Below, piece after piece: positions 1 to 52,813 of a stretch of DNA of 52,813 nucleotides; the first letter of the stretch is position 1; each line of letters starts with the position of its first letter. The translations under genes and the position numbers were made by a program. Below the pieces are notes generated by a model. That model did not search any database. It was not told the DNA's origin and saw nothing but the letters and a program-made list of their open reading frames with translations. This DNA comes from a virus: the IMG/VR virus record IMGVR_UViG_3300030331_003561, positions 1 to 52,813 of that record. One strand, 5' to 3'.

Positions 1-140
1 TTTTCAATTGCAAAACCCCCTTTTAAGCACCCAAGTAAAAATTCATTAGGGTTATTTATTTTGTTTAGGTCACAAAACATTTCTATTTCTTTTAATAAAT
101 CTTTGGGGATACTAGAAATTGGTGAGTTTTTCTTTTCCAT
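1..140 (-). CDS. Hypothetical protein, N-terminal part only (runs off the window)
   Basis: An ATG at 138-140 opens a frame that stays open for 46 codons to the window edge. The visible protein starts MEKKNSPISSIPKDLLKEIE and continues with a segment containing NNPNEFLLGCLKGGFAIE. It overlaps the last 29 bases of the SbcD-like gene in the +1 frame, the compact arrangement seen elsewhere in this window. No catalytic motif is visible and I do not recognise the family. In T4-like phages a gp46/SbcC ATPase would be an expected partner of the neighbouring gp47-like nuclease, but there is no P-loop in the visible part and nothing supports that identity. The frame is short, so the coding call rests on the well-placed start, the open frame and the context. 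Confidence 0.55.
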   Translation of the reverse strand, partial: MEKKNSPISSIPKDLLKEIEMFCDLNKINNPNEFLLGCLKGGFAIE

Positions 141-894
141 TCTCAATGTCAGTTATATCTTTTATTTTAAAATTTAAATAGGGTGAGGAGTTATTTACTT
201 CAATAAATTTATATTCATCTTCTTTAACGTCATAAATTCCATATCCGTGTTTACGTACGTTTTCCCCGAAATTTTGTTGGATTAAAGACCCAACCATATA
301 TGCTTTTTTACCATTAGGGATATCCAACACTTGGTGTTTGTGTATATCACCCGCTAGTACTAAGTCACAACCTCTAAATTCGTTAGTGTTATAACCATCA
401 TCAAAAGCAAATCCCATATCAGTTACTAATCCTTGTATGGGTCCATGAAATAAACCTATATTTACTTTATCTGGGTCTGGATTAAAATCAGGTCTTTTGT
501 TGTGGTCCATAAGGGAGTATATAATCCAATTTACATTCTCATCTTCTTCTACCCCTGGTGACTTAAAATACATAATATCTGGATTATCCATAGTGTTAAT
601 GATAGGTGAAATCGCATCTACCCTATCTAAATTATTTTCAAGAAAATCGTGATTACCTATTAATATTATCGTGGGGCATATCACACTACACTGAGAAAGG
701 ACCCAAGTGACCATATTAATTAACTCTGGAGTCATTTGATTTTTAGAATGTACCAGGTCACCTGTAAAAACTATTCTGTCGGGTTTTAACTCTGCCCACT
801 CTTTAAAACACCTAAATAATATCTCTTGATACTGTTGGTGGTCTTTATATAGTTTTATATGTAAATCAGAAAAATGTATTATTTTTTCAATCAT
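112..894 (-). CDS. SbcD/gp47-like DNA repair exonuclease subunit (calcineurin-type phosphoesterase)
   Basis: This 260-aa protein has the metallophosphoesterase signature of the Mre11/SbcD/T4 gp47 nucleases: D10-x-H12 near the N-terminus, GDLVH with D46, GNHD at 80-83, and GDIHKHQ near residue 183, which together supply the two-metal site. In T4, gp47 pairs with the ATPase gp46 to process double-strand breaks during recombination-dependent replication. This copy is shorter than T4 gp47 (339 aa) and E. coli SbcD (400 aa), ending soon after the catalytic core, so the C-terminal capping and partner-binding part looks reduced. No gp46 homologue is visible. Its ATG overlaps the stop of the preceding nuclease gene by 4 bases (ATGA), implying translational coupling. 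The superfamily call is firm; the gp47 role is inferred from fold and context. Confidence 0.85.
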   Translation of the reverse strand: MIEKIIHFSDLHIKLYKDHQQYQEILFRCFKEWAELKPDRIVFTGDLVHSKNQMTPELINMVTWVLSQCSVICPTIILIGNHDFLENNLDRVDAISPIINTMDNPDIMYFKSPGVEEDENVNWIIYSLMDHNKRPDFNPDPDKVNIGLFHGPIQGLVTDMGFAFDDGYNTNEFRGCDLVLAGDIHKHQVLDIPNGKKAYMVGSLIQQNFGENVRKHGYGIYDVKEDEYKFIEVNNSSPYLNFKIKDITDIENGKEKLTNF

Positions 895-1667
895 AATTTT
901 TTATTAAATTCTTCTATTAATGATACAACTTCTTCTCTATAATCTCTACACTTTATAGGTTCGTATTTTTCATTATTTTCGTTAAACCACACTATATAGG
1001 AGTCTCCTAGTTTCAAATTAGTATTTTTTTCTATCAAGTACTTGTATAAAGATAATTGTAATGAATATGTATTAAATTCACAAACATCTAAATGTGATAT
1101 CGGGTCTTTAAATTGTTGCCATCGGTTATTTCTTTTAATCTCTTTATTAGTTTTCCAATCCCAAATCTGTAATTCATCCGCTTTATTATTCCAAAATAAC
1201 TGGTCAACCATTCCACATATTTTAAATCCTTCGTCTCCAACAATAACCTCTGACTTAATAGGTATAAGTTTTCCGTAAGAATCGTCATAAAACTTATGGA
1301 ACATATCTCTAATTTTATCAAAATCTTTTTTAACATCTTCTTCCCCTTCTCCTAATAATTTTTTAATTCTTGTATTATCGTAAGGGAATATTTTGTTGTT
1401 TAGGTAGTTCTCCGCATATTCATGAAATAAAGTACCTTTTTCACAGGAATAATCAGCTTTGTATTTCCATTCAGCTAGAATTTCATCTTTACCTATACCT
1501 CTTTCTTTTGCTTTTTTTTCTGACCAATAATCACTGTCAAATTTTTGTTTAAACATTCCTATGACTCTTGTCACAGAATTCATTTCCTCACCATCTATAT
1601 AATATTTGTGTGGTTCGTCAAAATATTTTATATTGTTAAACACACTTAATTCTACACTTATATCCAT
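891..1667 (-). CDS. PD-(D/E)XK superfamily nuclease (RecB/Cas4-like exonuclease fold)
   Basis: This 258-aa protein shows the ordered motifs of the RecB/AddB/Cas4-type nuclease domain: GTLFHEYAE with H82, SEV with E140, ICGMVDQLF with D155, IWDWKTNK with D170 and K172, and the downstream QLSLY motif (Q204, Y208). H82, D155, D170 and K172 match the expected metal-binding and catalytic residues. There is no helicase domain and no iron-sulfur cysteine cluster, so it is a stand-alone nuclease. Such proteins in phages usually act in end resection, host DNA breakdown or recombination; the substrate cannot be told from sequence. It lies between primase and the SbcD-like nuclease, with 1 base between its ATG and the primase stop and a 4-base overlap at its own end, so it probably belongs to the same transcript. 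Confidence 0.85.
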   Translation of the reverse strand: MDISVELSVFNNIKYFDEPHKYYIDGEEMNSVTRVIGMFKQKFDSDYWSEKKAKERGIGKDEILAEWKYKADYSCEKGTLFHEYAENYLNNKIFPYDNTRIKKLLGEGEEDVKKDFDKIRDMFHKFYDDSYGKLIPIKSEVIVGDEGFKICGMVDQLFWNNKADELQIWDWKTNKEIKRNNRWQQFKDPISHLDVCEFNTYSLQLSLYKYLIEKNTNLKLGDSYIVWFNENNEKYEPIKCRDYREEVVSLIEEFNKKL

Positions 1668-1668
1668 A

Positions 1669-2592
1669 TCATTTATGTAATTCTAATATATTTTCTTTTT
1701 TTATTTCCCCTTTTAAATCGGCAATATCTTTACCATAAGGTAATTTAACAACTTTAATCCTACCACGTAATTTACCACCATTTATTTTTTCATACAATCT
1801 AACAGAATCTTCCCACGCGTCACCATCTAAACAAATTATGATATCTTTTTTACATTCTTCGTATAACCGTTGCCATAAATTATCACTAATGACTTTACCT
1901 AACAAAGGTATACTATTAGGTAAAAAAAACATATCAAACACACCCTCTACTAAATAAACATCTTCATTCCAATCTAGGTGAGGTTCATTAAATATTATTT
2001 CACTTTTTTGTTGTTCGGGATTTTTATATTTTAATTTAGTATTAACATAACTTCTAGCTATAAAAAATTGTAAATCTCCATTTACATTATAAGATGGTAC
2101 TATTAGACGAAATTTATATTCACCTTCAGTGGTAAATCCTATTTCATATTTCTCTACGATATCTCTATTTATATTTCTTTTTTTAAGATAACTCCACGCT
2201 TGTCTCGCATTTAAATCGTATTCAGAACAATCTATTAGTTTAGTGTACCCATAAGGTAGTTTAATATCTTTATTATATTTTTTATTAGTATATTCAAATT
2301 CGTCTGGATTAACTAACTGAAAATTTTTGAATTGTGTTGGGTTTCCCCATTTTTTGACTAACTTACCCACTCTACCTTTAGTGTAGTGAGTTTCTGAACA
2401 TGCCCAACATTTGTAGACACCCATTTTATAATTTACCTCTAAATTACCTTTTCCGTCCCCACAATCTAAACCTTTAAGGTCATAGGAACATACAGGACAA
2501 TCAAAAGCAATTTGGCCTTTTCCTGGATGATGTCTATAAGAATCACCTAGAATATCCTCTAAAATTTCAATAATAAGATTGTGGTCTTCCAT
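1669..2592 (-). CDS. DNA primase, DnaG/T4 gp61 type (zinc finger + TOPRIM)
   Basis: This 307-aa protein is a primase that would make RNA primers for lagging-strand synthesis with the gp41-type helicase encoded elsewhere in the window. The N-terminus carries a zinc-binding module with C32-P-V-C35 and C62-W-A-C65. A TOPRIM domain follows, with the VEG glutamate near residue 210 and the acidic DGD motif near residue 254 (LDGDAWED). Its length is close to T4 gp61 (342 aa) and much shorter than bacterial DnaG (about 580 aa), so it lacks the DnaG helicase-binding C-terminal domain. A TTGACA/TATACT promoter-like sequence lies immediately upstream, and the gene starts a run of DNA-metabolism genes (primase, nuclease, SbcD-like) that reads to the window edge. 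Confidence 0.88.
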   Translation of the reverse strand: MEDHNLIIEILEDILGDSYRHHPGKGQIAFDCPVCSYDLKGLDCGDGKGNLEVNYKMGVYKCWACSETHYTKGRVGKLVKKWGNPTQFKNFQLVNPDEFEYTNKKYNKDIKLPYGYTKLIDCSEYDLNARQAWSYLKKRNINRDIVEKYEIGFTTEGEYKFRLIVPSYNVNGDLQFFIARSYVNTKLKYKNPEQQKSEIIFNEPHLDWNEDVYLVEGVFDMFFLPNSIPLLGKVISDNLWQRLYEECKKDIIICLDGDAWEDSVRLYEKINGGKLRGRIKVVKLPYGKDIADLKGEIKKENILELHK

Positions 2593-2598
2593 CCCCTA

Positions 2599-2628
2599 AG
2601 TATAAGAAGTTAATGGGGAAATGTCAAT
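2599..2628 (-). promoter_or_regulatory. Sigma70-like promoter candidate upstream of the primase gene
   Basis: Read on the minus strand, TTGACA (2628-2623) and TATACT (2604-2599) are separated by exactly 17 bases. The spacer contains CCCCATTAACTTC. Transcription would start almost at the primase ATG, giving a very short leader. It lies in the 35-base gap between the resolvase and primase genes, and the -35 overlaps the resolvase stop codon. Bacteroidota primary sigma factors prefer a different motif (TTTG/TAnnTTTG), so this may be a phage early-type promoter or a coincidence. Confidence 0.4.
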
Positions 2629-3221
2629 TACCAAATAGATTCTTGTTTCATCAAACCCCTAACACATGTATAAGCGTCAGACATATCGTAACATTCTTTT
2701 TTTAATTTACCTGTCCTACCTAACGGCCAAACAATGTGAGGTTCTAATATTTTTACTTGTTCCCATACTAAATGTTTTTTATCACATCCTTTGGGTTCTC
2801 CTCCAAATAAAACTTTTTTTCCTTTATCATTATAATTGTATAAAGACTCATGTGCAAATTTTCTAGAATTATATGTTGAGATGAATTGTGGCACTACACC
2901 TAATGTATCGTATACAGTTTTAACTATCATAGAGTTATATCTCAATAAGCTACCAACTGTATAAATATTATTAGAAGTTAGTAAGGGTTCTTCAATTATT
3001 ACTTTAACAATTCCCAAATCTTTAACTCCTTTTAGTTTTTCTTCAAAAGCACTAGCTTTTTTAAGATGTTCTTCTGTTTTGTCTTCAGGTCTAGGAGTAA
3101 CTCTAGGTGAAAAATGTGTTAACTCTAATAACTTTTTAGATTTAATTCCAAATAAAGCCCAACCTATAGTTTTAGTTGATATGTCTAATCCCAATACTTT
3201 GGGTTCATTTTTTAATTCCAT
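2628..3221 (-). CDS. RuvC-like Holliday junction resolvase (RNase H fold)
   Basis: This 197-aa protein has the RuvC-type arrangement of acidic residues. GLDISTKTIGWALF at the N-terminus holds D13 on the first beta strand. VIIEEP holds E77/E78. A C-terminal DMSDAY holds D179 and D182. These are the metal-binding residues of RuvC-family nucleases, which cut Holliday junctions symmetrically. T4 itself uses the unrelated endonuclease VII (gp49), so here a RuvC-fold enzyme may provide the branch-cleaving activity needed before packaging. The gene is coupled to the preceding fibre gene by a TAATG stop-start overlap at 3221, although the two products are functionally unrelated. RuvC-like proteins in phages can also be general branched-DNA nucleases, so the exact substrate is inferred. 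Confidence 0.8.
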   Translation of the reverse strand: MELKNEPKVLGLDISTKTIGWALFGIKSKKLLELTHFSPRVTPRPEDKTEEHLKKASAFEEKLKGVKDLGIVKVIIEEPLLTSNNIYTVGSLLRYNSMIVKTVYDTLGVVPQFISTYNSRKFAHESLYNYNDKGKKVLFGGEPKGCDKKHLVWEQVKILEPHIVWPLGRTGKLKKECYDMSDAYTCVRGLMKQESIW

Positions 3222-4318
3222 TAAAATTTAAATTTAAGATTAAAATACGTTGGGGAACTTCTATATTTCTCTACTGGTCTATCAGGTTTAGCTATTGCCA
3301 ACATATTTCCACTAGAATCATACAACCCGACTTCACTAATGTAAACAGGTTTATTAACACTATCTAAATTATATTCACCAGCAGCATTAACCGTTGGATT
3401 TAAATCTGCTGCTGTTGGGTTTTTAGTAAAATAAAATTCGTCACTTTCTGCTCTACACATAACATTTAAACACCATTGTTTTTCAAAACTATAAAAAGTC
3501 ACTGAAGAATCACTGGCAAAACTTACTTGGGTTAGAGCACTGTATGTGTAAGCACTACCTGCCGTTGAAGCAGACCAATTTATACTTTGTGTTACTCCAG
3601 TATTTGTTAACACTATAAAACCTTTATCTAAGTAACATATCCCTATAGGTTCGTCTAATCCTGTAGTTGCTCCAGAAGATGATTGTGCAGCTACTTTAGT
3701 ATTAGAAAAACTAAAATCAGTTGTACCATCAGGATAACCAGCAGGTGGATTAGAAGTCGTAAATCCATTAGACCAACTACCTCCATTAACTGGGGCACCG
3801 AACTGGTCCGAGAATAAGAAAGATACGTTAGTACTAGGTGTTTCAACATCAGGTACAGTACCTAAATTCAAAGCTGAAGTATGTCCAAAATATTCAGCTT
3901 CTACGCTAGGGTCACTAGAAGCATTATAAGATGAATAATATGAACTATAACAATCAAAAGTTCCACCCGTAACGTGTGGTAAAGTTAATTTGATAGTTCT
4001 ACCATCTATTAGTTCACCATATGAATTTTTAGGTATCTCTATTACTACAACATCACTATCATTTTCTAAATCTTGTAATGCGTTACTACTCCACTCTATA
4101 TCCCAAGAATTTACAATAAAATTAGCTGCTGGTAAATTAAATGAGGAATATAGATTTGAATATGGTCTTCCGTTATTTGGGTTACGTTGAGCAACAGTAA
4201 ATAATAAATTACTGTTGGTAACTTCGTTATACCCGTTAAATGCGGGATTTAATGTACCAAAGGGTACTATTTCACTTTCTACTGTCTTATCTGGTCCTAA
4301 AATTGGTTTGAAATCCAT
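3221..4318 (-). CDS. Fibre-like virion protein with shared C-terminal EVGLYD module
   Basis: This 365-aa protein is rich in Ser, Thr, Asn, Gly and Tyr, as in beta-rich fibre proteins, and contains no enzyme motif. Its C-terminal 50 residues include VYISEVGLYDSSGNMLAIAK followed by a short tail ending FNLKFKF. The same pattern (ITEIGLYD...MAIAK...QIKIDF) ends the 818-aa protein at 9632-12088, so the two share a C-terminal domain. Related IT-E-[IV]-G-[IL]-[FY]-D segments are known from phage tail-fibre and collar proteins. It lies at the end of the fibre gene run and is followed with a 1-base overlap by the resolvase gene. The likely role is a distal tail-fibre or fibre-tip component; this is inferred from composition, the shared module and location. 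Confidence 0.6.
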   Translation of the reverse strand: MDFKPILGPDKTVESEIVPFGTLNPAFNGYNEVTNSNLLFTVAQRNPNNGRPYSNLYSSFNLPAANFIVNSWDIEWSSNALQDLENDSDVVVIEIPKNSYGELIDGRTIKLTLPHVTGGTFDCYSSYYSSYNASSDPSVEAEYFGHTSALNLGTVPDVETPSTNVSFLFSDQFGAPVNGGSWSNGFTTSNPPAGYPDGTTDFSFSNTKVAAQSSSGATTGLDEPIGICYLDKGFIVLTNTGVTQSINWSASTAGSAYTYSALTQVSFASDSSVTFYSFEKQWCLNVMCRAESDEFYFTKNPTAADLNPTVNAAGEYNLDSVNKPVYISEVGLYDSSGNMLAIAKPDRPVEKYRSSPTYFNLKFKF

Positions 4319-4336
4319 TTTGTTTTATTTTTATGT

Positions 4337-4804
4337 TTAATATCCTGTGCTACCTCCACCCATTAAAGTACTAGGAGCTTGTCTTGTGGTACTAGAACTT
4401 TGTAAAGGAGTTAAAGAATTTTTAGTTTTATTATATGTTAGAAATTGTAAATCTGGATAATCAAACTTTGAAAAAGCTCTAGCGTCTGTTATTCCATTCT
4501 GAGTAGTTTCATAATTAATAGCCTTAGGACTATATGTTACCCAAGTTACTCCGCCACCACTAGGTAACTCATCTAAAGGTTTGTTAATTACAGAAATATA
4601 ATAAGTCTTAACTAAGTTACTCGCACTTTTTTCACCCGCTGTGTGGTTATTTTGAGGAGCCGATTTAGCTTCAATACTATTAGAGTTATCAGTATAGGAT
4701 GTGCCTGCACCGTATTTGGGTGGTGTCACTCCACCGAAAGTGTTACCAAATTTAGATTTAAAATCGTTAACTAAATCTATTTTATCAATATTTTGAATTG
4801 CCAT
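4337..4804 (-). CDS. Small structural protein of unknown function in the fibre cluster
   Basis: I do not recognise this 155-aa protein. It has no transmembrane segment, no cysteine cluster and no catalytic motif. The first 75 residues are polar and Asn/Ser/Lys-rich; the middle has a short hydrophobic stretch around YYISVINKPLDEL and VTWVTYSP; the C-terminus is low-complexity Ser/Thr/Gly. Its ATG overlaps the stop of the 557-aa fibre gene by one base (TAATG), so it is probably translated by coupling and made in proportion to it. That arrangement would suit a small accessory or chaperone for the fibre upstream, but there is no direct evidence for that. Confidence 0.55.
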   Translation of the reverse strand: MAIQNIDKIDLVNDFKSKFGNTFGGVTPPKYGAGTSYTDNSNSIEAKSAPQNNHTAGEKSASNLVKTYYISVINKPLDELPSGGGVTWVTYSPKAINYETTQNGITDARAFSKFDYPDLQFLTYNKTKNSLTPLQSSSTTRQAPSTLMGGGSTGY

Positions 4805-6477
4805 TATGTTGCTATGTTTTTAATAAATGTTTCTACTCCAGTACTGGACGTTTTATTATCTAATGGATTAGTAGTAAATCCAGCTGAACCATCACCGTAA
4901 AATTTATTAGTAGGTTTATCTGAATCCCAAACCAATATTTGTGCTTTATTTTGTCCTGTAGCTGTAACGTATGTATAATTTTCAAATAGTGAACTTAAGT
5001 TTAAATTTAAATTCAATGTAATATTAGCAGATTTAACGTCTGTTCTAGAAGCATGACATACTTGAAAAGTTAATGGTAAATTGTAATTAGCACTTAAACC
5101 GCTTCCAGTTTTACTTACAACATTACTAGTTAATGGGTCTACAGTAAGAGCTTCAAAGAAATTAATTATCTCTTGTATTAACCAAGCTAAACCAGTCTGT
5201 GGTTCTCTTAATTCACCCGCTGGTCTTACTGGCGTAAATGTTTTATCAAAAGTTCTTCCATCATCTCTAATTGTAGCTAATGCAGTTCCACTCATAAACT
5301 GAGACCAAGTGGATAATGGTGCTGTACCTTGTGTCAAGTTACTACCCACAGCATTACCTGTTTCAGAAACGAAATTAGTGGTATCATTACTATTTATTTG
5401 AGTTGTTGATAATGTCATGTACCCATTGGTTTTAGGATTGTTAATAAACTCCGCTCTAGCCATAGGTATCAATGATTCTAATTTGGAACCTTTACCCTCT
5501 TTGAGTTGGGAGGAAAAACTAGAATTTTGAATGTCTATCTGATTATACATTCCACCAACTTCATTATAAAAACCGTACTCTTGGTAATAAGGTACATTTT
5601 CAATTAATGAACCTACCATGTATCCGAAATCCACCACTGGCCACAAACTTATTGTTCCTTTACCAGCTCCAGGATAAGTTCTTCCAGTATCGTCAACATA
5701 TGTATTATTAGCAAAAGTAAATGGAGAGACTACTTTATTAGCTTTTCTTTTTAAACCTCTAGTGACTCCTTCGTCGGTAACTTCTTTATTTTCTGAAGTA
5801 ACATAAGCACCCCCAAAAATATGTGGGAAAATTCTTGCTGTATCACCAACTAGTTTTATTTGAGTAGGTGCACCATTATAAGAGTTTTTTTCTTTTACAA
5901 ATAAATTATCAAATATTTTAATACCTACTGTTTTACCTTGTGCTTCTAGTTTTTCAAAAAATCCTGGAATATTTAAAGAAACTGCTTTTCCATTATTATC
6001 AGTTATACTATTAAAATAGTCTGTAAATGTGGTTTGTACCAAGTCCGTCCAATTGTGGTGACGTATGTTATCGAAAGCTGAAACTCTAAACAGAGTTAAT
6101 ATATCGTGCAAGTAAATATTAGATGTTAGATTAGTTGTCCAATCTTCGTCTCCACTTCCTGGATTTGTATAACCTATATACATCTGTGCACTATCTTTTT
6201 GTGATTTTAATACTTGTCCACCACCTTCTACCCAGGTAATTTTATCCCTTAACTCATACCCATCATTAACACCAAAAATACAATTTAAGTGACTACCAGT
6301 CACATCAGGTACAAAACCTGATGGTAAATTTTGTCCATTTCTATAATCTTTATCTACATCACTTAAAGCAAACTGTGTAATTTGGTCTGCCAAACTTCCT
6401 TGTAGGAGGAATTTTCTCCCTCTTGCGGTCATGTGGAGGTCAATGTATGTAGTAGTTGCACTTGTTATATATCCCAT
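4804..6477 (-). CDS. Fibre-like structural protein with the shared N-terminal adaptor domain
   Basis: This 557-aa protein begins with a domain of about 60 residues (DLHMTARGRKFLLQ, then ITQFALSDVDKDYR) that recurs at the N-termini of the 1028-aa and 818-aa proteins next to it. The shared pattern is a Thr-x-x-Gly-Arg/Lys-Lys stretch, then ITQF or VTQF, a short Asp-rich turn and a Tyr. The remainder is unlike its neighbours and rich in Asn, Thr, Gly and Ser. A common N-terminus on divergent bodies is what is expected when several fibres plug into the same kind of baseplate or fibre socket. The start is preceded by an A/T-rich leader with no Shine-Dalgarno. It is coupled to the 155-aa gene downstream. 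The fibre role is inferred. Confidence 0.65.
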   Translation of the reverse strand: MGYITSATTTYIDLHMTARGRKFLLQGSLADQITQFALSDVDKDYRNGQNLPSGFVPDVTGSHLNCIFGVNDGYELRDKITWVEGGGQVLKSQKDSAQMYIGYTNPGSGDEDWTTNLTSNIYLHDILTLFRVSAFDNIRHHNWTDLVQTTFTDYFNSITDNNGKAVSLNIPGFFEKLEAQGKTVGIKIFDNLFVKEKNSYNGAPTQIKLVGDTARIFPHIFGGAYVTSENKEVTDEGVTRGLKRKANKVVSPFTFANNTYVDDTGRTYPGAGKGTISLWPVVDFGYMVGSLIENVPYYQEYGFYNEVGGMYNQIDIQNSSFSSQLKEGKGSKLESLIPMARAEFINNPKTNGYMTLSTTQINSNDTTNFVSETGNAVGSNLTQGTAPLSTWSQFMSGTALATIRDDGRTFDKTFTPVRPAGELREPQTGLAWLIQEIINFFEALTVDPLTSNVVSKTGSGLSANYNLPLTFQVCHASRTDVKSANITLNLNLNLSSLFENYTYVTATGQNKAQILVWDSDKPTNKFYGDGSAGFTTNPLDNKTSSTGVETFIKNIAT

Positions 6478-6534
6478 TTTTAGTTTGTTGTTATTATATA
6501 ATTATCTTAATTTTTATTTCTTGAATGTAAACCA

Positions 6535-9500
6535 TTAAGACTTTATATTTATGCGGTATCCCGCCTCTGTTCCTGTTATTCCGAATCTTTTAGTTTTCTT
6601 CAATACCTTACCTAAATATTTGTAAGCCATGGTCACACAAAACTCGTAACTAGTTTCTCCTCTATATTCACTTTTATAATTTAAAGCGTTTTTACTATTT
6701 TCGTCCCAATAACCTTTTAAGAATGATATGTTAACACCTTTGTAAGACCTTTTATTCTCCTTAATTAAGGAATAAGAAGGACTTTTACACGCTTGTGTCA
6801 TTTTAGGGTTTCTTTGAGTTATAACGTACCCTGGTGTTAGTACCCAATAAAATTCCACACCATCACCCTCTTCTAATATTTTACTGCCGTACTGAGAGGT
6901 ACTAGTAAATTTAACGTCCCAATTAACTTTACCATCATCTTCTAAGAATTGATTTAATGTAATATTAAAATCTATACTATATTTAGATGAATATTCACCA
7001 GAAATTGATTTTGTATTTAATGGTGGTTCGGTAGTTTTAACATTCCTATCAAACTGTGTACTTCTTCTACTTAGTGGTGGGGATGGTCTAGGAACTACCT
7101 CACCTGGACTACTAAAGTCAGGTAATCTTTCTGGTCGTACAATAGAACCGTTTGCATTTATACTACCACCAGGTCTTGAAGTAGGTTCTCTTTCAGGTAA
7201 AGGTCCACATATACCGTATATTGGGTCATCAGGTTCTGGTGGGTCACCTTCACAACATTTGGGGTCATACGTACCATCTGGACATAAACAACCCTCATCA
7301 TCATCGTCTATTACAATAATAGGGCCTTGTTTATTTATAAAAACCGCAGGTAAACATTGACATTCTGTACACGCTGTAGTTGTTACAGTTATAAAATAAC
7401 TAGAACCTGTCACAAAACTATCTAAGTCGGATTGGAAGGTCCCTCCACTAAATATGTCAGCTACGTTACAAGGTAATGATGAACAACCTACGGTTGGATT
7501 AAATTGCCATCCCCAGTTCCTCAATCCTTTAACTGGACCACCTAGTGGACTAATTGCATCTAGAGGTCCAAATTGAGAAGAATCAAATGGTTCCCAATCC
7601 AAATTACTATTGTAGTTCATTTGACTAACCCCGTTGGGGTTATATGTTATAGGAGTTAATCCACTATAAGCGTTGGTAATAGTACAAGCGGATAATGTTC
7701 CACCCCTAGCTACAACTGTAGGGTTGTCTTGAAATTCATTTAGTGGTACAACATCACCATATAAAGCACCATATAAGTGAAGTGGGAAAACCATTCTAGC
7801 ACTATTGGTATCCTCAACTGGGTCATCTAAAGGAACTACTGGATACACAAATCCTTGAAAATTTTCATATAACCCATGAGTCTTTAAGAAAAGGTCTTGT
7901 GAGTATTTCCAATCTAGAGTTGGTTGTTGTTGTCTTGCTTGAATTTGACTACCTGGAAGGTATATACCCCAGTTATCAGTTAGGGTTGGTGGTTCACCTA
8001 TATCAAGCCTACCATGATATCCTGTATAGTCCAATACCTGCCAATTTGGGGATGCTTCCCCATCAGGGTCCCCTAATGTAGCTGAAACAAAATTTCCAGG
8101 GATACCATCCGTACCATTATAAAAATTTTTTCTACCTAATGGTAATACCCCCGCACTTCTTGGGTTTACTCCTCCAGCGGGGTCTTGGTCTTGTCCTCCT
8201 GCAGTTTCGTCGAATACATCCACTACCAACACATTACGGTCCATACCTCTATATTTAACACAGTCCGCTACACTTTCCCGTAACATTAAATCCATAGTTC
8301 CTCCACTAACACCCGTTCTACTAACCGAGGTGTAAGTGGTTTGTTTATTAATAAATTTATAAATAAAACCGTTGGTTATAGTATTATCAAATGGATTACA
8401 TTCTTGACACGCAAATAAACCTGGTCCCCTATAATCCAAATCAGGATAATTAGAAGGACAACAATTATCTTCACAAGCATTTAGTACTAGATTTCCAAAT
8501 AAAGTAAAACTAGTACCTTCCTGAGGCATACCAGTAGGTGTGGTAATAATAAAATCGTTGGGTGTATATGCACTAAAAATAGTACCTGTAAAAGCAGTTG
8601 TAGCAAATACAAAATTTACCCCATCTGTTGTTGTAAAAGGAATAGATTCAACAGTTCCTCCATCAGTTTCGTTATAATCATAGTGAGGAGACTTTGGGTT
8701 TACTAGTGTACATCCAGTAGTCCAGAATTCGGCTCTCCCACCAGTACCTGTGGAAATTGCGTTTGGTGGTAAAACATTAAATCCGGTCCAATCACCTGGA
8801 AGAGGAAGTCCACTAACACTGCCATCAGAGTTTTGTAAATATAATCCAGTAACTGGGTCAGGATAAACTGGAACTGTTGTTGGGATGTCAGTACTGGTAT
8901 CTATTGTAGTGGGCCCTGAAACATCTCCTAAAAAGGTAGAACTATTACCGGCACAAGGTGCTCCAACATAACCGTTACCACACGGTGTCCAATCCCAAGT
9001 ATCTAACTTACCATTCCATGGGTACCAACTAGTATTTACCCATCTTTCACCAAAGACAGCTATATGAAATAATTTACCAATGTAATTAGGTGTGGTGGCA
9101 GTTAAAGTATTGAACCAAGAGTTTAAACCTATTTTAGCGGCAGTTGCATTAGCTATAGATACTGATGTAACGTCATAAAAAGCATAAATATTGGTACACG
9201 CTCTAATTCCTTGAGTTTGTCCTGTATCACTATAACAATTCTCAATTATTCGTCCCCTATCTCCTCTAACATCAGGCATGTCATACCAACAATCTCCAGA
9301 AAGAGGTGCACAATTAGTTCCATAACATGACCTACAAGGATTATTATTACTTAAATTATCAAACCAAACTGGACCTCCACTATTATTACTTAAGGACTGC
9401 GTTGTACCATAAGGTAATAAACTACCGTCTGGTATAGGAGATATCCCATCTACCCACACATTACTTGTTCTTCGGTAATCATAATCTCTATCATCTAAAG

Positions 9501-9621
9501 AAAATTGTGTAATTAAGTCAAATAATCCTAAACCATTTTCTTTAAGCATTAACTCCTTTCCTTTGTCCGTGAGGAAAAGTTCAAGAGTCTTGATTTTATC
9601 TAAATTACCTAAATATCCCAT
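6535..9621 (-). CDS. Large Cys-rich fibre/adhesin-like protein, paralogous to part of the 3032-aa protein
   Basis: This 1028-aa protein has the shared N-terminal adaptor domain at about residues 10-55 (LTDKGKELML, LITQFSLDDRDYDYR). Residues about 140-700 match, segment by segment, part of the 3032-aa protein: KLFHIAVFGERW near 180 against HVYHLPVINNRW; NVLVVDVFDE against DVLMIGIIPD; and near residue 620 HLYGALYGDV, NPTV, GGTLSA and NAYSGL against HIYGALSTST, NPTV, GGTLSA and NPYTAL. An early DVTSVS element recalls a von Willebrand A metal site, but the match is incomplete. Clustered cysteines (ACTECQC; CLCPDGTYDPKCC) suggest disulfides or metal binding. Near residues 830-890 is a Pro/Arg/Ser-rich linker, followed by a C-terminal domain of about 140 residues. 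The likely role is receptor contact in the tail; no enzyme is evident. Confidence 0.65.
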   Translation of the reverse strand: MGYLGNLDKIKTLELFLTDKGKELMLKENGLGLFDLITQFSLDDRDYDYRRTSNVWVDGISPIPDGSLLPYGTTQSLSNNSGGPVWFDNLSNNNPCRSCYGTNCAPLSGDCWYDMPDVRGDRGRIIENCYSDTGQTQGIRACTNIYAFYDVTSVSIANATAAKIGLNSWFNTLTATTPNYIGKLFHIAVFGERWVNTSWYPWNGKLDTWDWTPCGNGYVGAPCAGNSSTFLGDVSGPTTIDTSTDIPTTVPVYPDPVTGLYLQNSDGSVSGLPLPGDWTGFNVLPPNAISTGTGGRAEFWTTGCTLVNPKSPHYDYNETDGGTVESIPFTTTDGVNFVFATTAFTGTIFSAYTPNDFIITTPTGMPQEGTSFTLFGNLVLNACEDNCCPSNYPDLDYRGPGLFACQECNPFDNTITNGFIYKFINKQTTYTSVSRTGVSGGTMDLMLRESVADCVKYRGMDRNVLVVDVFDETAGGQDQDPAGGVNPRSAGVLPLGRKNFYNGTDGIPGNFVSATLGDPDGEASPNWQVLDYTGYHGRLDIGEPPTLTDNWGIYLPGSQIQARQQQPTLDWKYSQDLFLKTHGLYENFQGFVYPVVPLDDPVEDTNSARMVFPLHLYGALYGDVVPLNEFQDNPTVVARGGTLSACTITNAYSGLTPITYNPNGVSQMNYNSNLDWEPFDSSQFGPLDAISPLGGPVKGLRNWGWQFNPTVGCSSLPCNVADIFSGGTFQSDLDSFVTGSSYFITVTTTACTECQCLPAVFINKQGPIIVIDDDDEGCLCPDGTYDPKCCEGDPPEPDDPIYGICGPLPEREPTSRPGGSINANGSIVRPERLPDFSSPGEVVPRPSPPLSRRSTQFDRNVKTTEPPLNTKSISGEYSSKYSIDFNITLNQFLEDDGKVNWDVKFTSTSQYGSKILEEGDGVEFYWVLTPGYVITQRNPKMTQACKSPSYSLIKENKRSYKGVNISFLKGYWDENSKNALNYKSEYRGETSYEFCVTMAYKYLGKVLKKTKRFGITGTEAGYRINIKS

Positions 9622-9631
9622 CTAGTAATTA

Positions 9632-12088
9632 TTAAAAGTCAATTTTTATCTGAAATGTCTGTGCCCCCAGTCTTTTGGTTGGGTTTTTAAGTTTTGCTAT
9701 TGCCATTAAATCATTTGTATTGTCATATAATCCTATTTCAGTTATCCTAACTAAATTATTACTATCCCAACTAGGATTAAGTGAAGTATTAAATTGTCCA
9801 GGAGCTAAGGTAACCCCATATCTCATTTCATATATAGTAGCCATAATATCTGTATTTAAATTACCATAAAAGAAATACTCATCACCAAACTGTAAATTAT
9901 TGGGTTCTTGCTCATTATTTAATGATATATTAATGTAATCATGTAAATTATATGTTGTAGCACTTAATAACGTGTCACATGTCAACGTAAATGTACTAGT
10001 AGTTAATCCACTCGCCTGAATAGGTTGTCCCACTGTGTGACCATTTATTTCTGAAGTCATGTCTATTTTTTGCCATAAAGTAGGGTCTGGTGCAGCTCCA
10101 TTAGCTGTTTTTTGGTAGAGTACTGAAAATTTATCTATTTGTACTCCAGACCCAGAATATGGTACACATAGTGTGTTATCGTATGGTCTGATATAAGGGA
10201 ATTCTTTACCGAATTGTATCTGTACATCTTGTGCTCCCGTGCTGGTGTCCCCAACAATTGAGGGGTAGTAATTACAATGTAACCCTGTTGTGTAACCGGA
10301 AGTACTTTCTAATAAGTAACTTACCCAAACTTTTTCACTATTAGGGATAGTAATACCATTATTATTGAAGAATCCGTCAGTACAAGTAGCTGGTGATGGA
10401 CATGCACAAGTACCTTCAGGTAAAAGTTCTAACTTAGGCATTGGTAGTGTCCAGTTTCTGTTAGATTTATAGCTCATCGCAGCTATTAGTTCTTGGTCAT
10501 CTATAGTTATTATTTGTAAGTCTGGAAAAACTTTACCCACTCTGTTAGGTACTGATGTACTTCCAGATGTAGAAGCTAAATTGTCGTCCCATAAATGATA
10601 GTATCTTAAACCTGGTTCGTTCATATCGCTGTTAAGGTTAGAGGCAATATATTGTACTTGTGCTACATTATCATAACCTGGAGGTTTAACATAAAAAGTT
10701 TGTCCTATAACACATTCATCACCAAGACCAGTTCCAGTCCCGTTTGAATAGTTACCAGCTTTTTTCTTATGCCACATTAAAGTTGGCATTTCTATTTTAA
10801 AGTTTTGCATTTCACCCACACCATTAGCACCCCCTTGACCTGTTTCCATTAAGGCAAATTTTTCACCATAAAAATTAGAAATTGTGAGATTACTATAATG
10901 AAGTATAGCTACACATCTCTGGTCTTCTGGTACAATAGTTCTTATTCTACCAAACGAATCTCTAACAAAAGTTCCAGAATATTCAGGAGAATAACCTGGT
11001 ACTGGAATAGACCCATAGTAATCTTCTACATTAGTACTATCAAACTGACCTTCATAGTTATTATAACCTAAATATTCTTTACTACTACAATACCCACTTG
11101 AGCCATATCCATTAACATCTTCATATGATGACTGTGTTCCAGCTACAGTAGCCCAGTTTAATGTACTATCATAATACTGAGTCCAATTTATATTCATGTT
11201 CCAAACATCCACATCAGCTACTGAAACGTCACAATTATTATCAAAAGATAGTGAACCTGGGGACCAATATGGTATCGGTGTGTCTTGCCCGTAAAAATTA
11301 AGCATGTCCCCATGTGGGTAAACGGTTACGTGAGCACATAATCCATTATCAGTAAACATACTAAAGTCTGGTATATCTCTATCCAAATGAACTATTATTT
11401 CAGTATTTCCTGTATTTGCACTTGTAACTATAGTACCCCCAGTTAAATCCGTAGTTGCCGCAACAACATTGTAAAACAAATAAGGACTTGGATTGTTTAA
11501 TGGCACACTTAAAGTATTATTACCACATGGAGGTGTTTGACTTTGATAAGGCCCATTATATTGAACCATTATTATATCACCTACAGTGGGGGTATAATTA
11601 ATTGAATTACAAGTTCCACTCATTAGGTACATTAAACTACTACCTGTTAATCCACTGAAAGGTGCACACCAATTAGATGAGTAAACGTAAGAAGAGTTAG
11701 TAATTGCGGAAAATCCATTAGTGGTATCTCCCGTAAAAAATCCACGGGTCCTGGCAGTATTGTATACTGTGTGTTCTGTAGGGTTAGGTTGTACTACCCC
11801 ATAAGTTTGTCCAGAATTAACATCTGACAAAGGAATAGGGTACATAACATTCATTTTATTTAATTCATACGAAACGTTAGAAATATTCTGTGCGTTCCAT
11901 TTTGGTTCTGTTACAAATACTCCATTAGATTTAGACAAAACATCATTATAACAATTATAACAAAATTCACTATCACCTAATTGAAATTGGGTTACTGAAA
12001 GTTGCCCTTGAGAAAGTTTTTTCCTTCCCGCGTCTGTCAATCGAACACTTATAAGACCACTACTGGGTTTTTTTAATATATAACTCAT
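9632..12088 (-). CDS. Fibre-like structural protein with shared N- and C-terminal domains
   Basis: This 818-aa protein combines the two shared modules of this cluster. The N-terminal adaptor is at residues about 10-45 (ISVRLTDAGRKKLSQGQL, then VTQFQLGDSEF). The C-terminal module is VRITEIGLYDNTNDLMAIAK followed by QIKIDF, as also found at the end of the 365-aa protein at 3221-4318. The long middle is Asn/Tyr/Ser/Gly-rich with scattered cysteines (FCYNCYN near residue 43; CACPSPATC near 560) and no catalytic motif, typical of beta-rich fibre shafts or receptor-binding parts. A dyad and a TATTTATA promoter-like motif precede the gene, so it may have its own late promoter. The tail-fibre assignment is inferred from modules and location. 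Confidence 0.65.
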   Translation of the reverse strand: MSYILKKPSSGLISVRLTDAGRKKLSQGQLSVTQFQLGDSEFCYNCYNDVLSKSNGVFVTEPKWNAQNISNVSYELNKMNVMYPIPLSDVNSGQTYGVVQPNPTEHTVYNTARTRGFFTGDTTNGFSAITNSSYVYSSNWCAPFSGLTGSSLMYLMSGTCNSINYTPTVGDIIMVQYNGPYQSQTPPCGNNTLSVPLNNPSPYLFYNVVAATTDLTGGTIVTSANTGNTEIIVHLDRDIPDFSMFTDNGLCAHVTVYPHGDMLNFYGQDTPIPYWSPGSLSFDNNCDVSVADVDVWNMNINWTQYYDSTLNWATVAGTQSSYEDVNGYGSSGYCSSKEYLGYNNYEGQFDSTNVEDYYGSIPVPGYSPEYSGTFVRDSFGRIRTIVPEDQRCVAILHYSNLTISNFYGEKFALMETGQGGANGVGEMQNFKIEMPTLMWHKKKAGNYSNGTGTGLGDECVIGQTFYVKPPGYDNVAQVQYIASNLNSDMNEPGLRYYHLWDDNLASTSGSTSVPNRVGKVFPDLQIITIDDQELIAAMSYKSNRNWTLPMPKLELLPEGTCACPSPATCTDGFFNNNGITIPNSEKVWVSYLLESTSGYTTGLHCNYYPSIVGDTSTGAQDVQIQFGKEFPYIRPYDNTLCVPYSGSGVQIDKFSVLYQKTANGAAPDPTLWQKIDMTSEINGHTVGQPIQASGLTTSTFTLTCDTLLSATTYNLHDYINISLNNEQEPNNLQFGDEYFFYGNLNTDIMATIYEMRYGVTLAPGQFNTSLNPSWDSNNLVRITEIGLYDNTNDLMAIAKLKNPTKRLGAQTFQIKIDF

Positions 12089-12102
12089 CTTTTAGTTTAT
12101 TT

Positions 12103-12110
12103 TATAAATA
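12103..12110 (-). promoter_or_regulatory. TATTTATA late-promoter-like motif before the 818-aa fibre gene
   Basis: On the minus strand TATTTATA sits 14 bases before the ATG, in an A/T-rich leader reading AAATAAACTAAAAG. It is one of five perfect copies of the same 8-mer found just upstream of start codons in this window. Transcription from it would produce a very short leader. The promoter role is inferred from recurrence and position. Confidence 0.45.
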
Positions 12111-12115
12111 TTAAT

Positions 12116-12144
12116 ACTGGAACTTTTAATTTACAATCCAGTGT
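12116..12144 (-). repeat. Dyad (ACTGGA...TCCAGT) in the 79-base gap after the 1236-aa gene
   Basis: On the minus strand ACTGGA and TCCAGT form a 6-bp inverted repeat with a loop of about 15 bases, in the gap between the 1236-aa and 818-aa genes and just before the TATTTATA motif. There is no clean U-tract after it, so it is a weak terminator candidate or an mRNA-end or regulatory hairpin. The boundaries are hand-read. Confidence 0.35.
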
Positions 12145-12167
12145 TTCTTATTTTTATTTTAATTTTA

Positions 12168-15100
12168 TTATGTGACACCATAAAATATTGATGCTGGTAT
12201 TTTAAATTTATAGGATGGTGACGTGTCAGAATTACTAACTTCATCTCCGTTTATTAATGTATACTTAACAGTCCTAATTACACTATATGAATAATCTCCT
12301 GGTTCTGGTACCGTAATTGTAAATACTTTACGTAAAGAACCAAATTGCTCTAAGTCACATATTTGTGTTTCTGTGTAAACAATAGTCCCTTCACTATCCC
12401 TTACTAGTAACATCAATTCATCCGTATAGCCATACTGACTAGTAAGTCCAACCACAACATTAGGATTTTTAACTCCTGAAGTACCTTGTAATGTAAGTTT
12501 AGTAAAGTAAAATTGTGATATTACATCATTTTCTTGTAAACCTGTAGGGTATACGATACCAGTAAATTGTACAGTATCACTACTAATTAATTTAAAATCA
12601 CTATCTTGTGTGAGAATACTCCCATTTAAAACCAACCCTATATCACCTATTGGGTCATAAGTCATTTTAAAATAATAATAATACCCATCTGTATATAAAG
12701 TGTTTCCACTAACAGAAGTATCCGCACTTAGGTTGGGAACTACTGAGGGTACAATGTAGTTATCAAAATAGTATGACTTTTCAAAGGTACCTGGCACATA
12801 TATGACGTTTATTAAATCTTCTGGTTGTAGGGTATCACTTTGAAATGTTATGACTTGTGTACCATTAAAGTAATAATCTCCATTATCGTCAAAATCTTCG
12901 TCTTGGGACGCGAATAAAGTTAAACCATTTAATGTAACTTGTGGTGTTCCTCCCGCTGGAAAATTTAAAACAACATTATACGGGCTTCCTGAAACTAATA
13001 AAGGCATTGTAGTACTGCCACTAGTATATGCTGACATTACTACATGTTGTTCAGTTAATAATCTACCACATTCATTAGGTTTACCATATTCAATATCTGA
13101 AGTATCCAAATTTAATTCTTCTACTTTTGGTGTTGTAATAAAATAAAAATCTGTTTCAGCGTCATATAACCCATACTGTCTAGCTATTTGTGTGCCATCT
13201 TCATCCCAAGAAAAACTTCCTGTGGAATCAAAACCACCCCTTAATAACAAATCTGGATTATTTTCAAAAGTATCGTACCACCTTTCAGATTCTGTATAAC
13301 CACTAGTATATCCACTAACTGGTGGTATTGCCCCACAACTATTAGTTTTTAAATTATCTAATTTATTTTTAAAAATATAATTAGGTTTAACTAAAAATTC
13401 TGAATTAGTTAACGTCCCTTTAAAATTCACACAATCAGTAACTTGCAATCCCTCACCTATAACTTGATTACTGTTATCCATTATATATTTTACATTTTTA
13501 GAATTATCAAAAATTCTTAAATTAGTGGCCTGAGGTAAAAATCTTTTATTTTCTGGTGAATAAGGATGTATTGAATAGTAGGGTATCATATTACCATCTA
13601 TAAGGTTGGTGCTGTTTTTATCCCATCTAAAAGTTAATTCAATACAAGGGTCTATCAATTCCTCATCAACACCTTCTGGTTGAGCTATGTAATCTTTATC
13701 AGTATAAATTTTATAAGTTGATGTATCAGCACTTATTTTTGTACCACCAGTAAAACTAGCTAAAGGTATTTCTGTTGTCTGCATTAAAACACTAGGTTTA
13801 GGTTGTACTTTAGGTACCGTAGGTTTACCTACTTCTGCACCCCCACCTATAGACGAGTAAAATTCTAACTCTGTATTTAAAGACATTTGTACTCCTTGTA
13901 ATGCAGAGTTATACAAAGGAAACAGTTGTGTTTGACTACCACCAAAATTAGTCATTGTTGAAATAAAATTAGACTGGGTACCCGTAAACCCTATGTTATA
14001 CATAGAAGTTTGTCTTTGAGATTGTTGTATATATCCTATTTGTTGTGACCCTAGGTATTTATATAGTCCATCTTCTGGTACATAATAAACATCTTTAGCT
14101 GATAAACTTTCTCCTTCCCAAGTATTTTTATCTAGTAAATTAAAGTTTATTTCATAATCTGGATTAAATGGTAACTGGGTACCTACAACAGTAGATTTAG
14201 CTAAGTCAGTCATTTGTATCCTAAATTGTTCACCTAGTGGTCCTTTTCTTTCTATCTTGATAAATGTAGTACCTTGATTAGCATAATTTCCATTAGCGAA
14301 AGGAGAGTTAGCTCTAGGTCGTGTTAATACAGTAGCGGTGTACCCAGTAATATCAGTAGAGGAACACCCAACAATAGTATCTTCACCACAATTAACTACT
14401 TTTCTATTAGGGTCTACCCAAGCAAAAGCAGAGTTGCGACCACCATTATTATATACAGCAACACTGTTTTCATCATTAACATTATTAAATTGTAAAGTTA
14501 GAATTTGTGGAGAATTAACTGGCCCATACTCACCTAATGTATCTACAAATTTTGCTAATATTACCCCTATTGTATCATCATCTGTATTATAGGACCCTAT
14601 AGAAAACTGATGAGTGTAATTAAGATAAGAACATTCACTATAGGTATAACTCATGTAGTTGGTGTTACCATCTAAAACAAATAAAGAATTACTTGTAGAG
14701 GTCAAATCAACCCATTCACAACAATCATTAGTTGTTCCAGTAACGGTATACCCAACTTCATTGATGACTGTTGCATTATTAGTTTTATAATAAGTAAAAC
14801 CAGTTAATAGGTCATTAGCTATGGGTGAATATGTGTTCCCTCTATCCCCAAAAGCGTGAACAGTGGACCAAGAATCTGGAGTAACACTTATCCCTTGTAC
14901 CCTAATAACAAACTTATTAATAGCTGTATTAAAATAAAACTTACCTATGTCCCCTACAGCTGTAAGTCCCGGAGGTCCAGATTGTTGACCGTCTAACATG
15001 GGATAATATAAAGCACCTAAATACCAATCTATATTATTATCCGTTTTCCTGTCTGCTGTCGCTCCAGTAAATAACCAAACATAAGGATTATCAGTTTCTA

Positions 15101-15878
15101 TACTACCATCAGGTTTTAAACCAGTTTCGAAAAATATAGTGTCTGTTGTGGGAAAAAAGGCATTCGGCCCATATCCATTCCCAAATGCAATAGTAAAATC
15201 GTTATTTAGGTTCATTTTGTAAAACTCATCTAAAATATTTACAGCAGAAAGACCAGTGTATGTATTAATCACTTGTCCATAATTTTCTGAATTTAAACTA
15301 TATCCGTCTAAACAACATGGATTTGAGGGTACTGTACTATTATAGTCCACACTAATTCCATCATAGGCAGTCAAAGTATAATTTCCAGGCTCTAAATTTA
15401 CAAAATCATATATTTCATTGCCAGTAGTTCCTTTATATGTTTCATGTAAATTACCATCTCTATATAAGTTATAAGTAAAATTGGTTTGTTCATGATTAAA
15501 ACTATGAACTCTAATTTTACAGTACTCGTTAATATTACTTAAACAACTACCGTCAATAGTTGATGCAGAAAAGGTACCCGCACTTAAATTTAATATTTCT
15601 ATATATTCTGTATTTGTTAGGGAGTTAATATCTCTGGTAGTGGCGGTATAAACTCCAGCACATAAATTAGTTAAGTTAAGGCTATTACCTGTAAATGAAT
15701 CTGGTCCTATCCAAGTTATAGTGTAAGGTGGTGTCCCACCAGTTATACCCACATTAGTTATAGAACCATTACAATTATTTAAAATGGAACTCACCTGATT
15801 TGTTTTATCAAAATTATAGATATACGGATTTGTGGGTGGGCTTGTGGTAGTTAAACTAAAATTACTTACGAACGGCAT
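12168..15878 (-). CDS. Multi-domain adhesin-like structural protein with SprB-type repeat
   Basis: This 1236-aa protein starts with a Bacteroidota-style adhesion module. Residues about 33-95 (GGTPPYTITWIGP, LTNLCAGVYTATTRD) follow the pattern of the SprB repeat family found in gliding-motility adhesins and T9SS-secreted proteins. A second Ig-like unit follows at about 105-180 (FVNLEPGNYTLTAYDG). Near the C-terminus are two related units at about 975-1045 and 1085-1150. Each has an N-G-x-x-L...(D/S)-x-D-F element, then a Q-(V/F)-x-F strand, L..(E/N)D(L/V)I, and a Y; repeats of this form occur in tail-fibre proteins. The last 100 residues form another beta-sandwich-like segment (TITVPEPGDYSYSV). 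No signal peptide or enzyme motif is seen. It was probably assembled from captured host surface modules and used for host contact; the role is inferred. Confidence 0.6.
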   Translation of the reverse strand: MPFVSNFSLTTTSPPTNPYIYNFDKTNQVSSILNNCNGSITNVGITGGTPPYTITWIGPDSFTGNSLNLTNLCAGVYTATTRDINSLTNTEYIEILNLSAGTFSASTIDGSCLSNINEYCKIRVHSFNHEQTNFTYNLYRDGNLHETYKGTTGNEIYDFVNLEPGNYTLTAYDGISVDYNSTVPSNPCCLDGYSLNSENYGQVINTYTGLSAVNILDEFYKMNLNNDFTIAFGNGYGPNAFFPTTDTIFFETGLKPDGSIETDNPYVWLFTGATADRKTDNNIDWYLGALYYPMLDGQQSGPPGLTAVGDIGKFYFNTAINKFVIRVQGISVTPDSWSTVHAFGDRGNTYSPIANDLLTGFTYYKTNNATVINEVGYTVTGTTNDCCEWVDLTSTSNSLFVLDGNTNYMSYTYSECSYLNYTHQFSIGSYNTDDDTIGVILAKFVDTLGEYGPVNSPQILTLQFNNVNDENSVAVYNNGGRNSAFAWVDPNRKVVNCGEDTIVGCSSTDITGYTATVLTRPRANSPFANGNYANQGTTFIKIERKGPLGEQFRIQMTDLAKSTVVGTQLPFNPDYEINFNLLDKNTWEGESLSAKDVYYVPEDGLYKYLGSQQIGYIQQSQRQTSMYNIGFTGTQSNFISTMTNFGGSQTQLFPLYNSALQGVQMSLNTELEFYSSIGGGAEVGKPTVPKVQPKPSVLMQTTEIPLASFTGGTKISADTSTYKIYTDKDYIAQPEGVDEELIDPCIELTFRWDKNSTNLIDGNMIPYYSIHPYSPENKRFLPQATNLRIFDNSKNVKYIMDNSNQVIGEGLQVTDCVNFKGTLTNSEFLVKPNYIFKNKLDNLKTNSCGAIPPVSGYTSGYTESERWYDTFENNPDLLLRGGFDSTGSFSWDEDGTQIARQYGLYDAETDFYFITTPKVEELNLDTSDIEYGKPNECGRLLTEQHVVMSAYTSGSTTMPLLVSGSPYNVVLNFPAGGTPQVTLNGLTLFASQDEDFDDNGDYYFNGTQVITFQSDTLQPEDLINVIYVPGTFEKSYYFDNYIVPSVVPNLSADTSVSGNTLYTDGYYYYFKMTYDPIGDIGLVLNGSILTQDSDFKLISSDTVQFTGIVYPTGLQENDVISQFYFTKLTLQGTSGVKNPNVVVGLTSQYGYTDELMLLVRDSEGTIVYTETQICDLEQFGSLRKVFTITVPEPGDYSYSVIRTVKYTLINGDEVSNSDTSPSYKFKIPASIFYGVT

Positions 15879-15888
15879 TTTCTATTTT

Positions 15889-18800
15889 TTAAAATCTTAT
15901 TACTCCTGGAGGTTTCCCTTCAGTTATTATTAATGGTCTAGTACTAATATTAGTATCCCTATATAATCCATCTATCCATTGTGCTGGAGTCTTACCTTTA
16001 CACCCATAATATTCAGTACCATTGTAGTCAGTAGCACAACACCATTTAGAACAAGGATAATTACTAGTTTTAGGAACTTCTAAATAAGTATTTTTACCAC
16101 ATTTACAATATTCTCCTCTACTAGGTGTAGGTGTAGGAGTGTCTTTATCGTACACACCACTTTCTACTATTATTACCTTATCTCTAATTATAGTATGATT
16201 TTCTCTAAAATCTATAGTTCTATCTTCTAAAGGTCTTGAAGAAATATAGGATATGGTGCCTCTATCTAATAGAGTTTTACTTTCGTTATTTGGTTCTTTT
16301 ATACTTTCAGTTGTAACATTAGGTTCTAGAGTATTAATTATGTCAAAACTTTTATCAGTACCTTTTACACCTACTGTTGATTGTACTACAAAAGTGTGAG
16401 ATGAGTCATCCAAACTTATGCTTTCAACTTCATTATTAAAATTAACTGGTATATTCCATTTTACTTCACTACCTTTATCAATGTTTAAAAGTTTAACATC
16501 GTTTATCCTATAGTCAGTAATTCTGCCTTCTTCAATAGCTTTTACCCAGTTGTTTGTTTTTTCAGTTGTGGGAATTAATTTTAAAGGTCCTTTGTAATTT
16601 TTATCTGTAGGTATATCTAAATAAGTTAAATTATTTAAATTATTTTTATTAACTTTAGGAACCAGATAGTTTGTTTCTTCTTCTATAGAATTTAAAAGAA
16701 TTAATTTACCTTTTTTATCATTAGGTGACGGTGGAACATTTTTTCCATTTATAAATGATTCAGTTAATACACTATCTTCGTTTGGTTGCCAATACAAATA
16801 ATTGTTAGATGTGGTCACATTACATTCTTTGTTAATTACTCTAAACCATGGTCTAGATTCTGGGTTTGTGGTATAATTACTACCTAATGTTAAATTAACA
16901 CTAGTTCCTGTGGTAGAACCAGTAAAAGCTTTAGTTGTAGAATCCCAATTTATTTCTACCTTTAACCTTATTTCATCACCTTTATCTAAAGTCACACAAC
17001 CAGTATCGATGTAAAAATCACATTCTTTGGTAAATATTGCAGTTGTACCTGTAGTACCTGTACATTGATACAAATCTGTAAATTTATCAGAGTCGTTATA
17101 TGGTAAAATTAAAGTTTCATTCGCACTAGGTGTTATGGTTGAGTTACTCGCTACTGTATATTTACCTAAAGTTGTAGCTGATGTAGTACCTGAAATAATT
17201 CTTTGTATGTATACCGTAGTATTAAAATTACCAAACCCTTGATTAGGACTATAACCAAAAACCGGTGTTAGGTATCCATAGGGTTGTGTGTAATTATTAG
17301 CGATATTACCTTCTTGGTACTCTGCTGGTGCGGAAGCAAACCCACCATTATATAAAATACTAGAATTTATTAATTGTTTAAATTCATAATCATTATTAGG
17401 GAACGTATTTTCAGTTAAATTACGATACACATTTAAATATTCACACCACCCCTCATCAAAATATTCTAACTTTAAATGACTTTTATACTGTAATCGATAA
17501 TTTTGAGTTTTAGGTATTTTATAATAAAAATATTCACCACCTTCACTTACTTCTTGTCTTGTTAGATTGAATAATACTGGTTCTCTTTCTACTAAAGGTA
17601 AGGGTATTGAAGGATGTAGTTGTCTATCGTCACCGATTAATCTGAATTCACCCATTATAGGGTCAGACATAGCTATATTAGAACCTAATGACATAGAAGA
17701 ACCTTTCAAAGAAATGTCAAATACAAAATCTGGACTTATATTTTGTTCTTGGTTATCAGTGTAACCACTTAGGTTAGTATAACCAGAATAATTAGTATTT
17801 ATACCACTTAAACTTATGGTGAGTCCACTACTCGTACTACCTGTTTGATTTCTTACATAATCCTCAAAACTACCTAATGTGGAAATTAAAAATTCAGTTT
17901 CTACATCACCTATGGGAACTAGTCCTGAAAGATATTGAGAATTCGCTACATTGGTAGTATATGTGGGTCCAATTTGGAACCCTTGAACTAATCCTCCACT
18001 GGTATATAAAATTTGTTTATTACTTAAATCTTTAATTTCACCAATACTATTAATTGCCCAATCTCTTAAATCAGTGTAAGTCACATATTTTCTAGGGGTT
18101 GGTTCATTTGGGTCATTAACTCTAATATCTAAACTTCTATTGTCTGTTGAGTTATAGAAACTAACATTATCCTCTCCTCTCGTATTCCTAGATGATGGGA
18201 GTTCTTCTTCATTAGGTAAGGTCAATACTCCATTACCTACTGATTTTTGTTTAATGTCTTGAGAAAATCTAGATTTATTTTCATTACTTACAAATTCTAT
18301 GATGAGATTATTCTCACTACCTTTAGCTACTTTATCTAACCAACCTAATTTTATTCTTTTTCTATTATTTTCTACAAAAATTTCACTGGTAGGTCCGTTT
18401 GTGTTAGTAATTGTCACAGGACTATTATATTCTATATTTCTACTTTGTGTTAAAGGATTTGTATTACTTATTATATACATTTCACTATTACGTACTTCGT
18501 AATTTTTTAAGATATCCTTATTTACACCGGCTTCTTCCATAGCTTTTTCTACTGGTATATTAAAGGTATTACCTTTTGTTGTTAAATCTGCTATTCTTAC
18601 AGGAACCCTATTACTAGATTCATTTTGGTTAACTAGTGGTGTTCTTGTATCTGTTCCACAACCCAGAGAAAATGGTACATCCCCATTAGTGTATAGTTGA
18701 GAATTTTCTATCATACTAGGGTTAAAGATTATGTCTTGGTATTCACTACCTTTACAGGACATTTTCATTTCCCAGTTATACCTATATGCGTTACTTCTTA

Positions 18801-21800
18801 GTAAATCTATAGGACCTTCAGTGGAACCTACAACATAAATTATTTCTCTTGTACTCATCGCACCATAGAGTCCTTGACCGTCCAAAGATTTCGGGTCAAG
18901 TGCCCAATAACGGTCAAATATATCATTATTTTCAGCATTATTAGTACCTGTACCATTATCTGTTAAATACGAACTATCTGGATACCTTCTAAGTTTAAAA
19001 AAGGACAATTGTTGTTGTGAATTTCTTCTACCTATTTGAACACATATTTCATTTAAGGAATTAAAAAATGACGAAAACGTTATATTTTGTGTTGATAATG
19101 AATTGCCAACTGATGGATTATCTACTATAGTGGGTGGCGTTGATTGTATTTGGTTAGTGGATGGTGGTATATACATAAATAACTTATCAATCATGTCTCT
19201 ATCCCCACCAAGACCAAATCTTCCTGGTTGGTAATAAAATTCAACGATAGTGTTTTGGTCAATGTCGTAATTTACTTCTACATGACCATAACTAATCTCT
19301 TGTGGGTTAGTAGGTACCGGACCGATTCTATTATACACCCTAAAATAGTGAATTAACTTATCTGTTAAACAACATAAATTGATTCTAGCTTTTTTAAATG
19401 GATTTTTATTACTAGATATGGTACCTGGACCACTTATTTCACCTAAGTGGTCTTCGTTTTGAGCAAAATCTAAAACTTTCTGAGGAACTTGATTAGGTGG
19501 TATATCATAAAAATCCAAATTTAACATCATTGACTTAACATTTCCATCACCACAATCCAAACAACTGTTTGTTGGTTCCGTAGGTTCTTCTGGGTCACAT
19601 GGGTCTACAATATCGTTAACTATTAATGATGGGACTCTATTTGGTCGGGAAAAGTGTTCTTTAGACGACTTACCCCCACTGGTTCTATTTTCACCTGAGG
19701 TCTCATCGTCACATAAACTCCAACACTTAGGTATACTTGGTTCTTCCCCACATAAGGATGGGATAAATAATGCTACGTCTCTACAAACTCCAAAATTATC
19801 AGTACGTACCCATTTTCTTTCTGTTATACCTTCCGATGGAATACCTGGACAACAAACCACATCACCTAGTTCAAATAAAGTACTAGACACATCAAATTCT
19901 CCGTAAGTTGCGTCACAAGCACATGGGTCCACCAATTCTTCACATGGATTGTACGTTGATACGAAACAGTCTTGTCCACCAACATTAAAAATACCGTCTT
20001 TGAATATTTCAGGGTTGGTAGTTATTGTAGTTCCAGTAACCTCTGGTGGTTCAATAACTTCATCAAAATTATCACAGTCTTCACCTTCAGTAAAATTATT
20101 TCCACCTAAAAATGGTATAGCGTCAATAGGTCCCAATAAAATCCATTCACTATCTACTGATGGTAGTCCAGTAAAAGAGTTATCGTTACCTTTCCATACG
20201 TACACATTACCTTGGGCATCTAATACCTTATCATTGTAATTGTAAGATATTGATGAGTCATATAGATTAACATCTATAAATTCGTCATTATAACAAATAG
20301 GTACACATATTTCACAAATATTAGAAGTTGTTGTGGCACTAGAACCTAAAAATTGAGCTAACTGAGATTGAAATATCCCGTTAGTGTAAAAATACGTAGG
20401 GTCAAATGTACCGAATGGGGGTTGTGAAGTACAGGTATTACTAAATGCTAAATCACTACACGTTAACCCACCACACATATTAGTTCCCGCATCATAACTT
20501 GCACCAAACCCAAAGTTTTCTAGACCAGGACCACTATACCCTGTGGATAAATTAGTAGCTGTAAGAGCAGTATACGGGTTAGAAAATGTAATTGCTGATA
20601 AAGTACCACCTAAAGCTGTGACAGTAGGATTCTCTACTAAGTCTGCTGGTAAAACAGTAGATGTAGATAAAGCACCATAAATATGTAAAGGGAATGTAAA
20701 TGTGGTTTGTGGTACGGGTTTACCTGTAATTACAGGATATATAAACGCTTGAAAACTATTATAGTTATTAAATACATTTGAAAATTCCGTAAAGTCTGTT
20801 TGATACTCTGAGGTTGGCTGGGTAGTAATATAACTCCAGTCACTAATATCATTTTGTGGGGTACGGAAACCACAACTGTTGAAATCTTGGTCCGAGTGAT
20901 ATGATTTACGACTATCAGGAATTATGCCTATCATTAAAACGTCATCACTAACGTTAGGGTCTATAGTGTAATTAGAACCTCCACTACCTGGTGGTAATGT
21001 AAAATTATTAAAATATAAACCGGTACCTATAGTTATTGTGCCTCCACTTTTAGGTAAAGATGCCCAACTTAACCATCTATTATTTATAACAGGTAAATGG
21101 TATACATGTCCTGTGTAGGACGTACCTAAACTACTAACCCAATTATCTACAGCGACTTTAGCAGCATTAGTTTGAGCTAGACCTATTTCTTTATATAAGT
21201 AAAATACCCATATATCTTTATCTGGTGTAGGTGATACTTGATTAGTTTCTATATTTAAACAAATTTCCGTCTTAAATGTGTGGGGGTCAGAACCATTATT
21301 AAAATTCCATGCATCTTCACCATCAGGATATGTAGTACATCCAGGTTCAGTAGTTTTTATACATGAATCAGTACAGACATCATAGGTGTACCCAGAAGGA
21401 CACGTATTAGTCTCAGTATTAAAGGTATTCCCTACTTCATTTATACTAGAAAAAATAGTATTAGCGGTGTAAGTATCTATACCAGCTTGGGTGGAGAAGA
21501 TGTCAAAATCTGTATTGACCGTAAATGTACCCGCACTAAAAGGACCAATAATTTCACAACCAAATGAAGTAGGTCCAGTTGCAAATCCATTTGCTCCTTC
21601 CAATAATAACGTATTTTGACCAGCATTTAAAGTAACAGGCCATACCCACCAATACCTAAAATTGTTAGAACTAAGTCCTCCATTCCATGGGTTGTTAACT
21701 ATTTGAACTCCGTTAAGAGTTGCTCGTATCTCATCATCCCCTGCAAGAGCAAATAAATATTCTCCTTCTTCTGCCACCTCTATACATCTAGAAAAACCAA

Positions 21801-24800
21801 AGAAGTCAGTACTTCCTATCATACTAGCACTATTTACCCCTACTTGATTTAACCTACCCCCTGTAGTGGTTCCATTAGCATCCCAAAAAGGATTAGAAAC
21901 ACCCCCAATAACATTAAAATTAGAAGCTGGTGCTCCAGTTCCACAAGTAGTATAACTACCTGGTATACAAAAACGTGCTCCTAATGAACTATAATTATTA
22001 TTCCCACCAGCTTTATTAATAGTTTGACCTGAAGTTGTAGTACTTGCAGTGTAAGCTACACATAATTCACTTACAGTATCATATTCATACCCTGGAGGAC
22101 AATCACAAACCTCTTGTCCAGTTCCACAAGGTCCCTGAATAACAACACAATTGGGTTGGTCTATCTGAATCCCCGTAGGTGTATTATTATCGTTAATTAA
22201 ATAATATGTAAGATTATGGTTGGGGTCGGTTACATCCTGGGTGATACCACTTAATATACCTACCATATCATCTAACCAAACATTAGTACTCGGGATGTCA
22301 TATAATGTAGTACTACTATAGTAAGTGTTACCTGTATAAACAGTGCCACCTAGAGTAATTTTATTTTGCCAAGTTGCTCCTGAAAATTCTAAACCACCAC
22401 AATCTAAGAAAGCATTAACCAAAACATCATTAGTAATTGGGTAACAACAATTGACAAATGAACCAAAACAATCTAAATCTTCACACAATGGTTCATGTTT
22501 ATAAGAGTATTTGTATCTATGAAAAATAGAATTTTCATATTTTACTCCACCTTGCCATATAGTGGTAGCTGGTATAAGTTGTTCTAATAACCTAATCCAA
22601 TAGTCACCCATATTTTCCACATACTCAATCATTTTTTCATAAGTGTACTTATTACTTGGTATTCCACAAGTTTGGTCACTATTCATATAATCTAGGTAAA
22701 TACTCAACAGTGTTGGATATCCACCTGCGTGTCCGTCATCTATAGTTTGTCTGTTTTTAACATTTATTAAAACAGTCCAAAATTTTTGTGCAAATTCAAA
22801 AAATGATAGTTTAGTTGCGTCAGCTAAAATTTCAGTCCAATCAGGTCCTCCTACACCAGGATATGGAGAACTTAAAGCGTTAGGACCAAAAGGACAACTA
22901 TACCTCCTTGAGTGATTCCAAACATCCCATTCTAATCCTTGGCCTACATTTAAAAATACGTCTACATTTTTTACATTAATAACTAACTTATCATTTTTAG
23001 TCTGGTAGTTAGTTCCTCTATCAGCAAGATTTAAATATCTAAAATCGTTACTATCTTTTTTAACCCAAGATTTTTTATTGTCTACAGTTCTAACAATGGG
23101 AAAACCTAGTTTAGAATCTGGAAATTTTCTATAAAGTTGTAAATAAGGTTCACCGTATGTAAATTTATTTAATTTAGTTTTAATAAACGGTGTATTTCCA
23201 GTAAAAACTGAAGTGTTAAAATCCACTACTTCTTTTCCTGTGTGTTCTGTAGTTTCTTCAAACCAACCAGCACCAGCTTGGAAGTAAGCGTTTGGCCCGT
23301 ATTTAGGAATTGTGGGATATCCGTCTTTATCTACTGGTAAAGCGCTGGGATTTACAGTAGTATTCTTAGTTATAGTTTCATAACCCTGACTAAATCCTGT
23401 AACAATTATTGGTGGGAAAGAATTTGTCGCGGCGGAAAAATAGGTTTGGAGTACTGGTTGTTCTTCAGTATATGTTCCTCCAGATATTTTTAATTCAAAC
23501 TCTTTAAATTTTTGCATGTTCATAGGTTGTCCTGCAACATAAACATGTTCGTTAAATTCTATTAATGCTTCAGGTGCTCCCACAAACCTTAACATAAATT
23601 CTATACCTCTTCTTGTACCCTTACTCTTGAACAAATAAGCCGTGTTAACTAATAATCTTCTATATAATTCAAAATCTAGTTCTGAAGGGGTAGGACTTAC
23701 ACCCTGTGATGGGTACTCTGGGTTTTCGTTTCTCTTAAATAAAGTATCTAAAAATCCTTCGTTTTTAATTGCTGAAGGAGTCCCCCATCCTAGTGTTTGA
23801 GCTAAGTTTTTTAATAACTCATTAGGTACGTTATTCTGACTATCGTAAGTTACGTTGGTCATATAAGCGAGACCATCAATATATTTTTTTACATCATCAA
23901 AACTTCTACCGTAAATTTTTAAAATTTTATCTACTTTTTCATCATAAGTGTCAAATTCTTTAAATGCCGCAGTAGTTAAAAATCTAGAAACTAAATTTGT
24001 TTTGTAAGAATCAAAGGTATCAGCAACATCAAATAATTGACTAAGATAAGCATCAAAAAGAGAACCACTAATTATTATATTACCATCCTCAGTACTAGGC
24101 CATGTGATGAACGTTTTACCTTTTACTATTACACCATTAGCTCCCTCTTGGGGTTGTTGAAATTTAGCAGTATATATTGGATTACTTTTTCTTTCTACTA
24201 AAAACTTTTCTATATCTTCTAAAGAATCAAAACTTTCTTCTATAGTTAATGTATTTGGTTTAATATGAAAAGTATCTACTGTACTAGATTGGCCACTAAA
24301 TGGGTTTCCTGTTACTTTTATATTTAAACTACCTAAATTAGTATTACCAGAAGTAGCTTGAATAAAAGTTAAAGGGTATTGTACATTGTTTAAATATAAT
24401 GAGTATTTTTTAAATGAAAAAAGTAAATTTCTCAATTCATTAAATTCATCACCTGTAGGTATTAGTGAAGCTTGAGTAAACTCCAAACCGAATGGGTTGA
24501 ATAGTGTATATAAATTTAAGTTTAAATTAGTTTCGTTTGTATTAGGATTAAAAGTAATATTTGTTGCGGTTTCTCCACTTAAGAAATCTGCCCAAGTTCT
24601 AAATTGGTCAAACTTCATGGACGCGGGGAATTTTCTAATAACTTGTTGTACCGCTACTTTTAACCTTTCTCTTAGAGACCCATAAAGTGTGTAATTACTA
24701 ACCTTACTCCTATCAAACTTTATAAAAACTTCTAATTTGTTAGAGGCTAGTAATTTGGACTCACTAATATCTGTAATTTGTAAAGTTTCTAAATTTATAG

Positions 24801-24987
24801 GTTCAGAAAAATTACCTAAAGAAAAGTCTCTAGAGTTTTTTTGTGTGAAATTACTTGTGATACTAAAGTTTCCTAAAGTGAATTGAGATGTACCATCAAC
24901 AAATTGATTTCCCACCAATTTGTCTCCAAATACATCTGCCCCATTTCCTGGGATAGGATTACTATTGTTGTTGTAAAGTCCTGACAT
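15889..24987 (-). CDS. Giant 3032-aa tail/baseplate protein: P2 gpI-like N-terminal part fused to multi-domain Cys-rich adhesin
   Basis: Residues about 330-500 resemble the P2 gpI baseplate family (Tail_P2_I). An alpha-helical YGRSFDDVKKYIDGL region and NELLKNLAQTLGW are followed near 455 by LFKSKGTRRGIEFMLRFVGAP, the characteristic Lys-Gly-Thr-x-x-Gly-Ile segment. Then come Cys-rich EGF-like units (CDCPPGYEYD near 962, CPSGYTYD near 1199) flanking a PA14-like segment at about 1020-1150 (EVAEEGEYLFALAGDDEIR, NAGQNTLLLEG). A block at about 1250-1560 is paralogous to the 1028-aa protein, and a CBM5/12-like unit lies near 1585 (YNYNDKVLDAQGNVYVWKG). The remaining C-terminal 1400 residues are beta-rich and end in a Cys-rich segment (CKCGKN...KWCC). 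It therefore probably attaches to the baseplate at its N-terminus and reaches the cell surface with the rest. It is coupled by TAATG to the 303-aa gene. Confidence 0.7.
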   Translation of the reverse strand: MSGLYNNNSNPIPGNGADVFGDKLVGNQFVDGTSQFTLGNFSITSNFTQKNSRDFSLGNFSEPINLETLQITDISESKLLASNKLEVFIKFDRSKVSNYTLYGSLRERLKVAVQQVIRKFPASMKFDQFRTWADFLSGETATNITFNPNTNETNLNLNLYTLFNPFGLEFTQASLIPTGDEFNELRNLLFSFKKYSLYLNNVQYPLTFIQATSGNTNLGSLNIKVTGNPFSGQSSTVDTFHIKPNTLTIEESFDSLEDIEKFLVERKSNPIYTAKFQQPQEGANGVIVKGKTFITWPSTEDGNIIISGSLFDAYLSQLFDVADTFDSYKTNLVSRFLTTAAFKEFDTYDEKVDKILKIYGRSFDDVKKYIDGLAYMTNVTYDSQNNVPNELLKNLAQTLGWGTPSAIKNEGFLDTLFKRNENPEYPSQGVSPTPSELDFELYRRLLVNTAYLFKSKGTRRGIEFMLRFVGAPEALIEFNEHVYVAGQPMNMQKFKEFELKISGGTYTEEQPVLQTYFSAATNSFPPIIVTGFSQGYETITKNTTVNPSALPVDKDGYPTIPKYGPNAYFQAGAGWFEETTEHTGKEVVDFNTSVFTGNTPFIKTKLNKFTYGEPYLQLYRKFPDSKLGFPIVRTVDNKKSWVKKDSNDFRYLNLADRGTNYQTKNDKLVINVKNVDVFLNVGQGLEWDVWNHSRRYSCPFGPNALSSPYPGVGGPDWTEILADATKLSFFEFAQKFWTVLINVKNRQTIDDGHAGGYPTLLSIYLDYMNSDQTCGIPSNKYTYEKMIEYVENMGDYWIRLLEQLIPATTIWQGGVKYENSIFHRYKYSYKHEPLCEDLDCFGSFVNCCYPITNDVLVNAFLDCGGLEFSGATWQNKITLGGTVYTGNTYYSSTTLYDIPSTNVWLDDMVGILSGITQDVTDPNHNLTYYLINDNNTPTGIQIDQPNCVVIQGPCGTGQEVCDCPPGYEYDTVSELCVAYTASTTTSGQTINKAGGNNNYSSLGARFCIPGSYTTCGTGAPASNFNVIGGVSNPFWDANGTTTGGRLNQVGVNSASMIGSTDFFGFSRCIEVAEEGEYLFALAGDDEIRATLNGVQIVNNPWNGGLSSNNFRYWWVWPVTLNAGQNTLLLEGANGFATGPTSFGCEIIGPFSAGTFTVNTDFDIFSTQAGIDTYTANTIFSSINEVGNTFNTETNTCPSGYTYDVCTDSCIKTTEPGCTTYPDGEDAWNFNNGSDPHTFKTEICLNIETNQVSPTPDKDIWVFYLYKEIGLAQTNAAKVAVDNWVSSLGTSYTGHVYHLPVINNRWLSWASLPKSGGTITIGTGLYFNNFTLPPGSGGSNYTIDPNVSDDVLMIGIIPDSRKSYHSDQDFNSCGFRTPQNDISDWSYITTQPTSEYQTDFTEFSNVFNNYNSFQAFIYPVITGKPVPQTTFTFPLHIYGALSTSTVLPADLVENPTVTALGGTLSAITFSNPYTALTATNLSTGYSGPGLENFGFGASYDAGTNMCGGLTCSDLAFSNTCTSQPPFGTFDPTYFYTNGIFQSQLAQFLGSSATTTSNICEICVPICYNDEFIDVNLYDSSISYNYNDKVLDAQGNVYVWKGNDNSFTGLPSVDSEWILLGPIDAIPFLGGNNFTEGEDCDNFDEVIEPPEVTGTTITTNPEIFKDGIFNVGGQDCFVSTYNPCEELVDPCACDATYGEFDVSSTLFELGDVVCCPGIPSEGITERKWVRTDNFGVCRDVALFIPSLCGEEPSIPKCWSLCDDETSGENRTSGGKSSKEHFSRPNRVPSLIVNDIVDPCDPEEPTEPTNSCLDCGDGNVKSMMLNLDFYDIPPNQVPQKVLDFAQNEDHLGEISGPGTISSNKNPFKKARINLCCLTDKLIHYFRVYNRIGPVPTNPQEISYGHVEVNYDIDQNTIVEFYYQPGRFGLGGDRDMIDKLFMYIPPSTNQIQSTPPTIVDNPSVGNSLSTQNITFSSFFNSLNEICVQIGRRNSQQQLSFFKLRRYPDSSYLTDNGTGTNNAENNDIFDRYWALDPKSLDGQGLYGAMSTREIIYVVGSTEGPIDLLRSNAYRYNWEMKMSCKGSEYQDIIFNPSMIENSQLYTNGDVPFSLGCGTDTRTPLVNQNESSNRVPVRIADLTTKGNTFNIPVEKAMEEAGVNKDILKNYEVRNSEMYIISNTNPLTQSRNIEYNSPVTITNTNGPTSEIFVENNRKRIKLGWLDKVAKGSENNLIIEFVSNENKSRFSQDIKQKSVGNGVLTLPNEEELPSSRNTRGEDNVSFYNSTDNRSLDIRVNDPNEPTPRKYVTYTDLRDWAINSIGEIKDLSNKQILYTSGGLVQGFQIGPTYTTNVANSQYLSGLVPIGDVETEFLISTLGSFEDYVRNQTGSTSSGLTISLSGINTNYSGYTNLSGYTDNQEQNISPDFVFDISLKGSSMSLGSNIAMSDPIMGEFRLIGDDRQLHPSIPLPLVEREPVLFNLTRQEVSEGGEYFYYKIPKTQNYRLQYKSHLKLEYFDEGWCEYLNVYRNLTENTFPNNDYEFKQLINSSILYNGGFASAPAEYQEGNIANNYTQPYGYLTPVFGYSPNQGFGNFNTTVYIQRIISGTTSATTLGKYTVASNSTITPSANETLILPYNDSDKFTDLYQCTGTTGTTAIFTKECDFYIDTGCVTLDKGDEIRLKVEINWDSTTKAFTGSTTGTSVNLTLGSNYTTNPESRPWFRVINKECNVTTSNNYLYWQPNEDSVLTESFINGKNVPPSPNDKKGKLILLNSIEEETNYLVPKVNKNNLNNLTYLDIPTDKNYKGPLKLIPTTEKTNNWVKAIEEGRITDYRINDVKLLNIDKGSEVKWNIPVNFNNEVESISLDDSSHTFVVQSTVGVKGTDKSFDIINTLEPNVTTESIKEPNNESKTLLDRGTISYISSRPLEDRTIDFRENHTIIRDKVIIVESGVYDKDTPTPTPSRGEYCKCGKNTYLEVPKTSNYPCSKWCCATDYNGTEYYGCKGKTPAQWIDGLYRDTNISTRPLIITEGKPPGVIRF

Positions 24988-25898
24988 TACTGTTGTGCAA
25001 TATTATTAAACGCTTTTGTAAAGTCTATATTATTACCTCTATCTTGTCTCACCTCATATAGTGGTGCTCCAAATTGGTCTCTTGTTTCGTATAAATTATA
25101 CTGTTTATAAATGTTATTACTACTATCGTAAATAGTGTAGATTCCGTCACTAAGTGATTTAGTTTGATTACCATATAAAGCTATACCTAAACTATCTATA
25201 TCGTAATCTACCATTTCTATTTCGATATGTACTGGATTAAAATGAGTATTAGTTATTATGACTGATTGTGCTGGTTGACCTATAAAAGGTAAAGCGGTGG
25301 GTTTATTTGAAGGAGCTGATGTTGGTGTCAGTGTACAAAATAAAAGGTTACTCCCTCCGTTAATGTATCGGTATCTAATAGCTTTTTGATTACTATTTGT
25401 TAAATTTTGAGTTATAGGTTCACAAAAAAATGAAGAAGTAATTAACCTATAAAAATTAGGTATTTTAGTACCGTCTTCATTTAAATACTCAATTCTATAC
25501 CCCACTAAACCATTATTAACAAATTTATTTCTAGATTCACTAGGAACATTATTTAAGTCAAACACTAATCCTTTTACGTTAGGTAATGAAGAAAGTACTC
25601 CACAATCAGTAATTGTAGTTCTAATTTCTAGTGGTCTAATGATAAGGTTGTATATACCTTTACTACTAAAATCATTAAAGGGTAATCTTAAATTATACAT
25701 CCCACCTAATAGTTCAATACCAGTATTTCCTCCTGTTTCAGCATTGTGGTAGTATGGTGTCAGTATACTTTTAGCGTCTAATTTTTTTATTGTAGCATTT
25801 GCTACAGATTCTCGTGATTCTGTGTACAATGATAGTATCTCGACATTTTCAGGTGAAACGTCTGACAATCTTTTAATTCCGTAAGTACCTAAAGCCAT
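24987..25898 (-). CDS. Conserved-looking baseplate/tail structural protein, family not recognised
   Basis: This 303-aa protein has a balanced composition, more globular than its fibre-like neighbours, with few cysteines and no catalytic motif or membrane segment. Recognisable stretches include SPENVEILSLYTESRESVAN near the N-terminus and GIYNLIIRPLEIRTTI near residue 85. It sits between the Cys-rich 829-aa protein and the 3032-aa protein and shares a TAATG stop-start overlap with the latter, suggesting that its product is made together with, and perhaps binds, the giant protein's N-terminal baseplate-attachment part. A connector or adaptor role in the baseplate is plausible but unproven. Confidence 0.55.
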   Translation of the reverse strand: MALGTYGIKRLSDVSPENVEILSLYTESRESVANATIKKLDAKSILTPYYHNAETGGNTGIELLGGMYNLRLPFNDFSSKGIYNLIIRPLEIRTTITDCGVLSSLPNVKGLVFDLNNVPSESRNKFVNNGLVGYRIEYLNEDGTKIPNFYRLITSSFFCEPITQNLTNSNQKAIRYRYINGGSNLLFCTLTPTSAPSNKPTALPFIGQPAQSVIITNTHFNPVHIEIEMVDYDIDSLGIALYGNQTKSLSDGIYTIYDSSNNIYKQYNLYETRDQFGAPLYEVRQDRGNNIDFTKAFNNIAQQ

Positions 25899-25905
25899 TT
25901 TTATT

Positions 25906-28395
25906 TTATATTTGTTCTTTTATGTTATAAAACCCATAACCATAAATTATAAGTCCACCAATTGTTGTAACTTCACCCAATCTTTGATTTGTTTCAAACA
26001 CTGATTGTTTACCTCTTTCAATAAATACTTCTGATTGTATTTCTGTTGGTTGGCAAACGTTCATTAATACTTCTTCTTTTACTAAAGGTTCTCTACATAA
26101 TTCTACTAAAGAACCATCTAAAAAATTAGTTCCTTCTTCTGGAAAGTCTAAAGAGTATAAACAACTACCATCATCTAACGTTGCGTTAGGGTTGAAATTT
26201 ATCGCGTTGGGGTCTGTACAACCTTCTATATTGTATATACAACTTCCATCATCGATATTAGCTAATGGATTATAGTTTAAAGCGTTAGGGTCGGTACAAC
26301 CAGGGCCTTCACCTGGGATACTATAGTCACAACAAGTTATGTCGGGAATTAAATTATCTAAAACAAAACTTGCGGTTACTGGTTGTGGAAGTGTGGGGTT
26401 ACTTAAATTTACTTCATTTGCTTTATCTTGTAAGCTAATTCCACCACAAACAGATGTGTCTATACCAGAAGTATTGGGTAACACATTTTCAGCTAGAACG
26501 TCTACACAACCAAACCCATATATACATTCAGATTGTACGTGAATTGTAGCGTCTTGATTAAAATTTAGAGATGAAAATCCGGGATACTGCGGAGAAGGCC
26601 AAGTACCACCGTTTAACACTCCACCATCATCTCTACAACCAGGAACAGTAATTTGTTCACAATTACCGTCATCTGTTACTGAAACTACCGGGTTGGTAGG
26701 TACAAATCCACCGTTAGGTAAATTAGGGTTTAATGGTATTCCACCTAAAGGTGAGACTCCACTACCTGGTCCACAATTCCAAACATTTAAAGACGGGTCT
26801 GCACAGGGTTGGCCTGTAGCTGGGTCCATACAAAAATTAGAGTTATCTGGTGCATTACCAGGTCCAGTATCTATAGTACAAAAATAATTATTTTGATTTC
26901 CACTATTAAAGGTGGTGTCTGTACACCCAAACTCTTGGAAGGTACAGCACGACACATCATTTGTTCCGTTGGGGTTAATCGCATTACCTTCACAATCTAA
27001 AGTATTTAATGGTGAATAATTAGAGGCACCTGGTAGTGTACAACCTTGATTGTTACACTGGCAAAGTGGTTTATCACCACCATCTGTTACATCATTACCA
27101 GCTTTATCCCAAAATCGGCCATAATCGTATAAATCAGATTTAGGTCTATTTGAAATCATTTGGCTCCACGCCCCTTGAGAAAGTTCTCCACTTCCACCAC
27201 AAGCGTCCCACGTTTCTTGATAACAAGTATCACTGTCTTCTGGGTCATAAGTTCCAGGGGTTATTAATGCTGGGTCGTAGGTATTTGTAACTGTACTAAT
27301 ACACGCACTACAATTAAATCCACTACCATAACAAGTACCAGCACCACCACTACAGTTCCCACTTGAATCCGCTTGATTTGTTTGAGACTTTCCATCACAA
27401 TTTAATAATGCTTGGGAACTATAACTACCGAAATTAGGGTCTTTACATCCAAAACTAACAAATGTACAACAACCGTCAAAGTCCATAAAACTACTAGTAG
27501 GTCCACCTGCAGCTGTTATATCAAAACCACTTTTTCTGTGCCACAAATGAGGAGTTGTATTTGTTGGACCCCCTTTTTGACCCCAAGCGTTACCAACGCT
27601 CATTTGTGGGTGTAGATAACCCCTAAATCCATTTTGTCCACTTAGCTTATACTCCACTCCGTCTATATAGATTGGAGTAGATTTTGATTGATTGTTGGGG
27701 TCCCTACTACCAGAACGAGTCCATATTAATTTACTACCAGAAGCACCAGGACTACCATTACTGTCATATTCGGGTGGTTCACAATCAAAATAAGCCTCTC
27801 GACTAAAATTACAAGGTGGGTAGTCAGCTAATGAAGTATTAATACCTGAAACAGCCCAATCTTCAAAATAACTTTGTGTTAATTGCATACAATTTGACTG
27901 ACATGTTCCGTTGGGTGAACCAATATAACCCCTACTTCCTGGAGCTGTATTATTAGTTATAATTCCAAATGAATTAGGGTTAGTACATCCAAAAGCGTTA
28001 TTTAAACCAAAATAACATTGATGCCAGCTCTTTTTCCAACCAGCACCGAGAAGATATTTACATGGTTGTCTATTATTCCCAGTACCACTATTTTTTTTTG
28101 AAACGTGTGGTCTCCAAACTTGGTTGGGACATCCTTTACAATTTCCTCCAATCGCGAAAGCGGTGACAAAAGGGACATAATTATACGAATATTTCCACTG
28201 TGCAGTATCATCTATTCTCGACATCATATCACAACAGAATCCTCTAGAAGCACCGTCATTATTTAGGTTAAATCCTTTATGACCATTCTGGGTATTACCT
28301 GCACACTTACTATTGGCATTTGGTAATGAAACTACCCCCGAACCAGGGTAATAAGCACCACAAGGATTTCCTTTTCCATCGTTCTTACCAGCCAT
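25906..28395 (-). CDS. Cys-rich structural protein with GCTDP...DDGSC repeats
   Basis: This 829-aa protein is extremely rich in Cys, Gly, Asn and Pro. Near the C-terminus are two well-formed 23-residue units, GCTDPNALNYNP...DDGSCIY and GCTDPNAINFNP...DDGSCLY. At least six more degenerate copies occur upstream (GCTNPNSFG, GCKDPNFG, GCTLPGASNYSP, GCTDTTFNSG, GCRDDGG, GFGCVDVL). This repeat is common in secreted Bacteroidota proteins and in some marine phages, where the Asp/Asn residues probably bind calcium and the two cysteines pair. The N-terminal 120 residues form a separate Cys-rich domain (GFCCDMMS, GNCKGCPNQVW). The last 60 residues lack the repeats and look like an attachment domain (VFETNQRLGEVTTIGGLIIY). 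Neighbours are baseplate and fibre genes. A virion surface role is inferred; no enzyme motif is seen. Confidence 0.65.
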   Translation of the reverse strand: MAGKNDGKGNPCGAYYPGSGVVSLPNANSKCAGNTQNGHKGFNLNNDGASRGFCCDMMSRIDDTAQWKYSYNYVPFVTAFAIGGNCKGCPNQVWRPHVSKKNSGTGNNRQPCKYLLGAGWKKSWHQCYFGLNNAFGCTNPNSFGIITNNTAPGSRGYIGSPNGTCQSNCMQLTQSYFEDWAVSGINTSLADYPPCNFSREAYFDCEPPEYDSNGSPGASGSKLIWTRSGSRDPNNQSKSTPIYIDGVEYKLSGQNGFRGYLHPQMSVGNAWGQKGGPTNTTPHLWHRKSGFDITAAGGPTSSFMDFDGCCTFVSFGCKDPNFGSYSSQALLNCDGKSQTNQADSSGNCSGGAGTCYGSGFNCSACISTVTNTYDPALITPGTYDPEDSDTCYQETWDACGGSGELSQGAWSQMISNRPKSDLYDYGRFWDKAGNDVTDGGDKPLCQCNNQGCTLPGASNYSPLNTLDCEGNAINPNGTNDVSCCTFQEFGCTDTTFNSGNQNNYFCTIDTGPGNAPDNSNFCMDPATGQPCADPSLNVWNCGPGSGVSPLGGIPLNPNLPNGGFVPTNPVVSVTDDGNCEQITVPGCRDDGGVLNGGTWPSPQYPGFSSLNFNQDATIHVQSECIYGFGCVDVLAENVLPNTSGIDTSVCGGISLQDKANEVNLSNPTLPQPVTASFVLDNLIPDITCCDYSIPGEGPGCTDPNALNYNPLANIDDGSCIYNIEGCTDPNAINFNPNATLDDGSCLYSLDFPEEGTNFLDGSLVELCREPLVKEEVLMNVCQPTEIQSEVFIERGKQSVFETNQRLGEVTTIGGLIIYGYGFYNIKEQI
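26155..26301 (-). repeat. Two tandem 69-base coding repeats (GCTDP...DDGSC units)
   Basis: Units at 26233-26301 and 26155-26223 each encode 23 residues and are separated by 9 bases (Asn-Ile-Glu). Both begin Gly-Cys-Thr-Asp-Pro-Asn-Ala and end Asp-Asp-Gly-Ser-Cys plus a hydrophobic residue and Tyr. They are the best-preserved members of a longer, decayed series in the same gene. Confidence 0.85.
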
Positions 28396-28407
28396 TTTTT
28401 ATTAAAT

Positions 28408-29994
28408 TTATTGCCATAACGAATACGTTAATAAGTTTATTCCCGAAATATTTTCCCAATGAGACAAATTAAATGTAGGGTTGGTTGTATAACCACCCGC
28501 CCACACTACACCGTCTGAGTCTTGGTAGGGTACTATATCTTGAGTATTAGAGTCCACATAAGTTAAGTCTATCCAACTAGGACAACCCTCAACTAGGGTT
28601 TGAATATTAGTTGTAACATCTATAACTCGTGTACCTTTAAATGTATATGTGTTTCCTTGGTAGTAAACCTTTTCATCCATTTGTAAATTGATAGCTGGAT
28701 TATATTCTGATATCTCCTCATTAGAAGTAATTCCAACATTAGAAGACTTACGTTCATCCTTACAAGGTAGACATGCTTGCCATTCAGGGCTACCATAATT
28801 AGGAGTAGATTTACAAGAAAAAATTAAAGCGTTCTTAGGTTGACAATACCAACAACAACCATCATAAGCGACGGTGGTACCTTGTACATATTCTATATTT
28901 GGGTCCCAAGAACCCTTAGGTATTGTTTTCCCAAATTCTTTACAGTCACACCCTAACACATATTCTTCCTCATTACAACATTCCCATTCTAGATTGTTTA
29001 CATTCCAACCATTACTTTGTGCTGCAAAGTACACATCATTAAAACTATAGGCTGTGTAGTTAATTTGATTAATCGTATATGCGGTATATTTTTCGTTACT
29101 TTCAGTGATGAACCCTTCCGATTCTTCAGTTAATGCAACATTTTGTCCAATAGGTGGTAAGGACCCATCTCCGTAACTTTGAAACATTCCTAATGTATTA
29201 TTAGTTGTTGTGCCTGTCACACTAAATGGAGTTTGTACGTAATTAGAACTAAAGTAGTCGTAAACATCAGGATTACTATCACCACTGTAAATATAGTTTT
29301 GTGGTATTTCCATACAAGCTATGGGTGAACCTACGTTAGGTGGTTTAATTTCTACAGTTCCGAAAACGTTAGGTATATTGACTTGAGTGGTATAAGGTAA
29401 ATTTATAATTTTACTTATTTTAGTAGTACCCCAGGGATTTACTTGACTTACAGTTATTTTATATTCTCCAGGGGTAGAGTAACTGTGAGTAACATTTGCG
29501 GGGTTACTGTTCATAACATCGGTACTCCCATCACCCCAATCTACGTTAAAACTACCAAAAGTTAAAAATCTTTTAAATTCTGTATCTGAGGTATTGGTAA
29601 CCGTAACTAATAAATTATCAGCTGTATATAAAAAATTGTTAATCACATTTCTTTGTATAACTAAACCGTCAAACGGTGTGTAAACACCAATGTCATTAAA
29701 ATCTTCTGTTATTATAATAGGAACTGTAAATCCTGTTAAACAAGGTGGTGATTCTGGTAATTCATTTTGACTTGTCTGTGGGTCTACCCATTTTTTACAC
29801 CAATAATTTTCTCTAATTTCTGCATTCCAATAATTACAATAACCGTTGTTATTAAAATAACAATTACCACAATTTTGTCCTGTTGGCACTCCACTAGAAG
29901 TCTGAGAGATATAAGTAGATGGTAAAGCAGGACTTAGAGCTTCTGTTTCTCCAGGGTAAAATAATCTTTTAATTTTAAATTTATAATCTTCCAT
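28408..29994 (-). CDS. Structural protein with PKD domain and CBM5/12-like units
   Basis: This 528-aa protein has, in order: a short Cys motif at about 40-68 (NCGNCYFNNNGYCNYW...YWCKKW), a four-cysteine pattern reminiscent of small iron-sulfur or metal-binding modules; a PKD-type Ig fold at about 145-190 (FNVDWGDGST, then THSYSTPGEYKITV), a family typical of bacterial surface and carbohydrate-active proteins; and a CBM5/12-like unit at about 360-383 (SWDPNIEYVQGTTVAYDGCC) with a weaker second copy near 430-455 (NLQMDEKVYYQGNTYTFKG). CBM5/12 modules bind chitin-like or other glycans. It is coupled by TAATG to the 340-aa gene before it. The likely job is glycan or surface binding from the tail; domain calls are from hand-read motifs. 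Confidence 0.65.
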   Translation of the reverse strand: MEDYKFKIKRLFYPGETEALSPALPSTYISQTSSGVPTGQNCGNCYFNNNGYCNYWNAEIRENYWCKKWVDPQTSQNELPESPPCLTGFTVPIIITEDFNDIGVYTPFDGLVIQRNVINNFLYTADNLLVTVTNTSDTEFKRFLTFGSFNVDWGDGSTDVMNSNPANVTHSYSTPGEYKITVSQVNPWGTTKISKIINLPYTTQVNIPNVFGTVEIKPPNVGSPIACMEIPQNYIYSGDSNPDVYDYFSSNYVQTPFSVTGTTTNNTLGMFQSYGDGSLPPIGQNVALTEESEGFITESNEKYTAYTINQINYTAYSFNDVYFAAQSNGWNVNNLEWECCNEEEYVLGCDCKEFGKTIPKGSWDPNIEYVQGTTVAYDGCCWYCQPKNALIFSCKSTPNYGSPEWQACLPCKDERKSSNVGITSNEEISEYNPAINLQMDEKVYYQGNTYTFKGTRVIDVTTNIQTLVEGCPSWIDLTYVDSNTQDIVPYQDSDGVVWAGGYTTNPTFNLSHWENISGINLLTYSLWQ

Positions 29995-31016
29995 TATGGT
30001 GAATTAAAGTATTGATAAAATTTTATTCGATTATCTGCAGTAGTTCCCACTCTTGAGTTGGTTTGTGTGTTAAAAACACTGTACGTGAATCTATCTCTAT
30101 TTAAATTAACCCTATAATAAAAATTTTCTTCTGGTTTGAAAACAAACGGGTTAGACAAGGTGTTTTGTGGTTTATTTAAAAACTGTGTTACTTCACCACT
30201 TTTACCATTGTAAAATTTTGCTGACATATAAAAGACAGTCGTTTTAATAAAACTTTCTTCTTTTAACCAATAAATGTAATAACCTTCACTGTTATCTATA
30301 GGACTTAAAGTAAAAGACGGTTTAACTACGTATTTTTCTCCTTCAGGTTTACAATTGTATCTGCCGTCTGGTTTTCCGTCAGATGGACAAGATAAATCCA
30401 ATGTGGGTCTAAATATTTTTTCTCCTTTAAGAGGACTTAAAATTAAAGATATAAGTAATTTTTGTTCGTTTCTTAATGGGCTATCATATAAGTCTAACTT
30501 AAAAAAACTTTTAACAAAACTTTTTTCATTTCGATATGTTTGTTCTGGTGTAAATCCTTGATTATCATAACCGTACCAAGTGGTAATATTGGAAGGGTCA
30601 TAAGGAGAATATATGGTGGCTTCTGCATTAGTCGGATATAGAGCTTCTAGTCTAGGCCCTAAACAAGGTACTACACCATCTGAATTAAAGCCTCCACTAG
30701 CTAATGGTGTCAAAGGATAGGTTAGTGTTAATGGATTCGTGTTAATTAAATTACCAAAATTAAAATCGTAAAAAGTATTCGGACTAGGGTCTACGGGATT
30801 TTTATTGTCTCCAGGAAAATAATCGTGACTATACTGAGTGACTTCATAATCCCTTTTAAGGTCTAATAGTGTATCTATAACACCGTCTTCGTATTCCTTT
30901 ATTAAATCACCCCTACCAAACTCATCTGTAGTGTGTTTAAGGGGAATTACAATTCTCCTATTTAAATCTCCGTCTTGTCTTTGATTTAATCTTATTCTTA
31001 ATTTATTCACAGCCAT
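29994..31016 (-). CDS. Baseplate/tail structural protein of unknown family
   Basis: I do not recognise this 340-aa protein. It is soluble, moderately charged at the N-terminus (NKLRIRLNQRQDGDLNRRIV) and beta-rich further on, with only two cysteines spaced as SCPSDGKPDGRYNC near residue 210. There are no enzyme or membrane motifs. Its ATG lies inside the last codons of the 570-aa gene (14-base overlap) and its stop overlaps the next ATG (TAATG). The 570-, 340- and 528-aa genes therefore form a tightly coupled set downstream of gp25, gp6 and the 1183-aa gene. In contractile-tailed phages such positions usually encode baseplate wedge or peripheral components, which is the inference here. Confidence 0.55.
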   Translation of the reverse strand: MAVNKLRIRLNQRQDGDLNRRIVIPLKHTTDEFGRGDLIKEYEDGVIDTLLDLKRDYEVTQYSHDYFPGDNKNPVDPSPNTFYDFNFGNLINTNPLTLTYPLTPLASGGFNSDGVVPCLGPRLEALYPTNAEATIYSPYDPSNITTWYGYDNQGFTPEQTYRNEKSFVKSFFKLDLYDSPLRNEQKLLISLILSPLKGEKIFRPTLDLSCPSDGKPDGRYNCKPEGEKYVVKPSFTLSPIDNSEGYYIYWLKEESFIKTTVFYMSAKFYNGKSGEVTQFLNKPQNTLSNPFVFKPEENFYYRVNLNRDRFTYSVFNTQTNSRVGTTADNRIKFYQYFNSP

Positions 31017-32715
31017 CCTCTATAAAGTTTTCATTTGTGTTAGTTGCTGCACTTAACTGATAAGTATCTTCATTAATGAATGCATTTGCTCTAATTAATC
31101 TATTGACAAAAAAACTAATATCTGTCATCGGATAGTGAGAAGCATTTATAAAAGGGTAGTCTACACCTGTATTACCTTCAATAAAACCTATATCGTATAT
31201 ATCTCTCCATTTCCAAGTTTTTTCTATTTCAAAGTAAGTTGCATAATCAGGAACATTGGCAATTTTTCTAGGGTCACCACTTTCTATATAATCAGAATAA
31301 GTCCTTATAGGAACTGGATAGTGTGGTTTGTAAGTATAACTACCTTCTCCATCTAAGTTATAAAAAACATTTGTATTAAATTTAAAACTATGTTTAATAT
31401 CACTAATGGTCCTTTCTTTTAAATCGTACTTATTATATTCAGTGAAAGCTCCCCTTAGTTTATCACCAGGAACTAGGGGTAAACCAGAATTTAAACTTCC
31501 TATAGTAGTATAAATAATATTAGAGATGGGTTGTGGGTCACCAGGATGTCCTCTAACTATATTACCATTAAAATTAGTATCTGCAAAATTATAAGGAAAA
31601 TTCCAATCCCACCCATAAGTGGGTGGATAATCTAAATACCCTAAATTATTTCTTAACATTATAGTTATGTAAAGTGTGGTTATAGGTCTTTGTAAATTAT
31701 CTAAATATTTTTTAACATTTATATCTTTAGTGAAAGAGTATAAATACGTTGGGTAATCTTCTTTTATCGCTACTCTCTCTATAGCGTCTGGATTTTCAAA
31801 TTGACTTTGAAATTTTTTTACTGTTTTAAATACTCCTTCAGCGAAAGCACATTTATTAAGAGTATAATCTTCTACATCAGTAATAATTTCATGTTCAATT
31901 ACATAATAACTAGATACACTACTATTATCATTTAAATTTATTTGTCTTTTAAATAATCCTAATGTATTATCGTTAATTTGGGGTGATTGTCCGTTATTAA
32001 CAGAAGGGATATATAAATTAAAAACATGTTTGTTAGATTGTCTTTTACTGTTACCTAAACTAAAGACTGGGTACGTTATATTTCCATTTGTAAAACCTGG
32101 GTATTGATTATTAGGTATGTTTAACCTAACATATTCACCCATTTTTAAACCGTGAGGTGCACCACAAGTAAATTCTAATATTTTTTTACCACCAACCACT
32201 CTATTTTTAATATAAAAAGGTATACCTTCGTTTGCTAAAAAGTTTAAAGTGTCACCTCCTTCAAATGGGGTATACGACATTGGTTGTTCTCCGTCACAAT
32301 CGTAAGTAGGTATTGTAACATACAAATTCCAATTAGTTTCTTCCGCGACAGATTCATCAGTATCTGACCTTAAAAAATCAAAATGTCTATATTCTGGATA
32401 ACCTTTAAATTCTACATTACCACCACTAAAAAACTGACCAGTACTATATAAACTATAAATTAGATTAGATGCTGTCTGACTTGCTGTACCAGAAAAAGCG
32501 TTATCTACGTATGGTTGTATTTTACCGTATAGTCTATAATTAGAGAAATTTTGTCTTTCTGTATTATATCTTACAGAAAGGTTTAAAGGTACACTTCTAT
32601 CACCCTCAATAAGTTCTCTAGAATCTTCTTCTAAATTAACATTTAACAAGGTGTCAACAGGTGGAGCCCCTTTATACTTTTTATCTGCTGGAATTATTTT
32701 ATAAGGATTACTCAT
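31003..32715 (-). CDS. Baseplate/tail structural protein of unknown family
   Basis: This 570-aa protein has no recognised domain, transmembrane helix or catalytic motif. A tract such as NTERQNFSNYRLYGKIQPYV near residues 50-70 and an aromatic-rich region around LGYLDYPPTYGWDWNFPYNF near residue 370 stand out. A phrase near residue 190, CGAPHGLKMGEYVRLNIP, recalls a beta-strand and turn seen in structural proteins. It starts inside the last codons of the 1183-aa gene (8-base overlap, with ATG and TAA interleaved) and runs into the 340-aa gene, so all three are likely translated as a coupled unit. The location next to gp6-type wedge genes suggests a baseplate component; the function is unknown. 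Confidence 0.55.
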   Translation of the reverse strand: MSNPYKIIPADKKYKGAPPVDTLLNVNLEEDSRELIEGDRSVPLNLSVRYNTERQNFSNYRLYGKIQPYVDNAFSGTASQTASNLIYSLYSTGQFFSGGNVEFKGYPEYRHFDFLRSDTDESVAEETNWNLYVTIPTYDCDGEQPMSYTPFEGGDTLNFLANEGIPFYIKNRVVGGKKILEFTCGAPHGLKMGEYVRLNIPNNQYPGFTNGNITYPVFSLGNSKRQSNKHVFNLYIPSVNNGQSPQINDNTLGLFKRQINLNDNSSVSSYYVIEHEIITDVEDYTLNKCAFAEGVFKTVKKFQSQFENPDAIERVAIKEDYPTYLYSFTKDINVKKYLDNLQRPITTLYITIMLRNNLGYLDYPPTYGWDWNFPYNFADTNFNGNIVRGHPGDPQPISNIIYTTIGSLNSGLPLVPGDKLRGAFTEYNKYDLKERTISDIKHSFKFNTNVFYNLDGEGSYTYKPHYPVPIRTYSDYIESGDPRKIANVPDYATYFEIEKTWKWRDIYDIGFIEGNTGVDYPFINASHYPMTDISFFVNRLIRANAFINEDTYQLSAATNTNENFIEDGCE

Positions 32716-35700
32716 CGTCTTTCGGGGGTAAATATTCGTTTATAAACTTTTCATATGCAGAACCACCAGGCCTTAAACCAAAATAAAAAAACAATCCAGT
32801 ACCTAACCTATAAGTAGAACTAGGTTCTAACCCACCTGTTTGACCAGTAATAGAATTTGCAAAATACCCAAAACCTGGTGGGGTTGTTTGTCCTTCATAA
32901 AAATAAGGACTAATCCAAGTATCTGGAACGTTAGGTTCTGGTTTTTCATAGTAAAGTCCTTGTTGATATCCAATAACCTCCACCCCAGGAAGTCCTTGAT
33001 ACCCATAATCATTACTATAAGTGCCAAACGTGTTTCCAGCGACTGTCCACGGGTAATACGGTACTACTTGGGTGTGTGGTACACCGAAACCTCCACCCAT
33101 TAAACAAACAGTTAGAGGAAAATCTCTTGTAATTAAAGGAAATGGTGTTGTAGCGGTAGTTATTTTGGTTTCACCTGGGTATTCTGATAAATCCCATAAA
33201 ATCGGGGTTTGAAAATTGTTATTGTTAACAAACTGGTCAGGCATATATCTACTAAACCATTCGGTCATAGTTCCGTCTGATGCTCCATAATATGGGTCTT
33301 CTGGGTCGGTAGAAAAAACTGAAACACCCATCATGTTGTTAGTGGCTAGTAGTTGTGCTATGTCTCCATCAATAACTCTGTTTCTATAATATCCTGGAAA
33401 TCCAGTACTAGTACCGTCACCAGGACTTCCAAATCTTTGATTACCTTGATTTCTATTAAAAGGAGAATCTGGTTCCGCGTCTGCTCCAAACCATTTGTTT
33501 ATTCCAGACCATAAAAATTCTTTAAAATTATTAGTAGCCGCAATTTTTCTTTCTACAATCATACCTAATAAATTTTCACTGTTTTGGAAGCTGGTAGGTT
33601 TTAATCTATCTACCACATAACAATTGTCTTTATCGTATAATTTTTCTTCTTGACATATTTCGTCAATACATGGGTCTAACGGACCTAAGTCCATTATTGT
33701 TGTAGGGAAATTAATGCCATATTTTTCTTGTTTTCCATTACCTGACCCATCTGCAGTTAAACTAGATTGCATTGTAAATTCATCTCCAGTAAACGGACAA
33801 GAGCGATAATAGTAGTATTTTTTTTCATCTTCTATTTTTTCGTAAACAATTCTTTTAGGATACCGAGTAACTTGGTCTATCTCTGGTATTAAGTTTCCTT
33901 TGGAATCTAATTTTTTTCTCTTTTTCAAAAATTTATAATGGTATAATACTCCATTTATCCAATTATTACTGAATTTCATATTAAATATCCCCTCACATAA
34001 TCCACTATAAATATTAGCTAATATTCTCCACTGATTTAAACTTCTATACATGTGATATATACTACTTATAATAAAACCTAATAAGGTAAGACCACCACCT
34101 AAAGCAACACCTAATAATATAGATGAACCACCGTATGGAATAGCTGAAGCGACAGTAATAGCACTCATAGCAATAATGAAAGTAGTCCACACAGATTTTC
34201 TCCATTGTAGAACATAACAGCCTTTTGGGTGACCTTCTCTATTTGGGTCCCCTCTCCAAAATAATGCATTTTGCACTTCCTCTCCATTATTATCTCTTGG
34301 CCCAAACCCTACCATGTAAGGTTCATTATTACAATCATTAACATATTCTGGTGCATCCGCAAGAGTTTCTTGTACTTTTTGTTCATCCGATACAAATATC
34401 CCTAGTATTGGGTCTAATTTAAACTCGTAACTACTGCCACAAAAACAAGGTTCACAGTTAGGATAATTAAAAATTCTTCTGACAACATAAAAACTATGTA
34501 TAATACTGTAAGCTAAGGGAAAATATAAAAATATTAATAACAAAATACACATAATAAGTGTAGGTATCCAGGTAGATAAAGTACCTGCAAATAATGAAGC
34601 GGCGATGGATGCATCAAATGGATTTGCTACTACCGCGATAGATGCAATTGCTTGAGTCATTTCTGCTGAAGAATCATTACAGTAGTTTACATACTGATAG
34701 ACCATCATTAATAAACTTACCCCACCCGCAAAAGCTCCTAATAAAATTGTTATTAATTGAACTACTCTATTTATTTGTTGGGTAGCAAATGATAAACTCC
34801 CTCCTCTAAATGCATCATTAACAGGAAATGGGTTATTTGGGCAAGGACTATCTGGTGAAGGGTTAATAGATTTTATACCTAAAAATCTCCACCTACTATT
34901 AGCTGTTGTTAAAGTACTTCCTTTTCGTACATTTAACCTATAGTTGTCAATAAAACTACTTACAGTATAAACCCTATTAGGTCTAAATTCGTAAAAATAA
35001 TCGGAAGCTTGATACGCGGGTGAATTTAAGACGGGTGCTGGGTCTGGGTAGTCTTCAAAATTTTCAGAAAAAGTATATGAAGCGTCAATATTGTCATTAT
35101 ATTCTCTAAGATTAGGTACCAAATACCTACCACTCCTAACTTCACCACCAGAGGCGTCTAAAGTTACCCTAAATCTGTACCTTGCTCTAGTAGGTATACC
35201 TACTTTTGGGTCTGAGGATATAATCTGTTCACCGTATTCATTAGTAACTAAAAAATCTAAATTCATGGGTAACTGAGTTACCCAGGCTCCATTTCCATCA
35301 ATTACTTTACCTCCATTGTCTAATGTAAAATTTTCCAAAGTGGGGCACCCTTCATTATCTTTAATGATAGTATGTCTGATAGCTTCTATTGTTCCAGTAC
35401 CTGTACTTAAATCACACATGGAACCTTGTTTTTTAGTAGGCATACCATCTATACTCACATAATTATTATCGTTATCTGTAATTACAGAACCCATAAAAGT
35501 TGCACTGGGAATAATCTCCACCCCCGAATCCCTTAAATCAAAATCCATTCTAGTGATACCTATACCACACAATTCATCATCACCCCAAAAAGGGACAACT
35601 TCAACAGCTTTATTTTGTATAACAATTTGTGGTAAAGTGTCCAAGTTTTCAGATGTTTTAAAATCTAAAGAACTTTCAAACTGACTAGGGCTAAGTCCTT

Positions 35701-36259
35701 GCCTAATAAACTGGTAGGGCCTCATCGAATAACACCCAATATCACTAACGTCAATACTTGCGTGAATATTTTGATTACCTAAAGGAACACCCCATAACAT
35801 GTAATCACCACTTTCATTAGTTTTAGTAGTGTATTTGTAATATTTTTCAAAAACTTCTAATATAATAGGATTGTTTATAGCTTCTTTAGCTGTAAAAAAA
35901 CTACCAGTAGCTTTGTGATTACAACTTTCTGAATACTTTGGTAAAAGATTATATCTGTAACCTTCTTCATTTTTATCTGTTACTGTTTTATAAGGGTATA
36001 GTTCGGAAATAACTGGGTCTAGTTCGTCTTCTTCAGTAAGAGGCACAAATATAGAAATTTTAGCGTTAGGTATTCCGAATCCACCGTTGGCAACAGCTCT
36101 ACCCACAATTACACCGTAATCCGCACACATTCTAGCGTACACATCCGACTTTACAATTTTAAGACTTAGTATTTCTAGTTGGTCGAAATCTTGTTCTAAG
36201 GTTACTTGTATGTGTTTGTCCGAATTGGTTTCTGCTTTTATCCTATATGATTTTGCCAT
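32708..36259 (-). CDS. Large baseplate-region protein with internal hydrophobic (membrane-like) segments
   Basis: This 1183-aa protein follows gp25 and gp6. Residues about 45-190 look like a carboxypeptidase-regulatory/CNA-B-type beta-sandwich split by an insertion (VIVGRAVANGGFGIPNAKIS, then TNESGDYMLWGVPLGNQNIH). The middle has three long hydrophobic stretches: about 497-526 (QLITILLGAFAGGVSLLMMV), about 553-600 (WIPTLIMCILLLIFLYFPLA) and about 685-735 (TTFIIAMSAITVASAIP, ILLGVALGGGLTLLGFIISS). A Cys cluster (CEPCFCG) follows the second. The last 400 residues are polar and aromatic. Virion structural proteins rarely have such segments unless they enter or pierce a membrane. It starts after an A/T-rich leader with a near-perfect TATTTATA variant. 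The coding call is firm; the function is not recognised. Confidence 0.65.
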   Translation of the reverse strand: MAKSYRIKAETNSDKHIQVTLEQDFDQLEILSLKIVKSDVYARMCADYGVIVGRAVANGGFGIPNAKISIFVPLTEEDELDPVISELYPYKTVTDKNEEGYRYNLLPKYSESCNHKATGSFFTAKEAINNPIILEVFEKYYKYTTKTNESGDYMLWGVPLGNQNIHASIDVSDIGCYSMRPYQFIRQGLSPSQFESSLDFKTSENLDTLPQIVIQNKAVEVVPFWGDDELCGIGITRMDFDLRDSGVEIIPSATFMGSVITDNDNNYVSIDGMPTKKQGSMCDLSTGTGTIEAIRHTIIKDNEGCPTLENFTLDNGGKVIDGNGAWVTQLPMNLDFLVTNEYGEQIISSDPKVGIPTRARYRFRVTLDASGGEVRSGRYLVPNLREYNDNIDASYTFSENFEDYPDPAPVLNSPAYQASDYFYEFRPNRVYTVSSFIDNYRLNVRKGSTLTTANSRWRFLGIKSINPSPDSPCPNNPFPVNDAFRGGSLSFATQQINRVVQLITILLGAFAGGVSLLMMVYQYVNYCNDSSAEMTQAIASIAVVANPFDASIAASLFAGTLSTWIPTLIMCILLLIFLYFPLAYSIIHSFYVVRRIFNYPNCEPCFCGSSYEFKLDPILGIFVSDEQKVQETLADAPEYVNDCNNEPYMVGFGPRDNNGEEVQNALFWRGDPNREGHPKGCYVLQWRKSVWTTFIIAMSAITVASAIPYGGSSILLGVALGGGLTLLGFIISSIYHMYRSLNQWRILANIYSGLCEGIFNMKFSNNWINGVLYHYKFLKKRKKLDSKGNLIPEIDQVTRYPKRIVYEKIEDEKKYYYYRSCPFTGDEFTMQSSLTADGSGNGKQEKYGINFPTTIMDLGPLDPCIDEICQEEKLYDKDNCYVVDRLKPTSFQNSENLLGMIVERKIAATNNFKEFLWSGINKWFGADAEPDSPFNRNQGNQRFGSPGDGTSTGFPGYYRNRVIDGDIAQLLATNNMMGVSVFSTDPEDPYYGASDGTMTEWFSRYMPDQFVNNNNFQTPILWDLSEYPGETKITTATTPFPLITRDFPLTVCLMGGGFGVPHTQVVPYYPWTVAGNTFGTYSNDYGYQGLPGVEVIGYQQGLYYEKPEPNVPDTWISPYFYEGQTTPPGFGYFANSITGQTGGLEPSSTYRLGTGLFFYFGLRPGGSAYEKFINEYLPPKDDE

Positions 36260-36275
36260 ACACTTTCTTTTATAA

Positions 36276-36283
36276 AATAAATA
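36276..36283 (-). promoter_or_regulatory. Variant TATTTATA motif (TATTTATT) before the 1183-aa gene
   Basis: The minus strand reads ACTATTTATTTTATAAAAG, one mismatch from the motif seen before five other genes. It lies 16 bases before the ATG at 36259, in the same position relative to the start as the perfect copies, which is the main reason to list it. Confidence 0.35.
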
Positions 36284-36289
36284 GTTATG

Positions 36290-36312
36290 TAGTTAAAATC
36301 AAATTTAAACTA
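36290..36312 (-). repeat. Imperfect hairpin between gp6-like and 1183-aa genes
   Basis: TAGTT-x-AAAT, a 3-base loop, then ATTT-x-AACTA form a 9-bp stem with one central mismatch. It lies between the gp6-like stop and the TATTTATT motif. All pairs but two are A-T, and there is no following U-run, so it is at best a weak terminator or RNA-processing element. The TAGTT/AACTA arms also occur in the longer inverted repeat at 48047-48088. Confidence 0.35.
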
Positions 36313-36333
36313 AAGGGTAAATATGTAAACCTA

Positions 36334-38187
36334 TTATGATACTGTAGCTTGTAATGTAGATTTAACTCTCACTACAATATCTTTTGTTGGAAATTTTATT
36401 TGAAATGATTGTGTTGGTTGTGAAAATACTACTCCGTCAATTAATTCTATTTGTTTGGTTTCAGGGTCGGAGTATCTTTGTGAGACTTCGTTACTAGAGT
36501 ATTGTCCCCCAACTTTATTGTATAATCTTAAGTCAATTAAATTTATTACTCCATCCTGAGATGAAATATTTTTCGTTAATTCACCAACAAAAAGGTCTGT
36601 GCCCATTTCTCTATTATTTGGTGAAAAGAAAGATTGTGTTGTGTTGATGACGTTACTGATTATGACCCCACTATTAAATGATGGGTCTATCAATAAATCC
36701 ATTTCAATACCTAAATCTATTACCTGTGCTGGTGAAACAACTATGTAATCATTTAACATTCTAAAGTCGGATAAGTAATTAGCTATATTTTCCATTAAAG
36801 TCGTACTTACTCTGGAAGTTAGACTACCGTCTGTATTATAGGAAAGTAAATTAACGATTATTTTATTTTCAATTTCCATTATTCCACACTTTGCTGGAGC
36901 ACCAAACACTGAAGGCATAGTATCAATTAAAGATTTATAATCTTGTATTGTTACCGCTCTTTTTTGTGCAGCAAAATTAAAACCAACATAATTCCTAACT
37001 TCTTCCACACTGGGTTGGTTAGCCCCTCCTACCGCTGCGGTAACATTATTAACTTGTAACGAATTTTGTACTGATTGATTTATATTGTTATTTGGTCCAT
37101 TTATAACAAAATCTATGGTCCCTAAATTAGTTATACTGTTTGGTCCAACATTTGTAGTTTTACCACCACCGACTCTATATTGAATAAAAATAGTACTATT
37201 ACTTTTAGGTGTACTACCTAAAGATAAGTTATTCATATACTTACTCAAATCCATAGCAAGTCCTTGTTGGGTGAAATCATCTAAACTATCTTGTCCACTA
37301 CTGGTACCACCACCTAATGTAAGATGAAAGAATCCCTCAGGAGTATATTCAGTTATAAATCTCTGATTAACACTTTCCCATTTTCCAACTTTAACACCAG
37401 GTAAGTCAGAAGGTTTAGTAGTATCAACCATAAAAACTTTATCTTGAGCTAAAGCATCTACTTCATACCATTTGTTATCGGAAGTTAAAAATTCAGTAGC
37501 TTTAGGTATAGCTTGTATATTAGTCCCATCTTTTTGGATGACTCCCGTAACACCTAACACATTTTTTTCAGGTAAAAATATTTTTAAAAATGGTGAAACA
37601 TTAACGTCTGTTATAACTTTTTTGAATACTTTGGTGATTCCATTAACCACCACCTCTCTTTTAGTTATGGTATAACTTACTATATTACCATTAGCGTCAA
37701 AGTTTGGTACTTTGGTTCGGTTAGGGAATCCTGTAGAGTCAAATGGTAAAGAAAAATCTACATCGTGTACATTTTCAAACACTTGTCCAGCACCCACGAC
37801 TTGTGAACCCCTCCTTAATGTGCCCAAATATCTAAAATCTTCCTTATCTCCCCCACCAGAAGTTTGTAATATAGGAACGGTAAGTGAAAAATCACAAACA
37901 GAAACAGATGGTCTATTACCTGGTAATTTTAAACCATATGTTCTAGCTATATTATATAGGGAAGACCTTTGATTTGCGTATTGTAATACTGTCTCTTGTA
38001 AAGACCTGTCTATATGGTAATGTAAATTGTCTGCAACCGCAGCGTTTAAATCTAAAAATACAGAAAAGATGGAAGCGTCATTAGCGTTCTGTATTAAATC
38101 GGGATATTGTTGTTGTACATACGTTAATAGTTCATTCCTTATCCCTACAAAATCTCTTTCACTGTACGATATTTTATTATTAGCCAT
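36334..38187 (-). CDS. Baseplate wedge protein, T4 gp6 / baseplate J family
   Basis: This 617-aa protein has the hallmarks of the gp6/gpJ family that forms the baseplate inner ring. The N-terminal region reads ISYSERDFVGIRNELLTYVQ, then a helical AAVADNLHYHIDRSLQETVL and a YGLKLPGNRPS turn. A central domain contains EEVRNYVGFNFAAQKRAVTIQDYKSLI-type sequence, followed by a C-terminal beta domain. T4 gp6 is 660 aa, so the length agrees. Its neighbour gp25 is the classical partner, and both are needed for sheath and wedge assembly. The gene follows gp25 with a 1-base gap, so they share a transcript and probably stoichiometry. The family call is strong; fine functional detail is from T4 and P2. 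Confidence 0.85.
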   Translation of the reverse strand: MANNKISYSERDFVGIRNELLTYVQQQYPDLIQNANDASIFSVFLDLNAAVADNLHYHIDRSLQETVLQYANQRSSLYNIARTYGLKLPGNRPSVSVCDFSLTVPILQTSGGGDKEDFRYLGTLRRGSQVVGAGQVFENVHDVDFSLPFDSTGFPNRTKVPNFDANGNIVSYTITKREVVVNGITKVFKKVITDVNVSPFLKIFLPEKNVLGVTGVIQKDGTNIQAIPKATEFLTSDNKWYEVDALAQDKVFMVDTTKPSDLPGVKVGKWESVNQRFITEYTPEGFFHLTLGGGTSSGQDSLDDFTQQGLAMDLSKYMNNLSLGSTPKSNSTIFIQYRVGGGKTTNVGPNSITNLGTIDFVINGPNNNINQSVQNSLQVNNVTAAVGGANQPSVEEVRNYVGFNFAAQKRAVTIQDYKSLIDTMPSVFGAPAKCGIMEIENKIIVNLLSYNTDGSLTSRVSTTLMENIANYLSDFRMLNDYIVVSPAQVIDLGIEMDLLIDPSFNSGVIISNVINTTQSFFSPNNREMGTDLFVGELTKNISSQDGVINLIDLRLYNKVGGQYSSNEVSQRYSDPETKQIELIDGVVFSQPTQSFQIKFPTKDIVVRVKSTLQATVS

Positions 38188-38188
38188 A

Positions 38189-38647
38189 TTATAAATTTAT
38201 TATTACAAAATCTTTAGTTTCAAAAGCTTCATTAGTGATTGTAAATTCTAAAGTTACTTTTGCAGTGTGTTCTTTAGTGCCTTGACCAGCTACTCTATAA
38301 ACTCTAGGGTCATTATCAGTTACAACAGTACCTGGTAATTCCTCAGCTTCTAATGCTGGTTCTATTTTAATATTATCTATTTTGAGGTTGGGGATGTACT
38401 TGATTACTTGTTCCCTAATTTCAGACTGAATAGAGTCAAAGGTAATGTTATCCAAAGGTTCAAAAATATATTCATATAAGGTAGTTCCAAAATCTGGTAA
38501 AAAATATCTACTTCCTTTTCTAGTTAATAACAAATGAATTAAATTTGATTTTATTTCATCTTCAGTAGTGGGAGTAAGTTGCAAATAGTAACCATCTCTA
38601 CTGTCCTGAAAAGGAAAATCTATTCCATATGTTGAAGAAGTCGGCAT
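38189..38647 (-). CDS. Baseplate wedge protein gp25 (GPW/gp25 lysozyme-like fold family)
   Basis: This 152-aa protein matches the gp25/gpW family of contractile tails and secretion systems. It begins with a GIDFPFQDSRDGYYLQLT segment, then EDEIKSNLIHLLLTRKGSRY, FLPDFGTTLYEYIFEPLD and an acidic helix before the conserved terminal strands. The central R-K-G-x-R-Y...P-x-F-G pattern is the signature of the family. T4 gp25 is 132 aa and initiates sheath polymerisation at the baseplate. The gene follows a TATTTATA promoter-like motif and precedes gp6, suggesting it opens the late structural transcript just after the nucleotide-metabolism block. Confidence 0.88.
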   Translation of the reverse strand: MPTSSTYGIDFPFQDSRDGYYLQLTPTTEDEIKSNLIHLLLTRKGSRYFLPDFGTTLYEYIFEPLDNITFDSIQSEIREQVIKYIPNLKIDNIKIEPALEAEELPGTVVTDNDPRVYRVAGQGTKEHTAKVTLEFTITNEAFETKDFVIINL

Positions 38648-38658
38648 TGTTTTTTATT

Positions 38659-38666
38659 TATAAATA
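38659..38666 (-). promoter_or_regulatory. TATTTATA late-promoter-like motif before gp25
   Basis: TATTTATA on the minus strand is 11 bases before the gp25 ATG. It is followed by AATAAAAAAC. Since the flank reads TATTTATAAATA, the T4 late sequence TATAAATA is also present, overlapping by four bases, so a T4-type sigma could in principle read either. It marks the junction between nucleotide metabolism and baseplate genes. Confidence 0.5.
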
Positions 38667-38681
38667 CTTTAAACTTAAAAT

Positions 38682-38900
38682 CTATAGTGTAATTGTTAAC
38701 ACATTTGAATTATATAAGTGTGGTTTACAATTTAGTCCGTAGTTTTCCACCACTTCTTTTACAACACCTTTAACAACTTTACTATCACCAGTTACAATTT
38801 CTAATTTTTTACTTCCAAATTGTATGTGGTCATATATAAAAGAATCCACAACATTTATAGCATTATCTATCTTGTAACCGTGTAAGTCTAGTTTATACAT
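38682..38900 (-). CDS. Minimal Smr-domain protein
   Basis: This 72-aa protein is little more than one Smr domain: the N-terminal YKLDLHGYKIDNAINVVDSF has the defining L-D-L-H-G motif, followed by LEIVTGDSKVVKGVVKEVV, which sits where Smr proteins have the T-G-x-G element, here T-G-D-S. Smr domains in MutS2 and YdaL-type proteins bind or nick DNA or RNA. The gene stands between NrdA and gp25 and has its own TATTTATA motif, so it may be expressed late. The altered second motif could mean nucleic-acid binding without cleavage. The family call rests on the LDLHG motif and length. Confidence 0.65.
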   Translation of the reverse strand: MYKLDLHGYKIDNAINVVDSFIYDHIQFGSKKLEIVTGDSKVVKGVVKEVVENYGLNCKPHLYNSNVLTITL

Positions 38901-38911
38901 TTTCTTTTAAA

Positions 38912-38919
38912 TATAAATA
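38912..38919 (-). promoter_or_regulatory. TATTTATA late-promoter-like motif before the Smr gene
   Basis: The motif sits in the 19-base gap immediately after the NrdA stop, 11 bases before the Smr ATG, with TTTAAAAGAAA between. Because the gap contains almost nothing else, the motif is unlikely to serve another visible purpose. Confidence 0.5.
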
Positions 38920-40692
38920 CTACCCTTCACAACTAACACACTCTTCCATGGCTTTGGCAGCGATATCTCCCCTTAATACACTTTCAGTTCTAACGTAATA
39001 TAATGTTTTAACTCCCACCTTCCAAGCTTCTAAATGTACTTGGTTTAACCATTTTGGTGTTGCTTCTTTAGGGAATGCTAAATTAAGTGATACTGCTTGG
39101 TCAACGTATTGTTGTCTTATCCCCGCTTGTCTTACTAATTCTAATTGATTTACTTCTTTAAATGTTTTAAAAACTTCTTTTACTGGTACAAAATCTGTAT
39201 GTGAATTTTCTTTTTCATCTAAATGTGTGATTTTACCATTGATATATCCCCAGTTGTCCAATTCTTTTATATCTTGAACACTACCACCGTCTGCTAATAT
39301 TTTATCCCAAGTATCTTTATTATTAATACCTATTTTTCTAAATATTTTTTCTAACTCTTTATTTTTTCTGATAAATGTACCTTTAGCACTTTGGTCTGTA
39401 TATACATTTGCAGGTAAAGGTTCTATCCCTGAGCTTACACCACCAGCTAATTTACTATTGGATACAGTCGGCGCAACAGCTCGTAAGTGAGTATTTCTAA
39501 ATCCACTTCCTGCACACCAAAGTGGTTCACCATACTCTGTAGCTAAGTCTCTGGAAGCTTGTTCGGATTCAGTTTTAATTTGACCAAAAATTCTTCTTGT
39601 TTCAAATTGTGCTGGTAGACCTTCAAAAGGTATTCCTCTTTGTTGTAAATATGTATGCCATCCTAGTACTCCTAAACCTAAAGCTCTTCCTTTTTCTGCA
39701 CTTCTTACTGCATTTTCAAAACCTTTTCTATATTTTGCTTTTTGTAAAAATTCTTCAAGAACACCATCTAAAAACCAAGTAGCTGTATAGATTAAATCGG
39801 TATCTTTCCATTCATCATATCTTGCAAGATTAAGAGAACTTAAACAGCAAACAAAAGAATGATTTTCGTCAGTATGTAAAACAATTTCTGAACATATGTT
39901 AGTCATATACACTTTTAAACCATTTTTTTTATAAGATTCTGGATTAGTCTTATTAACATTACCTCTATACATAATGTAAGGTTCACCAGTTTGTCTACGT
40001 TTCTTAATTAAAGATGCCCATTTTTGACGTGACTCCCTATCTCCAGCTTCCAATTTTCTCATAAATTTATCACCTACTACCGCACACTGGTGTAAGTTTA
40101 GTGATTGTCTATTTACGTCACCTTTAGGTTCTCTGATTTCTAACCAATCCATAAAATCATTATGTTCAATATTAAGATTAACTGAAGCCGCTCCTCTTCT
40201 AACCGCACCTTGATTGGTTGCCAAAATTGTAGAATCATATATTTTACAAAAAGGTACAACACCATCACTAGTTCCATTATCCGTAATTGTTGAACCGGCC
40301 GGTCTGATTTGATTTATGCCAATTCCCACGCCACCACCGTGTTTAGCTAATAACATCATCTCTAAATTTTTTGCTCCAATATCCTGGATTGAGTCAGCAA
40401 CGTCAATTCCAAAACATGAAATAGGTAATCCTCTTTCGGTTCCAGTATTACTTAATACTGGACTTGCAAGGCATAACCAGCCTTTCCAAATATAATCAAA
40501 AAACTTAGTAGCTAATTGTGGTTTACCGAGTCTTTTTGCAACTGTAGTACATACCCTCCAGTATGCGTCTTTTGGTTTTTCTCCTGGTAGTAAATAACCA
40601 TTAGAGATAGTTTGTATATAAACGTGTGTATTTGCCCAACTTGGGAAGTCCACGTCTACTTCCCAGCCCAAATGTTCTGCGTAATTTTTCAT
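38920..40692 (-). CDS. nrdA: Class Ia ribonucleotide reductase large subunit NrdA, lacking the ATP-cone
   Basis: This 590-aa protein reduces ribonucleoside diphosphates to dNDPs with NrdB. Active-site residues are present: C93 in PISCFG and C282/C283 in SFVCCLSSLNL as redox cysteines, N265-x-C267-x-E269 in NICSEI for radical chemistry, and the Y565-Y566 pair in TLYYVRTE for radical transfer. The C-terminal C585-x-x-C588 pair (ECVSCEG) accepts electrons from thioredoxin or glutaredoxin. It is much shorter than E. coli or T4 NrdA (about 755 aa), because the N-terminal regulatory ATP-cone is absent: the catalytic domain starts within the first 30 residues. The enzyme may therefore escape dATP feedback inhibition. 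It lies 22 bases after nrdB, so they are very likely co-transcribed. A leader containing GAAAG precedes the ATG. Confidence 0.93.
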   Translation of the reverse strand: MKNYAEHLGWEVDVDFPSWANTHVYIQTISNGYLLPGEKPKDAYWRVCTTVAKRLGKPQLATKFFDYIWKGWLCLASPVLSNTGTERGLPISCFGIDVADSIQDIGAKNLEMMLLAKHGGGVGIGINQIRPAGSTITDNGTSDGVVPFCKIYDSTILATNQGAVRRGAASVNLNIEHNDFMDWLEIREPKGDVNRQSLNLHQCAVVGDKFMRKLEAGDRESRQKWASLIKKRRQTGEPYIMYRGNVNKTNPESYKKNGLKVYMTNICSEIVLHTDENHSFVCCLSSLNLARYDEWKDTDLIYTATWFLDGVLEEFLQKAKYRKGFENAVRSAEKGRALGLGVLGWHTYLQQRGIPFEGLPAQFETRRIFGQIKTESEQASRDLATEYGEPLWCAGSGFRNTHLRAVAPTVSNSKLAGGVSSGIEPLPANVYTDQSAKGTFIRKNKELEKIFRKIGINNKDTWDKILADGGSVQDIKELDNWGYINGKITHLDEKENSHTDFVPVKEVFKTFKEVNQLELVRQAGIRQQYVDQAVSLNLAFPKEATPKWLNQVHLEAWKVGVKTLYYVRTESVLRGDIAAKAMEECVSCEG

Positions 40693-40714
40693 CTTTCTAA
40701 TTAAATTTTATTAT

Positions 40715-41725
40715 TTAAAAAAGGGAATCTTCATCCCAATCATCATCTTCTCCCGCTTTACTGTAATCAGTAGGTCTAATTGCAAAAAAGTCAGTGTGAG
40801 TTACTCCACCTGTAAGGTGATAGAACCAGTCTAATTTACTGGATTTTTCTTGATTAACAACAAATATTTCTTCATAACCCAACTCTTTTAATTTGTCATT
40901 AGTTCTTTGTTTGATAAACTCTTTTAAGTCACTAGACTTTAAATTTTCTAAGTCACCCATTTCAAACATTTTATCAATAAATTTTTCTTCCAATTCCACA
41001 ATTATTTTAGCTGCAGCGTAAATATCTTCTTTACTTTCTTCTCTTAATTCTGGGTATTCTTCACACATGTGGTTAAATAATCGACATCCCATTCTAGAAT
41101 GTAATGATTCGTCTCTCACTGACCATTTCATTTGTTGACCAATACCTTTAAGAAGGTTTCTAAGTTGGAAACTGTAGAGTACCGCAAATGATGAATACAA
41201 GGAAACACCTTCGGCAAATGCAGAAAAAATAGCTAAACTTCTAGCAACCTCTTTTCTAGCTTCTGGGTCATCGTTTAAATCATGATGAATATAATCTGCT
41301 TTAGTATTCATCAATAATTCAAATTTTTCTGAAGTAGCCTCTTCATGTAAAAAGGCTTCGAAATCTTCAAGACCTAAAGTTTCATTTAGATATGAATATG
41401 CTACAGCATGAATAGTCTCTTGGCTACCAAACATCATAGCCATTTGTCTGATTTCGTGTTTAGGGAACCAAGCTGTTACCATATTTGTCCAATAGTCTGA
41501 AACCGCACACTCCGTTTGTGCAAATCCTAAAAGGATATTCCCCACTAAATTTTTTTCTGACTCATTTAAATTTTCTTTCCAATCTTTAACATCTCCTTGC
41601 ATAGATATTTCAGTGTGTAACCAAAAGGCTTGTGCTTGTTTAAGCCAACCTTCAGTATAATACTCAGGGTATTCAAATGGTTTATATGCTATCCTTTCTG
41701 TAAATAAATTATTATTATCTTTCAT
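40715..41725 (-). CDS. nrdB: Class Ia ribonucleotide reductase small subunit NrdB
   Basis: This 336-aa protein houses the di-iron/tyrosyl radical cofactor for NrdA. The likely ligands are E72, E103 and H106 (QETIH), E172 (FAEGVSL), E206 and H209 (RDESLH), with spacing that fits E. coli NrdB. The radical tyrosine is present: Y110 falls seven residues after E103 (QETIHAVAY), as Y122 does in E. coli. That supports class Ia rather than the tyrosine-less class Ic. The C-terminus ends in an acidic tail (EDDDWDEDSLF), where NrdB docks onto NrdA. It precedes nrdA and follows the helicase gene, so dNTP supply and replication proteins share a region. The start follows an AT-rich leader (AAATAAAAA) with no Shine-Dalgarno. 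Confidence 0.93.
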   Translation of the reverse strand: MKDNNNLFTERIAYKPFEYPEYYTEGWLKQAQAFWLHTEISMQGDVKDWKENLNESEKNLVGNILLGFAQTECAVSDYWTNMVTAWFPKHEIRQMAMMFGSQETIHAVAYSYLNETLGLEDFEAFLHEEATSEKFELLMNTKADYIHHDLNDDPEARKEVARSLAIFSAFAEGVSLYSSFAVLYSFQLRNLLKGIGQQMKWSVRDESLHSRMGCRLFNHMCEEYPELREESKEDIYAAAKIIVELEEKFIDKMFEMGDLENLKSSDLKEFIKQRTNDKLKELGYEEIFVVNQEKSSKLDWFYHLTGGVTHTDFFAIRPTDYSKAGEDDDWDEDSLF

Positions 41726-41736
41726 TTTTTATTTTT

Positions 41737-43119
41737 TTATTGTTGATTTATTTGTTGATTTCTTCTTGCGAGAGCGTTTCTAACTCTTTCCGCGTTTCTT
41801 TGTTCTCTTTCTTGTTCCAAACCTAGTAAAGTTTGTGATTGTTCAGTATCTATTTCTAATGTAGCGTTATTAAATTTACAATTTTCAAAAACAATACCGT
41901 CTTTACCTACCCTGGACTTGGTAATAGCTATAGTAGCTAATCCCATTTCTTTTTGTTGTAGAGTTTTAGCTACAGTAATAATAACGTGACCTACTTGTGC
42001 CTTTTTAATTGACCCGCCCATCATATCTGTAGTTACTACTTCGGAACTAATAGATGTTCTATTTCCTTGTGCGGCTGTCCAACCAGCAACATCTAACTCT
42101 GTACACATACTTTCAAATTGTCTCATAACTAATCCTTCTCCTTGCCAAACTTCACTAAAATGTTTGTCTGGTAAAATACAATCTATATAGTCTACAACAA
42201 TCATATCAAATTTATTTCCATCAGCAATTAATTTTCTAATTCTATTTTTTATAGCTGAAATAGTAATTCTATCTGATGGTAATTTTTCCAAAATTAATTT
42301 ACCTCTACCTTGTCTGTATGGTTTAATTTTTTCTAAAACTTCTTCTTTACGAGTAGATTGTTCTTGTGCTGGAATCTTTGACCAACAAGTTATATGCTTT
42401 CTTTGAATTACTTTTGGGTTGTCTTCAAAAAATATCTGTAATACGTTAAATCCCATGTTATAAGCGGTATTAGCTATTTTTGTTAGTACGGTTGTTTTAC
42501 CGACACCAGTTGGTGCGAGAAACACCCCTATTTCACCTTTAGCTAATCCCCCATCTAATACATTGTCTATACCATTTATACCTAAAGGTATTGGGTCTCT
42601 AAAGTCATCAACTAAAGCCTCGTCTAGTTCTTCAAAAACGTCCATAGAAGTGTCGTCACTTTGACCAACCTGAATTGCGTCTCGTATAAAACCTTCACAT
42701 CTATCGTAGGATTCAAAGTCTCCTTTTTCTAAAATTTTACTAACTTTAGTTATAGCTTTTTTTAATTCTTGTTGTTTACAAAACTTTAAAGCTTTTTCTT
42801 GTACAAATAAATGGTCTTCTAGGGTACACTCTTTAATGTCACCTAACATATCAAATACTGTTTTTTTAGCCATTTCAGATGAGACTTCAAGGCGAGTAAC
42901 TTGGTCCAACACATCAAATGTTGGTATTGTGTTGTACTTTTCAAAATATTCTTTCACCATTTGTGAAATTAATTTAAAATACTGATTATCGAAATACTTT
43001 GGGTCTATTACTTCTAGAATAGAATTAGCAAACTTTTTGTCAGTTATTAACTGATTTAAAAGTTTTATCTGAAATGTATGCCCTAGGTACCCGAAACTTT
43101 TGCTTTCCTTCATAGTCAT
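41737..43119 (-). CDS. gp41: Replicative DNA helicase, DnaB/T4 gp41 family
   Basis: This 460-aa protein is the replicative 5'-3' helicase. The Walker A motif is at 203-210 (PTGVGKTT) within LAKGEIGVFLAPTGVGKTT; Walker B is near 310 (DMIVVDYIDCI). Downstream are an arginine-rich region and a GSIKKAQVGHVIITV segment with the AQ-like sensor. The first 150 residues form the helical DnaB-type N-terminal domain. T4 gp41 is 475 aa, matching the length. It would form a hexamer with the primase at 1669-2592. The ATG at 43119 is followed by a second ATG at 43113; the first is used here because a TATTTATA motif sits 15 bases before it, but the second cannot be excluded. Confidence 0.9.
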   Translation of the reverse strand: MTMKESKSFGYLGHTFQIKLLNQLITDKKFANSILEVIDPKYFDNQYFKLISQMVKEYFEKYNTIPTFDVLDQVTRLEVSSEMAKKTVFDMLGDIKECTLEDHLFVQEKALKFCKQQELKKAITKVSKILEKGDFESYDRCEGFIRDAIQVGQSDDTSMDVFEELDEALVDDFRDPIPLGINGIDNVLDGGLAKGEIGVFLAPTGVGKTTVLTKIANTAYNMGFNVLQIFFEDNPKVIQRKHITCWSKIPAQEQSTRKEEVLEKIKPYRQGRGKLILEKLPSDRITISAIKNRIRKLIADGNKFDMIVVDYIDCILPDKHFSEVWQGEGLVMRQFESMCTELDVAGWTAAQGNRTSISSEVVTTDMMGGSIKKAQVGHVIITVAKTLQQKEMGLATIAITKSRVGKDGIVFENCKFNNATLEIDTEQSQTLLGLEQEREQRNAERVRNALARRNQQINQQ

Positions 43120-43134
43120 AATCTTTGGGTAATT

Positions 43135-43142
43135 TATAAATA
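43135..43142 (-). promoter_or_regulatory. TATTTATA late-promoter-like motif before the helicase gene
   Basis: The motif is 15 bases before the helicase ATG (21 before the in-frame second ATG). It overlaps the gap between the 155-aa gene and the helicase, so it could supply an extra transcript for helicase and NrdB/NrdA. Its presence before a replication gene shows that, if it is a promoter, it is not restricted to structural genes. Confidence 0.45.
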
Positions 43143-43145
43143 GTA

Positions 43146-43613
43146 TTAAAGTGTCGTTTCTAGATATTTTTTAGTAACTTTTTCAGCCGACAAAACGTCA
43201 CTTAAATGTCTTAAAAAAGAAGGGACGAAAGGTCTAATGTCCACAGTATACCTAACCTTTGCTGGGTATATCCAGGCTGGAAAAATTCTATGCATTATAA
43301 CATCGTTATTTATTTTTAAGTAGATGTTAAAATTTTCCTTACCTTGTGGATTTCTGTCTTGTTCTGACAAATTGACAGTGTTTGTGTATCTATTGTAATT
43401 ATCTGAAAGATAATCTATAGCCTTCATTTTTAAACTATTCTGAACATCTAGTTGTATTTCTTCGATTAAGTCATATAACTCCAATGACTTAGAATTACCA
43501 TGTTTAAATCCTTTAACATTAAAAAATCTTTGACATATAATATGGTCTTCTAATGATAATAGAAATTCTAGTTTAATTATTTTTTTTTCTTCCATTTTAA
43601 ATTTGTTTTTCAT
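43146..43613 (-). CDS. Hypothetical protein in the replication cluster
   Basis: This 155-aa protein is charged and not membrane bound. The N-terminus reads KNKFKMEEKKIIKLEFLLSL. Later parts include QNSLKMKAIDYLSDNYNRYTN, NDVIMHRIFPAWIYPAKVRY and SFLRHLSDVLSAEKVTKKYL near the C-terminus. I recognise no domain. By position, between 5' nuclease and helicase, it could be a replication accessory factor such as a helicase loader. T4 gp59 (the loader) is larger (217 aa) and I see no clear similarity. The ATG at 43613 lies inside the end of the 5' nuclease gene; an alternative start at codon 7 (43595) would begin just after that gene's stop and may be the true one. Confidence 0.55.
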   Translation of the reverse strand: MKNKFKMEEKKIIKLEFLLSLEDHIICQRFFNVKGFKHGNSKSLELYDLIEEIQLDVQNSLKMKAIDYLSDNYNRYTNTVNLSEQDRNPQGKENFNIYLKINNDVIMHRIFPAWIYPAKVRYTVDIRPFVPSFLRHLSDVLSAEKVTKKYLETTL

Positions 43614-44610
43614 TATAATACTTTATTTCTTTTTTTCTTAGTTTAATTAGTGGTTTGAAAAAATTAGTCCACTCGTCATTGTATTTAGGTAAGACAGTAA
43701 ATAGACCATCTTCTTTCATCATTTCTAAAACATTTACGTTTTCTCTCCCTTCAGGGTCTAGAGGTTCTTCTACCAATGAAAGTATTTCTGTTTTAGCCTC
43801 TTCTGTTAAAAATACATTTTTTAAATCGATAAGTCTTCTATTTATATCAAAAAAATTTTCACCTTTTCTTCCGTCACCACAAATACCTTCATTTAGGTTT
43901 TTTAAACCCCTATCTTTACTACCTTCAATTAAAATTGTTTTAGCTTTTTCACGTATATTTTCTAATGTTAATTTTTTTTCTTGTATTTCTGGAAAATGGT
44001 TTAGGATAGATTTTTCCCCAAAGTATAACACTCCCTTTATATTATCACTACGGTCACCTAGAAGTATTTTAATTAATAGGATATTAGATATCGGTATGTT
44101 AAGTGGTATTTTACCCCACTTTATTTTGTCTTTATATGTTAATAAATTTTCATCCCTTATTAGGTAAACTCTAGTTTGTTTATTAATAAGTTGTAGTAAG
44201 TCTTTATCGTTAGTTACTATTGTGGTTTTTTCTTTTGTGTTTTGGGTGTAATATGCTATACAATCGTCGGCTTCACAATTTTTAAATCCAGCTTGTCTAA
44301 TAAAGAATTCTTCTAAGTACTGTGAAATTCTATTTTTTTGACGAAACATGTCGTCAATCTTTTCTTTACTTAGTTTCTTTTTTCTATTGGTTTTGTATTC
44401 CGAATATAATTCTCTTCTAGATTTATGGTTATTTTTACCATCCCAGAAAACAACTACTTTATCATAGTCATACTTTTCTAAATGTTTCTTAATTGTATTA
44501 AGAAAATAAAATATAGCTCCAAAATGTTTGTCATTGTGGTAAAAATCTTTTACACCATGAAATCCTGTTTGTAGTACGCTATTGCCATCGACAATTAATG
44601 TCTTTAACAT
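43597..44610 (-). CDS. rnh: RNase H-type 5'-3' exonuclease (FEN/T4 Rnh family)
   Basis: This 337-aa protein is a FEN-superfamily 5' nuclease that removes RNA primers from Okazaki fragments. Metal-binding acids occur where expected: D8 in LIVDGNSV, D57 in VFWDGKN, E113/D115/D116 in CEADDCIAY, D135/D137 in VTNDKDLLQ, and the LLGDRSDNIKGV loop near 185-200, the helix-hairpin-helix entry. T4 Rnh has 305 residues, so this is a comparable size. It follows the FKBP gene by 24 bases and precedes the unknown 155-aa gene, whose start overlaps its end. Together with gp32, UvsX, helicase and primase it supplies a lagging-strand system, although polymerase, clamp and clamp loader are not in this window. 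Confidence 0.9.
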   Translation of the reverse strand: MLKTLIVDGNSVLQTGFHGVKDFYHNDKHFGAIFYFLNTIKKHLEKYDYDKVVVFWDGKNNHKSRRELYSEYKTNRKKKLSKEKIDDMFRQKNRISQYLEEFFIRQAGFKNCEADDCIAYYTQNTKEKTTIVTNDKDLLQLINKQTRVYLIRDENLLTYKDKIKWGKIPLNIPISNILLIKILLGDRSDNIKGVLYFGEKSILNHFPEIQEKKLTLENIREKAKTILIEGSKDRGLKNLNEGICGDGRKGENFFDINRRLIDLKNVFLTEEAKTEILSLVEEPLDPEGRENVNVLEMMKEDGLFTVLPKYNDEWTNFFKPLIKLRKKEIKYYNEKQI

Positions 44611-44634
44611 GTTTTTTTATTAAATGATTAAACA

Positions 44635-45069
44635 CTATTTTTCTATTTCCATTAACTCAACTTTAAAGTTAAGTTCTTCCCCAGCTAGTGGGTGATTTAA
44701 GTCTAGAATTACTTTCTTTTCTTGTAGTTCTTTAACTTTTGCTAAGATTGGTCTTCCGTCAATTGTTTGCCCTTGAACTGTTTCACCAATTTCTGGATTA
44801 AAATCAGGTGGAAGAGACTCCTTTGGTATTTCCGTTTGAGCTTCTTCTTTTCTAAGACCATAAGCTTCTTCTGGTTTTAAGTGTAGGTCTTTAGTTTCTC
44901 CAACTTCCATACCAATAACACCCTCATCAAATCCTTTTATCATTTGACCGGAACCCACTTCAAATTCTAATACTTGTCCTCTATCATAAGAACTGTCAAA
45001 TTTATTACCGTCATTTAAAGTACCAGTATAATGTACTTTAACTTTACTACCTTTTTCTACTTTTGCCAT
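44635..45069 (-). CDS. FKBP-type peptidyl-prolyl cis-trans isomerase, SlyD-like
   Basis: I start this gene at the ATG at 45069 (144 aa). The longer frame to 45105 would add 12 residues overlapping the UvsX end, with no homology to FKBPs. The protein has the FKBP core: KVHYTGTLNDGNKFDSSYDR, then EFEVGSGQMIKGFDEGVIGM and EEAYG. Between the last core strands is an inserted flap domain (about 73-128) with IPKESLPPDF, GETVQGQTIDGRPI and NHPLAGEEL, the SlyD/FKBP-26 pattern. SlyD enzymes are prolyl isomerases with chaperone activity; the Zn/Ni-binding His-rich tail of E. coli SlyD is absent. It lies 10 bases after uvsX. Prolyl isomerases are uncommon in phage genomes, so this is a probable capture from a host; its target is unknown. 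Confidence 0.88.
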   Translation of the reverse strand: MAKVEKGSKVKVHYTGTLNDGNKFDSSYDRGQVLEFEVGSGQMIKGFDEGVIGMEVGETKDLHLKPEEAYGLRKEEAQTEIPKESLPPDFNPEIGETVQGQTIDGRPILAKVKELQEKKVILDLNHPLAGEELNFKVELMEIEK

Positions 45070-45079
45070 TTTTTTTAAT

Positions 45080-46075
45080 TTAAAATATTTCACCAGTCTC
45101 TTCAACTGCTAAGTTATAATCACCATCAGAACCTATAATATCTTTCCAATATTCAGAATTTTCAGACTTATATCCTTCTATTGATTTTTTTTCTTCTCCA
45201 GCGTCCTTTCCTTTAAGGAAACCATGAGGTGTTACTAATATTTTGCCGTCCTCGTAACCTAAACCATTAACATGATTTTTCATAATTGAGATTTTAGTAC
45301 GGGTCGCAAATTTTACTTTTCTTTTATCTTTTGTTGCTGTTATTTTAGAAGTCCCAGCGTTCTTCTGATTACCAAATAAAAATACAATGGTTGAATTTAA
45401 CCATAGTGATTCTCCACCTTTAGCCTTAATTTTTGGTTGTGAAAAAGGGTTGTCTGGTAACTCTACCCAGGGTTGGTTAACTGTCACTAATGTATTTAAA
45501 TATTTAGAATTGGTATTCCTAGAACCTGTAATTCTTTGGTTAATTCCCATACCAATTTTATCCGATAGAACACTAGCGTTGTGTTGTTTACCACCTTTAC
45601 CATCAAAGGTCATTTTACACGGAACAGAACCTACTGAATCCCATAAAAGAACTAAATCATATTCTAGTTCACCTTTTTCTTGAGCATCTAATAATTCATT
45701 GATGTAATCTGTAATTTGTTCTATATATTCAAATCCATTGTTAAATAAGAAAAATCCGTCCCAGTCACCGTCTTTATCTTTTTCACATTCTAAACCCATA
45801 AGTTTAGCGTGGTCAAAGTCCCATTTTTGTTCAGTAATAATAAACACAGGTAAAATACCTTTTTTCTGTGCATCTACAGCTGTTTTAACTAAAGCGGTAG
45901 TCTTACCAGTATCACTGTGTCCCAAAAGCATATTAATATGTCCCATGGCTGGTCCTGGTAGTCCTGTAGCGTCTAGAAACGCTTCCCCCAAATCAAAAAA
46001 TCTATCTGGTTTGAAGGAAGCTTTTTTAGAGAACTTACTTTTAATGTCTTTAAAACTTTTTTTCTTTATTGCCAT
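45080..46075 (-). CDS. uvsX: RecA/UvsX recombinase
   Basis: This 331-aa protein is the strand-exchange recombinase used in recombination-dependent replication and repair. It has Walker A at 52-59 (GHSDTGKT), Walker B around D146 (LVLLWDSVGS) and the adjacent VTVNQPW and KAKGGESLWLNS segments that match the L2/DNA-binding region of RecA/UvsX. T4 UvsX is 391 aa and E. coli RecA 353 aa, so it is slightly short, with a reduced C-terminal domain. The basic N-terminus (MAIKKKSFKDIKSKFSKKAS) may help oligomerisation or DNA contact. It follows gp32 by 12 bases. T4 UvsX works with gp32 and the mediator UvsY; no UvsY is evident here. Confidence 0.9.
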   Translation of the reverse strand: MAIKKKSFKDIKSKFSKKASFKPDRFFDLGEAFLDATGLPGPAMGHINMLLGHSDTGKTTALVKTAVDAQKKGILPVFIITEQKWDFDHAKLMGLECEKDKDGDWDGFFLFNNGFEYIEQITDYINELLDAQEKGELEYDLVLLWDSVGSVPCKMTFDGKGGKQHNASVLSDKIGMGINQRITGSRNTNSKYLNTLVTVNQPWVELPDNPFSQPKIKAKGGESLWLNSTIVFLFGNQKNAGTSKITATKDKRKVKFATRTKISIMKNHVNGLGYEDGKILVTPHGFLKGKDAGEEKKSIEGYKSENSEYWKDIIGSDGDYNLAVEETGEIF

Positions 46076-46087
46076 TATATTATTTTA

Positions 46088-46966
46088 TTAAAATGGTAAA
46101 TCAGTATCTGTTTCTTGACCAGCTTGTGGGTCAACAGGTTTTTCACTATTAGTGTTAGAAGAGGTAGTAGTACCCATGTCTATACTAGTTTCACTATCAC
46201 CGTAAACATATTTTTTAAGGTCCGTGTCCCAAACTGGTGTTTCTCCTCTTGAGACAGCTTCTAAATATTCTACAGGTTTTTGAGAATAAACATCTTTGTA
46301 TGTTTCAGTATTGCCAACCCATTCTTTCACTTGTGATTCGTCATTAGATAACAAAGAGGGGTCTTCAGCTAAAACCATAGAAACCACAGTATAGTTTCCT
46401 TTACCACTAGGTAGTGGAACTGATTTTAACATTAGGGTTAAATCTCTACCTTCTTTAGGGTTTGTAATATCCCCTCTCTTTTGAAATATCGGAATGATTT
46501 TATCCATAATTCCATCACCTTTATAGTTCCATTTAAATCTCCAAAACTTTACACCGTCATCTTCCGCGTCACGGTCAATAACTTTTACAATATAAAATTT
46601 CTTAGAACGATATTGTCTAGCGATTTCTTTATCTTTTTGATTACCTGTAAGTTTTAAAGCTTCTTCAACTTCATTTAAAGGGCTTCTTTCACCTGTTGGT
46701 GAACCGTCCCCGTTTTTTCCTGGGTCCATTAATTTAACCCATTTACCATCTACTTGTACTTCATGAAAGTACACTTCTTTAAATGGTGAACTACCGTCAC
46801 TGGTAGGTAGAATTCTAATATTTGCTTCACCTTCTTTTTCTCCTTGTGGTAAGTAAGTAGCAAAATATTTTTTAAGTCTGTCTTCTCTACTAATATTATT
46901 TTTTGGACTGTTGTTTTGAACTTGTCCTTGTTCGTACTGTTTTAAAACTGCGTCTAAACTACTCAT
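46088..46966 (-). CDS. gp32: Single-stranded DNA-binding protein, T4 gp32-like, without the zinc finger
   Basis: This 292-aa protein is the gp32-type SSB. The N-terminal helix (LDAVLKQYEQGQ) and the core segment (NIRILPTSDGSSPFKEVYFHEV, VKLMDPGKNG, RQYRSKKFYIVKVIDRD, FWRFKWNYK) follow the order of T4 gp32. T4 gp32 (301 aa) holds a zinc ion through one His and three Cys; here the protein has no cysteine at all, and the position reads HEVQVDGKWVKLMDPGKNGD. The C-terminal tail is acidic and ends in DTDLPF, like the D-D-D-I-P-F tip with which bacterial SSBs recruit partners. It opens the replication transcript after the terminator at 47021-47049. The A/T-rich leader contains a dyad at 47001-47021. 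Confidence 0.85.
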   Translation of the reverse strand: MSSLDAVLKQYEQGQVQNNSPKNNISREDRLKKYFATYLPQGEKEGEANIRILPTSDGSSPFKEVYFHEVQVDGKWVKLMDPGKNGDGSPTGERSPLNEVEEALKLTGNQKDKEIARQYRSKKFYIVKVIDRDAEDDGVKFWRFKWNYKGDGIMDKIIPIFQKRGDITNPKEGRDLTLMLKSVPLPSGKGNYTVVSMVLAEDPSLLSNDESQVKEWVGNTETYKDVYSQKPVEYLEAVSRGETPVWDTDLKKYVYGDSETSIDMGTTTSSNTNSEKPVDPQAGQETDTDLPF

Positions 46967-47000
46967 TTGTTATTATTTTTTTAATTAATTAAAATGTTTA

Positions 47001-47021
47001 TATGTGAAAATATAACACATA
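47001..47021 (-). promoter_or_regulatory. Dyad (TATGTG-N9-CACATA) in the gp32 leader
   Basis: A 6-bp inverted repeat with a 9-base loop lies between the terminator and the gp32 ATG, about 35 bases upstream of it. On the minus strand it is followed by TAAACATTTTAATTAATTAA, which contains another palindrome. It may be an operator or an mRNA hairpin. T4 gp32 represses its own translation by binding its leader, so self-regulation is conceivable, but nothing here proves it. Confidence 0.3.
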
Positions 47022-47049
47022 AAAAAGGGGAAGTCAATGACCTTCCCCT
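47021..47049 (-). terminator. Intrinsic terminator after the 241-aa gene
   Basis: On the minus strand AGGGGAAG, an 8-base loop and CTTCCCCT form a perfect 8-bp GC-rich stem, immediately followed by a run of T (five bases plus the paired T). It is the clearest rho-independent terminator in the window. It lies 29 bases after the stop of the coiled-coil gene and separates the hub/coiled-coil transcript from the gp32-led replication block, which must therefore have its own promoter in the 54 bases before gp32. Confidence 0.88.
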
Positions 47050-47077
47050 AAATTTATACTATTAATTTAAATTAATT

Positions 47078-47803
47078 TTATTCTTCTTCTGGACTGTAAA
47101 CCCAACTATTTTTTATATCTCCTTCACTATAGTCACTAACCTCTTCACCGTTTAAGACATATTCGTGTTTGTCTTTTTGTTGTTTTAATTTTTCACCTTT
47201 TTCTTCCCAATAACTTTTAGGTGATTGGTTAAAAGGTCCACTATCTAAGTATCTAAGCTCTAATTTTTCTACTGGAGTTTGTGGTCTATATTTTTCAAAT
47301 TTATCCTCTAAATTATCTACAGCTGAAATAATTTTATCCATGTTATTAAGTTTAGCTTCTAAGTCATCTAATTTATCAATTAATGAATTTAAATTTTCAC
47401 TTTGTTTACTTATTGTAGTTTCTAGTTCATCAGTTTTTTCACCAGTTTCTTTAGTCATATTAACTATGTCTGTAACTTCTAATTCTTCTGTATTGTCTGA
47501 GGTTTCTGTTTCTAAACTAGAATCTTCAGTATCACCAGTATCTGCAGTGTCGGTAGTATCTGTAGTGTCGGTAGTATCTTCCCCACCTAAATCGTCAGTA
47601 ACTTCGTCACCACCAAGGTCTAAATCTGCTAAAGGGTCTTCGTCTCCTCCCCCTTCTTCTTCATCCTCCGTTGGTTCCTGTTCCATCAATGAAACATTCT
47701 GACTACTTAAACCCATAAATTGTTCATTTACATAATCACCAATTTGATTAAATCTCTTTAATTCTTCAGATAAAATACTTTCTATTAATTGCTTTTTCCT
47801 CAT
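47078..47803 (-). CDS. Acidic coiled-coil protein of unknown function
   Basis: This 241-aa protein has three parts. Residues 1-40 are a basic helix (KKQLIESILSEELKRFNQIG). Residues about 42-108 are low complexity and very acidic, with runs of Glu/Asp/Gly and Thr-Asp-Thr repeats. Residues about 115-170 form a predicted coiled coil with leucines at heptad-like spacing (ISKQSENLNSLIDKLDDLEA). The rest is charged and polar. An acidic linker plus coiled coil is common in prohead-core or scaffold-type phage proteins, but there is no specific match. It follows the 68-aa gene by 13 bases and is ended by the strong terminator at 47021-47049. The start is preceded by an AT-rich leader. Confidence 0.65.
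   Translation of the reverse strand: MRKKQLIESILSEELKRFNQIGDYVNEQFMGLSSQNVSLMEQEPTEDEEEGGGDEDPLADLDLGGDEVTDDLGGEDTTDTTDTTDTADTGDTEDSSLETETSDNTEELEVTDIVNMTKETGEKTDELETTISKQSENLNSLIDKLDDLEAKLNNMDKIISAVDNLEDKFEKYRPQTPVEKLELRYLDSGPFNQSPKSYWEEKGEKLKQQKDKHEYVLNGEEVSDYSEGDIKNSWVYSPEEE
47538..47579 (-). repeat. 18-base tandem repeat in the acidic linker
   Basis: Units at 47538-47555 and 47556-47573, differing by one base (GTATCTGCAG against GTATCTGTAG on the plus strand), are followed by six matching bases. They encode the Thr-Asp-Thr-Asp run of the coiled-coil protein. The in-frame period suggests replication slippage and possible length variation among relatives. Confidence 0.75.
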
Positions 47804-47816
47804 CTTATTTGGATTT

Positions 47817-48023
47817 TTATCCCATTAATAAACTTCTTCCGTCCTCTGTGATAACTTTTTTATTTACCCTTTCGATAAGTCCGTCTTTAGTTTTAATTGT
47901 TTTACACTCTCCAGTTTTTGTATCACAAACTTCTTCAAAACCCTCTTCTTCTATCTTAAGATTTCTATTATTTGTGTTTTTATTTCCTAAAAAGTTGTCT
48001 AAATTTTTTTCTATATTTTTCAT
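47817..48023 (-). CDS. Small hypothetical protein
   Basis: This 68-aa protein is charged (MKNIEKNLDNFLGNKNTNNR) with a single pair of cysteines in EVCDTKTGECKTIKTKDGLI, followed by ERVNKKVITEDGRSLLMG. The TKTGE...DGLIERVNKK...EDGR pattern looks like a constrained sequence, not random translation, but I cannot name the family. It stands after a 12-bp inverted repeat and a TATTTATA motif 17 bases upstream of its ATG and is followed 13 bases later by the coiled-coil gene, so the two form a short unit. Its function is unknown. Confidence 0.6.
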   Translation of the reverse strand: MKNIEKNLDNFLGNKNTNNRNLKIEEEGFEEVCDTKTGECKTIKTKDGLIERVNKKVITEDGRSLLMG

Positions 48024-48040
48024 AATATATTTCTTTTGTA

Positions 48041-48048
48041 TATAAATA
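48041..48048 (-). promoter_or_regulatory. TATTTATA late-promoter-like motif before the 68-aa gene
   Basis: TATTTATA lies 17 bases before the ATG, followed by TACAAAAGAAATATATT. It overlaps by two bases the distal arm of a 12-bp inverted repeat that starts at the stop codon of the hub-amidase gene. Thus the end of one unit and the start of the next are directly juxtaposed. Confidence 0.45.
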
Positions 48049-48088
48049 GTTAGTTTTTAAAGAAATGACTTAATTAAAAAACTAACTA
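48047..48088 (-). repeat. 12-bp perfect inverted repeat at the end of the hub-amidase gene
   Basis: Arms at 48077-48088 (TAGTTAGTTTTT on the minus strand, beginning with the TAG stop codon) and 48047-48058 (AAAAACTAACTA) are separated by an 18-base loop. The stem is AU-rich and is followed by UUUAUAUA, not a clean U-tract, so it may be a weak terminator or an mRNA-protecting hairpin. It lies directly before the TATTTATA motif. Confidence 0.5.
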
Positions 48089-51000
48089 AGCGTAATCATT
48101 CCCAACGGGCCCTGGGTCTCCCACGATATCGTCATTCGGTGGTGTAATTATTTGAGTGTTACTAGAAGTGACGGGTGGATTTGATAACCCTGAAGCTAAA
48201 TCATCAGTACTATAAGGACTAGGAACTACTTTAAATCCTTTATTTCGTAATACATTATTTAATATAGCTTGATTCATATTAGAAATACCTTTTATATTAC
48301 TGTTTTCTATTTCTTCAAAAATTTGAGCTAGTTTTTTTCTTAAGTTATTACCTAAAGTACCACTTAAAGCTTCTTGACTTCTAAAACATGGGCATCTTTT
48401 ATTTGAAAAGTCGTTATGTCCTTTAACAACTTGTTTCCACATACTAACAGTAACACCTTTTTCTTTGTTATTAGTAACCTTAGGGTCGTTCACCGTCACA
48501 TCAATTGGGTTTATTCTTAATCTCATATTCTCATGAGCGGGTATGTCGTCATAATTTTGTTGTGAAAATGTTAGGTTTGGTTCTAATTCAAATATTTGGG
48601 TACCAAATAATAAATAAAGTACTGTCCATTCTAATGTATTTTTTTGTGCTGTAGTTGCGTACGTTCCACTACTATCATAAGAACCAATTTTTTGACAATC
48701 TGCAATCATAGAAACAGATATAGACTCTTGATTATGTCCTTGGACATGTGCACCGTCTTTATTTTCAGGTCTAGCTCCATATAGAGTACCATCTGGTTCA
48801 TTGTCTCCACCGGCAGCTCCTCTAGAAATTAAATAATGATACCCTATTCCTGCCCAACCTCTATTTAAATGTTGTGAATTTATATTACCGACAGGGTCTG
48901 AACCATAATTTATTCCACCAGTAACATGGATAACCACATATTTTCTAGTTTTACTTCTACCTGGAAAATATATTTTATTATTTTTCACATTTTCATATTC
49001 AGCTCTACCTTCTACGTTAAACCCACCTTCTTCAGCTACCTTTACTTCAGTTTCTTGTTTTTTCTTTACTCTACTTATTAATTTTTTATTAAGTTTAGCG
49101 ACTACGTTTTGGATATCTGGTAATTTATGGAATGGAACTCTAACTCCAGTAAAAGTTGTTGTCATTGTATTTGGTTGTATCGTATGTTCAACATCCAAAA
49201 TTAAATAAGGTCCATTAAACATAGGTACATTTCTTAATGTAAAGTACATTGTAGGTTGTATACATACGTTACCTAAAGAGGTTACTTTACAGGTATATGA
49301 ACGTGATTTATATATATTAAAAAGACTTAAACCTTGAGTCATAATACTATTATCATTAGCAGATTGTGCCATCATTTCTGTAACAACAAAAGATTCACTA
49401 GTATTTTTAAATTGACTTTGGTCTAAACTTATACCTTTAAACATTCCCTGAGATTGAATTGCAAAATCTACTGCAAAAGACATAACTTTATTACATCTGG
49501 CTGGGTCATTACAATTACTAAATAATGGATTTTCAGAAGTCCTACCCAGCATAAATGAGTCATTATTAAATCTTGATTGGGGTCCTAGGTCGGACAATTG
49601 GGTTGATGGTGGTCCTACATATTGACAAACAAACTTTGGGGAAGAGTCTAGGAAATCAACTTCTAAATGGGTACCGAATAGTGCATTAGCTTCATCTTGT
49701 GTACTAAATTTAGGAATAGGTGTGTTACTATTAGAAGCTATACCATAAAAATTAATATAACTAGGCATTCCATAAAAATTAAAATAATTACCTTGTAATA
49801 AAGTACCTATAATAGTTAATAGGGAAGCGTTCGCATTTTGAGGGTTAGTAAAGTTTTTAATTGCGTCTGTATCTAATATAGCTAAATCTCCAATATCTCT
49901 ATTTGCAACGTCTAAAAATAAAAAATCTTTAAATATAAACTTTGAACCAAAATCTTCTCCAGATATCCATTTATCGTTTAGTGTTTTAAAAACCATGTAC
50001 TGTTCCAATTTGTTTTCATCCGATTGATAAGCAGACTGATTTTGAAATTCTTCTACTTCACCAGAAACAGTAGTGGGTAAATCTTTTTTTAATCTTAGAA
50101 AAAGTTGCGTTAGGTACTCACTTTTTAAATTACTATAATTGTCGATAATTTGATTAAATATTTTACCTTTAAATTCTGTTACGTCAACTGGTTGGTTGGG
50201 TCCTGAAACAATCCTTTCAGTTACATACATTCTTATAACTTTACGTAATAATTTTATGTTAGAAGAGGTGAAAGCTATATTATTTTCTATGAAGAAATCA
50301 GTAACATAATTACCCAAATCTCCATATATTAAATCTGTTGTTTGGCCAGACAAGACTGGTGAATAAAACCCTACCTCCAATTGTAGTGTTTTCCATTCGT
50401 CTGGAAAACTCGTTTGGGAATCTAGAAGGGTAAGATTAGGTGGTAGGTTTCCACTATAGTTACCAAAATCATAATAATCAGCACCGTCCAATTGTAAAAA
50501 TGATTTGAATGATTTAATGTTAACATCTTTAGGGTTATAAAAATTAAAGGACAGTTGTCCACCCAAAAAGTTTTTCATTATCTGACTTATATTATTAAGT
50601 TGTGCCGTATATAAATCATAATTTAAATACTTTACATTAGACATCATACTTTCATCTAATTGTGATTTTTTTACTTTCATCATTTCTCTGAATAGACTCT
50701 GAAAAGTAGTTTCTACATTTCCTAATATAGTTGAAGTTGTAGCTGTTGTGTTATATATGTCGTCTTGGGTGTCTTTTTTAGTAAAGTCCAAAAAGTATCT
50801 TTCAAACACATCTAAAATATCTGGAGTGAAAACATCAAATAACTCCTCTATACTAGCATAGTTACTAGAATCTGTTATTGTGAAAACTGTTTGTTCGTCT
50901 ATATTTGGGTCTATAACCTTTAGATACTGATTTGGGTTAGGTAGTGTGTTTGTGTTGTGTTCAAAAAATCCATATCCCGCAGCTCCCCACATAAATCTAG

Positions 51001-52813
51001 TAGACCCGTTTGGTCCAATAGGATTATTAATTAAATTATTGATGTTTTGTTCTTCAAATTCTAATTGTTGGTATTCTAATCCTCCACAAGATGGAAACAG
51101 TAGGTATTCGGTTTCTGTATATCCCGAACTAAAAGAACTTCTGTTTATATCTAAATAGGAATACCAGAAATTACAAGTAGTTTCACCTGAAGGGGAAGAA
51201 AAAGATAAACTTTCTAATTGGTTTATAAATAAATCTTTATTATCTATTTTAAGGTTTATCTCACTAGAAGATATGTCGGCACCTGTTATATTTAAACTAT
51301 TATATAATAGTTCCTCACCAGTAATAAAATAATAAATATAATTATTTAATTCTGGGTAGAACCCTAAATTAATTGTGTTTTGATTTTGTCCATTATTGTA
51401 TTGTGCAGCAAAATCAATAGGCACTATAGTAGTACCTGAGGTTGTTGCACTTATTCCAATATTTAAATTATAAATGTGATTTGTACCATTAGAATTATTA
51501 AAATACTCAGCAGAATCAAAATTTTCCCAAACGGATGATAAAAAATCTGTACCGTTCTCTATGTTTTCTTTATAACGATGCCATATACTTCCATATTTTA
51601 ATATCCACGCATATGGTAAACTATGGACCGCAGAAACCTGGTTTAATATTTTACCTAAATAGTCCCCATAAACGTTAACATAATCTTGTTCTACTTTTAA
51701 ACTTTTCTCTCTAAGGGTAGGGAGTGGCAACGAATTTAAAAATAAATAAGCTGCTGCTTTATAAACATGTTCATCACCAATATTATTAGTGTCTAAGGTT
51801 ATTTGATTTTTTATTCCTTGTACAAAAGCGTTTGTAAAATAAGGTGTGTTTAATAGTGAAGTTATTTGTTTATTGTAAGTATTACCACTGTAGTTATCAC
51901 CATAGTTAATTTCACCTTCGGTTAATAAAAAGTTACTATTTTTAGGGTAGGTATTTGTTATATTTTCAAAATATGTTTTCCAACTAAGCGCTTGATTTTG
52001 TAGATTACCTTCTCTCAATAATTTAACGTTAATCAGTTGTGTAAGTGTTCTATAAGACCAGTTACCATCAGTATAAAATTGTATGTTAGGTATGATTCCT
52101 GATAACGTTTGGTTAGGTATGTCTGAAGAATACGTTTGTTGATTTGGTAGATACACTACTCCGTCAGCAATATGGTTTAAATTTTCATATGACGCGATAC
52201 TTTGTCCCCCAGCTAAGTTATTAGAAACCCAACTATTGTTAGGATTACCATCAAAATGTGAAAAAGGATAAGTCTCTATTATATTAGGGATAGCAGGTTG
52301 TATTAGAGCTTCTTTTAAAAATCCAACAGAATCATCCACATTAATTTCGTTTAACTGATAATTTAAACCGTTAAATTTAACTTTGCTCATTATAGCAAAC
52401 CTATTATCGTTAATTTTAGTTCTGATATATTCTGTACTGTATTCATCCCTAACTAAAAGTTGATAATTATTTAATGGAGATATGGCTTGTAAAAATTCTC
52501 GAAATGAGGTTGCTGTGTAGTTTTGGTTTTTAAGTTGTTCACTTAGTGAAAAATCACCAACTAAAATATCGGTAAGGTTAGCTGATTCTAAATTACCAAA
52601 AGATTTATATGTTGTTCTTGCATTTTTAAATTCTAATCTAGTAGCTAACCCAGAAAAGTTAGTAAAAATAGTACTTCTATCCCACATTTCGTATAAAAAT
52701 GGAACTTTACTTTTATTAGTATATACTGTTTGTTCATCTATGAAAAAAGAAGTTACTGGTAACCAGGGTTCTCCCACATTGTCTGTAAAAAAATCAGGTT
52801 TACTGTCTCCTTT
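48086..52813 (-). CDS. Baseplate hub-like protein with C-terminal N-acetylmuramoyl-L-alanine amidase domain (5'-truncated)
   Basis: The frame stays open to the window edge: 12 further codons precede the GTG at 52777, so the real start lies outside. At least 1575 residues are visible. Numbering from that GTG, about 1120-1200 reads like a hub domain (VTSLGNVCIQPTMYFTLR, NGPYLILDVEHTIQPNTMTT), as in gp27/gpD-type proteins. Residues about 1278-1465 form an Amidase_2/PGRP-type domain: VVIHVTGG with zinc ligand H1284, GWAGIGYHYLISR, GTLYGARPENKDGAHVQGHN, then GHNDFSNKRCPC with H1454 and C1462 as further ligands. It would cut the stem peptide from peptidoglycan during tail penetration, in place of T4 gp5 lysozyme. 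The first 1100 residues are not recognised and could be hub or wedge parts. Confidence 0.8.
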   Translation of the reverse strand, partial: KGDSKPDFFTDNVGEPWLPVTSFFIDEQTVYTNKSKVPFLYEMWDRSTIFTNFSGLATRLEFKNARTTYKSFGNLESANLTDILVGDFSLSEQLKNQNYTATSFREFLQAISPLNNYQLLVRDEYSTEYIRTKINDNRFAIMSKVKFNGLNYQLNEINVDDSVGFLKEALIQPAIPNIIETYPFSHFDGNPNNSWVSNNLAGGQSIASYENLNHIADGVVYLPNQQTYSSDIPNQTLSGIIPNIQFYTDGNWSYRTLTQLINVKLLREGNLQNQALSWKTYFENITNTYPKNSNFLLTEGEINYGDNYSGNTYNKQITSLLNTPYFTNAFVQGIKNQITLDTNNIGDEHVYKAAAYLFLNSLPLPTLREKSLKVEQDYVNVYGDYLGKILNQVSAVHSLPYAWILKYGSIWHRYKENIENGTDFLSSVWENFDSAEYFNNSNGTNHIYNLNIGISATTSGTTIVPIDFAAQYNNGQNQNTINLGFYPELNNYIYYFITGEELLYNSLNITGADISSSEINLKIDNKDLFINQLESLSFSSPSGETTCNFWYSYLDINRSSFSSGYTETEYLLFPSCGGLEYQQLEFEEQNINNLINNPIGPNGSTRFMWGAAGYGFFEHNTNTLPNPNQYLKVIDPNIDEQTVFTITDSSNYASIEELFDVFTPDILDVFERYFLDFTKKDTQDDIYNTTATTSTILGNVETTFQSLFREMMKVKKSQLDESMMSNVKYLNYDLYTAQLNNISQIMKNFLGGQLSFNFYNPKDVNIKSFKSFLQLDGADYYDFGNYSGNLPPNLTLLDSQTSFPDEWKTLQLEVGFYSPVLSGQTTDLIYGDLGNYVTDFFIENNIAFTSSNIKLLRKVIRMYVTERIVSGPNQPVDVTEFKGKIFNQIIDNYSNLKSEYLTQLFLRLKKDLPTTVSGEVEEFQNQSAYQSDENKLEQYMVFKTLNDKWISGEDFGSKFIFKDFLFLDVANRDIGDLAILDTDAIKNFTNPQNANASLLTIIGTLLQGNYFNFYGMPSYINFYGIASNSNTPIPKFSTQDEANALFGTHLEVDFLDSSPKFVCQYVGPPSTQLSDLGPQSRFNNDSFMLGRTSENPLFSNCNDPARCNKVMSFAVDFAIQSQGMFKGISLDQSQFKNTSESFVVTEMMAQSANDNSIMTQGLSLFNIYKSRSYTCKVTSLGNVCIQPTMYFTLRNVPMFNGPYLILDVEHTIQPNTMTTTFTGVRVPFHKLPDIQNVVAKLNKKLISRVKKKQETEVKVAEEGGFNVEGRAEYENVKNNKIYFPGRSKTRKYVVIHVTGGINYGSDPVGNINSQHLNRGWAGIGYHYLISRGAAGGDNEPDGTLYGARPENKDGAHVQGHNQESISVSMIADCQKIGSYDSSGTYATTAQKNTLEWTVLYLLFGTQIFELEPNLTFSQQNYDDIPAHENMRLRINPIDVTVNDPKVTNNKEKGVTVSMWKQVVKGHNDFSNKRCPCFRSQEALSGTLGNNLRKKLAQIFEEIENSNIKGISNMNQAILNNVLRNKGFKVVPSPYSTDDLASGLSNPPVTSSNTQIITPPNDDIVGDPGPVGNDYA

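Follow-up and report, generated by a model that had tools for sequence, protein, structure and literature searches.

For the passage of DNA from contractile tails across the last membrane, the candidates most often named are the hydrophobic stretches of the tape measure. The tape measures T4 gp29, lambda H and P2 T all carry membrane-type segments in the type of scan used here. Deletions in TP901-1 indicated that the hydrophobic regions of its tape measure are unlikely to be involved in membrane insertion, chaperone binding being suggested instead (PMC5099701). A hydrophobic stretch (insertion energy +0.16) is also present in gp7, one of the established wedge proteins of the T4 baseplate; its RefSeq note reads 'C-terminus is predicted integral membrane domain'. 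In Streptomyces, a membrane protein named CisA is proposed to bring contractile particles to the membrane (PMC12237407).

The locus compared here with these systems belongs to a 52.8-kb virus record, the whole of which is called the window below. P0001, a 1183-aa baseplate-module protein with membrane-type helices (32708..36259, minus strand), is defined by its ORF, which is intact from ATG to stop, by its family and by its fixed synteny. In transcription order, it is preceded by a gp25-type baseplate wedge protein (38189..38647, minus strand; Pfam PF04965, GPW_gp25, E 1e-10) and by a gp6-type baseplate wedge protein (36334..38187, minus strand; baseplate wedge PHROG 6, E 1.5e-16), which is found directly upstream in nearly all relatives. 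These matches bear out the placement just after gp25 and gp6 given in the original prediction, which names no strand. Downstream, a 570-aa partner gene (31003..32715, minus strand) shares an 8-base overlap with the end of P0001; at 86 out of 88 loci, this gene comes after that of the family, and family searches with it gave no match. The gap between gp6 and the family gene is nearly constant in length (55–80 nt in most loci). It carries a AACTATTTAT motif (36277..36286, minus strand) that looks like a late promoter and is likewise positioned in most relatives, ~10–20 bases 5' of the start codon of the family gene; in the clade of 1200–1400-aa forms, this candidate promoter reads GTTTCTATTTAT.

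A first scan of IMG/VR found 134 relatives of P0001, a second one using an alignment retrieved at least 560 relatives among 600 candidate stretches, and GTDB contigs yielded five. No match was obtained when P0001 and two divergent relatives were compared by tblastn with 50,697 cultured-phage records, nor when the family was searched, as a single sequence and as an alignment, against Pfam, PHROGs and PDB sequences. The family is carried by contractile-tailed viruses that form a large group with almost no cultured members. Our best guess for the host is Bacteroidota, because of two MAG hits among the five GTDB contigs, whose assignment is mixed, and of published predictions for aquatic phage groups, in which the membership of the group of P0001 is not established. 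The genes for gp25 and gp6 lie directly upstream of the family gene in 124 of the 134 loci, and eight further loci differ by an insertion of ~1 kb between gp6 and the family gene, so that the gene of P0001 lies inside the baseplate gene module. In L070 (7983–9011), a GIY-YIG homing endonuclease-like ORF is located just ahead of the family gene, and in front of this ORF 37 aa of the N-terminus of the family gene are present as a partial copy. In L115 (9006–9932), the insertion between gp6 and the family gene is an ORF of 308 aa that resembles a hydrolase and has a hydrophobic N-terminus, and similar insertions of ~1 kb are present in L089, L090, L095, L102, L112 and L117.

This synteny bears on the possibility that P0001 is a membrane protein absent from the virion, i.e. 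a host-membrane factor expressed from the baseplate operon and acting, for example, in superinfection exclusion or takeover. Such a role would agree with the membrane-type segments described below, which are real, and with Immuto, Mel-JY01 and LR756508, in which no homologue of P0001 was found near gp6 despite the gp25 and gp6 that they have in common with it. It is nevertheless very improbable, as the position inside the baseplate genes is fixed over great divergence and as the overlap with the 570-aa gene, the large size of P0001 and its strongly conserved N-terminal part all argue against it.

The original prediction described three long hydrophobic regions in P0001. Hydropathy and insertion energy both confirm that these regions exist, but they make up four segments, the third region (residues ~685–735) being split in two. 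Four hydropathy peaks above 1.6 were detected (residues 502–520, 569–587, 689–707 and 713–731), and no other tail protein of the window has any. In an insertion-energy scan with Hessa-type coefficients, the values of which are approximate and for which controls serve as the safeguard, segment 1 (residues 502–524; 34688..34756, minus strand) reached +0.24, segment 2 (residues 563–587; 34499..34573, minus strand) -3.19, segment 3 (residues 690–709; 34133..34192, minus strand) +0.41 and segment 4 (residues 712–735; 34055..34126, minus strand) +0.59. The controls separate cleanly: T4 holin and Imm gave -2.6, -1.7 and -1.2, all the membrane controls (these two and two small membrane proteins) were at or below -1.2, and soluble T4 proteins were at or above 2.3. 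No protein of the window except P0001 is at or below 1.0, and its segments are thus predicted to insert into a bilayer. Among the 19-residue windows of P0001, 38 have a hydropathy of at least 1.6; in 2000 composition-preserving shuffles of its sequence, the corresponding number averages 3.1 and never exceeds 33. The tallest peak of P0001 taken alone (2.54) is unexceptional, the 99.9th percentile of the shuffles being 2.68. Charge-free runs extend up to 44 residues. The membrane-like segments of P0001 are therefore confirmed as real, conservation being stronger evidence for them than the shuffle statistics.

The AlphaFold2 model of P0001, built with 71 sequences (mean pLDDT 77, pTM 0.75), covers the hydrophobic parts with helices at residues 489–544, 547–589, 688–704 and 709–755, which contain or, for segment 3, largely overlap the four segments. 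Over these helices, block pLDDT is mostly 79–91, with one block of 66 at residues 541–550. Buried beta structure was rejected for these segments, since they are modelled as confident helices. Segments 1 and 2 would pair as one hairpin and segments 3 and 4 as another, a pairing suggested by the secondary structure and the turns and not derived from coordinates. The model is also rich in beta structure. Residues 43–251 (35507..36133, minus strand), which are strongly conserved, span a predicted beta sandwich of the transthyretin, carboxypeptidase-regulatory or CnaB type: VIA-align aligned 79 residues with 2nsm (Z 10.4, rmsd 2.3), and other transthyretin/CnaB-type domains gave Z 10.0 and 9.9. No T4 baseplate chain was listed by Foldseek and VIA-align, with which mainly residues 43–251 were compared. 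Rows for cytolysins in the Foldseek list were discounted (E at or above 0.01, low TM-scores). Among viral models, Foldseek found one strong relative, A0A8S5LA66 from Myoviridae sp. ctPuP5 (E 1e-55, 977 alignment columns, 25% identity), whose structural likeness makes it very likely a member of the P0001 family; this protein is metagenome-derived and uncharacterized, so it gives no functional clue to P0001.

The hydrophobic peaks are kept across the family: in 69 of 71 aligned members, one or more fall in the block that corresponds to residues 479–602, and hardly any occur in the N- and C-terminal parts. With a threshold of 1.0 for insertion energy, at least one segment is found in 65 of the 71 members and none in the other six. 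The number of segments per member ranges from 0 to 4, i.e. 3 to 4 in the marine clade to which P0001 belongs, 1 to 4 in the 1600–2100-aa forms (one member having its fourth far from the block) and 0 to 1 in the 1200–1400-aa forms and the most distant relatives. Two examined members among the 1200–1400-aa forms have an amphipathic helix instead. With such numbers, sidedness cannot be constant, which weakens any pore model of fixed topology. Pairwise identity within the marine clade is 26–27% in the two helical blocks; the N-terminal part has 71%, and residues 740–780 (33920..34042, minus strand), a highly conserved stretch just after the second block, average 76%. A conserved CEPCFC motif follows the first block (residues 602–607; 34439..34456, minus strand), C602 and C605 being present in at least 90% of the 71 sequences.

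Despite this sequence drift, every face of the helical blocks is hydrophobic and none is hydrophilic in the marine clade. Such a combination of low identity and all-face hydrophobicity would suit lipid contact better than a packed core. These data thus bear on the alternative that the helices never meet lipid and pack together, or against gp6-type or partner proteins, in a soluble baseplate. The members that have no segment or an amphipathic helix fit this arrangement, as does T4 gp7, whose conserved stretch belongs to a known wedge protein. However, segment 2 at -3.19, the long charge-free runs and the lack of any hydrophilic face are difficult to reconcile with it, and segments far less conserved than their surroundings would be unusual for a packed core; a buried bundle is therefore considered unlikely.

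The likeness to T4 gp7 includes the position of the gene directly after gp6, a size of ~1000 aa and the possession of a conserved hydrophobic stretch. P0001 differs in having four segments, one of them at -3.19, versus the single borderline one of gp7. A further hallmark of the gp7 family is a helix-turn-helix that builds the core bundle together with gp6. The identification of P0001 as gp7 is without sequence support (hhalign probability 0.4%, no credible match with hmmsearch), which leaves room for a remote relation. Another protein of the window, of 3032 aa, has an N-terminus (540 residues; 23368..24987, minus strand) that matches the large post-gp6 gene of Mel-JY01, LR756508 and Immuto (E 1e-12 to 3e-6) and has no significant match with T4 gp7. 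It carries a KGT motif that resembles by eye those of gp7/gpI, and its possible gp7-type nature is a lead only; its predicted fold is of low confidence (mean pLDDT 56) and was uninformative in a PDB search.

The other tail genes were compared in a 190-kb relative, in which the scan took in every ORF of at least 60 aa within positions 43,002–111,899 (sheath, tube, tape-measure-type protein, hub, wedge and fibres). Across these 69 kb, only the homologue of P0001 has membrane-type segments. In five contigs from three clades, the tape-measure-type protein is devoid of them, its lowest values being 3.9 to 5.1. The putative identity of this protein rests on its position between the tube and hub genes, on the style of its sequence and on one weak match with a tape-measure PHROG (E 1e-4). 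P0001 itself was rejected as a tape measure, as it lies after gp6 and as the separate tape-measure-type protein is encoded between tube and hub. In the window, a hub-type protein with an amidase domain (48086–52777; PHROG 822, E 2e-22) is cut by the window edge, and its copy in the 190-kb relative has ~2140 aa. The window also encodes a 528-aa protein with a PKD domain (28408–29994; Pfam E 2.5e-5) and, between recombination and replication genes, an FKBP-type peptidyl-prolyl isomerase-like ORF (44635–45105).

In four distant relatives (L157, L159, L160 and L161), the stretch that separates gp6 from the family gene codes for a small protein of 69–137 aa. Each of these proteins has one membrane segment (+0.07 to -3.64 in this small sample of four loci) and they have cysteine-containing starts such as MGCDTCKQ, MACACKT, MGCNCKK and MCCTKK; the family genes of the same loci have at most one segment each. 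These small proteins would fit a membrane assembly site, and hence the proposal that the helices of P0001 tether the baseplate, while it is being built, to the host's inner membrane, the membrane step then belonging to assembly and not to entry. The membrane-type segments and the place in the baseplate module agree equally well with this proposal and with a role in entry. However, a baseplate protein permanently embedded in the membrane would have to be extracted from it to leave in the particle, and anchoring during assembly appears improbable.

The best explanation of the whole, a tentative one with slightly less than an even chance, is that P0001 belongs to the baseplate and that, on infection, its helical hairpins become inserted into a host membrane. 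Insertion of this kind fits the fixed place in the baseplate, the lipid-like conservation and the tape-measure contrast, and the following model can be drawn. P0001 would be a structural protein of the baseplate, docked to the gp6-gp25 wedge and its partners by its conserved N-terminal part (~480 residues, including the beta sandwich) and its conserved C-terminal part. The two hairpins, hydrophobic on all faces, would sit between these parts, shielded in the particle, and would enter a host membrane upon infection. Once inserted, they may anchor the baseplate or help to form the passage for DNA. P0001 would thereby perform, in these phages, a membrane step that is mostly ascribed to the tape measure; their own tape-measure-type protein is devoid of membrane segments. 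In this model, we infer the presence of P0001 in the virion, the shielding and insertion of its hairpins, the target membrane and the role as pore or anchor. The variation in segment number, the six members devoid of segments and the two with an amphipathic helix weaken it, and T4 gp7 calls for caution, as it shows that a wedge protein can carry one hydrophobic stretch that has no known membrane role. The model is also weakened by the basis of the tape-measure assignment (position, sequence style and one weak PHROG match) and by the TP901-1 deletions (PMC5099701). The tape-measure contrast also leads to a wider idea, which is rather doubtful: in this group, the membrane-spanning step of genome entry might have passed from a protein within the tail, the tape measure, to one on its outside, in the baseplate, a ring of helical hairpins linked to the wedge being inserted into the host membrane.

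The original prediction, according to which hydrophobic segments buried in a baseplate protein could be released on contraction and form a pore or channel in the host membrane, is partly supported: the segments are conserved, helical and membrane-like, the place of the gene in the baseplate module is constant, and the buried beta structure that would have spoken against the prediction is not seen in the model. The absence of membrane segments from the tape-measure-type protein and the range of segment numbers within the family are new. Besides adding an unannotated protein family with hundreds of relatives, these data provide a natural contrast, i.e. a widespread group whose tape measure is devoid of such stretches and whose sole membrane-type tail protein belongs to the baseplate module. 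P0001 is thus a single gene on which the question of the membrane step can be tested, the evidence from tape-measure deletions being mixed (PMC5099701).

Among known systems, CisA is likened to P0001 by description and not by sequence: it is a membrane protein linked with a tail-like contractile particle, which makes it a functional parallel for anchoring during assembly, but it is a bitopic adaptor that is absent from the particle (PMC12237407). T4 gp29, lambda gpH, P2 gpT and the TMP of TP901-1 resemble P0001 as tail proteins with membrane-type helices and a proposed role in DNA passage. P0001 differs from these tape measures in that it is rich in beta structure according to its model, is encoded in the baseplate module and occurs beside a separate tape-measure-type protein.
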